Of a DNA stretch of 64,000 nucleotides, positions 1-64,000 are shown in pieces (the first letter of the stretch is position 1; each line of letters begins with the position of its first letter). The notes beneath the pieces are model-generated. The model saw only the letters and a program-made list of their open reading frames with translations, did not search any database and had not been told where the DNA came from. This DNA comes from Diphasiastrum complanatum. Its lineage: Eukaryota > Streptophyta > Lycopodiopsida > Lycopodiales > Lycopodiaceae. The stretch spans positions 38,683,866-38,747,865 of the forward strand of contig CM055096.1 in NCBI GenBank assembly GCA_029204225.1. The letters are read 5' to 3'. The translations under genes were made by a program, and so were the position numbers.

Positions 1-1278
<1,278 letters not shown>

Positions 1279-2151
1279 AAATTCTGCTGGTGGGGATGTT
1301 GTTATCTGTAACTTGCAGGCTCCAGATTGGATCTATGTTTGGAACACGTAGTTGAAACACGTTGAACATGCGACTGGACTAAAGATTGAACAAATTCTAA
1401 CTAAATTTGTTTCGATCTTGCTATAGTTGACTCAAAAATGAATATGACGATGAGATGCAGAAATCAACTCTAACATGATATGTACTTCGCAAATTTGCAA
1501 TATGATAAGAGATCCTAAACTCTGTGCAAGGTGATCTGAAGATGGATAGATGAATGAAAATGTGTTCTTGAGATGCTTTACGGAAGACTCTCGTGCAGTA
1601 GCTATTTCTCATGCAAAAATCAATTACACGTAACAGGTGAAGAGAAACAAGGAAATAAACAAATGGTACAGAGAGTGAGAACTGTATGGTACTTGTCAAA
1701 CAAAACTTTCATTCATCAACATTGATAATTCACCTTGACTATTGCAATATCCCATTGGTCTTGTAGAGTAATGAGAAAAACTCTGAAATGCCCTTGTCAA
1801 AACAACACAGCGTTGGTGACACTCAAATCTACCATCCTTGACAGCAGATATTGTAGGATATGGCTTGAAATGCATAGAAGCAGAAAGTAGTATTCCCATT
1901 AGTATCCTTCAGATTATGAGATTCATAAATGAACCTCTGTTTAGATTTCCGATTTCTCAAAGTAGGTTCGTGATATGCAATTAGCGAAAATCTCATCAGA
2001 AAATGAAAAGACATATAGATTTGAGGTTGCAAGAGTGCAGTGAAAATGTCAATTCCCTGGAGAGGGTGCTCTTGTCTGGGAATAGTAGTGGATGATGGAA
2101 TATCGATTTCCTCTACATCATGCAATAACTCACTTCATATAACGTCTATGT
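1279..2151. other. No recognisable gene
   Basis: Only short frames without recognisable domains occur on both strands. The right part adjoins a minus-strand copia gag remnant and could be further decayed internal sequence of that element, but I cannot show this. Confidence 0.35.
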
Positions 2152-2747
2152 TTAAATATCAATCTGGTAAATGGCGTGGTGATGTAGAAGTTCACAAGGA
2201 ACTTCTCGATTGAGCAGCTGGTTTAACTGTTGGTTGCTATGGTGCTCGTGTGGTGTTGTCGTGAGGATCCTATCATGATTCATAACTGACTTAAGCAATG
2301 TCATAATTGCATCTTGATTGTCTATGACTGATCCGACAGCAGCCATCTGTTGCAAGAGATTCTTAAACTGGTTAATATGATTCTAAAGAGAATTATTATT
2401 CGACATCTTGAGTGTGAAGAATTTTCTTCGAAGATATAACTTAGTAGTTACGTCTCTCACATCATATACTGAGCTCAGGATTTTCCAAACTTTTTTGGAA
2501 GTTCTGGCTTCAGCTACGTGGCCAATCCGAGTATCTGATACATTAAGGATAATAAGCGCAAAAGCTTTACCATCCTTTGACTTCCATTTCGAGTCGTCTA
2601 TGTCGTCTTCAGGCTTCACTTCGATACCTGTAACAACATTCCACAGCTCGCTGGCGATTAGCAAGGTCTTCATCTTAAATTTCCATAATTGATAATTTGA
2701 TCATTCAGCTTGTCTGCAATAAGACCGGCTTTACTTTGAGAATCCAT
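2152..2747 (-). pseudogene. Copia gag remnant (UBN2-type)
   Basis: Read from an ATG at 2747, the frame starts MDSQSKAGLIADKLND and after a one-base frameshift continues with WKFKMKTLLIASELW. A typical copia gag core follows (VWKILSSVYDVRD, TLKMSNNNSL), then another break into MQQMAAVGSVIDNQDAI. It closely resembles the gag of the plus-strand element at 33.5 kb (MKTILMAKELFDIVT, LRQMAIIGSIIDDQDAV), so both belong to one family. A primer-binding-like site lies just upstream at 2804-2815. The product would have been the capsid-type protein of a retrotransposon particle. The gene is broken by frameshifts and truncated before the zinc knuckle. Confidence 0.85.
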
Positions 2748-2803
2748 CTGGAACTTTAGACTGTTGATGATTCGATTGTCGATACAATGTTGTGGAAATC
2801 AAT

Positions 2804-2815
2804 TCTTTGATACCG
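2804..2815 (-). promoter_or_regulatory. Degenerate primer-binding site of the minus-strand copia element
   Basis: The minus strand reads cggtatcaaag, close to the tggtatcaaag/tggtatcagagc type that pairs with the initiator tRNA-Met 3' end. It sits about 57 bases before the gag ATG, as expected for a copia leader. Confidence 0.5.
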
Positions 2816-2857
2816 AAACAAATTGATTTGAACTGAAGAGTAATTTGATATCACGAA

Positions 2858-3378
2858 TGTCAGAAATTGTGAACTCCTGCAACTTTGTCACGAAGGTGAC
2901 AAAGCGGCGAAGGTCGAAGGGCGAACATACCCCGAAGGACATACCTCGAAGACCGGAAAACATGAAACAAAAGACACGAAACGAAGACGAAGGAAAACAA
3001 TTTGCACTGCCAATTGGCAGCTCGACGAGCGTGGTGTATTGTAGTTCATGCTCAGCTGAAAGAGTTAGTGATAATAGAGAATAATTAACTAGTTGATCAG
3101 CATTGACTTGTCTTGTAATTCTTTGTTTAGTTGTCTTGTAAACTCCGCACGGTGGAGATAAATATACACTTTTCTAATCAACCAAAATAAGAAGACAGAG
3201 AGACAAAAAATAGAGAAGATAGTTGTGCATGAAAGTCTGCCAACGAGCAAAACACAACGATTGAGTTGAGCGTCAGGCTGCCAACGAGCGAGACACTAAC
3301 TGTAGTCGTTTGCCTAGGATCTTGAGAATTTCCGCAAAAGAAAACCAAACGAACATGAATAGAATCAGATTCGCGACA
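2858..3378 (+). repeat. 5' LTR of the plus-strand copia element
   Basis: The LTR begins TGTCAGAAATTGTG and ends CA directly before a tggtatcagagc primer site. Its first 247 bases match 5025-5277 with small indels. A tata-rich stretch near 3160 (aaatatacac) could be the LTR promoter. Confidence 0.8.
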
Positions 3379-3390
3379 TGGTATCAGAGC
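3379..3390 (+). promoter_or_regulatory. Primer-binding site, initiator tRNA-Met type
   Basis: tggtatcagagc follows the LTR terminal CA without a spacer. This is the standard plant copia minus-strand primer site. Confidence 0.85.
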
Positions 3391-3468
3391 TCTCCCAGGT
3401 TACCACTGCATGATATCTGAATAGTGATTCTCTAGGCAACACAATAATATGGCTACAATGATCCATGC

Positions 3469-4960
3469 ATGATGGCACAAGCTCGATTGCCAAGTCAATT
3501 TTGGGCTGAGGCAATAGCTGCAACAGTACACCTACAGAACAGATCAACAATGACAGCCTTGGAAGACAAAACACTGTACGAAATGTGGACAGGTAGAAAG
3601 CCTGATCTCTCATACGTGCGTGTATATGGATGTGTAGCATACAAGCACATACCAAAGGAACAAAGAAGCAAGCTCGATGAAAAATCAGAGCAGACAATCA
3701 TGGTCGAATACTCGAATGGATCACAAGTGGACAGACTCTACAACCAACCACGAAGAAGGTCGTGTCGAGTAGAGATGTGAAGTTCGACGAGTCCACATTC
3801 CCTGGATTGAAGGACGAAAAAGGCCATGAGATCTTCACAATACTGCCAATTCAAGAGGGAGATCGAGGACAAATATCAAATATTTTTGGTCTGAAGCAAG
3901 CATCACGAGCTTGGTACAAGAAGCTCGATAGTCTTCTGAAAACTCTAAACTTCAATCCTACACAACCAGACTGCAATGTCTACATAAAGAAAGTAGGAAG
4001 AGATTTTGTGATTCTAACTATTTTTGTGGATGACTCTCTAATGATAGGAAACTCCTTGATGCTAATCAAGAAAACGAAGAGTCAGATTACCGAAAGTTAT
4101 GAAATCACAGATCTGGGAGAAGCAACAAAGTGCCTTGGGCTGGAGATTAAAAGAGATCGAATAAGAAGAGATATACATCTGAGTCAGTCAGAGTACGTCC
4201 GGAAAGAGCTGAAGCAGTATCGAATGATGGACTGCAAAGAAAAGGCCACACCGATGATAGCTGGAGCCATACTAACAAAACAGGATTGTCCGAAAACAAA
4301 GGAGGAGAGACAGACGATGGAAAGTGTACCCTACCAAAACCTGATCGGTAGTCTGATGTACCTCACAATCTATATCAAACCCGATTTGGCTTTCTCTTTC
4401 TATGCTTTAAGCCAATTCTCTTCAAATCTTGGCATGGCGCATTGGCAAATGGTGAAACGAATTCTACAATATTTGAAGGGTACCTAAAACATGAGATTAC
4501 TCTACAAAACAGACAACGAAGTTAGAGGATTCGAGCTGCAACACTACAGTGATGCAAGTTGGGCAAGCTACAAAGACGACAACAAGTTCGTGACAGGAGG
4601 ATGTTCGATAGCGTGCGGAACAGCAATAGTTGGACCTGCAAGAAACAAACCTTGGTGGCTCAATCCTCATGCGAAGCTAAATGTGTCGCAGCTTTGAAGA
4701 TGGTGAACGAGGTAGTATAGTTGCAGATGATGTTGGAGGCAATTGGCATACCACCACAAGGAGAACCATGCACGTTAATGATGGATTCTCAAAGTGTCAT
4801 ATATCTGTCCTAGGATCTTGTTTTCCATTCAAAGACAAAACATATACCTTTGAAGTACCATCATATTTGAGACTTGATCTCGAAGGGAGAGCTCAAGGTT
4901 CAATACATAAAGTCCGAAGACATGATTGCAAATCTGCTCACAAAGTCGCTCGACAAACCA
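3469..4960 (+). pseudogene. Copia pol remnant (integrase C terminus, RT, RNase H)
   Basis: The first piece (3469-3780) is the end of integrase (QFWAEAIAATVHLQNRS, YEMWTGRKPDLSYVRVYGC). A second frame (3762-4487) jumps into the middle of reverse transcriptase at GLKQASRAWYKKLDSL and holds FVDDSLM in place of YVDD. It runs on to YQNLIGSLMYLT and the start of RNase H. Further pieces (4491-4697 and 4874 onward) give HYSDASWASYKDD and YIKSEDMIANLLTKSLDKP, typical RNase H parts, separated by stops and frameshifts. In a complete element this polyprotein would integrate and copy the element. Here the integrase core and the N-terminal half of RT are deleted. Confidence 0.85.
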
Positions 4961-5015
4961 CTCTTCGCAAGGCAAAGAAAAACAATTGGATTAAATATAC
5001 AAAGTTGCAAGGTTC

Positions 5016-5024
5016 AAGAGGGAG
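5016..5024 (+). other. Polypurine tract
   Basis: aagagggag lies immediately before the TGTCAAAAATTG start of the 3' LTR. This is the usual plus-strand priming site of copia elements. Confidence 0.7.
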
Positions 5025-5277
5025 TGTCAAAAATTGTGAACTCCTGCAACTTTGTCACGAGGGTGACGAAGCGAAACGAAGCGAAGGTCGAATGGCAACA
5101 TACTCCGAAGGGCGAACATACCTCGAAGACCGGAAAACACGAAATGAAAAGAAACGAAGACGAAGGAAAACAACTCGCGCTGCCAACTGGTAGTTCGACG
5201 AGCGTGGTGTATTGTACTTCGTGCTCAGCTGAAAGAGTTAGTGATAATAGAGAATAACTAACTAGTTGATTAGCATT
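5025..5277 (+). repeat. 3' LTR, truncated
   Basis: It repeats the first about 250 bases of the 5' LTR, with a short extra stretch near 5078, and then similarity stops abruptly after tagcatt. The rest of the LTR is missing. Confidence 0.8.
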
Positions 5278-7640
5278 CTACTCCTCCCGCGACTCATTTT
5301 AAAAACTATCAAAGAAACGCTCAAACAAAGCCTTGGTAATCACCCATCCTCTTGCAATGCTTTCCATGAGACCCAAGAAGAAATATGAGTTCGAAGAGAT
5401 TGAAAAGAATTGACATCAACCCAGTATCAGCAAATCTTGTACAAATCATCAACAAAGTTGATCAAGGGGCTGAACCCAAAATCCGAGCAAAGAACACAAT
5501 GTCTCCACATCCAAAGCATCCTACCGTGTGTAGTATACCATCTCCTCTAATTGATAAGCATACACAAGTAATGGATGTCCCTTAGGATCTTCCACAAAAT
5601 AAATTTGTGATATGACCAATACTTCTCACTTGGCCCATGTCGATCTACATATGCCAAATGCCTCCCAACTATTTGTGAGCTCCGCATTGGACAATCCAAG
5701 CATGGATGGTTAACTCCGCATTGCCTACACATAGGTTTGAATGTTGATGGATCACCTCGATGTGGACTCTTTCAAAATGAATGTCTTTCTTGCAAAATTC
5801 AAATTTCTTCTTAAAAAATAATTTAAAATATATTCTTTTTTTATTTAAACATAATTAATATTGTATATCATTATCAAATTTTCCATTTTGTACTTATTTG
5901 AAAGCTATAATCTTAAGTTCACATATTTTGCAAAAAGCTTAAAATATATATTTTACAAAATTTAAATTTAGCTAATTGAACGATTACTATTGATAAAAAC
6001 AAATTGCATATATTTTATTTTTGCAACCATCAATGATTTGAATGCAAAAGTTTTACAGTATCTCACCTCACTCATCCCAATCTAAAATATTTGCAAAATG
6101 AAGCATTTCAAAAAAAAAAAGTAAATAATTTTTTAAATTAAGATTCGAAATATAAGTGAACTAGCAAAAAAAATAAGAACTTTAAAAAAACTGAATCTTT
6201 CCAATTTCAGAAGATTTTAGGTTCCTAGAACCTGTTAGAATTTATAAACAGAAGACTACTGTTATCAGGCTACATATTTCACCAACCAGATTGAACTTGA
6301 GTATATTCCCAATCTAATACTTCGATAGGGCAACCACTTGATAGAACTCTCTAACTTCTACAAATATGAAGCTTGTCAATCCTGGTTTTGGAAGTACAAT
6401 CCCAAGCTCCTTGGAATTCAGGGTGGCATGCATTGAAAATGATAAGTTTATTTAGGTAATATTTATTTCAGAAGCTTCAAGAATGCATAAAAATTTATTC
6501 CAGTGGTTGCACAAAAATCTCCACAATAGTACTATAAGAGGTTCTGTGCTGAGCAGAGAAAGAAGAAAATACTGAAAGCCTTGATAATCATTTGGAGAGT
6601 TTAGTTAGGGCTTGACTATGTCCCATCCATAGAGCCCACGGTTCTCCGAACCGTGGGTCCCAAGTACCGTACTGTGAACCGAATTCATGAACCGTGGTTC
6701 AGTTCATGTAATTAATTCATTAATTAAATGATTAATTTTTTTCTAATGATCTTTAGCCCCTAAAACCCCTAAAAAAAATAATTGATTAATTAATTACTAC
6801 GGTTCTTCACGGTTCTTGGAACCAGAATTTGTGAACCGTACCGTTCCAAGAACTGTGGTGAACCGTCCACGATTCACAGATTCTATGATCCCATCATAGT
6901 TGATAGTGTCTACAAGCCAATCCTTGCTGCAGAACTTCCTTGAACTTTAATATGAAAAGTATAATGACATTCTGTTGATCCTTGTAAAACCTGTGATTGC
7001 TAAAAAATTTCATGGAATACTTCAAAACACTTTACTGCTAGTGTATAGAAACTGTACTTCTATCCACAATCAGCCAAACATATTACAGAGAAAATTTGTA
7101 GGAATTTGATTTTGACGTAAGATTCATAGCAGATACAAGTTCACCATTTAATCTCGATACTCTGAATATAAGTTATGCGTTGTTAAAAGCGAATTAACTA
7201 AAAACATCAATGGACAATCTTATTAAGCTACGTATTTATACCAGAGCATGGACTTCTTAAAGAATGATTTGCTGAATAGATATATTTATAAAACCCATGT
7301 AATTGAACATACAGGAGGAAGCTAAACAGTCCAGCCAATTTAGCCATTTTAATAACTTTACGTGGCAAATTACAGTACATAATCTCATTGATTTTAGCCT
7401 GTACTCACCAAGTAGCAGCTTAAAACCATCAAACACTGCAAAGTTTCACAATATCATGTAAAACTTCAGAAGATAGAGGCTTTAAAAGCATAGGAGCTCC
7501 ACTTACACGCCACGCTCCCATTTCTATGTACATTTGTATTTACTAATCACGAATTGTTCCCACGCTGTTAACAACCTAAAATCACTCTATTTATCAGTCT
7601 AAAAAACCTTCAGGCTTGATGATTGTTGGCTTCACTCACG
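5278..7640. other. AT-rich non-coding stretch with a GAACCGT hairpin cluster
   Basis: No coding region is recognisable. Much of 5800-6200 is poor in G and C. At 6635-6657 there is a perfect inverted repeat with 9-base arms (cccacggtt/aaccgtggg) and a 5-base loop. The heptamer gaaccgt or its complement recurs until about 6875. The last part (about 7400-7640) probably includes the 3' untranslated region of the minus-strand LIFEGUARD gene. Confidence 0.5.
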
Positions 7641-9080
7641 CTAATTAGATTGAACACCTCTCAGTAATTGCAACAAGGAAAGAAACAGGTTCAGAACATC
7701 AAGATACAGTGCAACTGAAGCCCAGATATATTCATCGTAGTTATAGCGCTTGATTAAGTTGTCTGTATCATAGACAATGTAAGCGCTAAATATTATGACA
7801 CCAAGAGCTGCAAAAATGCTTGATCCCACCCGTGAAGCTGGAAAGAAAGCCTGCCAGAATTCAAATTCAAATCTAAGATGTATGAAATCAAAAACATCCT
7901 TGTGTGAAATAAATAGCAATATCTTATGCTAGTAAACACATGCAAGAAAAAAACAGATGCCAACAGAAGATTACAATCAAATACAGCAAGTTAAGAGATA
8001 ATAACCTGAATCAAACCCCATACAATAAGTGTAAGGATAGCAGCAAAAAGTATTGGACCCAAGAAGCTGAAGTCTTGCCCCCTTTTTGAAGCCCAGAACG
8101 TGTATGCAGTCAAGGCCAATACCACAGTTGCAGTCATTACTAATGCTTCAAGGACAATGTAACCTGGAAAGAAACAGTCCGGAACAAGTGACAAATGTTA
8201 GTTCAACATTAAAATAAAAAATGAATGACAATTGCTGCTTTCATACTACTATCCTATTTTTAAATATCAGGGTGAAATAATCAAGAATGTCTATTTCCAA
8301 ACTACTTAATCCATTCATGCAATGTTTGTCACATACCTTGAGTGAATGCGCATGAGATTCCAACTGTGAAGGCTAAAGAGACTGTGAAAAATCCCAATAG
8401 TACCAGATTGATTGGGTGACTCTGATGATAGTAATAGAGAGGACAAAGTACTGCAAAACATAGATCAAACAATTCAGTATCAAGAAGCTCTGAGCATCGA
8501 GAACAATCACACAGAAATATTAAGAAAGAACATTCACATTAGTCTAGGCTCCAGCATTACCCTATTTAGACATGACTTGGTCGTTTTCATTTTATATCAG
8601 CAAAATCATAAACCCAAGTTTGACCACATTGCAACCTATGTTTATAACATTTTAGAATGTTTCAAATGCTCTATAAAAGAACAGCTAGCTTCGCTTGATT
8701 TGTTTATTCCAACATGAAACAATAATGCACTTGACATGTTCTATAGAACTCCACTTTAGATAATCTACCTACAAAGTACTCATGTCTTCCCCAATTGTGA
8801 AAAGGAATTGGGTCAAACCAGGAGCCAAAGTAAAATACATCACAAATTGGAGCCCACAGACCTATGCTCACTGCACAATAAGGCAAGCCAAGAGTACTAC
8901 GCCATAATGCAGGAGGTTGGAACTAGTTTTCCTCCAGGTTTTAGAACACTTAAAAAGAGGTGAAGTGGATGTTCATAAACAAAGTCCAGTATAGAGTAGT
9001 ATGGTGTAGAGGCAAGCAAGTTCAGGTTAGCGTTTCCCCCTCAATAAACCCTAATTTCTCAGTGCACTTTCAATTCCTTA

Positions 9081-9158
<78 letters not shown>

Positions 9159-12100
9159 ACAACATTAAATCGGTATGACTCGTACAATAAACTTGGACCC
9201 CTAAGCCCGTACCAACTGCATTTAGAATGTCCATATAATCCTAAGGTCAAGGAATCAACTGTCTTTCAAGTTCTGATGATTGAGGTTTGTGCGTTCAACA
9301 GGGCAGCATTCATTCGTAAGGCATCAATTAATGTTAAGTCTAGCATCATGATTCGTGCCCAAAACAAAACATAAAAGAAGGGCAATGCTTAACTCACAAA
9401 GTCTTAGACAATCGACTCCATGCGTAGCAAAAAGTAAATGCTCTGGCATCTTCACTCATGTCATCACCACCGAAGACTAAATCAAGGTCACATGCAAACA
9501 AATATGTCCACAGTAGCTTTCATATATTCATACTGGAGTCTGGGACCAACACATTAAGGTTCTGTCACTTCCCCAAAGGTGAAGGAAAGACTCAGCCATG
9601 ATGAAAGCTGGCACTGAACCATCCAAAGTTCCTACTTCCTTATTGAAACGTGACTGGAATTGCTCATCAAATAGGTCCTGCAAAGGTGCCTATTTTCCTT
9701 TCAGGACAGTGGTCATCATTCAACAAATAAATTTTTTTTTTTCAAAAAAAACATGTTCACTAAAGCTACATGTGGACCCCTAGACATTGTTTTGCTATTG
9801 CTCCCATAAATATTTTAAGGGCCTTAATCACATGCTTTTCAGATCTATGCCTCAGGTTCTTTCTAAAGGCTCATTGGAACCTTCTAAATACTATAGGCCT
9901 GTCTAAGTGGATGAGTCAAGGTGGCATCAGCCCTGACCCTTTTTTGGTCACAGTTGGAAGATTAGCTTATGCCCAGGCCTCCAGAATAGTATAAGTAGGC
10001 AGACAACAATTCATTTTGTAGTTGGTTGGTACTATTGCTCTTAATTCCTTTGTAGGAGGCTTTACTTTTTCAAAAAAAACCTATGACTAGTCTCTTTGGC
10101 AGCTAAACAATTTCACATCAAACAAAAAGGTCTTGAAAGATCCATAGTTAACTTCTAATATCTCTTGTATGGTTCCAATGTAGTCGAGGTCACTTTCGAC
10201 CAAATTAGTATCCCTTGCACTATCGCGATTGGCCTGATGAAACCTTGTCATCACCCCACAATCGATGCACTTAATGCAAAAGTGTTGTCCACCAGACCAA
10301 AGAGCTGTATGTCATCTATACCACCGGATTGAAAAACAATATTGTTAGTTGGAGACTGTTGTATGATTCATGATTCACAATCCACTTTTGTCTAGCATAA
10401 TGCTTTCGTTTATAATATGGTATTAGAGCACATAAGGCTCTTTTCAGCCATTGATTGATCTCCTTCATCATCTCCTCCAAGAATTGTCAAATCCTTCATT
10501 GATATCCCAGGGATGCAGCACTTGGCCGGAGACTGTTGTATGCTTCATCATTCACCATCCACTTTTGTCTAGTGTGACGCTTTCATTTATAATATGGTAT
10601 TAGAGCACATAAGGCTCTTTTCATCCAGTGATTGATATCCTTCATCATCTCCTCCAAGAATTGTCAAATCCTTCATTGATATCCCGGGGATGCAGCACTT
10701 GGCCTCATTGATACATTTTCTCCATTTGTCATAGCAAGAATAGCTTTGTCAAGTCCATTAATCCAATTCCCATCTTCATAACCCGATGCTCATAACACAC
10801 ATATGAGACCCTACAAGTTCATTCTTGTAAAAACGAAATCTTACCAATTGAAACTAAAGTTCCGACTTTAACCCATGCTAAGTTAAGGTGCTTTTGATTT
10901 TTTTAACGTATGGTTTTAGTTATTACAACTGGAAAAATATTTGAAGATTTTTTAACTACTCAAGAATATTGTTATTTCAAATGATGGGCATCAAACCCCA
11001 TCCTCTCACTCTAGCTTGAGGGCTCCTTGGGTCCCAATTAAGTGCGGACTCTAGAGTTCGAACTCATACCCACAACTTGACTATGACAGTGCAATATATT
11101 AGAGCATGAGTAGAACAAATTTTGTTCATCTTAGAAGGAAAAGTATGCTGGAAAGCAACAATGACAACATTAGGGTAGTTCATATTATTTCTATTTACGA
11201 AATGAACAAGCTAAAAACCTCCGTGTCTTGATGTTTAATTTCAAAAAAGCTTCTTCTTAGGTTTTTAAGCTTTGGAAATGAATTGAGCATGTTTGAAGTA
11301 GGGTGTGAGTAAGTATGTAGCAAGATTGCACTCCAATGCCCAAGTCATCTGCAGGTATGGGATGGACGATGTCCGTAAGCAAGTCAACCTGGCGCTCCAA
11401 ATCAGATATAGTCTCCTAGCGAGACGTGTGACAACCTGTTTCTTCTCCTCGTGTGAATAAGGGCCCATGTGCTCCAATCACGCTCACACACGGAGGCAGC
11501 GCAATCCTGTGGTACGTGCAATGAAATGGTTTAGCACATCTACACGGGTGGAATGTCAAGCAAATGCACTAAGGGAGGATGAAATAAAACTGCATACCTG
11601 TGAAAGGACTAGCAGTGCAAGACGCTGTATGGAGGGATAGGTGCTACCGAACATGGTCCACAAGGTAATGGGGAGCTGCCTCCTCTCTGGATCCTGAGCA
11701 GCCGGGTGACCGAACGTACCCATGCCGAAACGAAATGCAACTTGCTCCTCCATGAGTCTGATAGGATCCAAACCAATGTGTGGACCCACCCTATAGATGT
11801 ACTCAAGCCAATCCGCCTCGAGCTCCCTGTCTGAGATCTGTGTCAGAGAGAGGAAGAGATGGATACTCCTGTGAAAGTAGTTCCACCGCGTCTCCCAGAT
11901 GAACTTCAACTTCGTCATCCTGCACGTGAGAGGCACGGGGTTGGAGAAAGTTCAACGAAGTCGAAGCAAATTACGGAAACACGTAACATCGACAGAAAAA
12001 CAAACCAGCAATCACTGAAAAGATAAAGACCAATTACACTACTATACTGCTTACCTCTCTGGCTACAAGATGGGCAGCTACAGGAACTGTCCAATCCGGT

Positions 12101-15100
12101 CCATGAGCTCATACACCAGTCCAAGTGTGGACCCCTTGCTGTCAGCCATGCGGAGCACAATGTAGAGTGGTCGAAAGAGTCCTGACAACGTCTGTGCATC
12201 CCTCCAGAACTGGTCTCCCCTCATCGTGGAAGAAAAGTGCTCCCCATCCTCTGTGCACTCAAACGTACAGGCACGCCAAAGATCGTTGGCAACCATCTGT
12301 AGAAGCTGTGCCCTGCACCTGATCAGACGGTCGATGACCACCAAGTCGAAAGCAAAGCATGTGGGGGCTGGCTTCTTGATGTCCAACTGGCTGAACACTC
12401 GGAACATGGCTAGAACACGCCTCTTCTTGGTGACAAAAGTTACCACAAAGAGGGCCTCACGGACGATGGTTCTAACCCAAGGAAGTGCACCTATATCCCC
12501 CATGAGGAGGTCTATGTCATGCGCTGCACAGGGGGTATGGACGATGTGAGGGAACTCAGCCTCTAGGAGGACACCCATCTGAACGCAGTTGGTGGCATTG
12601 TTCGTCACCACCGTAACGACATGTTGGGGGCCTATGGACAAGATGGAAGACTTGATGACATCGAACATGAACTTTGCAGATATAACTCTCCCCCCCTGCT
12701 GCAATCCACGGCCAAAATTGTGTGCCCATGCAGCTGGAGACCAAGATGTTGAGGATCGGCCTCCTCCTGACATCAGTCCAGCCATCGAACATGATGTTGC
12801 AACCGTATCTGGCCCAGTGGCGGCGTAAAGGCTCCATCTCTCTAGACAAGGACTCGACCCTATCTCTCAGCATGTGTGGGCGGACAACCTCTGAACTAGG
12901 CACTCTCCAGCTAGGGCTGACAGACTATGCAAGGCAAAATGCCCTTCTGAAGGGCTCAGAGTCTCATAAATCAAACTAGCCACGGCCTGTGTAGCCTCTC
13001 TGTCCATGTGCGGCTGATGTGCACCGCGAATGGTCTGCTGCCTAAGAGCTCTCCCTGCTGGGCGACGGGTAGTGGACCTCCAGCATGGTGCACCAACCGT
13101 GACGGGAATGGATGATGATGGGACAGGCTGGGCACTAGTGGATGCATCGGCTGTAGACGTGGAATGGGGAGAGTGGGATGCACCGGCAGGGATGGGTGCA
13201 GCAGCATAAGTGGGATGCACTGCAGGGGCAACATTTGGCACGGGATATGAAAACTGCTGGCTAGGGACATCATCCGGATGGGAAGGGAGGGAGGAAGGGA
13301 TCTCCTCAACATCCTCGAAGGCCTCATCACTAGCATCCTGGGCCTGCTCGAGAGTACATGAGAAAATCGTAAACTGGGGGCGTGCGAGCAACAGGACGTG
13401 GTGGTGGAACCGCAGTGGCAACTGGCGGACGCGAGGGGACGAGTTCCACCGGAATGGGTGCAAATGGGGGTGCGTGTGGTGGAATTGTCTGAGAGGGATG
13501 AGGGGCAGTGGAACGGGACGAGGATGCACTCCCTCTCCTTGTGCGTGCCAGCCAAGCAGGTAGCAACTTGGGGTCAGCCACATAAGAAGTGGTGCAAAAC
13601 CGGAGAACACCCTCCGAAATGGTGTTCTCCCCCGCCACAGGACGTGGCCCGTAGGTGTCCAATAGTCGCTGCCTGTTGGGGACGGACATGCTGCCACAAG
13701 GGGCAGCGTTTATGGTGGCACCATTTTTGGCACGTGCACCGAGCAGGTGGCCTTTAAGGCGAGTAAGGGACGCAGCGAATTCGACTAGGCAATACTGGCA
13801 ACGCACGACCTTACGACCGGTCCTGTCGATTTTGTCGGCAACCCGCCTGACAACGTCCACCTTGTCCCACAGATCGGCAAGGTCGGACTGCACCATTGTG
13901 ATGGAGAAAACTAGGGAAAAAATGCAGAGGAAGCTAAAGCATATACACAAATTTTTCCATTCCGAAATAGTAACCCACCTCGGATAGAGAACTGTTCACT
14001 ATCTTCTTATATTTCCTAGTTGGAAAAAAAACAGCAGGGTTTAGTGTTGGAGAGACGTTGAAAATGGGCGAAGGCAGGGCGACGCAAATCAGATGCAAGG
14101 CAGCGAAGGCAAGGCAGAAAAAACAGCAACGAGGGCACCAAAAATTTTGGGAGAGAAGAAGTGAGGGGGCAGGTAGATTTAGGTTAAAAAAATAAAAAAA
14201 ATATTAAATATTAAAAAATATTATTATACTTGTGGTATTGCGGTACCAATATGGTCCCGCGGTACCCAGTACCGCGGGACTTGTGATATATATCATAGGT
14301 CCCGCGGTACTGGGTACCGCAGTACCATAATATAATATTTTTTTTTATTATTTAATATTTTTAATCATAGTACCCCATGGTACCACCATTATGGTACCGC
14401 CGGTACCATAATGGTGGTACCGCCATTATGGTGTCGCCCTCAAACCCGCAGTACCAGGGCGGCACCATAATAATAATACTTTTTATTATTATTATTTTTT
14501 AATTAAAAACCCCTTTTACAAGGGTATTATAGGGTAAAAAATTTTGAAAAAAAACGTGTCAGGGTTTAGAAAAAAAGGAGGACTGTACAGGGGGCACTGT
14601 GGGGGAGCAGACCTTGGAGTCAATGGGAGTGCAGCATGTGGGGGAGCAGCAAATCCGGACAGGTACACCGTCACATGGGCACTGTGGGGGAGCAGAGCAC
14701 GGACCCAATCAGAGTGCAGCATGTGGTGGAGCAATACATGGGGCAGGTACAGTAGCACATGGGCACTATGGGGGAGCAGGCCATGGGGCCAATGGGAGTG
14801 CAGCACGTGGGGAGCAACAAATGGGGACAAGTACAAGGGCACATGGAGGGATCATCAACAACTACACATGGGGGAACAGGTTGTGGGGTTAAATAGGCAC
14901 TCACGAGGCTGTGAGAGCCAGTGAGAGGCTGTGAGAGAGAGGCTGTGAGAGGCAGTGAGAGCCAGTTCGAGAAACAGGGTGTCGTGAGATGGCAGAGCAC
15001 ATACCACCAAGGCCTGAGGGCAAAGCCAGGAGGAAGCTCGAGGAAGATGTCCGAAGGCACAACGAAAGGCATCGGAAGCAAGAGGCAGACATTGCAGAGA

Positions 15101-18100
15101 TGCTGCGATAGACTCGGGAGAGAGACCCAGAGCTGCAGATCCCCGCCCCCGCTGTGGCCCAAGCCCCCGCTGTCGAGCTGGATTTGGATGAGCAGATCGG
15201 AATGAACTTCACACGACGGCAGCTCATCATGGTCAGGGAAAGGGCTGCCCGCCGTCGGGCTGACCAGGAGGCAACTCGGGCTAACCGGGAGGCACAGCGA
15301 GAGCGACAGAACAATGCACCTGACGAGGGCGAGGAGTCTGTGGAGGATCCGTAGAAATGTTTAGAGTGGCTAGGATCCAGCCGTATGTGGCTAGCTGTTG
15401 TTATGTGGTTTTCGGCATAAGATGCGACAACATTTAGTGTTTGACAGAGTGTAAAGAACAGCCCCAGCCGTATGTGGCGGGATACGTATTGTTATTTTGA
15501 TACCACTGTTGAATTAATGTTCAATGTGTTTGTGCAACGCATGCCTGGTGTAATGCAATGTAATATGTGTGTTTATGAAATGCTAAAGAGGGGGTTGTAT
15601 TTCTGTGTTCTGCATCTGCTATCAATCTCTGTAGTTGAAACTAATTGAAAATACGCACATACCATTCGAAATAAAATTGAAAACAGAGCATCACAGTTAC
15701 ACATTGACAAATACACAATGTGTAGCGGATAGAATACGTCCAACACTAAGAATAATATGGCAAATGGTCTGAATACAGTGTTCGACCATCTGGTCGCCAA
15801 ACATGGAACATGATATCAACCTGCTAAAAATAAAATACTAGAGCTACAATCAATGCTCTGGCTCTAACTCAAACAAATGATCCAGAGACTACTCATGGCC
15901 CCGAGCTGACTCTCGCAACTGATATCTATGCCTGTCTGGAATTGGCATGGGCTGTGTATCCGAGGAGGAGGACTCGTCATCCTCATCCTCCCAATCTGCC
16001 TCCACGTCAGCCCCCAAGCAAGCCAAACCGACCAGACCTGCTCCAGCTGGCCATGATACTGCACCTCTACCTGCACCCGGGGCCCTGCGAGGTCGTCCTC
16101 TCTTCCCTGGCTGTTTCTGTGCCTTTCTTGTTCGGTGCACCCTTGGGCCTTCCTGGTCTCTTGCGGACGAGGGGAGTTGTCAATGCCTCATCACCCCCAT
16201 GCAGATCACCTGGCTGGCTAGGCTGGGCCCAAGCTGAGGCCGGCTGGGATAGAGAAGCCAAAGATGGGTGACCCTGTGCAGCGGATACTGGAGGATAGGT
16301 CCGTGGAGTGTGTGCCCGTGGGCCTGCTGCTGGTGGAGGAACTGAGCGTGGAGGGCCGTCCCTGCAGGAGGCAAGTATAGCGGCGATATGTACTGAAAGG
16401 GGCGCTGCGGTGGCCGGTACTGGTACATACTGGGTGCTGCCACTAGAGGAGCCACTGTGGATGTGGGCGCTGCAAGGGAAAACCTGGGCACTGGAGCCAC
16501 TGGAGCCTGGACCCTAAACCTGGGCATTGGAGCCACTGGAGGAGCCACTGTGGATGTGGGCGCTGCAAGACAAAACTTGGGCACAGATGGTGCCCTGCCA
16601 TGGAGACCTGGTGCTGCAGAAGTGGATGGCGATGGAGGGGCTGTTGGCCTCAACGACATCGGTGGCACTAAAGGTGCTGTGCGGCGCACGTACACCCTCT
16701 GAGGAACTGGAGGAACTGCAGGCACCTCGTGTAGCTGCTCTGGCTGAGACTCTATGTAGGGCATGCTGGCTAGAGAGGATGGGGGCGCCCTGACGCTCGA
16801 CATCTGCTGGGCCTCTGAATCCCACTCTGCAATCAAGTCGTCCACCTGGGCATCCGAATATAAATGCTCTGGGCTCTGGGACTCATCATGTGCACCATCC
16901 TCTGGATCATCCTGTGCCTGATCCCGTGCCTCATGCTGTGCACCATGCGGACCCTGCATGGCCTCCCAATCGGTACAATCAAAGTCATCTGGTGACTCCT
17001 CTAGTGTGCTGTCATAGAAATGCCTATGGCTCTATGATGCACACATCCAAGCAACTGCTGAAGGTAAACCCAAATCACTCTGCCCCCTATCAAGAGCCTC
17101 CTCCATCATATCAACATAAGAAGGTATGCCACTGGCCCCCCCTGTGTGCCCTGCCCGTCTCCCGGTATAATCTGTGGCATGTGTCCCACCTCTACCACGT
17201 GATGCACCTGTGACCCCTGCTCTAGGCGTGTGCCCAACACCTGTATCATATGCCTCATCCTGCTCTGATCTGGCGAACACAACCCGAATGGGCTCATCCT
17301 CATCCTGATCATCCTCTGGCACTGGCTCATCTGCCTCGTACAATGGAGGCTCTCTGTGCTCAAGCCCGAGCTCTCTCTCTCTCTCATCTCGACAAGCTCC
17401 CTCTCTCTCTCTCTACCATCAAGTGTGTGCCTAGGTCATCCGCAGGCATGGGATGGGTGCTGTCCGTAGGCAAGTCAACCTGGCGCTCCAAATCAGATAT
17501 CTTCGTCTGCAAGGTTTAAAATTTGCATGTAAGAGAGAACTTTATCAAGAAATGAAACCAACATACCAGGAGTCAACCAAAGTGCTATGGGAGAATAGCT
17601 TATCAACTGCAATGCGCTCGTAATGGTCGGAAGTCTCCTGGCGAGACGTGCGTTGGTGCTACAGAACACCAACCGCTCCAACTGACTCACTGACAACCGG
17701 TTTCTTCTCCTCGTGTGAATGAGTGCCCATGTGTTCCAATTACGCTCACACACGGAGGTAGCGCAGTCCTGTGGTACGTGCAATGAAATGCTTCAGCACA
17801 TGTGCACGGGTGGAAGGTCAACGAAACACAACAATGGAGGATCCTGAGCAGCCGGGTGGCCGAACGTGCCCATGCCGAAACGAAATGCAGCGAGCTCCTC
17901 CATGAGCCTGATAGGATCCAAACCTATGTGTGGACCCACCCTGTAAATGTACTGAAGCCAATCGGCCTCGAGCTCCCTGTCTGCGATCTGTGTCGGAGAG
18001 AGGAAGAGGGGATGCAACATGTGTGCAACGCTGTGGATACTCCTGTGGAAGTAGTTCCACCGCGTCTCCCAGATGAACTTCAGCTCGGTCATCCTGCAGG

Positions 18101-20442
18101 TGAGAGGCATGTGGTTTAGGGCATTACGAAAAAACTTAACACTGACAGAAAAACAAACTAGCAATTACTGAAAAAGATAAAGGCCAATTACATTACTATA
18201 CTGCTTACCTCTCTGGCTGCAAGATGGGCAGCTGCAAGAACTGTCCAATCCAGTCCATGAGCTCATATACCAGTCCAAGTGTCGACCCCTCGCTGTCAGC
18301 CATGCGGAGCACAATGTAGAGTGGTCGAAGCAGTCCTGACAATGTCTATGCATCCCTCCAGAACTGGTCTCCCCTCACCGTGGAAGAAAAGTGCTCCCCA
18401 TCCTCAGTGTGCTGAAACGTACTGGCACGCCAAAGATCACTAGCAACCATCTGTAGAAGTTGCGCCCTACACCTGATCAGACGGTCGATGACCACCAAGT
18501 CGAATGCAAAGCGTGTGGGGGCTGGCTTACGGAGGTCCAGATGGCTGAACACCCGGAACATGGCAAGAAAACACCTCTTTCTGGTGACGAAAGTCACCAG
18601 GAAGAGGGCCTCACGGACGATGGCTCTAACCCAGGAAAGTGCACTTATGTCCCCCATCAGAAGGTCTATACCGTGCGCTGCACAGGGGGTATGAACAATG
18701 TGAGGGAACTCGGCCTCTAGAAATACACCCATCTGAATGCAGTTCGTGGCATTGTCCGTCACCACCGTGACGACATGTTGTGCGCCTATGGACAGGATGG
18801 AAGACCTGATGACATCAAACATGAACTCTGCTGATATGACTCTCCCCCCCCTGCTACAATCCACGGCCCTCAAAAACTGTGTGCCCATGCAGCTGGAGAC
18901 CAATATGTTGAGGATCGGCCTCCTCCTAATATCAGTCCAGCCATCGGACATGATGCTGCAACTGTAAGTGGCCCAGTGGCGACGTAGAGGCTCCATCTCT
19001 CTAGACAAGGACTCGACCCTATCCCTCAGCATGTGTGTGCGGACAACCTCTGAACTAAGGACTCTCCAGCTAGGGCTAACAGACTATGCAAGGCGGAAGG
19101 CCCTTCTGAAGGGCTCAGAGTCGGTGATGGCAAATGGAAGGTTCAGCTCATAAATCAGACTGGCCACGGCCTGTGTAGCCTCTCTGTCCATGTGCGGCTG
19201 ATGCGCGCCGCGAATGCTCTGCTGCCTAAGAACTCTCCCAGCTTGGCGACGGGTAGCGGACCTCCAGCATGGTGCACCAAACGTGACGGGAATGGATGAT
19301 GACACAACAGGCTGGGCGCTAGTAGATGCATCGGCTGTAGGGAATGGGGAGAGTGGGATGCACTGGCAGGGATGGGTGCAGCAGCATACTGGTGGAGGGG
19401 GAACATCTGGCATGGGATACGGAAACTGCTGGCTAGGGAGGTCATCCAGATGGGAAGGGAGGGAGGAAGGGACCTCCTCAACATCCTGGAAGGCATCGTC
19501 ACTAGCATCCTAGACCTGCTCCTGCTCGGGCTGTGGAGAGTCCATGAGAAAGTCGTAAACTGGGGGAGTGCGAGCAACAGTGGGTGGTGGTGGAACCGCA
19601 GTGGCAATTGGCGGACGAGATGGGACGGGATCCACCGGAATGGGTGCAGATGGAGATGCGTCTAGAGGAACTGTCTGAGGGGGGTGAGAGACAAAGGGAT
19701 TGGACGAGGATGCACTCCCTCTCCTCGTGCGTGCCAGCCAAGCAGGCAGCAACTCGGGGTCAACCACGTAAGGCGCGGTGCAAAACCGGAGAACACCCTC
19801 CGAAATGGTGTTCTCCCCCGCCACAAGACGTGGCCCGTAGGTGTCCAGAAGTTGCTGTCTGACAGGAACGGACATGCTGGTACAGGGGGCAGCATTCAGT
19901 GTGCCACCATTTTTGGCACGTGCGCCGAGTAGGTGGCCTTTAAGGCGAGTGAGGGTGGCACTGAACTCAACCAGGCAATATCGACAGCGCACAATCTTTG
20001 CACCGGACTTGTTGGACTTGTCGGGAACCCGCCTGACAATGTCCACCTCGCCCCACAGATCGGCAAGGTTGGAATGCACCATTTCTATAGAGGGAACTGG
20101 GGCAAAAAGGCAGAGATGATGGTGAGTGCGATAGGTGGCGGAAAGCTGGAAAATCCACAACAAGGCCGAAATAGCAATAGCGGGGGCGGAAGCGATGAGT
20201 GCAACGCGAAGACAGTACATGGAGAGGAGTGCGCACAACACGGACAACAGAGAGGGCGTGGACAACAGCGCGATGGGCAGGGAGAGAGATGAAGCGAGGG
20301 GGGGGATTAGGTTAAAATATATATATTAAAATATTAAATATTAAAAAATATTAGATATTGTGGTACCGCGGATCAGTATGGATCCGCGGTACCACACTGG
20401 ATCCGCGGTACCGGGATCCGCGGATCCTGGTACCGCTGGATC

Positions 20443-20493
<51 letters not shown>

Positions 20494-20732
20494 ATGTTAT
20501 TTTAGTGAGCAATATGGGTATCAGCTTGAAGCTATTGATGAGAGTAGTCCATTTCAGGGTAAATATATAGCTAAGACAATATCTTTTGGCTTTTTTGGGT
20601 AGGTACAGCATTAAAGAATATTAGGAAAAAATATTAAAAAAATAGAAAAATAATATATTGTGGTACCGCCTTGGTACCGCATTCTACAGGGCGGTACCGT
20701 ACTGGCGGTACTGGCGGTATCACAGGGAACTA

Positions 20733-20783
<51 letters not shown>

Positions 20784-21453
20784 GTGCGCGTCCGGGCCGG
20801 ACGCGGGCAATCCGCTTTCGCGTCCGGCGTCCAGACCCGGATGCGTCCTCGGACGCATCCCATTTTTTTTTATTTTTTAAGACTAAATAACACTAAAAAA
20901 ACTATAAAAAAAAAAAGCGGATGCGTCCGGACCCCCAGACGCACCCCTGGCGCGTCCGCGCCCGGACTCGCGTTCGGACGCAGCATCCACTACCTTAGAT
21001 AGATATATATATCTATCTAAGGTAGCGGACGCTGCGTCCGAACGCGAGTCCGGGCGCAATGTCCCCGCACACATGAGGGTCCGGGCCGGATGTGGGCAAT
21101 CCATGCACGGCGTCCGGACCAGGACGCATCCGACCTTATATATATATATCTATCTAAGGTAGCGGACGCTGCGTCCGAACGCGCGTCTGGGTGCAATGTC
21201 CCCGCACACATGAGGGTCCGGGCCGGATGTGGGCAATCCATGCACGGCGTCCGGACCAGGACGCATCCGACCCCCGAACGTGGGGTCGGACGCGTCCATA
21301 TTTTTTTTTTAATTTGTTTTTTATTGTTTTAACACAAAAAATCAAAAAAAATTATAAAAAAAAATAGCGGACGCGTCCGAGGACCCAGACGCACCCCTAG
21401 CGCGTCCGCGTCCAAACGCGTGTTCGCGTTCGGGGTCCGCCACCATGATATAT

Positions 21454-21491
<38 letters not shown>

Positions 21492-21968
21492 CAATAGATT
21501 CTTTGCATGTGTGATTGGATAAGAATCTTCTTGCTTTAGCACCTCCAATTGATGCTTATTAGGAACATTTCTTGATTTTCCGATTTTCTGTCACTTTTTT
21601 CAATGGTGACATTCCCTTTACGTAGTCTTGCCTTTGAAAGGACTTCTTCCAACCTCTTAATAGCATTTAGCCAGAGACTCCGGTTTTATATATATAATAT
21701 ATATATATACAAAGATGTACACGAGGCCAAATAGCAAGTGCCAATTCTTCAACGCTAGCTAAAAATGGCATAGCTTGAGAAGGAGCACATTCTAAAAGAA
21801 TTGGATGTTGTGGCCATTGAACGAGACAAACTCATCCATACCCCTGTTGTAGCTCAGCTAAGTTTGATGGGAAGGGCTTGGATTAGAATCCTTGCCTCAT
21901 TGAAGTAGCTAATGATAAAAAGGGGTCATCTTCAATATTAGGTGAAAACTCTGCCCATTTGAGGATCA

Positions 21969-22037
<69 letters not shown>

Positions 22038-24543
22038 ATACCCCTTAATGATAGTTTGGCCATGCCTGCGTGCTATTTTTAGGGGCCATTCTATTTATAG
22101 TAAATTCGTTTTTTAAGGCTTATGCATGTAGGTGGGCGAACTACAACTAAATTAGGATCTATTTAGTACTTAGAAATTCATCTTGGGACTTTACCCAATA
22201 TAGGTAGCAATTATAACAATCAGCTTTTGCTCTTAGCTTTTCTCATTGATTAGAGAATCTATTTAAGTAGGCTGGCGCCCCATTACAATCATCCCATTCA
22301 ATTTCAATATGCTAGAGCATTGCTCCAATTTCCTATGATCTGAACTCTCTCTATGCTTGGTTTTTTGTGTGAGTGCTAGTAGGACTAGTAACTTCATCTA
22401 GAATTTGTATCACAAATTCTGACATGGTATCAGAGCAGGCTATTTGGTAACAGAAAAAGATTGTTTGCAGGGTTGCAAGAAGATTAATTGGAGGAGACAA
22501 AGCTGCATGCGAAGTTGACGGTGTTGGGAAGACAACGGATCTAGATCTCTGCACCTGGGTCGCTGCTGGTGGTATCAGATTTGCTACTGGTGTCTATCAC
22601 TGAGATTGGTTGCATGTTGGATTGCTGCCTACTGATTGCAGAAATCAGATTGATTGCCTGCAGATCACTGACTGTCTATAATCTTGGATCACTGCAGAAC
22701 AGATCTAGGATCTGTTCGCTGGTAGTCTGACAGAGCTGATCGCTGGTAGTCTGACAGACCTGATCGCTGGTAGTCTGACAGAGCTGGTTCGCTGGTAGTC
22801 TGACAAAGCTTTTCGCTGGTAGTCTGACAGACCTGATCGCTGGTAGTCTGACAGACCTGATCACTGGTTGTCTGAACAGACCTGTTTGCTAGTAGTCTGA
22901 CAAATCTGTTCGCTGGTTGTCTGACAGATCCGTTCACTAATTTTCTGATAGATCTACTTGCTGATTGGAGCAAAATCAAGTTGTTGGAAGTTGCTATAGA
23001 TCAGTATTATGGTAGGATTGAATGATGTTGTGTTACCGGAGTCTAGCAAGCTAGATGAAACGAACTACAGCATATGGAAGTTCAAGATGCAGAATATTCT
23101 CCAGGATAGAGAATATTGGGATATCGTCACAGGTGTTGAGATACCTCCTACCACTGACAGAGAGTTGCAGGAGTATCAGAGAAGTAGAAGAAAAGCTCAT
23201 CATATCATCAACTTGTCAGTTAGAGATCTCATATCAGAGATGTTGTTGGACCCAAGGAGGCTTGGGATATACTGAAGAACAGAGATGGGCCATGAAAACT
23301 AAAACATTCAAATTGATAAAATCAACTTTGAACCAACCAAATTTTATCCTAGAAAGAAAAAAGAATATATTTTTGAAAAAAAAGAATCACGTTTGTCAAG
23401 GCTTTGAATAATCAAGATGTTACATCATGTTAAAGCTTGAAGTTACTAAAAATACTAAAAAAAATAACAATGGGAGATGGGGGATACATTTACTGACAAC
23501 CTAAATCTGTGAAGATGCTATGCACACTGTACGCTATGATGTGGTAGTTTTAACCTGGCTAGCCTTGATATCTAACTCAAAGTTGTGACATGGACACTAC
23601 AATAATGTGCAGCCTTGCATATCAAAGAAATGAATCTCTATCAAACGTTTAACATATGGCACAAAATTCTGATTGGCCTTGAATCTAAAGATATGTGGCT
23701 TGATCATTATGTGTTCATTCTATTTTTTGAGTCCCACCTTTTGTACATATGTTCGATACGGTTTTGTTCCATATGCATGTAGTATGTTACACCCGGATCT
23801 TTTACAGTGACTCCCATGTTTGGTACAGAACCCCGTTAGTTTGGATTTTCACAGTGTAAATGTAGCCAGGTTACCAGGTAGAACCTGACTCCAAATAGTG
23901 CTGCTGACAGAATCACCTGGAGGCTAGGGCCGTGACCTCCTGGTGTTGATGTCAGGAACAACACAGCATATCGTCCTGTAACCATTAAAAAAACAAGAGA
24001 AGAATTCCAAAGTACTACTACGCCATGGAACAAACTGGGTTGAGCAGATTCGGCTCGGAATCCCGAAACTTTCAGCGAAACTGGCTCAACCCTAGCCTGT
24101 TCCAGTTTACTTGATTGGTTCATTGAAATAACAGCAAGTTCTGAACAAGCAAAGCAGCACAGCACAATTTGTGGCAATTGTCATATTACAAATAAATGTC
24201 CTTCAGCTCATGTTAACTTACAAATTAGCGGCAGGAACGCCATGATGAGTGGAAGGCCCGGGGTAGTGACTAAGAAAGCCGTGAAGGGATGGTAGAACAC
24301 CACCACCGATGCAACCACCGCTGTTAAGAGCACTTGCGTAGTGAGTATGCCATAGACTTTCCTTATGAAACCCCATCTCAATACGTTATCTTGCTGTGTC
24401 AACCCTGGGTAGAGTGAAGAACCGCTCTCGATGTCCCCATATCCAGACTTGTATCCACTGATCGACCCATACATCTTGCCTGCACTGATTTTGCCAACAC
24501 CTGCGCTATTCCCGGCCCTAAAGTTGAGTCGAGCGTTGCTCAA
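7641..24543 (-). CDS. LFG: LIFEGUARD-type BAX-inhibitor-1 family membrane protein
   Basis: There are four coding exons: 24222-24543, 8337-8450, 8006-8163 and 7641-7850. They splice with GT-AG borders into exactly 804 bases (267 residues plus stop). The N terminus (about 55 residues, Gly/Ser rich) is followed by seven predicted membrane helices, starting VYGILTTQVLLTAVVASVV (about 63) and ending LYLDVLNLFLSLLQLL (about 246-261). The family signature is YDTDNLIKRYNYDEYIWAS at 225-243. Asp226 and Asp249 match the di-aspartate calcium/pH site described for the TMBIM family. Members act in the endoplasmic reticulum or Golgi membrane as calcium-leak and cell-death regulators. The gene looks intact. 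Intron 1 (8451-24221) is about 15.8 kb and full of transposons. The exact transcript ends are unknown. Confidence 0.95.
9083..9161. repeat. (TC)n(AC)n compound microsatellite
   Basis: A TC run (9083-9134) passes directly into an AC run. The same compound design occurs at 52961-53128. Confidence 0.97.
9162..10350. other. Intronic sequence without recognised features
   Basis: Short frames only, no domain or repeat structure recognised. Confidence 0.4.
10351..10704. repeat. Tandem duplication of 177 bp carrying a copia LTR end and primer site
   Basis: Two adjacent copies (10351-10527 and 10528-10704) share nearly all bases. Each holds tggtattagagc (10418 and 10595), a variant of the tRNA-Met primer site, so the unit is likely the LTR-to-leader junction of a copia element duplicated in tandem. 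No coding sequence follows. Confidence 0.7.
10705..11264. other. Intronic sequence without recognised features
   Basis: AT-rich sequence with no recognised coding region or repeat. It ends where the 3' part of the first hAT copy begins. Confidence 0.4.
11265..13896 (-). pseudogene. hAT transposase, copy 1 (BED finger, DUF659, hAT dimerisation)
   Basis: From ATG 13896 the protein starts MVQSDLADLWDKVDVVRRV and has a BED-type zinc finger (VRCQYCLVEF...LKGHLLGA). A Pro/Ser-rich linker follows, then DUF659 (FDGWTDVRRRPILNILVSS, VVTNNATNCVQMG, HTPCAAHDIDLL). The later exons are 11556-11936 (KFIWETRWNYFHRSIH, LDPIRLMEEQ) and the hAT C-terminal region near 11400-11500 (CERDWSTWALIHTRRRNRLS). Such enzymes cut and paste hAT elements in the nucleus. 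The copy is dead: it has frameshifts within DUF659 (near 12750), two TAG stops at 12063 and 12078 where copy 2 has CAG, and a deletion after RRRNRLS. It lacks the C-terminal tail seen in copy 2. Confidence 0.85.
13990..14364. repeat. Subterminal GGTACCG repeat block of hAT copy 1
   Basis: Upstream of the copy 1 start codon, an AT-rich stretch is followed at 14232-14333 by clustered ggtaccg/cggtacc words that form nested inverted repeats (for example cccgcggtac and gtaccgcggg). Similar blocks flank copy 2, so I take them as subterminal repeats of the hAT family. Exact ends and target duplications were not resolved. Confidence 0.5.
14589..14851. repeat. Minisatellite, about 85-bp unit, three copies
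   Basis: The phrase gggcactgtgggggagcag recurs at about 14590, 14678 and 14761, each followed by a gggagtgcagcatgtggggg-like stretch. The open frames across it are repeat translations. Confidence 0.75.
14989..15354 (+). pseudogene. Small charged second ORF of the hAT element
   Basis: From ATG 14989 the frame runs 122 codons to a TAG at 15352, interrupted once by TAG at 15109 (codon 41), which is probably a mutated CAG. It begins MAEHIPPRPEGKARRKLEED and continues through LQIPAPAVAQAPAVELDLDE to FTRRQLIMVRERAARRRAD and QREREN-like charged sequence. It is rich in Arg, Glu and Gln and likely forms coiled coil. I recognise no family. Its position, convergent with the transposase within the same element, suggests an accessory protein. 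It could also be a captured or chance frame. Confidence 0.5.
15355..15888. other. Non-coding spacer between convergent hAT genes
   Basis: The stretch has no recognised coding sequence and separates the ends of the plus-strand ORF and the minus-strand transposase tail. It probably holds both 3' untranslated regions. Confidence 0.4.
15889..17403 (-). pseudogene. C-terminal tail of hAT copy 2: acidic, proline-rich, AT-hook
   Basis: After the intron at about 17516 the frame gives KISDLERQVDLPTDSTHPMP. An acidic stretch follows (YEADEPVPEDDQDEDEPIRV), then a Gly/Arg-rich part. An in-frame TAG at 17032 leads into HRHFYDSTLEESPDDFDCTD and a Pro/Ala-rich region of about 200 residues with repeated FCLAAPTSTVAPPVAP-like units. 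The end encodes AT-hook-like sequence in two overlapping frames (RKRPGRPKGAPNKK at 16067-16261 and GKRGRPRRAPG at 15889-16140), finishing QLRESARGHE. AT-hooks bind the minor groove of AT-rich DNA. The frame also crosses a GA microsatellite near 17390 whose length now shifts the frame. Whether all this was one protein is inferred from the frame match. Confidence 0.5.
17493..20082 (-). pseudogene. hAT transposase, copy 2 (BED finger, DUF659, hAT dimerisation)
   Basis: From ATG 20082 (MVHSNLADLWGEVDIVRRV) it has a BED finger (VRCRYCLVEF...LKGHLLGA) and a Pro-rich linker. DUF659 follows at 18346-19032 (SDGWTDIRRRPILNILVSS, VVTDNATNCIQMG, HTPCAAHGIDLL). The next exon is 17793-18164 (KFIWETRWNYFHRSIH), and the hAT C-terminal core is at 17493-17783 (VCERNWNTWALIHTRRRNRL, RLVFCSTNARLARRL). 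It is better preserved than copy 1 at the C terminus but lacks a segment after GHPAAQDP that copy 1 keeps. It carries TAG stops at 19510 and 18346 where copy 1 has CAG. The two copies together give almost the whole ancestral domain order. Confidence 0.88.
20340..20740. repeat. GGTACCG/GGATCCG palindromic blocks and (TA)n
   Basis: At 20360-20440 the words ggtaccgcgg and ggatccgcgg alternate as overlapping inverted repeats. A (TA)n run at 20452-20490 follows. A second block at 20660-20735 again repeats ggtaccg. These resemble the blocks at 14232-14480 and probably mark hAT-family ends or miniature relatives. Confidence 0.6.
20780..21450. repeat. GC-rich GCGTCCG repeat cluster with large palindrome and 137-bp tandem repeat
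   Basis: Variants of gcgtccg/cggacgc fill this stretch. A near-perfect 100-base palindrome spans 20958-21057 (50-base arms, two mismatches, no loop). A 137-base unit is repeated in tandem (21010-21135 and 21147-21272). GC-rich ends bracket AT-rich cores, as in miniature inverted-repeat elements. No protein-coding signal is convincing. Confidence 0.75.
21452..21489. repeat. (TA)n microsatellite
   Basis: An alternating TA run lies directly after the GC-rich repeat cluster. Confidence 0.9.
21490..21970. other. Intronic sequence without recognised features
   Basis: Short frames only. A small tata-rich palindromic stretch occurs near 21690. Confidence 0.4.
21971..22034. repeat. (CT)n microsatellite
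   Basis: About 32 uninterrupted CT units. Confidence 0.97.
22425..22436 (+). promoter_or_regulatory. Copia primer-binding site
   Basis: tggtatcagagc follows a CA (22423-22424) that should be the end of a 5' LTR occupying part of 22035-22424. The start of that LTR could not be fixed because no second copy is present. Confidence 0.75.
22715..22955. repeat. Short tandem repeat in the copia leader, about 23-25 bp unit
   Basis: Variants of tcgctggtagtctgacagag recur about ten times between the primer-binding site and the gag start. The unit is imperfect and of slightly variable length. The SDYQR-type open frame on the other strand is its translation. Confidence 0.85.
23009..23280 (+). pseudogene. 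Copia gag N terminus, truncated
   Basis: The frame begins MVGLNDVVLPESSKLDETNY, continues SIWKFKMQNILQDREYWDIV and then a stretch typical of copia gag (RRKAHHIINLSVRDLISEML). It stops after about 89 codons, and the following sequence is unrelated. With the LTR end and primer site upstream this is the 5' end of a copia element with everything downstream lost. Confidence 0.8.
23281..24221. other. Intronic sequence next to exon 1, no gene recognised
   Basis: No repeat or coding signal was recognised. The part adjoining 24221 is ordinary host intron. Confidence 0.45.
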
Positions 24544-25100
24544 ACTTGGCTGATTATTGTTGGCACTGCTGCTGCTCTGGGAATATCAAACTAAGGCTTT
24601 CTGGAGAGTTTCTGGACGCGTTTTAAGATGCGAAACAGATTAAGTTGCTTCAAACAAGCCTTCTGCCGATAGAACAACAGTCTGCCGCTCTCAGAACCGC
24701 ATGGAAAACCGTGAGATCTATATCAACAAATCTGCTCTGTTCTGATTGCATGCAGCAGAGAGTTATTCTAAGCAATTCAGGTTTTCTGTTTCCTCTTCCT
24801 CTCTTCTTCCGATCTTTCTTTTCCTGCCTCTGGTTTCTTCTCGCGTTTTCTGGTTGCTTCTCTCTTTATGCTGCGCCGGGTGGCCGACCATCGGCGTCTG
24901 TTTCTCTTCCTAGGGTGACCGACCATCGGCAGAACGTCGCCATCGCCCGTCAGCGCTTGCCTCTCGTCCTCGTATTTGAATTCAGAATCCGTGCGACCGA
25001 GCGGCGGTAGTGTCCCTGCTACGAGGCATGTGGCTTCAGACGAGTCGGTCACTTGCTAAAATTATGGCAGCTTCCTGGGGCCTACGCTGGAGCTTCGTGG
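24544..25100 (-). promoter_or_regulatory. 5' flank and probable leader of the LIFEGUARD gene
   Basis: On the minus strand, the region upstream of the ATG contains a long purine-rich (GA-rich) stretch at about 24780-24870. Such stretches are common in plant leaders and core promoters. No TATA box or transcription start could be fixed. Open frames on either strand here lack recognisable domains. Confidence 0.35.
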
Positions 25101-28100
25101 TCACATGAAAACGACCAAAGACCAAACATTTACATGTGAACCACATATCATTGGATAGAATCAATTTTGCACTTTGTCTATTGCCCCCTGCCCTGGTGTC
25201 ATGTCTTACAAAGTACTTGCACCTTTAAAAGCCGTATTCTACATCCACTTTCACGTTATTCTCGTTGTGGCACGACATTGTTTAAAAATGACGATTTAGT
25301 TTCTAATGTACTTACTAGCGGTTTCTCTAGTGACCTTTACGAGTGGTAAGGGTCATTCAAAAGTTACAAAAAACCTGTACATGACTAAAAATTTAAAGGT
25401 TCTCTATCATTTATTGATGAACCCTAACCATTCGTAAAGTTCACTAGAAAGACCATTCTTGTACGCTAAGGCTAAACAAAAATATATACCCTTACTGCAT
25501 ATCGATATAAGATGTGATGTAAAAAAAAATTGAGTGTTATCCTATTTGATTAATCCTTATAATGAATCAATCAACGGTTATGCCCACATCAAAAAATATT
25601 TATGGGCATGTCAACTTTTTATTATGGACTTTTTATAATTTTTGGAGAAGGTAAATTTGATAAAAGCATTGTGCGTAGAGTCATGTGGCAAGAACAAGGT
25701 CCAAGGTGTCAATGTCACAATGAGTAGAGCTTAAGCATGCACCACTAAAACTAGTGTTAATATTGTTACCCAACTCAATTAGCCTTGGCTTTGGATCTAC
25801 TTCTAGATAATGTTGCACGTTGAAGACTCTATTGGGTGTCAATGGTACTCTCTACCTTTTGGTTGTATTTACCATCCATGTTGCTTTTGTTGTTGCCCTC
25901 CATTTGAGGACCAATAATAAGCCAATCCTACACAAGGAGAACAAGGCTCCAACATGCTTATGGCACAATGTAAACACTTTTACCTATATGTCAAGAAGCT
26001 AGCCTTAACTTTTAGATTATGATTTTCACACATAAATAACATTGTTGACATTAGATAGAGTCCCATTTATAGATGTCAAAAAAGCCATATGCTTAAACAT
26101 ATTCAAATTTTAGAAATTTTATATGTTGTGAAATTATTAGATCATTTTGAAGCCAAGTCTTTGGTGTTTAATATAATTTTCAATAATATGCATTTCTCGC
26201 AAGTAAAATAAAGCTTGATGTTCATGATAATCATATCCAATCTTTTTTTTTGCATTTCAAAAGTATGTCTTACATTCTTGACCTTAGCTCCAATTTTGAA
26301 AACTACAAAACATTTGACATTTTGTTATAGGATCAAAAAATCATATAAACTCCAATATGGAATGATAGTCATCAGTGAACTCGTCACCTTGGTCATCATA
26401 GTCTTCAGTATAATCTTCACCTTGACCCCAACAATCTTCTCGGTCATTTTCAAAACTATCATCATAATATGACCGATTTTTATCTTCTTTTCGAAAACCT
26501 CAATCCATTTGAATTTACTATGAAGAACTGAGTTTGCAATCTATGGATTGTAGGCCTGAGGTGAATTTTGAAATGATATGAAAATTAAATTTGACAAGTT
26601 TAATGTCAATAAGGACAATAACATTGTGCATGAGTTTCCAATAAGAGCACTAATAAAAACTTTTGAAGAGGTTAAATTTTGAGTATAATTTAAACTTCTA
26701 CAATATCAAGCTTGTTGAGCTGATGAACTTTATTTTTAACTACACTGAAATCCGAGCTCAAACAGAAAAATTAGAAAAATTCGAAAAAATAGAATATAAC
26801 ATATAAATTCAACAATTCAAATAAACTTGGCGATCTGATCACTTTTGCTTTTGACAATACCAAAATCCAACTTGAAACGAAAAAAAATTTGGAAATTCAA
26901 AAATTGATAAGTAATGAGAAATAAATGAACTTAGAAAGAAGGCCCCTTAAAAAAAATTATCAAGTGAATTGAATAATTTTTTAAGTCCACGAAACATTTG
27001 CTCATTAAAGATTAAAGAATTGTTTAAAAAAAACTTAAAGTTGGCAACAATTTTTTTTATAGCGGTCATTTTTTTAAAACATTGCAATGCTTATAAAAAA
27101 AAATTTAAAACCATGAAAATTGCAAAATTTTATGGCAAATTTTTTTTTTTATTTGCACTGATCATTTAAGTGCTTGTAAGAAAAATAAAATAACCGTAAA
27201 TAAAATTCAAAAAATCGTAAAGAAAATCCTTTTACAAGCACGATCGTGGAATGGGCGCCAAGTAAGAATCTTTGTAAAAAATATCTCCAAAGAATCTTTT
27301 TTCAGATATTCTAGACAAAGAAGACGTGGGAACAATTGACACAAATGATGCGCAAGGCGCAAATAGAAGGATGAGAGGGACAAATAAAAGAGGTGAGAGA
27401 AAAAACAATTTTAGGTAAACGAGGGAGGGGGCGGAAGAAAAGTGCGAACGAAGAGAGGCCCTAACAACAGGCTCATTAGCAAGCATTTAAGGTCCGAAGA
27501 CGAAATGCTAAGTTCAAAATGAAGTGGAAATTTTTTTTATGCAAAGATTTTGAACTTCAAAAATAAGCCAAAGTACTCTCCCAAAAATCCTACCAAAATT
27601 GGGATTGAACCACTTTCACAACAACTTGTATATCTTTGTCAATTTTTCACCAGATTGGCTAGAAATCAACTCAAATTCAAGCTAAAACACTAATCTATGA
27701 ATGTAAAAAATTATAGTTAAAAAATTCGACCAAAAGTATAGTAAAAAATGGAGAAAAACATACAAAAAAATAATAACTAACTAAAATTAGAATGGTTTCA
27801 CTAAAATGGCCATAACTTGGTCATGATATCTCCAAATTTGCTAAGAGATAGGGCTATTGATAAAAAAAAAAAAAAAAAAAGGTTAATGAAGGTCAAGAAA
27901 TCACACACAAAAATAAAAGTTAATGAATCAAAACATTTTGGAAATTGAAAAACAAAAAAAACTAGTAGAAAGGATTCCACCAAACTTAAAGAAAATCATC
28001 AAATCTGATGGGAAAATGACCTAATGCTCTAATACCAAAATTGTCATGTGCCAATTTTAGCATTAAAATATCTAATCCATTCTTAAACATCAAACACGAG

Positions 28101-28540
28101 TCAAAGTATAAAAAAAATTGTCTACACACATCTTTACCCTCAAGTAAAGAAACCAACAATTATTGACTACTTGATTTCATTTAATTATGTTACAAACTTT
28201 TATTGAGTTGCAATTTGTTCACGATAGGTTTTGAGGTGCATGTGATAACCTTCATGATTATTTGGATTTAATTTCTCATTTGATTATGATTGTACAATTA
28301 TAAATGTATAATGTTAATAGCTAGAACATGAACAAAAGACAAAATTGTGCAAGGTATTGGCTTTTGTTGTGATTGTATAATTATGAATGTATATTATTAA
28401 TAGTTGAAACACAAACAAAAAAACAAAATTGATAACATATGTGCAATGTATTTGGATTTTGTTGTAACTAACGCATGATTTACACAAAACTTGAAAAGTA
28501 CAGTACTAAGGACCATAAATGGATCTTTGGATGATCCACA
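25101..28540. other. AT-rich intergenic stretch, no gene recognised
   Basis: It contains many homopolymer runs of A and T and short frames dominated by Lys, Asn, Phe and Ile. I see no domain, splice pattern or repeat pair. Confidence 0.5.
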
Positions 28541-29180
28541 AGGTGATTGTATGCTTGTTAAACAATTTATCAGAAACTAGTCATCAAAAAACAAGATCTA
28601 GTTTAGCAGCTTGATAGGAAACAAGTAGAGACAATCAAAGCATTGATCAATTAGTGTAATCCAACTCCACACGTGTGGAAATAAGGCTGTAGTACAGCCT
28701 GTAGACAGTGTTTACAAAGTGCCAAAGCTGGGTTTCATTGAAAATCAAGAGTAATCACCATACAATGAGAGGAAACTCGAGTTTCTCCTTGAGGCTCCAA
28801 AAAGTTTCTATCTTCTCACTATGGAGAATGGGAATACATAGTAAAACAAACTTCCTTTGCTAAGTTAGGTGAAAATCTAGCATGTAATAAGGAAGTAGAC
28901 TCCATTTTCTTGCCCTAATATGAAAATCCTAGCCTAGATCCAAGAGTCATGCTTAGTAGGTGCATGGTAGATACAAATCTCATCATAAATCATGGTCTAG
29001 ATCCTACAAAGTAGGAATCACTATCAAATGGACACAACCACTCTTCTTGACTCGTGGTAACCTACTTTAGGTGTGTATGTACAAGTGGCACTTTGGCCAT
29101 TCAAGTAACCAACAAACAATGTTGACAAAATGTACAATATTCTACATGGCTAGATTTGCCAATGTAGGCAATTTTTCACA
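28541..29180 (-). repeat. Probable 3' LTR of a minus-strand copia element
   Basis: The minus strand reads ...aggaggag followed by TGTGAAAAATTGCC at 29180, a polypurine tract and LTR start downstream of an RNase H end. A CCACACGTGTGG palindrome at 28667 resembles motifs in other copia LTRs of this window. The far end of the LTR is not fixed; 28541 is a guess. Confidence 0.45.
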
Positions 29181-29182
29181 CT

Positions 29183-29486
29183 CCTCCTCAAATCTAGCCT
29201 TGGAGATCACAATGCTTTTATCAATAACTCCAATTGAAGATCTAAGCTTGACAAATGAATCTTTAGGTAAAGATTTAGTAAACAAATCAGCCAAGCAACT
29301 TGATGATGGCACGTGTTGGAGCTTAATCTCTTTAGCTTGCACTTTTTTCCTCACGAAATGATGAGCAATTTCGATTTGTTTGCTCCTTGCATGGAATGTA
29401 GGATTAGTTGCAAGTGATTGGGCTGATTGGTTGTCACAATAGATGATAGGGATCTCCTCCTCCATGACATGAAGCTCCACCAATAG
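29183..29486 (-). pseudogene. Copia RNase H C terminus
   Basis: The frame gives EIPIIYCDNQSAQSLATNPT, HARSKQIEIAHHFVRKKVQA and SSSCLADLFTKSLPKDSFVK, the typical end of copia RNase H. It is closely related to the fragment at 40092-40643. Its upstream part is replaced by satellite sequence at about 29490, so only the element's 3' end remains. Confidence 0.85.
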
Positions 29487-29489
29487 ACA

Positions 29490-30992
29490 ATTTCCCTTCC
29501 GGGGTTTTGAACATTGACGACTAATTCCGACCAATTCTTGGTTCATACCGTCCCACTTTCTCTAAATCTTGTTTGGGCCTGGACTTTGGACGGGCGTTCC
29601 AGATTCTATACTTGTCCGTTTAGAGACCGGTTTGTTACAGTGGATTCATCTTGACATTCCCCACTTGCCAAAACAAAAGGCCGCAAAAACTGACTCCGTT
29701 CGAAGGTATTGGACCCATCAACCGGAGAATCGCAACTTGACCCATTTGCTATGCCTCTTTGTGGCCCACAAGGCGTTTCTTGGCAAATGAGGCCGGAAAT
29801 GAGTGACAATGGGTCCGTTTGGTTCGTATCAGATTCAAGAACCTGTGACAATTTCTCGTCCGACATTCCATACATCAATGGCTCATTCAGACCAGTTCCT
29901 GGTCCATAGCGTTCCACTTTTCCTAAATCTTGTTTGGGTTTGGACTTTGGACTAGCGTTCCAGATTCCATACTTGGCCATTGTGAGACCTGTTTGTTACT
30001 GTGGATTCGTCTTCATGTTCTCCACTAGCCGAAATAGAAAGCCGCAAAAACTGAATCCGTTCGAAGGTATTGGACCCATCGACCAGGGAGTTGCAACTTA
30101 AGCCATTTGTTATGCCCCCAATGTGGTATCTCATTATTTACAAAATCAGAGGCCCTCAAATCTATTTTTCGCTTTCTTAATTGATCCTTTACTACTTCTT
30201 TGTGGCCCACAGGGTGTTTCTTGGCAAACAAGGTCAGAAATGTGCGACAACAGGTCCATTCGGTTCGTATCGGATTCACAAACCTGTGACAATTTCCTGT
30301 CTGACGTTTCGAACGTCCACGACTAATTCCAACCAGTTCCTATTCCATATCGTCCCACTTTTCCTAAATCTTGTTTGGGCCTGGACTTTAGATGGGCATT
30401 CCAGATACCGTACATGTCCGTTTAGAGACCGGTTTGTTATTGTGGATTCATCTTCACATTTCCCACTGGCGAAATAGAAAGCTGCAAAAACAGACTCCGT
30501 TCGAAGGTATTGGATCCATTGACCGGAGAGTCAAAATTTAACCCCTTTGCTATGCCCTAATAGCGGTCTTTGTGGCCCACTGGACATTTCCAGCCAAACG
30601 AGACCGGAAATGAGCGAAAAAGGCTCCGTTCTGTTCGTATCGGATTCACGAACCTGTGACCACGCCCCGCCAGACTCTCTGAACGTCGACAACAAAATCC
30701 AATTGGTTCATGGTCCATACATCCTACTTTCTCTAAATCTTGTTTGGGCCTGGATTTTGGACGGGCGTTCCAGATTTCGTACTTGTCGGTTTAGAGACCG
30801 GTTTGTTACAGTGGATTCGTCTTCACATTCCCCATTGGCCGAAATAGAAAGTCGCAAAAACTGACTCCATTCGAAGGTATTAGATCCATCGACCGGAGAG
30901 TCAAAACTTAACCCATTTGCTATGCCCTAATGGCGGTCTTTGTGGCCCATAGGGCATTTCTTGGCAAACGAGGCCAGAAATGAGCGAGAAGT
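29490..30992. repeat. Satellite array, about 365-370 bp unit, four copies
   Basis: The phrase ctaaatcttgtttgggcctg recurs near 29562, 29923, 30363 and 30733. Each copy is followed by the same order of words (gcgttccagatt, gagaccggtttgtta, gaaggtattgga, gtggccca, ttcttggcaaa). The second copy carries about 70 extra bases around 30120-30200. All open frames here are repeat translations. The array ends abruptly near 30992. Confidence 0.85.
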
Positions 30993-30999
30993 ACACCTC

Positions 31000-32200
31000 A
31001 AGTATGATATATTCTAAAAAGGAGCATATAAATGTCTCCAAAAACAAAGCAACTACTGGATCAAAAGACTGAAGTAGAAAAACTAATAAGATTCTTACTT
31101 TACTCTCATAAATGATATATTTGGAAGATGATAATATGGAGTACTATGTGGAGCTATGTAGTAGATATCATATCGCAATGGATAGATGATGATGGAAGTA
31201 TTGAAGAGGAAACAATGTCTCAGCTTCAAGGTCTTCTCTAGAGCATCTCCTCGAGAAGGAGGTAATTTGTGTCTAGGGGATCTTGGTGTTCATATTCTCT
31301 GACACATATCTCTACAATGCAGTAACATCTTACATTACATTAGGGTCACACATCTAGGGTCTACATCTGAAATCAGTGAGCAAAGTGTGGCTAGAGAAGC
31401 ATGGAAAAGACTATGGTAGAATACCCTGATCTCTTAATAAACAAGGCATCTAAACAAGAAATGACTCCACCTCCGCCAACGTGCATAAAAGGCAAAGCTT
31501 GCTCATGACATTGTGAGGATTAGAAGTGACTAGTCTCCACAAACTTGTAATTGAACCAAAGTAAACTGGAGGCAATGCTAAAGTCCATAAGACTAACCAA
31601 GAAGCATGATCCTTTTGCAATCTAATTGTGGTGGCCTATCTCATTTTGAAAATTGGCCCAATGAAGGATGTCCCCAAATTGGTACAAGAGGATACCACCT
31701 CTAGTGATTGTCCACCTAGAGTAAACACCCGTCAACACATAAAGATCCTGGAGTTATTAAAAACCATAATCTGGATTCTCTCGGTATGCACAATCGAAGC
31801 AAAGATATCTCCAAACACCCATAACATATCCAAATGTTGTTGTGACCCCTCACCCGAAGGAGAAATTAATGCCACATTGTTAGCATAAACTAGAATGGAA
31901 TGACTATATCACCAAGCCTGAAGCCAAGATCACCATTCCGGTTGATGGCTTTCTCGCCAAACCAAGTCAAAAGCTTTTGGAAATATAGAAAACAACAATG
32001 AGATCTCTCATGTGTAGACCTGGCCTTCTTAACGATAGCCAAGTGCGAACACATTTCTAGTAGTGGAATGTTGTGCCATGAATACTCACGTATCTCACTA
32101 AGATCTTGTAACTTAGCTACAAAAGATTTTCTATTTCTCATGAGTAAATAACATATCTGGAAAATCTCTGAGATGAATAATATGTTGGATCTACTCCATC
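31000..32200 (-). pseudogene. LINE-type reverse transcriptase remnant
   Basis: The minus strand encodes, in shifting frames, a broken RT palm (KAFDLVW-like sequence near 31960, then GDLGFRLGDIVIP). The active-site region follows as VYANNVALISPSGEGSQQHL, then TLGGQSLEVVSSCTNLGTSF. The catalytic YADD motif reads YANN (31876-31887). Several stops and frameshifts follow toward 31400. This is a non-LTR retrotransposon (LINE) fragment, inactive. Its ends are not defined. Confidence 0.7.
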
Positions 32201-33200
32201 TACTCTCCTAAATCCCATTTTTAATCTGCCTCCATTCTTATTGCATATTTACTAACGTTGGCACGCAGCCTGCATATTTACATACAAATTCGCATAGACG
32301 AATAAAAGACAAAAGACTCACAAACACTGTGTTTTTACACAGGTTATGGTGATAGGCAGAAAAGGGGACACTACCCTACAGAATGCCGAAGGTGCCCTAA
32401 AAGCTAAGGTACCCTGTAAATCTTATCCTAAGGCCATTCGTAAGAGTGACCCACTTTTTGCATCATCACCAACGTTCACTTCAGCACTGGCTGACGTCGC
32501 ACCCTTTTCACACTCACTCCATGTAGTTGCGCTAACAGATTGGACAACGATTGCAGCCACCCACGATCTCCTACAATCAACACATCCACTCTGTACTTTC
32601 ACATCTGCACACCTATAATATTATGTATATATACATATTCTGGACACCATTCATGTAATGATGATGATCAGATGATCAAGTGAGAAAAGAAGAGACTAAA
32701 AGAAGAGGTTTCATTCCTCATTACAGACAAAATAACCTTCGTAGGGCACGCGGTCTCATCCGCTATTGTATTGTGCTCTACTGCATTATTAACATGTATA
32801 CATGATATACTTAATCTGATACAGCTCTTTGTTCAGCATTTCGATTTGTGTTAATATTGCTATGCTTGTTCTTCATTTTATCTAATCTTTCTAGTTGTTC
32901 TTTCTGGTAATAGACGCTTAACTTTTAGTCTTGTCTTTCGCAAATCATTCGCGACTAATTATCAGTCGAGCACAATCTAGCTCTTCGCGAATCATTCGCG
33001 ACATATAGTTTGTCTTGCAATTCACGACAAATTATTCATCTAGCGCTTCATCCATTAAATGTTTGGCTGCATAATCTAGAATGACTGTGATTCCTATCAC
33101 TAAAGTTCTGCTCATTCTGATAGGCGTAGTCATGCTTTCGGAGAGAGTCGTTTAACTCATTCCGCTGTGCACAAACATTTTCTGTTCGGGTTCATTTCTC
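32201..33200. other. No coding region; right part probably the LTR of the following copia element
   Basis: No recognisable gene. A tata-rich stretch near 32620 (atgtatatatacat) may belong to the LTR that ends at 33350. The LTR start is not fixed because no second copy was found. Confidence 0.35.
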
Positions 33201-33316
33201 GTTCGCTTCTTGTTCGAGTTCGTTTCTCGTTCGCTTCTTGTTCAAGTTCGTTTCTCGTTCGCTTCTTGTTCGAGTTCTTTCTCATTCGCTTCTTGTTCGA
33301 GTTCGTTTCTCGTTCG
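33201..33316. repeat. Four tandem copies of a 28-bp unit inside the LTR
   Basis: The unit gttcgcttcttgttcgagtt plus cgtttctc is repeated four times with few changes, just upstream of the LTR end and primer site. Confidence 0.85.
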
Positions 33317-33350
33317 TGTCGTCATTTATTCTCCTCCTCTCTCTCCAACA

Positions 33351-33362
33351 TGGTATTAGAGC
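33351..33362 (+). promoter_or_regulatory. Copia primer-binding site (variant)
   Basis: tggtattagagc follows the LTR terminal CA at 33349-33350. One base differs from the usual tggtatcagagc. Confidence 0.75.
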
Positions 33363-33501
33363 CATTTTCATAGCTTGATAAGCTTCCACAGTACAAGGCT
33401 CTACTAGCCGATAGAGTAATTGTTTTCTTGTTCTATAAATATTAGATTTTCGTACTTAAGTCACTGATAGTTCCTCCTATCACTTAGACTAATTCTTTCA
33501 C

Positions 33502-34300
33502 GTGGATTCCCAAGGATAAGCCAGTCCTATCATAGACAAGCTTGATGGATCCAATTACCATCTGTGAAAATTTAAAATGAAAACTATACTAATGGCAAAA
33601 GAATTGTTCGACATTGTTACAAGTGCTGAAGGAAAACCCGAAGCGGACAACGCGACAATCGCTAGATGGAAGCTGAAGGATGGAAAAGCTTTCGCACTGA
33701 TCATCCTCAACATCATGGATACCCAGATCGGCCATGTATCCGAGGCTCAGACATCAAAAGAAGTCTGGGACATCTTGAGCACACTATACGAAGTGCGAGA
33801 TATAGCTTCTAAGCTACATCTCAAGAAGAAATTCTACTCCCTCAAGATGACAAATGGTGATTCTTTGCAGAATCACATTAATCAATTCAAAAACCTGCTG
33901 AGACAAATGGCCATTATCGGATCTATCATAGACGATCAAGACGCAGTGAAGCAACTGCTTACAAGCTTTCCAAGTTCTTACGATAGCTGGGTGATGATCA
34001 TCACGACTCATCCAGAATTGACTCTTTCAAGAGTCATTACTATGTTGTTGCAGGAAGACACACGAAGGAACGAAGCCTTGAGTTTCTCAGCTGATTCTCA
34101 CGCCTTGCACGCCAACAAGAGCACGACAAAGCAGAAGAAGAAGAAAGGCCCGAAGCAATCAAAGCCAGACCAGAAACCAACTCAGCACAAGGAACAGTCG
34201 AATCCGTAGACAAAGAAGAAGTTGTTCTGCAGATACTACAAACAAAACAACCACGAAATTGAAGACTGTCGAATACTTCAAGCAAAGAACAATAGCAAGG
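33502..34300 (+). pseudogene. Copia gag with zinc knuckle, broken
   Basis: The old start reads GTG in place of ATG (VDSQG-stop-ASPIIDKLD). The open core begins at 33577 and runs MKTILMAKELFDIVTSAEGK through LRQMAIIGSIIDDQDAVKQL to a Lys-rich end, stopping at TAG 34207, probably a mutated CAG. The following zinc knuckle reads FCRYYKQNNHEIEDC, with its second Cys replaced by Tyr. The product would be the particle protein of the same copia family as the fragment at 2152-2747. Confidence 0.88.
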
Positions 34301-34379
34301 GACAGTTTAATCAAGTGGCAAATGCAGCTGTAGAAGCTCCACAGCCTATTCAAGAAGCAGATCATGATGTCTTCATGAC

Positions 34380-35540
34380 CAACCATCAAGAAGCATCTGG
34401 AAACAAGTTTTGGTTCCTGGATTCCAGAGCCACTCAGCACATGACTAGCCTCATTGGCTGTTTCGAGTCCTATACACCTTACAGTACCCAAAAGTTCATT
34501 CACCTTGGTGACAATAGCACACAAGCTATCAAAGGTGAAGGCACTATAAGATTAAGCTTTGCAAATGATTAATATAAGCTACTCTCTAAAAACTTGTATG
34601 TACCAAATTTATCTACGAATTTGCTCTCTATAAGCAGAATCACAGATTTAGGACATAGAGTAGAGTTCGAATGTGATCAGTGTAAAGTAGTTGATGGAGG
34701 AGCCCTTTTTTTCCTCCCAGAGTTTTTGTCTTCGACTGGCAAGATCCTAGCACTCGAAAAGAGACATGGATACTTGTATAAATTAAGTCATTGCTTTTCT
34801 GCCTCTAGTCAGGCTCTCAGTACTTCAATTCATACAAATAAAGGTTTACTTTGGCATTATAGACTTAGTCATTTAACTCATGCGGCTGTACAACGAATGT
34901 CTAGACAATCTATTGTTCTTAATCTCGAGTATCCTCGCGAAAAAGTCGGGTTACCTGTCTATCAAGACTGTTTAGTTGATAAACAGGCTAGGAAACCATT
35001 TAAGTCAAGCCATCAACATATTGCTAGAGGATTGCTAGATGTTGTACATTCAAATGTTTGTGGCCCAATGAAAAATCCTTTGTTGAAGGATACCAAGTAT
35101 TTTATAACCTTTATTGACAAATTTTCCAGAAGGACGATGGTATATTTCATAAAGAAAAAATTAGAAGCTTTCAACTGCTTCAGAATCTTCAAGGAGTGTG
35201 CAGAAAAGGAGACTGAAAGGACGATCAAGGCCCTAAGGTCAGACAACGGTGGAGAATACATCTCTGTCGAGTTTAAGGAGCACTGTCAAGGCCAAGACAT
35301 TGAGCAACAATTTATCACTCCTTACAGTCCTCAGTCTAATGGCTTAGCTGAGAGGAAGAACCGTATTTTGGTTGAATCTGCTAAGTGTATGCTATTGCAT
35401 GCATCGTTGCCCAAGAGATTTTGGGCTAAAGCTGTCTCCACTACAGCTTACCTCCAGAACAGATGTTCGACCAAGGCCCTCGCAGACATGACACCCTACG
35501 AGGTGTGGACAGGCTCTAAGCCTTCTTTGAAAACCTAAGC
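34380..35540 (+). pseudogene. Copia protease and integrase, broken
   Basis: The protease site reads FLDSRATQHMTS in place of DSGA. After a stop at 34570 the frame from 34594 holds the pre-integrase zinc region (LLWHYRLSHLTHAAVQRM) and the integrase core. In the core the first catalytic Asp is Asn (VVHSNVCGPM), while the second (RSDNGGEY) and the Glu (NGLAERKNR) remain. The frame ends at KPSLKT, and the C-terminal part continues in another frame (VFGCIAYMQIPKD). With both active sites altered, the polyprotein cannot have worked in this form. Confidence 0.88.
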
Positions 35541-35799
35541 GTGTTCGGGTGCATTGCCTACATGCAGATCCCAAAAGACACAAGGAAGAAATTGGACTTC
35601 CAAAGTCTCAAGACCATCCTGATTGAATATACTTCGTTTGATAACACCTACAAGTTGTACGATCTTGATACCTAGCAAATCTTGTATAGCCGGGATACAG
35701 TCTTTATCGAGGATCAATTCGTCGACCTCAAAGGCAAGGATATTGCTCAAGAAGAACCTACATCTCCTGCCATTGACACGACAGTCTGAGTTTCTGGTT

Positions 35800-37420
35800 C
35801 AAGCATGTCTATTGTTGACCCACTTCGAGACAACGAATCAGACGAAGATGTTGCTACTACCCAGCAACAAGTCCCAAGAGTGGTTCATCAGTCGAATCAT
35901 CCCAAAAGATCAAGCCGAGTGCGCACACAACCCACAAGGTATACTCCTGAGTCTGTCTATCTCTTAATGCAGGAACCGACGACAATCGAAGAGGCACTCA
36001 GCCAACCAGACTCTGATCTCTGGAGAGAAGCCATGGACAGAGAGTATTCCTCTCTGATCAAGAATCAGACATGGTCATTAGTCGAAGCTCCTATTGGCAA
36101 CAATATTATTGATTGCAAATGAATCTTTAAGATCAAATATAATGCCAACGGAGCAATTGATCGAAGGAAGGCTAGACTAGTAGCACGAGGATTCACCCAA
36201 ATCCTGAATGTTGACTACAGTGAGACTTTTAGTCCAGTCGTCAAACATTTGTCGATCCGAATGCTCTTGTCTTATGCTGCAACTGCCGACCTCGAAGTAC
36301 ATCAACTTCATGTACAAACAGCCTATTTGAGCGAAGTCATACAAGAAGACATCTACATGATCCAGCCCAAAGGATACGTTCTGGAAGGCATGAAGAATCA
36401 TGTCTGTAAACTCCACAAAGCATTGTACGGCTTGAAACAGGCTGCCAGAGCTTGGTTTCAGAGGACCAATACATTCAAACCAAGAACTGCTGATTGCAAT
36501 GTTTATTCAAGGTTAGTGTAGCAATCCTTCATTATCATCACGTTGTACGTTGATGATACATTGCTCTTCAGCAACAATACCAAAATGGTCAAGGATGCAA
36601 AACATATGCTGTTCTCAAAATTCGACATGACTGATCTAGATGAAGCTCACTTCTATCTTGGAATTCAAATCCATAGAGACAGAACAAATTGACTGATTTA
36701 CATCACTCAACAAAGGTATCTTCACAATGTTCTTAACAGATACAATTTGATGAATTGTACATTAGCTCACTCACCAATGGATTCAGGCCTAGTCGAAGGA
36801 CCAATATCCCCAGACCAAGCAGGAAGAGGAGAAGACGAGAGAATATCCATATCGATCAATACTTGGATCTCTCATGTACGTAATGGTTTGTACAAGACCA
36901 GATATCTCTTTTGCTGTAAGCTCACTTAGGCAATATATGGCTAATCCTGGCATTACCCATTGGAAGACTCTTATTTGGGAGATACAATACTTCATCTTGT
37001 TATGAGCGCTGAATCACATTATAAGTAGAATGATCATCATACTCTTCAGAAAATTTTGCATATCAAACTCAAATCAGAAAATGTTATGAGCAATAGTTAT
37101 TGGCGGTTGGAATAGCGAGACTATCAGGTTGGTTTGAATTCTATTCAGAAAATGTATTATGACTGAGATATATTCGAGGTACCATGGACCAGTGCATATG
37201 CTATGGAGATGTCAACAATGACAATCTTCATCAGCTCAGTGGCTATTCTGATGCAATTTGGGGAGGAGATGCAGACAATCGTAAATCCAGATCTGGATTT
37301 ACATTCTTGTTCAACGACGGTCCTATTTTGTAGAACAGTCGTAAGCAAACCTCTATCGCACTTTCTTCTACTGAAGCAGAATACATTGCTCCAACCCTAG
37401 TGACAGAACCATCATTTCTC
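35800..37420 (+). pseudogene. Copia reverse transcriptase and RNase H, broken
   Basis: RT starts near EEALSQPDSDLWREAMDREY and breaks at a TGA (CK-stop-IFKIK, where Trp is usual). It continues KARLVARGFTQILNVDYSET and KALYGLKQAARAWF, and keeps the catalytic YVDD (TLYVDDTLLFSNN, near 36550). Stops and frameshifts separate later parts (KFDMTDLDEAHFYLGIQIHR). The RNase H region ends with SRSGFTFLFNDG and ALSSTEAEYIAP-like sequence near 37300-37400. No 3' LTR or polypurine tract was found after it. Confidence 0.85.
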
Positions 37421-37440
37421 TGAAATCCATTTATGCAACA

Positions 37441-37990
37441 AGAGATATTCCAGGTTTAATAAATTGAAACACTTAACCATTAGAATTTTCCTGAATTCCA
37501 AGTCTATTCCTAGGTGGATACACGGTACTCCAGTGAAACAAGCTGTTAGTTATGCCACGTCATACTGGATGTGACCCGAAAGTAACTAATATCCTTGTGA
37601 GGCCTAGAACACACTAAGTGGAGTTTAGACTAGGTATGAGACAGTGTATGCATGTGTAGAGTTATCAATAGCAGTTCTATGAATAGTTGGTCCATGCATA
37701 GGACTCTATTCTAGGTGAATCTATGTATAGGGAACATAGGGCTATGCACGGCTATGTGCCCAGAATGCATTAGGCTCTATATAAGAGGTCCAAACTCGTC
37801 CTACTCCTCATCATGGTTCTTGATTCATTGCCACGCTCTCACTCTACATTCATGCTCCTTGTTCCTTGGCTTGGGGGTGAGGGTTCTAGAAATTGATTGG
37901 ATGCCTCTACTTGGTTGGGTGGTTTCTCCACAATGTGTTATCCTTTTGTGCTTAGGATTTGTAAGGAAGATCTAAGGAGCTTCCCAAAAG
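37441..37990 (+). repeat. Likely LTR of a second retrotransposon (start undefined)
   Basis: The stretch ends directly before a tRNA-Met-type primer site at 37991, so its right part should be a 5' LTR. No second copy in the window allows the left border to be placed. Confidence 0.35.
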
Positions 37991-38002
37991 TGGTATCAGA
38001 GC
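37991..38002 (+). promoter_or_regulatory. Retrotransposon primer-binding site
   Basis: tggtatcagagcaagg matches the initiator tRNA-Met priming sequence used by copia and many Ty3-type plant elements. A Ty3-like gag follows 1.2 kb downstream. Confidence 0.65.
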
Positions 38003-39242
38003 AAGGCTTACAAGCTTAGAGAGGTGGTGCTTTTCATTGGAGCTTGGTGGTATTCAACTAGTATTCTCATCCAAGGAGAGGAGCAAGGTTGCAAGTTGGT
38101 GAATCTTCCCAAATTCAATTTTCATGTTCCATATCTCTCTCAAATTCATTGTGGTTTATGGTGAATTGTGCTAGGAAATCAATTTTGGTGTCTTTTTTGG
38201 AGTTTTAGCATGTGCAGCTCAAACCTAGTGAAGGATCTGAAATTTCCAGCAAGTTAATTCACTTTGATGTAGTTGAAATTTAGTTTGCATGTTGGATCTT
38301 CCCATGTATTTGGATTCTAGGCTCTTTTGTGGCCAAATTTGGCTTGTTTTCCATGTTTTTGGCACAAAATGGAGGGTAGAATTCAAAATCCAGCAAGATC
38401 AGATCAATTGATTGGTTATAACTCTGTATTTTGGATTGCATGTGGATTTGGAAAACGTTCTTGCCATTAATTTCCAATTGTGCATGGTGAAAAAACCTAG
38501 AAAGGGCTAAAATTCATGATTTTTGTTTGTTTTTTCATGAAATTGGATGGTAGGAGGTTGTTGAACATCAATTGAAGCTGGGAAAAGATGAATCATAATT
38601 TTTTGAGGTTGTCCTAGAAGTTAGAGCCAAGAATTCCAGCAATTAGATTTGTAGGAAGTCAAAAAGTGACAAAAAGTGACCAATTTTGGTGAATTTTGGG
38701 GATGGATTTCTCTAAGTCCATAAGGGGATCATTTTGGATTTTTTCCAGCATCATTGGTATTCCTTTTTACTTCCCAGCAAGCTATCAGACCTATAAATTG
38801 CTGGGTAGAGGCTTATGTTTCAATTCCATCAAGTTTGTAGCAGTTTTGACTTTTAGAAACCAAAAATTCATGGTTCTCAGCCCATACTGCTTCATAGGAT
38901 TTGTATGAAGGCTTCATGGAACTCTTTGCGACCATTTAAGACTGTTTGGATCATCACTTTTAGGCTTGGTTGAGTGTTTGCATGTTTTTTGACATATTAG
39001 TCTTGAAAAAGTGCGCCCTCCTACAATTTAATTGGCTATTCTGAACTCGCACGTGTGAGTCCTAGGTGGTAGGTTGACATGGCAAGTGTCTTGTTCACTG
39101 GGTCTCCCTCTGTCCTACGCTTTACAACACCCAATTTGGTGTCTTGTAGCCAAAGATATGAGCATCTGAAGTTTTGCAATTGTGTGAGCAAAATTGGTAA
39201 AATTTCCAATTGTTCTGATTGCATGCATGACAATTTCCTATT

Positions 39243-39590
39243 TTGAAGTACTGTGCTTGCATGGAATTTCTGCATGTGGATTCACGAGATTTACCGGTGA
39301 AGCCAACTACTTGGGATGCGTTTGTGAAAGTTTTCAAAAAAGCTTTCGTAGTTGCTGATGACGTGGAATACTACCTAAAGTTCGTGAACTGCAAGATGGG
39401 TACAAAGAGTTTAGACTATTATATCCAAAAATTCATGGACCTATAAAATAGGGTTCCATCATTCGATGCGAAGTTGGCATTATGGCAGTTTGTCCTAGGT
39501 TTGCCAGCCGACTTTAAGAATGAAGACAAATGGAGAGAATCACTCAAAATTGCTTCCAAAACCAAGATTGGTGTCTTACATTGATTGTGG
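39243..39590 (+). pseudogene. Ty3/gypsy-like gag fragment
   Basis: The frame gives TTWDAFVKVFKKAFV, then KMGTKSLDYYIQKFMDL, a stop, and SFDAKLALWQFVLGLPADFK. The spacing of Trp, Phe and the closing FxxL matches the retrotransposon gag family of Ty3-like elements. Only about 115 codons remain. Confidence 0.6.
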
Positions 39591-39599
39591 CCAAATAAG

Positions 39600-40079
39600 C
39601 CTCTATATATACATTTTTGGAGCTCGAGGTACTGATCATGCATAAGATCTCACACGTGTGAGGATGCCTTGACACCATCATGCAATTTCACACTTGGATA
39701 AAAAATTTCCATTTTGGGCATTTTTGGTCTATTTTCCTACTATATGGAGATCTTCATGGAAATCTTCTAGAAGCAAAAACTCGCCTACTTCAGCTATTTC
39801 CACATGTGTGAGCTTTCCTCTACACATGGGATGTGACACCTATTCAAAATATTTGGCTCATGCAATCATTAGATTGGTGCCATGTGTCATATCTCTAGAA
39901 AACTAGTTTTTGGCCATTTTAGTCACTAGAACTTGAATTATATCATATGTACAACATATATGATTATGGTACATGAAAAGTACACTAGTTTCACACGTGA
40001 GAACAGGCTTCACACATGTGTGTCTATCCTATATACAAGATTTTTGGCCTCTACCAAGCTTATTTTTGCATTTTTCACA
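39600..40079 (-). repeat. Probable 3' LTR of a minus-strand copia element
   Basis: On the minus strand, tttttgaggag is followed by TGTGAAAAATGC at 40079, which fits polypurine tract and LTR start. It includes cacacgtgtg at 39651 and near-copies at 39801, 39991 and 40011. The left border is not fixed. Confidence 0.45.
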
Positions 40080-40091
40080 CTCCTCAAAAAT

Positions 40092-40643
40092 CTAGCTTGG
40101 TAAATCTAGCATAGATCTATCTATAACTCCAAGAGCCAATCTCAATTTTATAAATGGATCTTTAGGCAATGCCTTGGTGAGTATATCAGCAATGCAATCT
40201 GATGATGAAACATGAATAAGCCTGATCTCCTTTGCTTGCACTTTCTCCCTCATGAAATGATGTGCAATCTCAATGCGCTTTGTTCGAGCATGGAAGACTG
40301 GATTGTTTGCAAGTTGTTGAGCTGCTTGATTATCACAATATATGCATGGAATGTCTTCATCCTTGATCACATGTAGCTCCTCCAAAAGCCTTTTAAGCCA
40401 AAGAACCTCCTTTGTTGTTGTCATAGCTTTATATTTGGATTCTGTTGATGAAAGAGAGATGGTATCTTGCTTTTTGGAAAGCCAAGATATAACTCCTCCA
40501 CATAAGAATGTAGCAAATGCACTTATGGATCTTCTATCCATCTTGTCACCTACAAAAATTGAGTCCGAATATGCTCTCAAACAAATATTAGTCCTTTCAT
40601 AAACTATGCCAAAGTCTTTTGTAGCCGAGATGTACCTTAACAC
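40092..40643 (-). pseudogene. Copia RNase H fragment
   Basis: A 183-codon open frame contains the whole RNase H domain. It starts LRYISATKDFGIVYE, then AYSDSIFVGDKMDRRSISAF, SLSSTESKYKAMTTTKEVLW, YCDNQAAQQLANNPVFHART and IADILTKALPKDPFIKLRLA. It would degrade the RNA of the RNA-DNA hybrid during reverse transcription. The frame is open but isolated: reverse transcriptase is cut away at about 40650, where another element abuts. Confidence 0.88.
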
Positions 40644-40677
40644 CCTTTTTCAACTATTTTGCTTGTTATCTCTCTAT

Positions 40678-40922
40678 CTTTCTCTCTCTAACTCGTGTTG
40701 AAGCTAATGCTTATACACTGATATCTTGTACTTTTGCTAATTATTGATTCATTGCTATCATATTCAGTTGCTTAGCATGCTAGATTGTGGTTAAGCCATT
40801 TCTTCTAAACTAGATCTTGCTAATCAATCTAGAATCAGGTTACTGTGCTAATCACAAAGCTTGATTAGATCCATCATACTTGTGGACATTCCCCACACGT
40901 GTGAAATCTAGAAAGTTTGTCA
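40678..40922 (+). repeat. Left copy of a 245-bp direct repeat (LTR with adjoining sequence)
   Basis: The sequence ttctctctctaactcgtgtt ... ttttgtca matches 42538-42781 with few differences. It ends with CA directly before a primer-binding site at 40923. The sub-part from TG at about 40744 could be a very short LTR, or the full repeat could be the remainder of a longer one. A cacacgtgtg palindrome lies at 40894. Confidence 0.75.
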
Positions 40923-40934
40923 TGGTATCAGAGC
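40923..40934 (+). promoter_or_regulatory. Copia primer-binding site
   Basis: tggtatcagagc directly follows the CA end of the left repeat. Confidence 0.8.
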
Positions 40935-41689
40935 CAAATTAAACTTTGCATGCTAACATATCTGATTGTACAAAAAATGAGAGCTAAATCAAGCAAAAAA
41001 GCAGTTTTGCATTTTTTCTCACCTTTCTCTGAAGTGTATTTGGATCAAATCGAATTGGAACTGAATTTTCAGAGCTGAAATGTGGTAGTACGGAATTTTG
41101 GAATTTCGCACGTGTGAAAATCAAAGATTTTTAGTCTCTTTGTTCTCCTTGCTTATAGATCCAAACATAGCAGTGTTATAGCTTGATGGAAAGCTTATGA
41201 TCTTTTCTTTTCATAGAAATTGAAACCAAATCAATTTGATGTGTCTAGCAAGAGTTATAAGCTCTTAAAGAGGATAGGGATAGGTCCAAAATCCGAGTGA
41301 CAACATTTTGATTTGATTCAATCTTGCTTTGTTCTGAATCCATTGTTTTGAGCATCCTACACAAGAAACTGAAGATAAGACTGAGTTTGGAGTAATGAAC
41401 ACCTTTTGAGCATTCTGAGAGTCAATTGTGTTTTCTTTTGAAGCATTTCACACGTGCCAAAAGTAGGCTTCAAACTAGCCAAAGTGTCTCAATCCACTTT
41501 GTGTGTCTGATCTAGATAACTTGTCTTGTGGAATATTTGAGATTCATCTCAAATACAATTGCAAGTGTTTCACATAGGAAGGTAGTACATCCTTGAAAAT
41601 ACCTATAGTGAAAGAAAGCAGCAACTTTAAGTCTGATTGGAACAAGCTCAAACATATTGCAGTCCAATAACTAAGAAGTCTTCATTAAA

Positions 41690-42606
41690 ATGGCATCTTA
41701 GGGATGATATCTTCTAGAAGCCAGTGAAAGACTAAACACTTCTAATTACTCAATTTGGAAGTTCAGAATGGAGTCTATTTTAATACTCCAGGATGTTATG
41801 GATATTGTGCTTGGTGTTGAGGAGGAGCCTCAAGTACAGGCTGAAATTCTTAAGTATAAGAATGCTCTACATTCATTAAGATGAATGTATCTAATGAAAT
41901 TCTGAGAGAGATAGGATCTTGCACTACAGCCAAAGAAGCTTGGGATGCACTAAAGTCCATCTATGAAGCAAAGAATACTTCTAGAATACTCACTCTTAGG
42001 AATCAGATTTTCCAAAGTTTCCAAAGAAGTGAAGAGAGTGCATCTAACTATGTTCTGAGAGTTAAAGATTTACATAGAGAGCTTTGTTGTGTTGGTGTTA
42101 CTATTAACCAAGATGAGCTAGTTCAAGTCATCCTGAATGGCTTGAGAGATGACTATGATAATCTTGTTCAATCCTTTGCTATTAAGGAGGAGTTGCCTAA
42201 TCTAGAAACTCTCCAAGGAATTCTTATTTCTGAAAAATCTAGACAAAGCTATAAAGTCTCCAGGATGAACAAACTCGAGCATGGTAGAAGTGACAAAGCC
42301 CTCTTTGTCAAAGACAAGCATAAAGGAAGGAGTAAGAACCAGTTCTCTCAAGCATCCAACAAAGACAAAGCCAAATATCGAGACAAAGATGGTGAAGAGG
42401 ATGATACATCTCATCCTTCTAACTCAAAGACCAAGAAGAAAAAAGTGAAGTGTTTCTTCTGTGGCAAGAAGGGGAACTATGCCTCTAATTGCTTTAAGAA
42501 GAAAAACCAACTCAAGCAAGCTAATCTCTCCAAAGATTTTCTCTCTCTAACTCGTGTTGAAGCTAATGCTTATACACTGATATCTTGTACTTTTGCTAAT
42601 TATTGA
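41690..42606 (+). pseudogene. Copia gag with altered zinc knuckle
   Basis: A start at 41690 gives MAS-stop and then YLLEASERLNTSNYSIWKFR and QDVMDIVLGVEEEPQ. After a frameshift near 41880 a long frame runs MNVSNEILREIGSCTTAKEA, NTSRILTLRNQIFQSFQRSE and LHRELCCVGVTINQDELVQ. It ends in a Lys-rich tail with a zinc knuckle CFFCGKKGNYASNC, whose His is Asn. The gag is closely related to that at 48483-49225. It runs straight into the right direct repeat, so protease, integrase and RT are all missing. Confidence 0.88.
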
Positions 42607-42781
42607 TTCATTGCTATCATATTCAGTTGCTTAGCATGCTAGATTGTGGTTAAGCCATTTCTTCTGAACTAGATCTTGCTAATCAATCTAGAATCAGGTT
42701 ACTGTGCTAATCACAAAGCTTGTTTAGATTCATCATACTTGTGGACATTCCCCACATGTGTGAAATCTGAAAATTTTGTCA
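42538..42781 (+). repeat. Right copy of the 245-bp direct repeat
   Basis: It matches 40678-40922 and ends at the same CA (42780-42781), after which sequence is unrelated. The gag frame reads 23 codons into it before stopping. Confidence 0.75.
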
Positions 42782-43719
42782 GAGATAGATACGAGTTGAC
42801 CCATTGGATCCATTGGCACTAGTTCCAGTTCTATCTCTTGTTGCGCAGCTGCTAATCTAGGAAGTTGTGGTGCTTGATTCGCTGTCCTCCTTGCTACTGA
42901 TCGTTCAAATCTCAGATTCATCCGATGGTGGGGTCCAAGATAGTTGGATCTTGCTTGTACAATGGGATGCACTCTGGATTTTAAGGATTTGATCAATCTG
43001 ATTGGCCGGAAGTGAAAATCAGGCCCCTTGCGGTGGTTTTCCTTGATAACTTTTTACTCCTTGCACTGATTGACCTGAAATTTTGACAGTAGCTGGATCT
43101 GGTGCAGATCTTTCCATTGATCTAGTCTGCGAGGGTTCTCTGGTGCGAGGGTTCTTTAGCTGTTTTGCAGACAAAAAACTTTGATATCTCTCAGATCATT
43201 GGGAAGTAACTCTCGCAAGGATCACAAGAGCTAAATCTGGCCTGTATCTAACTCTAAAAATCTCTGCGAGAGTTAACTCTCGCACTGTGCAAGAGTTCTT
43301 GTGAAGATTTGCATTTTTTTTGATTTTTTATAAGGATTTTTTGAATTTTTATGATTTTTTCTCTAACTCTCGTAGGCTTCTATGCAGGTCTAGGACAATA
43401 CCCTAGAACTGCTGCCAGTCATGCGAGGGTTTTTTCTCACTGGTTTTGGAAAAAACAAAATCTGATGAAAATTTTGGCTCATTTTTCCTCCAAACTGCAG
43501 ATTTGTGTGTTTTTTTTGGGTTTTCTTACTGGTTGGAATTCAAGCCCTTAGAGGCTGTTCAGGGCCTCCTCTACCCTCTCACACCTCCTCCACTAGCTGT
43601 ATACAATCCAAACACAGAAAAATACAAAAAACTAACTCTAAACACCCAAAAATCCACCTAAACTACTCCAAAAAACAAGAAATAGCTAAAATACCGCTAT
43701 ACTAGTTAGTGGAAACCTA
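42782..43719 (-). other. Probable 5' leader and gag start of a minus-strand Ty3-like element
   Basis: It lies just downstream (minus strand) of a tRNA-Asp primer site. The frame near 42785-42996 (RRTANQAPQLPRLAAAQQEI, ELVPMDPMGQLVSIS) could be the start of gag, but I recognise no domain. The rest has no clear coding. Confidence 0.35.
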
Positions 43720-43737
43720 TCCCCGGCAACGACGCCA
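43720..43737 (-). promoter_or_regulatory. Primer-binding site, tRNA-Asp type
   Basis: The minus strand reads tggcgtcgttgccgggga, which pairs with the 3' end of plant tRNA-Asp with one mismatch. Athila/Tat-type Ty3 elements commonly use this site. It lies one base from an LTR end. Confidence 0.75.
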
Positions 43738-43738
43738 C

Positions 43739-44559
43739 TGTAGGGTCGAAGATCTCGTGTAACAGTAGCCCTCCCGCTTGCCAACAAGGGTTAGAACACT
43801 GGATAGGTGCCTAACTATGAATAGATGCTACTTTTAGATAGTTCTCTACTTTTTCTCTAACTCTATCACCACTGACACTACACACCCCTAACTCTACTCC
43901 ACTAAATAACATTCATCATGATTTTGTGAAGGAGAAGAATAGAGTAGAAGAGAGGAAGAGAGTAATAGAGAGAAGGTGGAGAGAGAGAGTGAGGGTGGAG
44001 GTTAGCTCAAATGCTCCTTGTGCTTGCTAATGCACAAACTTTAACTATGGAAACCAAAACCTTGCAAACTTGAGAGCAAAAGGAAAACACAATCAAGCAC
44101 ATTAGCAATTAGTGAATAATAAGTGAGGATGCTTCTCTCCAAAATTTGGTAGAGTGTCCTTCTTCTCATTAAGCATCCAAATAGAGTACATGAGATGTCT
44201 TTTTATAAATGGGGAAGGCCCTTGCCTCAAAATACTATTGGCTAATATGTACACTAATCCTATCCATTCATCTCGGACCCAACTTGATCCAAGGGTCCAC
44301 AAAAAGTACATTAGAATTCACAAGATTCATGTGAGCCCAAGTTGGACCCAACTCTAAAATAATAGACTTCTAAGTTTAAAATGAGTTTGGACCTCAAGTT
44401 TTATTTTAATTACAAGGGGCCCAAGTCCATTATTTCTATTTACAATCGCCTTGTGTGCTCATTTGGTCATGGTCTTATACTTGCAGGAAGCCATGCCCTC
44501 GCAACAAATTTATTGACTCATTTTCTTTTATTCGCTCTATGTTGGGAACACCCCCAACA
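43739..44559 (-). repeat. LTR of a Ty3/gypsy-type element
   Basis: On the minus strand the LTR begins TGTTGGGGGTG at 44559, preceded by a purine-rich atgggaggg (44560-44568), and ends CA at 43739 next to the tRNA-Asp primer site. The length is about 820 bases. A polypurine-like tract on one side and a primer site on the other suggest an LTR shared by two tandem elements, or a chance purine run. Confidence 0.6.
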
Positions 44560-44569
44560 CCCTCCCATG

Positions 44570-45904
44570 ATAGTCATCTTCACCATGGAGGATAGTTTTT
44601 TTTTGTCCTTCATTTTTGGAAATTCAAGCAAAGTTTTAATTTTTTTTCCTCGTTTTTTTTTCTTCATATAATTGAGGAGGAAACTCCCTTGTTTGAAGGC
44701 TATTTGCATGGCATCCATGTCCAGTATTGAGAATATGGAATAATGTTTGATATAGTTATTTGGCACTCAACTGTTTGAGATTATTAGTTATGTCTCAATA
44801 TTCCAATCAATGGTTATATAATTAATAACCTTGAGAGGGCCTAGAGACTTCAATGTCGACACGTGGCATAACGCATGGTGTTTTACGACTATGTGCATGT
44901 TGAGGAATATCAATATTAAAAATTTTGAGATTATTAGTGTATTAGAGTTTTGGATGGAATATTTCCAAAATTTGGAGACTATAAGTACTTATAGAAACTC
45001 ACCCTACTTCCAAACTCTAGTTTATGGTTACTAGAATCCTATCCTCAGATGCATTCATTTACCATGGCTTAAAGGTGAAGCTGTTGTGGGTTGATTTTTA
45101 ACTTCTAGTCAGTTGGGTGTGTTACATCCATGTTCAGTTCATAGGATTTGGAATAATTCTTGATGTGGATATTCGGTACTCCAGCTTACAAGCTTTTTAT
45201 TATGCCTCGCCATTTCAAACTAGGCAAAAAATTAAAATAATAACCTTGTGGAGCTAGTGCATGGTGTCTGACGACTATCTATTCATGTAAAGGAGATAAA
45301 AAAAATTGGATGAGAATTGAAATCTTATAAAAAATATTCCTAGGCCCTAGGGGGTGCGACTATCTTGTGAATAAGCATTTTGTGAGTTTTGTGAATATTT
45401 CAAGTATAAATTGTCTAGCAATGTGGCACCACTTATGTTACATATCCAATCTAGCTATGTGGCACCACTTATCCAATCTAACAATGTGGCTTATGTTCCT
45501 TATGGTATCATGCACAGTTTTATAGTCTATTGCCACTTTTTAATGAGTTCAAGGAAGCAATGAAAAAGCTAGATAGGTGCTAATTACATTGCAATTTCTA
45601 GCAAGAACAAATTTCATACATAATTGGATGTACAGAATTTGAGAAAACATGTTTGAATTGCAAATGCGCAAGTAAACAAGAGAACCCAATAGTGAAATCA
45701 ATGACTAACTATAGATATTGTAGAAGTCTATTGGTTGAGCAAGTACACGTTTTAGAGAACTTTCTTGTATTCAAGAAACGTAATTTTTTCACGCAATCTG
45801 TTTTTTTGTTTGAATTTAGAAATTGCACTACTTGACTTTTTATATTGCATTTCATGATTTCCTTTCCATTCAAAGTTAAATTGGCAAACTACATGCTGGT
45901 GTTT
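44570..45904. other. No gene recognised
   Basis: On the minus strand the stretch next to the LTR could be the 3' end of a Ty3-like internal region. No domain is recognisable, and the rest is AT-rich. Confidence 0.4.
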
Positions 45905-46443
45905 TGAAAACTTTTCACACGTGTGAACCAGCTGCAAGTACAAAGGATCAAGAGAATGAATGATTGCACACTAAACTAGCTTCTATTCCAAAAACAATGA
46001 GATGGAAAACATTGGCAAGCTAGTTAGCATGAAGGCAAGAGCATTCATCACAATCTAACTATCATTACACCTCAAATGGAAGCTTTACTTGAAGAAGTGT
46101 CTTCTTGAGGTACAAAGCCACCTTATTTACAATACAAGAGGCCTTCTAGAACTTGTGGAGAGAGTGAACAATCTAGATGCCAGATAGCCTCTACCTCTCT
46201 AGTAGATGACAAAAAGAGAAATGGATAAGACTTGAGAATCTCTCTTTTTGAGAATCCTTTGACCTACAAGAGTAGCCTCAAATGCTTCTTGATAGATTCT
46301 AGACCTACACATTACTATGAAGACTAAAAATCTAACTTGACTCTAATTGGAAAATTACTAGACTAGTCTACCTCAAGTTTGGACAAACCCCAAAACTTGA
46401 ATCTCTAAGTTTAATATTATTTTAATTTTACAATATTTTCACA
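45905..46443 (-). repeat. 3' LTR (minus-strand sense)
   Basis: It begins TGTGAAAATATTG at 46443 and ends TTTTCA at 45905 on the minus strand. It contains cacacgtgtg at 45916, matching the other LTR at 49947. Confidence 0.9.
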
Positions 46444-46452
46444 CTCCTCCTT
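46444..46452 (-). other. Polypurine tract
   Basis: The minus strand reads aaggaggag immediately before the LTR start. Confidence 0.75.
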
Positions 46453-46468
46453 AAAATAAAATGAATAT

Positions 46469-47972
46469 TTACAATATTAAGGACTTGGAGATCAAAACCA
46501 AGATTTGATCTATGTCTTTCAAAGTCAACTTCTTAGCTAGAGGCTTGGTGAGAAAATCTGCATAACAATTTGAAGTTGATACATGCTCAAGGAGAATCTC
46601 ACCATCCATAACGTTTTCTCTTACATAGTGGTGTGCTACCTCTATGTGTTTACTGCTTGCATGGAAGATTGGATTGCTTACAAGATATTGGGCCGAGATG
46701 CTATCACATTTGATGCAAGGTATTTCCTCCTCTTGAATAATCCCGAGCTCCACTAGTAACCTTTTGATCCAAATGACTTCCTTTGTCGTGATAGTCAAAG
46801 CCTTGTACTCGGCTTCACATGAGGATAAGGAGATGATGTCTTGCTTCTTAGATTGCCAAGAGACAAGATTACCTCCCAAAAATATTGTGTAAGCACTTTT
46901 GGACTTTGTATCCATCTTATCACTTGCAAAATCCGAATCTGAAAGGCAACAAGGCTTAAATAATGTCTTTTAAAACAAAGTCCATAGTCTTGTAAAACAA
47001 AGTCTGTAGATGCAACATATCTCAAGATCCTCTCCCCCTTTTCCCAATCATGGATCTTTGGATTTCGCATGCTTTGACTAAGCTTATGCACACTAAAACT
47101 AAGATTAGCCCTAGTGATAGTGAGCCATATTAAAGAGCCTATTAGACTTCTAAAAAGTGTGATGTCCTCAAAGGATGCTTCATCACAAGTTTTAGTGTGT
47201 TTAACATTAGACTCCATAGGAGTATCTATGCTTTTACAATCTTGCATTCTAAACTTTTTAAGCATAGATCTTACATAACTTTCTTGAGAAATGAAAGCTA
47301 AGTCATTAGAGATCTTAATATCTAGTCCAAGTACATGATGTAAAAATCCAAGATCTTGCATTTTGAATTCCTTTCCTAAGGAGATCTTGGTATCAACAAG
47401 TAAATCCATGTTGCTTCCACATAATAGAATGTCATCAACATAAATAAGCAACATGATTACATCATTACCAACATGTTTAAGATATAATGATGGATTATAT
47501 GAACTAATCTTGAAACCAATAGAAAGAAGATAAGTGTTCAACCTCTCATACCAAGCCCTTGGAGCTTGTTTCAAGCCATAAAGGCTTTTCGAAAGTAAGC
47601 ATACTTTTGATCCTTTGCCATTCACAACAAAACCTAGAAATTGATGCATATATATTTCTTCTTCTAAGTAACCATTTAAGAAAGCTGTGTAAACATCAAG
47701 TTGAAGCATTTTCCAATCATAAAAACACCAAATAGTAATGAGGAATCTAATGGTACCATCTTTGCTATGGGAGAAACGGTTTCTTCATAATCTATGCCTT
47801 TGATTTGGGCATAGCCTTTAGCACAAAGCCTTGCTTTTAACTTATTGATTGATCCATCATTATTGAGCTTGATTCTATAGACCCACTTGCATCCAATGAC
47901 ATGCTTGTCATTAGGTGGATCTACAAGTTGCCAAGTCTCATTTTTCATCAAAGCTTCATACTCGGCCTCCAT
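46469..47972 (-). pseudogene. Copia reverse transcriptase and RNase H
   Basis: RT starts at about 48045 (SSVEEAL, then MEAEYEALMKNETWQLVDPP), shifts frame near 47700 and continues MLQLDVYTAFLNGYLEEEIY and SLYGLKQAPRAWYERLNTYL. It has an intact YVDD (LLIYVDDILLCGSN) and goes on to SLIWLTITRANLSFSVHKLS. After another shift near 46930 RNase H follows (DTKSKSAYTIFLGGNLVSWQ, SLSSCEAEYKALTITTKEVI, KHIEVAHHYVRENVMDGEIL). Catalytic motifs are kept, so decay is fairly recent. Two frameshifts break the frame. Confidence 0.88.
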
Positions 47973-48024
47973 AGCTTTGATCCAATCCTTTGATTAAAGA
48001 GCTTCCTCCACACTTGATGGTCCT

Positions 48025-48525
48025 TCAATGGAAGTGTGAAAAGCAAGTACCATCTTTAAAATCTACTTGTAAACCATCATCATTGAGTTGGCCTACACTT
48101 ATTAGATTTTTAGTCAAACTAGGAACATATAGCACATCATTGAGATCAAGCTTATCTAAAGATATGCTTCCTATGCCTTCTATCATACATTCCTCATCAT
48201 TTGCTGTATAGATACATCTTCTAGATCCTTTGTATGGTACAAGATTACAAAAAGAGTTTTTATCACTACTCATGTGGGATGAGGCACCACTATCTAGCCA
48301 CCATACATTAGAATGTTTGAAAGAGGAAGATGAGAAGTTATACATCATAAGTGAATATTCTTTGTCACAAGGAGATTCATCTTCACAAGTGATGTTGGCT
48401 TGCTTTTTCCTTTTGTAGCATTGGGAGGCAAAATGCCCGTTTTTGCCACATGAGAAACAAGTAACCTTGTACTTGTTCTTCTTCACATTGGATGAGCTTG
48501 GTTCCTCCTCGGATATCTTCTCCAT
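48025..48525 (-). pseudogene. Copia zinc knuckle and aspartic protease
   Basis: The frame holds a complete knuckle CFSCGKNGHFASQC, the protease active site WWLDSGASSHMS, and the flap and later region (LNDVLYVPSLTKNLISVGQL). It stops at GTCFSHF, where normally the pre-integrase domain would continue, and passes into RT start sequence within about 30 bases. This is the breakpoint of the integrase deletion. Confidence 0.88.
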
Positions 48526-49225
48526 TGCTTTTGTGTTGTCCTTGGATCTCTTGTCATTCTTCTTGTCTTTTCTCTTCTCATTGGTTTGGTGAAGAGTGCT
48601 TGATCACTTCCTCCATCTTTGAGAGACAATCTCTCAAATCTTGCCACTCGAGTTTGATGCCTATGCTCCTCGGATATCAAGACTCCTTGTAAGGCTTCTA
48701 AAGAGGGTAAGTCCTCTTTAATTGCATAAGATTGAACAATGGTATCAAAATCCTCACTTAATCCATTCAAAATAACTTGAATAATTTCTTTGGATTTGAT
48801 AGAATCATCTATGCAACAAAGATCTTTATGGAGATCCTTGACTCTAGAAACATAGGATGAAGCACTTTCATCCTTTTTTTGAAAACTTTGAAAAATCATA
48901 TTTCTAAGAGTAAGGACTCTTGAAGTATTCTTAGACTCATAAATGGATTGAAGAGTACTCCATGCATCTTGAGCATTAACACAAGATCTAATCTCTCTTA
49001 GAACTTCATTAGAGACATTTAGCTTCAAGACATAAAGAGCAATATGTGCTCTTTTCTTGAATTTGGGAATTTCTTGAGGATTAGTAGGCTCCTCCTCATT
49101 CCCATTCACTATATCTATTAGATCTTGAAGTAAAGAATGGATTCTATCCTAACTTTCCATGTACCATAATTTGTAGAAGTGAGTCTCTCACTTTGTTCTA
49201 ATAGATAAGATCCCATTGAAGTCAT
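48483..49225 (-). pseudogene. Copia gag
   Basis: From ATG 49225 the frame reads MTSMGSYLLEQSERLTSTNY and GTWKVRI, then shifts by one base near 49140 into LLQDLIDIVNGNEEEPTNPQ. The open core follows (LNVSNEVLREIRSCVNAQDA, NTSRVLTLRNMIFQSFQKKD, LHKDLCCIDDSIKSKEIIQV). Another shift near 48575 separates it from the knuckle. It is the same family as the gag at 41690-42606. Confidence 0.88.
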
Positions 49226-49923
49226 GTCTAGAAGTTTTGGCTTATTGAATGAATGTTTTCAGAGGTTCAAAACTAATCAAATGTAAACTATTGATCACTT
49301 GGAATCAAGTAACAAATGATTGAGAACTCAAAGATGGTAAAAAATGACAATTTCTAGATGCAAGTCAAAATTTGCACTTTATTTTTTCAAAGCAAAAGTG
49401 GATGAAATAAATTTGAGTTCACACGTGTAAAATAGCTAAAAAAATTCAGATTTATCATTTAGAATAGATCCAAACAATGTTTCTTAGATTGAAGAAAATT
49501 GAAAATAGTCAAAATTTGCTATTTTGACCCCTACAAAAAAGGATCCTTGATAGTACAGCCTTCAAGCATGTAAAACTCTGTATCTCTTCGTCAATATGCC
49601 TGACTTTGAATGCCAAGAACTCTCCTTAGGGTCCACCAATCCTCTTGAGGTCACTTGCATCACAATCTACACTTGATTAGCTTTCCATTCATATGCAACA
49701 TGGATGGAAAAAATGAGAAGTAGCATAGCCCCCACTCTATCTTGATTAGAGGCCTCACACGTGCTGCTATAGTAGGCCGTACAGCTCTAAAATCAGAGAA
49801 AAAGATACATTAATAAGTGATGATGGGAGTGGATCTAGTTAGCTCAAAATTGAGTGCCACCAACAATGATGAGAAGTCATTCCATTTGACAAAGCAATGA
49901 TTAGATGTGTATTCTCCTATCAA

Positions 49924-49935
49924 GCTTTGATACCA
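49924..49935 (-). promoter_or_regulatory. Copia primer-binding site
   Basis: The minus strand reads tggtatcaaagc directly after the CA end of the 5' LTR. Confidence 0.8.
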
Positions 49936-50471
49936 TGAAAACCTTTCACACGTGTGAACCAGCTGCAAGTACAAAGGATCAAGAGAATGAATGATTGCAC
50001 ACTAAACTAGCTTCTATTCCAAAAACAATGAGATGGAAAACATTGGCAAGCTAGTTAGCATGAAGGCAAGAGGATTCATCACAGTCTAACTATCATTACA
50101 CCTCAAATGGAAGCTTTACTTGAAGAATTGTCTTCTTGAGGTACAAAGCCACCTTATTTATAATACAAGAGGCCTTCTAGAACTCGTGGAGAGAGAGAAC
50201 CTTGATGCCACATAGCCTCTACCTCTCTACTAGATGACAAAAAGAGAAATGGATGAGACTTGAGAATCTCTCTTTTTGAGAATCCTTTGACCTACAATAG
50301 TAGCCTCAAATTGTTCTTGATAGGTTCTAGACCTACACATCACTATGAAGACTAAAAATCTAGCTTGACTCTAATTGAAAAATTACTAGACTAGTCTACC
50401 TCAAGTTTGGACAAACCCCAAAACTTGAATCTCTAAGTTTATTATTATTTTAATTTTGCAATATTTTCACA
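49936..50471 (-). repeat. 5' LTR (minus-strand sense)
   Basis: It begins TGTGAAAATATTG at 50471 and ends GGTTTTCA at 49936 on the minus strand, next to the primer site. It is about 96 percent identical by eye to the LTR at 45905-46443. Confidence 0.9.
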
Positions 50472-51149
50472 GTTTTGACAAGTCATATTGTTATTTTAAC
50501 AAGCAAACAAATCCAAAATTTAGTGCATTCTTAATGGTAAATCAAAAACAAAAAACTTTGATAATACTAACACTGAAGACGGAGAAATAAATATAATTGA
50601 TATCATCGAGAACATGTGGAGTAATCTCTAGTTAGTTTCATCGCACTCATCATCATCCACAAATACAGAGCAACACATTACATTGCATGGCGCAAATATA
50701 CAATCAACTTCATTCGACAAGTTTACTTGTACATGTGCTACCGCCTCAACATAACAAGGCAGAACACTACAATGATATTAAAATTGGCTTTTACCATATG
50801 TTAACATCGAACTCAGAAAAAAAGTTGTACATTGCGGAGAAAAATATGTTCACACAAGATTACCATATCTGAAAATCATTCAAGTCCCATTCTCGAGTAT
50901 CATCTTTATCGGAATCAATACACATCATAGCATAAACCCGTTTTGGCTTGTCTAGACTAGATACCCACACAATTGACAAAGTCAGGTACAAGACCAACAA
51001 AAACAATATAAAGCTAACACTTCAAAAAACATATATAAAAAAGAATGACTTACCATAACGATGTACTGCATGCTTTAGCAAGTTTTGGTCTCGATCCATT
51101 TCAAGCACATGTCAGCCCACTACAGTCGAATGTCAATCTCACCAATCCC
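50472..51149. other. No gene recognised
   Basis: AT-rich flank. The right end may be the 3' part of the minus-strand methyltransferase-like fragment. Confidence 0.35.
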
Positions 51150-51540
51150 CTCCAAGGTTGCTCAAACTAGACGCTTCACTTCATGAATTTGAGTCCTACA
51201 GGCAAACAACGTTGAGTCACAACCCAAGAACAGATCAACCACAACCTCCAACATAGGACTGAATACACCTACCAAGAAAAGTAGAAAAAAAAGGGCTCTT
51301 TTTCAACCCTCCATGAAATGGCTCTTTTGTGTTGAGATCAAATAGTCTTTTCAAACAAGAAAAATGGTGCATCCATATATCACTTTGGTAATCGTAACCT
51401 AGGTTGGCACTATATTCACTAGCTTTGACTTTCTATGCCTCTCCCTTGTGCAAAAAGCCTTTAGGTTGGTTATAATCCCCAACATGGCTGGGTCGAGGGT
51501 TCTTTCTTGTAGCCCAAGAGCAATTTTCAAAAGGTCTCTA
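51150..51540 (-). pseudogene. Methyltransferase-like C-terminal fragment
   Basis: After an acceptor-like ttgttgtag, one continuous frame reads RPFENCSWATRKNPRPSHVG, YNQPKGFLHKGEA, a TAG at 51433 (probably CAG), KVKASEYSANLGYDYQSDIW, LNTKEPFHGGLKKSPF and FSPMLEVVVDLFLGCDSTLF. The last part resembles the FxGxG SAM-binding loop of permuted amino-methyltransferases, with the final Gly changed to Asp. The HGG..KSP block before it matches HGGHERSP in the larger gene at 54.5-58.2 kb. The order and spacing support a diverged relative of that enzyme. I cannot exclude that the resemblance is partly chance. Confidence 0.42.
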
Positions 51541-52289
51541 CAACAAGTAAAGACCTGTGATACATTGTGCACATGTAAATTTTCATAAAAGAAATGACAA
51601 TTTCAAGATTACACATTCAAAACACAATTTAGTTGTTACCTTGGAAGTATTGTCTAATACAACTAGAAGTATTGGATATGTGACATCCAGGCATTTCCTT
51701 TTTGCTTGCACTTGATCATCTGGTCCTGCACATGCATCCACCTTCTAAACATTGACTTCCGTCCTCGACATGAAAATCTTTTTTGTTCAATGCTCGCAGC
51801 TTCCAATGTGCTATCTTTTTAAATCTACTCTCCAAGGCAGATCCCACATCTACTGCATCACTCTGCATCTATATCTCCCAGCCTTCCATTGTGAGAAGCC
51901 CTCAAGAATGGTTCCTATACAAAGCTCATTCTTCATCAAACTAAATCCCACTAGGAAAATCAATCCACCATGGGTTGTTTGCAATATCCCATGGTATCAA
52001 TCCCCCCTCTCTACCAAGGTGATATTTCTTGTTCTACATGCAACTATCACTCTCTAAAATCTACATACGCAACAAAAAATGCTAGCACATTCTACCAACC
52101 TCTTTATTTTGCACACCTTTTGACAAACATCTATACAATGTGACAAACAAAAAATGGCTCATATATCATCACAAACATGAATATCTATCTAACTTCTATA
52201 TGCAAATTACTCTAAAATATCATCACACACTTTACCTCCACAATAGACATTTTGCAAAACCACATATATCAGGTTGTTCGATGTCTTTT
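51541..52289 (-). other. Decayed coding-like stretch upstream of the methyltransferase-like fragment
   Basis: Short pieces such as VQAKRKCLDVTYPILLVVLD (about 51640-51700) read as protein, but stops and frame changes prevent a model. It may be the rest of the same gene. Confidence 0.3.
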
Positions 52290-52724
52290 TTCGCTACATC
52301 CTTGTCTGGCTAAATAGCATGAGCCAATTTTCTACAATATTGGATTTTCATGTCCCCAAAGGAGGGACTGCAAAGTTGGAACTTCCATTCCACCTACAAA
52401 AATATATAGTCAATTACTAATTGTAATGTCAAAAAAACAAACACCAATTAACATTATGCACAATACTATATCAAGTTTTTTCATGCTACCAAAACTACCC
52501 AACTTATAGCAATAAAACTTATCCAAATCTTTGCATTGGGCCAAAATGTCATTCGCAGTGTCCATAAGGTGCTCCAACCATGCTTCCATGTCGATCCAAG
52601 TTTGAAAATCTTTATCATCATTTGGAATTCCAAATTGTGCTTGCATTGAGCCCGCAACCAATTGGCATCTTGCATGTCTGAGTCCAACATTGGGCCTTAG
52701 GCTAATAAGTGCCACAGAGCACAA
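52290..52724 (-). pseudogene. Unrecognised coding fragments
   Basis: Two exon-like pieces occur. One is 52410-52724 (LRHARCQLVAGSMQAQFGIP, FQTWIDMEAWLEHLMDTAND, LDKFYCYKLGSFGSMKKLDI). The other is at about 52290-52395 (GVEWKFQLCSPSFGDMKIQY, stop, PDKDVAKKDIEQPDICGFAK). The composition is protein-like, but I know no family. They lie upstream, in the same orientation, of the methyltransferase-like fragment and may be its N-terminal part. Confidence 0.35.
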
Positions 52725-52956
52725 TTATTCAATAAAGTATTTTAAACTTAGCTTTTGTAAGTTCTTAAGTTGGGAAACACAACTTGACCACAAGAAACAC
52801 AAAGTGATCTTGACGGTCAAGATAATGATCCTGATGGAACTTCAATAGCCAATCAGAGTGAAGGGGGCTCACCTCTCAAATCTATAAGAGAGAGCCATTT
52901 CCCTTGTATTAAATAATCTTCTATTCTTCCTAATAAAACTCTGTCCATTTCTCTTT

Positions 52957-53129
<173 letters not shown>

Positions 53130-53227
53130 ATCTCTTCTCCCTTTCACTAAGAAAACCATGGAGCGATCACTAAGATCCATAGGTAGGATTTCTTTCACTG
53201 TTCACCTCCCTTGAGAAGACCAACCTC

Positions 53228-53870
53228 TTGAGGAGAAGATCTAGAGCCACAATAAATCGAATGCCATTCCACGGAGTTGATCCATCCGTGTTTAATTACA
53301 ATCAATGTCAAGTTTTCATGGACATGAGAGAACAAAGAGTGAAACAAATTCAAGAGGAAAATACAATTGAAGAAAATGATGATGATGATGAGGTGCAACA
53401 CGATGAAGCAATGCACAATATGTTTGAATCATGCTTTAATGAAGAAAATGAGAATGACGCTATGCACGCATCTTCCAGTGAAAATGGAGATCATGAACAA
53501 TTTGAGATGGATAAAGATGAGATTCTATTGTGCAAGGAGGCATACACTCCTTTGTATCCAGGAGCATCCATTTTGAGACTAGCTACATCAATTCTTATTC
53601 TAATCCTTCAAGCAAGCAGTGACCATAGTATCACATCATTATTCATGTACTTAACGCATAACACAACTTTTGTACTTTATAGCATATTTACTTGAAATTA
53701 ATTTGGTTTTTCTTTTCTAACAACTCACATTGCTATTTGTCTTTTCAGGTTGCTGCATAGAATACTTCCAAAAGAAAACGTGATATTTAAAACACGAAAA
53801 GAAGCACAAAAGATGATGAACGTACTACTTGGAATGGATTGTGCTGCTGCTGTTGTTAGCTATCAATTGA
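53228..53870 (+). pseudogene. CACTA-like (TNP2) transposase N-terminal fragment
   Basis: An acidic leader (ENTIEENDDDDEVQHDEAMH) is followed by KEAYTPLYPGASILRLATSI and SDHSITSLF. An intron-like gap with acceptor ttttcag at 53748 leads to LLHRILPKENVIFKTRKEAQ. The pattern TPLYPG...SD.S.T.L..LL...LP..N.......EA matches the start of CACTA TNP2 transposases, which cut and paste En/Spm-type elements. The sequence breaks off after LLGMDC. It is a fragment. Confidence 0.5.
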
Positions 53871-53873
53871 TTT

Positions 53874-54137
53874 TTTTTGAATGCATGCAATGTAGTAGGT
53901 AGTTGGTGAGGTCAATTTAAAAATGTATTGCTTAATGCTGGTACCAATGTGCATCATAAGACGCATGTTGCTATATATGCAAAAAGAAACTTTGCTCATG
54001 AATTGGTTTTTTGTAAATGCTTGCAATGTAGTAGGTAGTTGGTGAGGTCAATTAAAAAATTTATTGCTGAATGCTGGTATCAATGTGCATCATAAGAAGC
54101 ATGATGCTATATATGCAAAAAGAAACTTTGCTCATGA
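53874..54137. repeat. Tandem duplication, about 136-bp period
   Basis: The phrase tgtagtaggtagttggtgag occurs at 53891 and 54027, and the words in between are repeated in order (aatgctggta, aatgtgcatcataaga, gcaaaaagaaactttgctca). A partial third copy may follow near 54250. Confidence 0.85.
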
Positions 54138-54565
54138 ACATCTATAAGCCTGTTATTTGTTAAGTTGTAACGAGTAGCATATCTTCATATTGACTGTTTA
54201 GGGTGTTAAGCGTAAGGTGGAAAGAACATTGGTAGAAATGAGACATTTGCTACATATGCAAAAGGAAACATTGCTCATGAATGACTATAACCTTGTTGCT
54301 TATAGAGTAGTATGTTCACAATGCATCAATTTGATTATATAAGAGTGTTAGACAGAACAATGGTAAAGTTTGCTTCAGGAAATGCTTGTTTTATATTTGT
54401 TAAAAAACACAAAACCATGCTACTAGTCAAAGGGTGCTACTCCGAGAAATAACTTGACTTTAGTTTTGATGAGTCAAAAATAGATTTGTTTATGTGGAGA
54501 CCAGTGAATAGATCAAAAAAATATATAAAGCATCCCGCTAGTATCCAGTTAGATCCACAAAGATG

Positions 54566-57500
54566 TCATTGGAATGTGTGCATCGGGGCAAGCAATCCCT
54601 CATAGATGGGTTTATCTTCCTCAATGGCCAAGCAGTGGTGCCCTTCCTTACTCGCAGCCTGAGTCATGGTTCCAACTCCTGCAAAGGCATCCACAACCCC
54701 ATCCCCCACCATAGTGAAGCGCTCAAGGATGTACCTACAGACAATGAAATTGTCAGCATGCTTGACAATAGCCATAAAAGCCATACTGTGCACTGAAGCA
54801 AGAGGTAAGCACTATACCTCATAGTATCTGGAGACCTCTCATGGCCACCATGCACGGCTTTTTCTCCATACGTCGTGACAGAAGAGCGATTGTCTTCCCA
54901 AAGCAATGTGCCTTTTCTACGGACATCCCCCAAGGTCACAAGAGGATGGGTCTCTTCAAAGTATGGAGGGCACGACAGATCAGCTATGTTGTAAGTGAGT
55001 ATCAAAAGGGTGGTCACCTGTCAAGACAAAACATCGGTTTAGTAAGCTTATACTAACTAACCATGTGTACAGTTTATCCTTTAATATACTACCTATTTTG
55101 TACCTCTTCAAGTGGCTCCAATATGTAATAACCATCTTCCATTTGCAAAGTCCAATGATGATGCAAACTGTACCCATAGCTGATGGCAAGTCCGTCTATC
55201 TCCAGAAAGTGCATGGGATTACAGCAAAACACAACCCAAGTACCCCTCTCTATCAAGGCATGTCTTTGGCAAGCACAAAGCACAAAGTCACACAAGCTGA
55301 ATGATATTATTCCAGTGTGGCGTGGTAGTGGGATCGCCCATGTGCTTGACCCCAAGACCGGTGGGTAACTGGGCCCACCATAGGGATGCATAATGTGCCT
55401 CGACAAAGGAATGTAGTGCCAAAGAAGCCCTACATTTCTTTTTTTTGGCCATCCTAGTTATATCGGCTCACATGCAACACACAAGTCCTGGTTCAACAAC
55501 CTTCTTGGCTGCACAATGAAATGAAGTGAAAGATCAGCATGAGTTGGAAAGACAAATATATAATGCTAAATAAAAAAATAGTTTAGAACTTATATTTACC
55601 TCTCTGGACTGGTGGTTCTTCCAACGGCTCTTCGGTGTAATCAACTATAGTACCGCTACTGTCGGACACCAGGTCAAGTGTCCTCTTTGACCGAAGTTCT
55701 TTGTGATGTAATTGTTTCTCTTTCTTGGCCTTAGAGGTGGATCCAACCACGGGTTCCTCGGATACTTGACTATCCCTTCTCTTCCACTTTGCAAAAAGAT
55801 CTTTCTCGCAGACAGTTATCATGCTAGGTGGGTAATCCAACCACCAAGGGCACGCTTCCCTCTCCCAATCGGAAATACTTACGTCAAGCCATGCCAGTGG
55901 AAACATCGATTGTGGCCCATGAGGGTCCAGCCATGATGGAATCTGTTCTGGCGGCGAGGGCAAGGAGCTGGCCTCTTCAAGAGCAATAAACCATCTGCAA
56001 AACGAACAAACATAAACACAGTTAGAGGAGCACCAACATAGCATGTTAAGTACATGACGTAAACGAAGAAAGTGTATACCTATATATGACCCTCTTCGTC
56101 GATAGATGTATTTCAGGCTGGTTCTCAGCAACAACGCTATTCTTCATCTTATCATGGATATATGCAAATCCTTGAGCGAAGTGCCTCAATCGCTGCACTC
56201 TAAAATGTGCTGCAAATGCCTCTGGCACGATGAAAGCAATCCCATCTTGTGTGGCCAAAGTGGACATGAGCAATTTGGCAACCTCATACAATTGACACCA
56301 GTATGTTTCTTTCATCATCCACCTCCTAAAACCCTTGTTATATGGAGGGATATCCCAACTTTCTCTCTCGTTCTTATCCCCTATCATCAACAAAAGTATT
56401 TTCCTCTTTCTGCAAGAAAGGAAAAGTAAATTACATACCTTGAACCAAAGCAAACCTAAATATATGTAACCACTAGGCCATACAAAGACATGTCGTCACT
56501 TACTTAGCAGGGCTGATGGCAGATGCACAAAAGTAACCAAGCTTGTCCTCCGTGACTAATTTCCCCTTGCTGCTCCAGTCGATCCCATACAAGACAGAAA
56601 AAAATTCTTGTCCATTTTTTGGATCAACCACACCTGCTATCCTGGCCACTTTGCTTCTGACATAATTTTCAGCTTGCTACATTCACAAATTCAACAATTC
56701 ATCAATGTTATGAGAACGACTAAAACATGACACAGGTCCCATATGAACTATCTAGTGGATATGCACTTTACCCATATAGCCTCTTGTTTCTTTAAAGCAA
56801 ACTCATCATCTGTGATGTTGTCCTTGTCGATATTCGAAATGGTCTTTTCCAAATGCTGGGAGAATTCATGCTAGATCACCAACAACAACAAGATGATCAG
56901 GGGGGGCATAAATTAAGCTGAACACAAATACGAATTACAGCTCATGCATAATGGCAAAATATTCCACAAAATCGTGAACGTTTATACAAACACAGATACC
57001 TTGTACAAAAGTTGGCCGATGATTACCAACGGGACAACACACCATGAAGGATTTGTGACCAGCTTCTCTCTTGCCATCTGACCCATAATCGTAATTCTGT
57101 CCTCCATGGACACATGACCCAGCATCGTCTCCTTATCCGCTATGCCAAACTTTTGTAACATAAATACGTCATGGGACAGGGTGTGTGGAACATGCACACG
57201 CGTCAACCTATACACAAATACGTGCTAACATCAGTAAATCATCAAAGTCTATGCACAAATATGCGGAGGGTCAGTGATATTTACCTGTTCATGATATCCA
57301 AGGCAAGAAGCAGTTCCCCTTCTTGGTTGGGAGCCATATCGACGAAACTGCAATCAACACGTACATGCATGGCACGTGCGTGCAAAAGGACTAGCCAGAA
57401 CATGTGAAAAGACACGGTTAAAATGCATTGTTGAAAATTGCTTGGCAATGCAAAAGAGACAATACACTTAAGCACGGGCTATCAAATGCATACCCTCTCT

Positions 57501-58238
57501 GATTTTTGCCAACCATGCCTAAAGTCGATGGTTACCATCCTAGACCCAGAATTTATTCCCAGAAAGGTGTGACCAGTCATGAAATGACTGCAACTCCATC
57601 TCAAACTCCTTGTTGAAAGACCTCCATAAAGGCCCCCAATCTTCCTGGTCAAAGTCATTTACATGCAAAGGGGGTTCACCAAATTTCTGCATAGAAACTA
57701 AAAAATTTCCTAGCTCTCTAACATACTCATATTGCTCAAAATGTGCTGCCAAGTTATTGGAACTACCGGTAGTGGCACACACTAACGGGTTTCGGACAAG
57801 CCTACATAATGGTATCAGTGGCGGAGGTGTGCCCTTAAGTACTCTAAAGCCAGACACGACATCTTGCAAGATACGTTTCTCTATCACTTTACCAAATGTA
57901 AATGCCATTGATTTTTTGGAACTTCCCGAGCTAGCAGCTTGATTGGGGTTCCCATTGTTAGTAGCTGCAACATCTACCGAATTACGATTCAACATAGTAA
58001 TTGCCATAAAACCAAAGCACTAGTTGGTGAGATATTAGACAAGGCAAAACATTTCATAGAATATAAAGCACAACTAAATACTTGCCGCAGTCCCCATCTC
58101 ATGATCAGTCCCTTCCACAACTTCTCGTATGCTTTGATGTTCATTGCTCTCTTCGTGCTGATTTATACCCTCACTGACTTGGGATGTCGGATAGACATCA
58201 TGACAACTCGATTGCAGGTTATAACGACTACAAGACAT
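54566..58238 (-). pseudogene. ParB-like and permuted DNA amino-methyltransferase-like gene, 11 exons
   Basis: The exons are 58086-58238, 57494-58019, 57285-57390, 57000-57207, 56772-56870, 56504-56676, 56080-56409, 55600-55994, 55104-55508, 54818-55017 and 54566-54785. All borders fit splice rules (intron 1 has a GC donor) and phases match except for a one-base shift in exon 9. About 938 codons. The N-terminal half resembles the ParB/Srx fold: IPLCRLVRNPLV, MQKFGEPPLHV, FWV-stop-DGNHRL-stop-AW, HVRVDCSFVDMAPNQEGELL. The C-terminal half resembles beta-class N4/N6 DNA methyltransferases: WWAQLPTGLGVKHMGDP (possible motif IV), RGTWVVFCCNP, SCPPYFEETHP, and last VVDAFAGVGTMTQAA (SAM-binding motif I). 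Stops at 57540 and 57519 (TAG) and 55468 (TGA) plus the shift make it a young pseudogene. Substrate and function are unknown. Confidence 0.6.
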
Positions 58239-59264
58239 GTTCCTGGAAACACATATATTCTCACATCAGTGCACATGAGCATTAGTATTTCGAAAGAAAA
58301 CTGGTTATATTTCGGAAAAAAAAGCAGAGTGTCAAAGAAGTAGAGCAAGCTATCAAAGTAGAGTGTCAAAGAAGAAGAGCATTCTAAAGAAGAAGAGCAA
58401 GCTATCAAAGCAAGTAATATCAAAACGGTAGTACAACTTTCAGATGACGATAGAGAAAATAATTTGGCGAATGAAGCTATCCAGATGGACTACAACCAAG
58501 AAAGGAAGATTTTTTGTTAGTAAACCCTAAAAATGAGAAGCAAAAAGATGCAAACATATGTAAGGATACGCAGTCAGGTCCGTTGCCAAAAGATAATCTG
58601 CCAACACAAGTTCCAGTGCCTTAGGAGGGCTATGCTTTCTTCGAACCTCTCAAAATAATTTATGATATAATGAAACATATTACAGTTCTTTAAGAAGGAG
58701 GGATTTCAAGTCTTGGCTCAGAAGCTCAAGGTACGGTCCGAGCGACTGTTACGTACGGTGATGTGATAGGGGGGGGGGGAGCTTGAGCCTACCTCTTTCG
58801 ATTAACTTTATTCAATTATTCTTAGGATGGGAGGTTACCGGGGGTAACTCCATATTTGTCAATTCATTTTTGGTTTACATGACTTCCGGCACATAAAACA
58901 GCTATCAAAGCTATGCTTGTCAATCGGGTAGGTAATTTTTCTGATTACGGGATAGCCGGCCATTGCTTTCCTATCTTGCAAACAGTAAGTAGACTTATCT
59001 ACTATTTATGCTCGTGCTAGTGCCTTTTCCAAACCCAATCATTATTTCATTTTTTGTGACATGAGATTCTATGCCATAACTGTTATTTGTGTTTTAGCTC
59101 CTACTGGTGCGGTTAGAAAATCAGCACAGATAGGATTGCATACTCAGTCACCCGATGCAGGAGGGTCCCACTCAGTATATGTTGCTGCTTCGGCTCCCCA
59201 GTAAAGCAATTGCCCATTTTTTTTTCCTTCATAAAAAGCTCCCTTCGAAAAAAAATAAGCAGGT
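58239..59264. other. Spacer between divergent genes, left part
   Basis: No domain is recognised. It contains short internal duplications of agagtgtcaaagaag-like words at 58325-58410 and a run of ten G at about 58770. It probably includes the promoter of the minus-strand gene. Confidence 0.4.
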
Positions 59265-59615
59265 CTGTGGAGCCATTGGAGGCTGGCCGACGGCGGCCAG
59301 CCTCCAATGGCTCCACAGAGTTGCTTTACCTGACAAAATGGATAACTTATTGGAGCACCATTATATTGAGCTTTTAAAAAAGTTCAGAGGAGGGATGCAT
59401 AATCTAGTGCATCCCTCCTTTGAACTTTGGACCAGATCAACCTCACATCTTGTTCTCCTTGTACTGCATTTAGTTTTGCGACACGTGACTACAGATATGA
59501 CTACTGCTTGGACTGGAGTATAAAGAATATTGCATTCTTTTACATAAGGTGAACTTTCAAAAAAAAAAAAAAAGATCTGTGGAGCCATTGGAGGCTAGCC
59601 TCCAATGGCTCCACA
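59265..59615. repeat. Cluster of three palindromes
   Basis: The first, 59265-59318, has perfect 24-base arms and a 6-base loop. The second, 59380-59427, has 20-base arms with one mismatch and an 8-base loop. The third, 59578-59615, is a perfect 38-base palindrome without loop and repeats the outer 19 bases of the first (tgtggagccattggaggct). An open frame crossing the region is a by-product. Confidence 0.9.
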
Positions 59616-60290
59616 TATCTGTATTTTTTTTTTTATAAAGATGCAATACACGTTGAAAAGCAGATCTGTCATTTTCAAAAAACATTCTGTCATTTTCTGT
59701 TTTTGTTTTTTGTTGTAGGTCCGCAGTCCTCCAGGGGCATCAAAAGCTGTAAGTACATGTGCATTGGAGGTTTCAGGTACATAGGTTTTTTGGGGAGAAG
59801 CAATTTAGAGCTGGTGACAACAACAATATTTTTGGTGTAGGTGGACTGTCGCTTCAAATGTGGCTTGTGTTTTGACTCTTTGTATTTTTTTTAGTTCAGA
59901 TTTACTACATTCTGTCATTTTCGAAACATTCATCAACTTACATATTCTGTAATTTTTTTATACATAATCAACTTACCTAGTGAGTAGTGCATGCAATTTG
60001 TATAGCACGTCACGAATGGTAAATCAGTTACACCTTACTTAGTACCATAGTCCTCAGAGTTAAAATCAAAATAAAATCATTTCGAGATAGAAAGAAATTG
60101 AAACTACCGTTAATGACACGAGAAAGTTTGTTAGAAAGAAGCAAACATTACGGCATACAAATTGCATGTCCTAATACCACAGAGGTTGAATATTTTAAGA
60201 GTAAGGATGCATTAAATCTTAGTATGGTGTAAACTATCGATGTCAAATTCATGATTACACTTATAATAGTTTAAGTTTACTCATCTGCAG
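59616..60290. other. Spacer before the plus-strand transposase
   Basis: T-rich and without recognised coding. It may hold the leader or a first intron of the plus-strand gene. Confidence 0.4.
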
Positions 60291-63200
60291 ATGGATGCAA
60301 TGGTCTCGTTCGAGTCAAACATTATTAACCCTCTGAAACTGACCTTCCGAGATGGAAAGATTGTAATTAAAAAAAACTATTTGCAAAGGCACGTGGGTCC
60401 TCGAGATATCGTGTCTGGAATTTCAGCGATCATCTACATGGAAGATGCCTACACGTTGAGAACTGACCTAACTCCTACTTGTGATGTAGAGGGGGAAGAT
60501 GTATACATCCTTGACGAGTGTGTTTCGAAGGAGTGCGTGGTAACCTTGGAACAGAAGAAATACACAGTCAGCTAGTTCCAAGCGGTTCATAAGAGCACTA
60601 TAGAGGTAATCATGGGAGGGATAGTAAGTGGCCTTCTAAGAAAATTGGTAGTGCAAAACAACCACACTGAGAATGTCACGGAGCTGCCAAGAACATACAA
60701 TGGTGACGTGATATATGAGTTCCCACCCACATACGGTCAGGTTCAGTCTATGGATGCGATGGACCATAAGTTTGATGGGCATATATGGACAAAGCCTGTC
60801 ACTTCAAACATCCAGTTTCTAGGGGTGGTGAGAGTTTCATATTGCGGGGGTATGTTCCAGTGTATCCGCCAGACATGCCCAAATCAAATAAACACAAAAA
60901 AGGCAAACTCCCTTCTTTTCAAGGGTACCCTCAATCGAAGATGTCTGCTTGGAGGATCGTCGAGTTCTATTGGTACACTTGCATGTGCATTCTGTAGGCA
61001 ACCTGTGGTGCATGTTGAAACTTGTGAATGCTATGTTTATTATGTGATGCCATCTGATTTTACTTGCACCAGATTGTTAATCCATTTGGGCACGCATGCC
61101 CACCCGACCGTAGCTGGCGTTTCAAAATATATTGTTGAAAAGGTGAGGAAATTAGTGCGTGATGCTATTGCAGCAAATATCACTGCAGCCCCACGTACAA
61201 TTCAATTGGACATAACAAAACAAATTTTGATGAGCTCAGTCATGGGTGATGGTGAAAAGGACGATGTTAAAGTCAGCTCGATGGAGCTCAAAAATTTGCT
61301 AGAGGAGATGGCACCTTTGGTGAAGAATCGAAGGTCAGACCGCATTGTGCCAAAATTGTTGTTGGAAAAAGCACACAATACCCTCCTATATTGTATGATT
61401 TGTTTGCTTGATTGTTTATAGTTGATCTCAAATGTAGAATTCATAAACTGGTTAGCAATGAAGGGCTAGCAGCACACATGCGAGAGACTGTGTAGATGCA
61501 ATTTTGCTCTTGAAACGCCAATGTAGATACGATTTTTTCCAGTTGAGCAAATTTCTGGGGCAGGGCTCTCTGAAAAAAAGATGCTATGTTTTCAAGATGT
61601 CCTCACAAGGACCAGCCTCTGGACTTGATCTTGTCAATCGCATGAGACGTACGGGTGAAGGAGATCTGAGAAGGGCATGGATCCATTGGGACCACACATG
61701 ATGAGTGAATGCTTGGACCACGATGGCATGCCATGTCTACGACCCCAGGCAAGAAATATGACACGAATTTTAGTTGACTTCAAGCTTAAGAAATATCTTA
61801 ATGGTAAAGTGTACAAAATAATACTTCATGTGATGTGCAATATTCGGGAGCTTCTTACAATTACAACATGCGAGATGAAAGAGGAAGACACTGAGTCCCA
61901 GACACTATTTTGGGAGATGTTGAATTCTACGATGATGCGACATGGGCACTCTTCGGCTGACTTTCACGGGTTCATGACAGATGAAGCACAAGCAAACTGG
62001 CGCGCTATTCGAAAGGTCTTCAATGGTGGTCCGGACAATGAGTTGGTGGGCAGAGAACGATCATGTCTATTTCATTGGGCACAAAGTCTAGAGATCCACA
62101 CAACCAAGTATGTGCATAAAGAGCACCAACAAAAACACAAGGAACTGTGTGAGCAGTGGCGAGTTTCAAGGACCAAAGAAGAGGCAACGCTACAATACAG
62201 AGTCATTCGACAATGGTGGAGGACATGTAAGGTTAGCGACCATGACCTGGCGTACATGGACAGTTGGATGGGCTGGTGGAACATCATGATAGCTCACTGG
62301 GGTGAATGCATGACACAGGTAAGACACGAGAACACGACGCATGACTTGTTATAACTTTTTTGTATGCCTACACGTATGTATAGATCATTTAGTACATGTT
62401 TGTGGTGTGTAGGTGGTTGATGCGATTGAGGATGCGAACACGCCAAGAACTAACTTGTCCGAATCCAAGCATGGCAGTTGGCTTGCGAATGAAGGTGGAC
62501 GCACAAAGATATCGTTGTATGATGCGTGCGTCTCTGATCTTGCAAATGCTCTTTTGCAAAGTGCCAAGCAACAAGCCTATTTATAGGGAAGACATCTGGG
62601 TGAAGGTCCTAGCTTGCAAAGCTTGATAAACCGTAGTGCACTAAGGGCCACACAAGCGCCAAGAACTGTAGCAACGACTATGAACAATGTGGTCACAGGC
62701 ATGCCCATGCACTTCCTTAAGACATTGTTATCAGGAGACCGCGAAACAGTGCAACGCAAGCGTGGGCCTGTTGAGGTGGTCAACATCGAAGACAATGCTA
62801 CTCATAGACCTGAATACATTCATGTAAACATGGATCGAACTGCACGTGGGAGACGCAAGAATTGGATTTCCAAAATGCTAATGTTAATGAAACAATAGGG
62901 GAAGTGTGTCTGGTTGTGGAATGTGAAATTCACGATACCCAATGGGCTATACGCTGCACAAAAGTTGGCAACAATGTGAAATGTCTGGGTTGGATCTCAA
63001 AAAAGGGCATGTGTAGTCGAATTGTTTCCAACGCACAGGGCAACCCTACTCCATGTTTCTTTAAAAGCAGGAAACACCCAGGTGGAGATTGTCGCCAGTT
63101 CATGTGGTTTTAACCTGATGAATGCAGACACACGTGGGATCCCAGTAGATGTATATAGAAAAGACCTTCAAAAATTCTAAGCATTTGGCCTGTGGCAACT

Positions 63201-63900
63201 GGAACCAACCTCTCTCTATCAAAAAAAGAGGCCCTAAACCGTGTAGGTGAGAATTATAAAAATTATACATGTTGGAGCATTATGTTTGTCTTGGCAAAAT
63301 GGTCTTCAACGCTGATTTTTGTTGAGCTTTTAATAATTACTCTTGATATTTGTTTACAGGTTTCACACTAGAAACAAGAGGAGCATCACTCCCAGCAAGA
63401 TTCCTTGCCGAATAAACATCGCCAGAAGGAAGGGGTGTCGATCAATGGCAACCTAGAATGCAGCACGCCACTGTCAACCTCGGGGTATCATGGACAACAC
63501 AACAAACCAAGCTACTCCGATAACTGCGAACCCGAGCAATGATCACCGCCGATACAAATACCACCCAAGAATTTCAAAAAAGGCGCTTGAGAGGATTGAA
63601 AGTCACTGGCTTTGAATGCGCGAGTAGTAAACACACATGTTTAAACCATGAGATTTTTCATATCGTTAGTTTTGGAGATAATGGCCAGTCAGAGTATGTG
63701 GTCGAAATTAGAAAAAATCCAATTTGCTCATGTCCAAATTTTTAGTCGCGAGCAGTGGAGGAAAAATCATATCTCGCATGCAAGCACATATATTTCATAT
63801 TCTTAACAGTTTTAGGGCTCGATCAGAATTGTAACATGTTCGTACACCAGCCACAATTGTCTGAAGCAAAATTGTCTCATGCTCTGAGCAGAGAACGTGT
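60291..63900 (+). pseudogene. MULE-like transposase with SWIM zinc finger
   Basis: The N-terminal frame 60291-61421 is open except for TAG at 60573. The core follows in pieces: WTTMACHVYDPRQ near 61710, RELLTITTCEMKEEDTESQT, FHGFMTDEAQANWRAIRKVF and RERSCLFHWAQSLEIH at 61850-62110. An intron (62319-62412) keeps frame into VVDAIEDANTPRTN and SESKHGSWL, with a TAG at 62584 (YL-stop-GRHLGEGP). A Cys/His-rich part (KSRKHPGGDCRQFMWF) ends near 63113. The last piece holds a SWIM finger, ICSCPNF-stop-(S..)-YLACKHIYFIF. The arrangement fits RNase H-fold transposases of the MULE group. The catalytic triad was not assigned with certainty. Several stops and frame changes show it is dead. The element's right end lies outside the window or was not found. 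Confidence 0.65.
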
Positions 63901-64000
63901 GTAGTTGTACCAAAATAAACTTGTAGGCCAAGATTTTGAAAAATCGAGACCATGACTGATTGAACTCTTAAGCTGGAAAACTACTATCCATCAATATTTT
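63901..64000. other. Window end, no feature
   Basis: It continues downstream of the SWIM-finger gene, too short to interpret. Confidence 0.3.

Follow-up and report, generated by a model that had tools for sequence, protein, structure and literature searches.

A probable dead DNA transposon copy in a lycophyte, with a divergently transcribed pair of a transposase-like gene and a ParB/Srx-like–methyltransferase-like accessory gene

We analysed a window of 64,000 nucleotides from the genome of Diphasiastrum complanatum (contig CM055096.1) and propose, with a probability of about 0.8, that the locus described here is the remnant of a DNA transposon, now dead, which carried two divergently transcribed genes, one transposase-like and the other an accessory gene that joins a ParB/Srx-like part to a methyltransferase-like part. 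The transposase-like gene, which includes a SWIM-like finger, lies on the plus strand at about 60.3-63.9 kb, head-to-head with the accessory gene on the minus strand (Table 1). The element would probably have been longer than 10 kb, with both genes presumably enclosed between common transposon ends.

The accessory gene was reconstructed as an 11-exon model (58238-54566, minus strand), in which all 10 introns have GT..AG borders and the phases are consistent. A first-pass annotation of this DNA had described a spliced gene of about 938 codons with matching intron phases and one frameshift. The splicing, the phases and the frameshift were all recovered; the gene is indeed multi-exonic, but the rebuilt model is shorter, at about 907 residues. 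An exon 3 start at 57347 was rejected, as it breaks the phase, which a start at 57390 restores. The model has three in-frame stops. There are 3 stops in the first 721 codons, compared to a mean of 43.4 and a minimum of 27 in 300 shuffles of identical bases, and the other two frames over the same codons have 27 and 57. Since the shuffles and the other frames are far richer in stops, the open reading of the model is far beyond chance. Motifs seen in the translation are FWV*DGNHRL*AW, LALDIMNR and VVDAFAGVGTMTQAA.

Table 1. Features of the transposon-like locus (positions in the window)
Feature	Position	Strand	Basis
Left edge of the repeat in the window copy	53838..53838		L020, L022 and L027 run about 400-490 bp on to a common terminus
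Exon 1, start codon at 58238	58082..58238	-	GT donor, phase fits; several paralogues align from residue 1
Exon 2, N-terminal ParB-like part, F-W-V-*-D-G-N-H-R-L-*-A-W	57494..57973	-	W-D-G-N-H-R-like motif kept in paralogues; ParB homology without statistical support
Two in-frame TAG stops, either side of DGNHR (57542-57540, 57521-57519)	57519..57542	-	Sequence
Exon 3, corrected acceptor, HVRVDCSFVDMAPNQEGELLLALDIMNR	57285..57390	-	Gene model; kept among paralogues
Exon 4	57000..57207	-	Gene model; LTRVHVPHTLSHDVFMLQKFG kept among paralogues
Exon 5	56772..56870	-	Gene model
Exon 6	56504..56676	-	Gene model
Exon 7, conserved central region	56080..56409	-	Gene model and paralogue comparison
Exon 8	55600..55994	-	Gene model and paralogue comparison
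Exon 9, putative methyltransferase first half, motif-IV position A-Q-L-P-T-G-L-G; stop 55470-55468, frameshift near 55293	55104..55508	-	Motif IV placed by order and spacing only
Exon 10	54818..55017	-	Gene model
Exon 11, SAM-binding loop D-A-F-A-G-V-G-T, end of reading frame	54566..54734	-	PF01555 27.4 bits (cut-off 26.7); PHROG 3008 E=3.9e-8
Partner gene, N-terminal part, C/H-rich region, one stop 60573-60575	60270..61418	+	No Pfam match
Partner gene, region like a DDE transposase catalytic core by eye, MTDEAQANWRAI...CLFHW	61659..62351	+	No Pfam or convincing PDB match
Partner gene, SWIM-like zinc finger CSC...CKH, one stop inside	63524..63900	+	Pfam SWIM E=0.0021, 18.0 bits, just under cut-off 19.6

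The accessory gene belongs to a large family. When a query of 1,935 bases was compared with the genome, 13 other places matched 750 bases or more of it at 91-94%; among them two pairs of copies are 99.7-99.8% alike and a third pair 98.8%, and the methyltransferase exon gave 150 scored matches in the genome. Some near copies, for example L015 and the single locus L013/L021, have no stop in the DGNHR region, and the near copies evolve neutrally in alignments of at least 300 columns. To examine selection on exon 9, 23 sequences were compared in 246 pairs of more than 80 codons, of which the 35 pairs with dS of 0.05-1.5 were kept. The dN/dS ratio was 0.23-0.33 in 11/11 pairs with dS above 0.4, which are comparisons between subfamilies, and 0.46-1.72 in the 24 pairs with dS below 0.25. 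The ratios between subfamilies indicate purifying selection on this single exon, and the near subfamily decays neutrally. The terminus common to the three copies that continue beyond the window copy's left edge adjoins flanks that differ or are oppositely oriented, and 13 places in the genome, counting duplicates, have nearly all of its 162 bp. Terminal inverted repeats were found neither in the window copy nor as an inverted partner of the shared terminus, and no target-site duplication could be demonstrated. For the window copy, a structure bounded by LTRs or inverted repeats was rejected.

The C-terminus of the accessory protein is probably a permuted (beta-class) amino-methyltransferase-like domain, as the first-pass annotation had suggested. 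It passes the cut-off of PF01555, the profile of N6/N4 amino-methyltransferases, and a paralogue (L044) reaches 31.1 bits. The match covers profile positions 165-217 of 221, the C-terminal third of the model, and includes the SAM-binding motif I and, before it, the motif X region. The SAM loop had been placed after a PP-containing motif; the loop stands, but the CPPYF of exon 10 does not sit where motif IV belongs, and by order motif IV falls in exon 9, at AQLPTGLG. This position was compared among 29 copies (35 loci were searched and 31 matched, four giving no match, and two of the matches end short of the motif). At the inferred position, the canonical [DNS]PP[YFW] is found in 0/29, and so is an aromatic fourth residue; DFPT occurs in 17 copies, QLPT in 4 and other variants in 8. 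Most copies keep a non-canonical A-D-F-P-T-S-L there, together with a G-x-G loop. Catalysis is thus uncertain, because D-F-P-T stands where D-P-P-Y is expected, and the proposed deposition of 6mA or 4mC is uncertain with a non-canonical motif-IV position in 29/29 copies. The recurrence of the same variant across subfamilies argues for something more than simple decay.

Two readings of this domain have to be weighed. It may be a pseudo-methyltransferase, which would bind SAM and/or DNA without catalysis and serve as a DNA-binding cofactor of transposition; we consider this a serious candidate, at somewhat less than even odds. A motif that is conserved and yet non-canonical in most copies, beside a retained G-x-G loop, speaks for this reading, and METTL14, which has lost its catalytic motif and is still essential, offers a precedent. 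It is weakened by the fact that motif IV is assigned by position; exon 9 gave a methylase match in Pfam for 0/20 members, its profile found no match in the PDB, and its predicted structure (pLDDT 41.7) is uninformative as to fold. Alternatively, intact relatives may encode an active N6-adenine or N4-cytosine DNA methyltransferase acting on its own transposon, where 6mA or 4mC would guard against silencing or license transposition. We consider this almost as likely. The SAM loop and the PF01555 match, the purifying selection on exon 9 between subfamilies, and the ParB-adenine methylase fusion described in Bacillus cereus (PMC5512222) all speak for activity, while the lack of any canonical motif IV or aromatic fourth residue among the 29 copies, with one variant recurring across subfamilies, speaks against it.

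The N-terminal half may have a ParB fold, an assignment made from a motif recognized by eye and from its register. The ParB/Srx likeness had first been proposed on the DGNHR and ALDIMNR motifs. Both are present, but statistical similarity to ParB profiles failed: none of 8 family members matched a ParB model in Pfam, PF02195 had no match across the whole genome, and a profile search of the PDB returned no ParB. WDGNHR does fall in register with AGERRF, the G-x-x-R motif, at a probability of 0.1% and a score below the shuffled and reversed controls. An AlphaFold2 prediction for exon 2 alone was uninformative as to fold (mean pLDDT 42.6). The only weak Pfam match in this half was to Peptidase_M74, under the cut-off, with E=0.042 in the window copy and E=0.0065 in one of the 8 members. 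The accessory protein would begin with a ParB/Srx-like module, continue through a conserved middle part and end in a beta-class amino-methyltransferase-like domain. In the mechanism considered most likely, its N-terminal half would bind the DNA of the element, and its C-terminal half would use SAM to mark that DNA; if the altered motif IV abolished catalysis, the protein may instead bind DNA as a non-catalytic cofactor. Such marking or binding might help the element to escape silencing or to build a transposition complex.

The partner gene is a putative transposase. SWIM-bearing Mutator-like transposases carry such a finger at the C-terminus and have a C/H-rich N-terminus, and the partner may resemble them in both respects, but none of the Pfam MULE models matches its catalytic region. 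Apart from the sub-threshold SWIM finger it had no Pfam match; the MULE transposase core PF10551 was not detected in it, it is absent from the 59 Pfam MULE matches of the genome, and a PDB search with its core returned only ribosomal proteins (E=0.53).

Head-to-head pairing of the two families exceeds chance. When 28 places (out of 107 matches) of the N-terminal half were compared with 48 partner matches, 12/28 had a partner-gene locus no more than 25 kb away, and in 7 of these 12 the two were head-to-head, with 0.04 expected. When 78 of the 110 partner matches were compared with all 150 matches of the methyltransferase exon, 13/78 lay within 15 kb of one, and 13/13 were head-to-head, with 0.2 expected. 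Other orientations were seen in 5 of the 12 nearby N-terminal-half pairs and in 2 of the 16 partner/methyltransferase-exon pairs at 25 kb, and most loci (16/28 N-terminal-half, 65/78 partner-gene) have no listed partner nearby. Some pairs in the comparison with the methyltransferase exon resemble mutual duplicates (two C4 loci, two C18 loci, and C1314 with C2). At C13 the N-terminal-half match and the methyltransferase-exon match are on opposite strands, and that locus is therefore rearranged or composite. Among the PF01555 places compared, none lies within 15 kb of a partner-family locus, and two are 2.2 kb away from one of the 7 exon-9 loci (of 150) included; this comparison left out some PF01555 matches, mainly small-contig duplicates, and some partner matches.

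In a rival reading, segmental duplication enlarged a host gene family, and the transposase-like gene is a chance or host neighbour; this would explain why the C22 pair and the C4 pair resemble parts of duplications and why inverted repeats were not found. We consider it improbable in view of the 13/13 head-to-head pairs within 15 kb, the neutral decay of the near copies, and the common terminus beside differing or oppositely oriented flanks. Capture of a single bacterial or phage gene by the plant, raised earlier and favoured by the prokaryotic type of both domains, is hardly credible for a large, intron-rich family with 13 near copies and 150 methyltransferase-exon matches, paired head-to-head with a transposase-like gene beyond chance. 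An origin in phages or bacteria was likewise rejected on direct matching: tblastn gave no match in 50,697 phage records, pattern-based scans of IMG/VR found no relative, and those of GTDB genomes found one short match (L072, query residues 84-111), judged spurious.

The pairing of ParB-like and N4/N6 methyltransferase domains in a transposon-type setting is of a kind already described. As presented in PMC12477816, the Sola-1 element Sola1-1_Ec32 of Ectocarpus has its transposase on one strand and, on the other, a gene for a protein with ParB-like and N4/N6 methyltransferase parts. It would resemble the dead transposon proposed here in having both domain types together, in the opposed genes and in being a giant DNA transposon; by description, it differs in its brown algal host, its Sola-1 transposase and its length of 1,104 residues, compared to about 907 here. 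Green and red algal transposons cited there have proteins likened by description to that of Ectocarpus (PMC12477816). Bce_0392 of Bacillus cereus, also compared by description, joins a ParB-like domain to an adenine methylase and differs in being prokaryotic (PMC5512222). N4CMT of bdelloid rotifers is likewise a bacterial-type amino-methyltransferase within a eukaryote, but is described as belonging to the host, as having a chromodomain and as marking transposons for silencing (PMC8885841), whereas the present gene is part of a transposon-like family. What is new here is apparently the land plant, the SWIM-type partner and D-F-P-T in place of D-P-P-Y. A broader reading, which we find rather unlikely, is that a land-plant transposon superfamily has long carried a DNA-binding, methyltransferase-derived accessory protein in which a conserved A-D-F-P-T-S-L took the place of the catalytic motif, providing either a new DNA chemistry or a non-catalytic SAM/DNA sensor that shields the element from silencing, in a genome with well over a hundred N6/N4-methyltransferase-like loci.

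Transposons with their own DNA-modifying or modification-derived proteins offer a direct handle on how host epigenetic control is evaded or exploited. With the present locus, the ParB-methyltransferase pairing known from algae would reach a land plant, where the transposase-like partner is a different one, copies are numerous and selection acts across subfamilies. This makes the proposal testable, since 4mC and 6mA can be read at these elements in the same genome. Some caution is warranted with automated annotation, which could list large numbers of these loci among plant DNA methyltransferases. The relic may help to explain how mobile elements mark their DNA or shield it.

The window lies at C5:38683866-38747865 of assembly G000 (1.74 Gb in 5,176 contigs, the big contigs being numbered to at least 23, with C1 of 101.6 Mb and C23 of 42.5 Mb). 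Its accessory gene had been described in the first-pass annotation as a spliced gene with an interrupted reading frame, and both points were confirmed. All ten introns are bounded by GT..AG, the intron phases are consistent with an exon 3 start at 57390, and codons 1-721 contain 3 stops, where 300 shuffled versions average 43.4 and never fall below 27. The interruptions consist of three in-frame stops and one frameshift.

Features of the window, with their positions and strands
Feature	Position	Strand	Description
Accessory gene	58238-54566	minus	11-exon reading
Partner gene	~60.3-63.9 kb	plus	C/H-rich N-terminal region, DDE-like stretch, SWIM-like finger
Short inverted repeats	59248-59634		Three, around 'TCTGTGGAGCCATTGGAGGCT' unit, between the divergent genes; possibly small nested repeats
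Microsatellite	52960-53128		Long CT + CA, immediately left of the repeat
Copia-type retrotransposon fragment	3681-4484		By eye
Copia-type retrotransposon fragment	33568-35535		By eye
Copia-type retrotransposon fragment	40095-42603		By eye
Copia-type retrotransposon fragment	46472-49148		By eye
hAT-like copy	12081-13995	minus	By eye; BED-like finger, transposase-like region; GC-rich DNA
hAT-like copy	18349-20325	minus	By eye; BED-like finger, transposase-like region; GC-rich DNA

Thirteen further genomic places match at least 750 of the 1,935 query bases at 91-94% identity; some are near-identical duplicates of each other, and several of these near copies lack internal stretches. The DGNHR region is open in some near copies (loci L013/L021 and L015), indicating that the copy in the window is the disrupted descendant of a family in which this region once had no stops. 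Pooled over 14 loci, exons differ from the window copy by 6.8% and introns by 5.3%, the three codon positions diverge to similar degrees (7.2, 6.5 and 6.8%), and of 52 exonic indels 5 have a length divisible by three, which together point to neutral decay of the near copies. More distant relatives share 37-47% identity. Matches span from the N-terminal half to the SAM-loop exon in three of the ten divergent loci read (L032, L044 and L047), the remaining seven being shortened or matched in part. The methyltransferase exon has at least 150 scored matches in the genome, of 385 candidates. Twelve such matches (39-42% identity, 11 of them stop-free) form a cluster at C15:30.3-31.9 Mb.

The partner gene has a middle stretch that by eye resembles a DDE transposase core; no Pfam model matched this core, and the SWIM-like finger scored 18.0 bits (E=0.0021; cut-off 19.6). 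Its family has at least 110 matches in the genome. With pairing counts that are lower bounds, drawn from the best candidates listed, and expected values that presume a uniform spread of loci, 13 of 78 partner loci lie within 15 kb of a methyltransferase-exon match (0.2 expected), and 12 of 28 N-terminal-half loci have a partner locus no more than 25 kb away (0.04 expected). All 13 of the former pairs are head-to-head, about ten of them being independent once apparent duplicates are considered; at 25 kb or less there are 16 among the matches listed, 14 of them head-to-head. Among the 12 N-terminal-half loci, 7 are head-to-head and 5 are otherwise oriented, and on C13 the accessory gene is split, with one half on each strand. 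The suggestion of a lone captured gene thus gives way to a multi-copy family paired with a transposase-like gene. We consider it probable (about 0.8) that the accessory gene encodes a transposon accessory protein, our confidence being slightly lowered since the element's ends could not be located. Such a protein would bind the DNA of its own element.

A common terminus is present in three copies (L020, L022 and L027). L027 is flanked by sequence not shared with the other two; L020 and L022 are oppositely oriented within copies of another repeat. In the flanks of these two and at L026 3954-4999, the insertion points in that repeat appear to be some 35-40 bp apart, hinting at a target preference. 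The terminal 162 bp are nearly complete at 13 genomic places, duplicates included. A search for an inverted partner of this terminus found none, and no target-site duplication could be demonstrated. At L033 1357-4531, a Copia-type fragment recognized by eye sits immediately to the partner gene's right, and may have detached the right end of the element. For exon 9, dN/dS was 0.46-1.72 in 24 pairs with dS below 0.25 and 0.23-0.33 in 11 pairs with dS above 0.4, the pairs being non-independent and dS above 1 close to saturation. This contrast is the pattern expected of a gene needed by active elements and lost in dead copies.

The methyltransferase-like C-terminus of the earlier annotation held up: the last 185 residues exceed the Pfam N6_N4_Mtase cut-off (27.4 against 26.7 bits, E=3.9e-6), and the joined exons of L044, a divergent paralogue, reach 31.1 bits. 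The C-terminus also matches phage methyltransferase families (PHROG 3008, E=3.9e-8) and, weakly, the solved enzyme 2zie (E=0.0037). The N6_N4_Mtase match covers roughly the C-terminal quarter of the profile, corresponding to motif X and the SAM loop. At the motif-IV position, placed in exon 9 from order and spacing, the 29 copies covering it read DFPT (17), QLPT (4, the subfamily of the window copy) or other variants (8), and none has the canonical [DNS]PP[YFW]. Exon 9 alone matched no methylase model in 20 members and nothing in a profile search of the PDB, and its predicted fold has a pLDDT of 41.7. The conserved absence of D-P-P-Y leads us slightly to prefer, still tentatively, that the accessory protein acts without catalysis over the alternative that it methylates, each being held at somewhat less than even odds.

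By eye, the N-terminal half has the ParB/Srx look, with FIVWDGNHRVQAW followed by an HVRVDCSF strand and an EGELxLALHxINR helix, all of which are also kept in divergent members. Profile support for the proposed ParB assignment, by contrast, did not materialize. A Pfam search of 8 family members gave no ParB model, its sole match under E=0.01 being Peptidase_M74 (E=0.0065, one member), and ParB_N had zero matches across the whole genome, though it was found in 11 of 14 control genomes. Compared with four solved ParB domains, the N-terminal profile chose the expected register with a probability of 0.1%, and the score of 11.6 was below those of controls, which reached 22.0 among 60 column-shuffled profiles and 14.9 on reversal. 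AlphaFold2 gave exon 2 alone a pLDDT of 42.6. Judged from its motif pattern, a ParB domain is plausible for this half.

A search of the assembly with the Pfam N6_N4_Mtase profile (PF01555) gave at least 150 scored places, all above the curated cut-off, of 1,605 first-look candidates, the best at 60.8 bits. Among the matches compared, none lies within 15 kb of the partner-gene loci included in the comparison; in a comparison with 7 exon-9 loci, two were found 2.2 kb from one of them. These places may represent a further amplified N6/N4 methyltransferase population.

According to PMC12477816, Ectocarpus has a 1,104-residue protein with ParB-like and N4/N6 methyltransferase domains, encoded on the strand opposite the transposase in a Sola-1 element of 21.5 kb. 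Comparable proteins from green and red algae are cited there; the kind is therefore already known. No land-plant case surfaced in our literature searches, which reached little of the subscription literature. To this the locus adds an occurrence in what is probably a land plant, a partner of SWIM type, the replacement of motif IV and evidence of selection.
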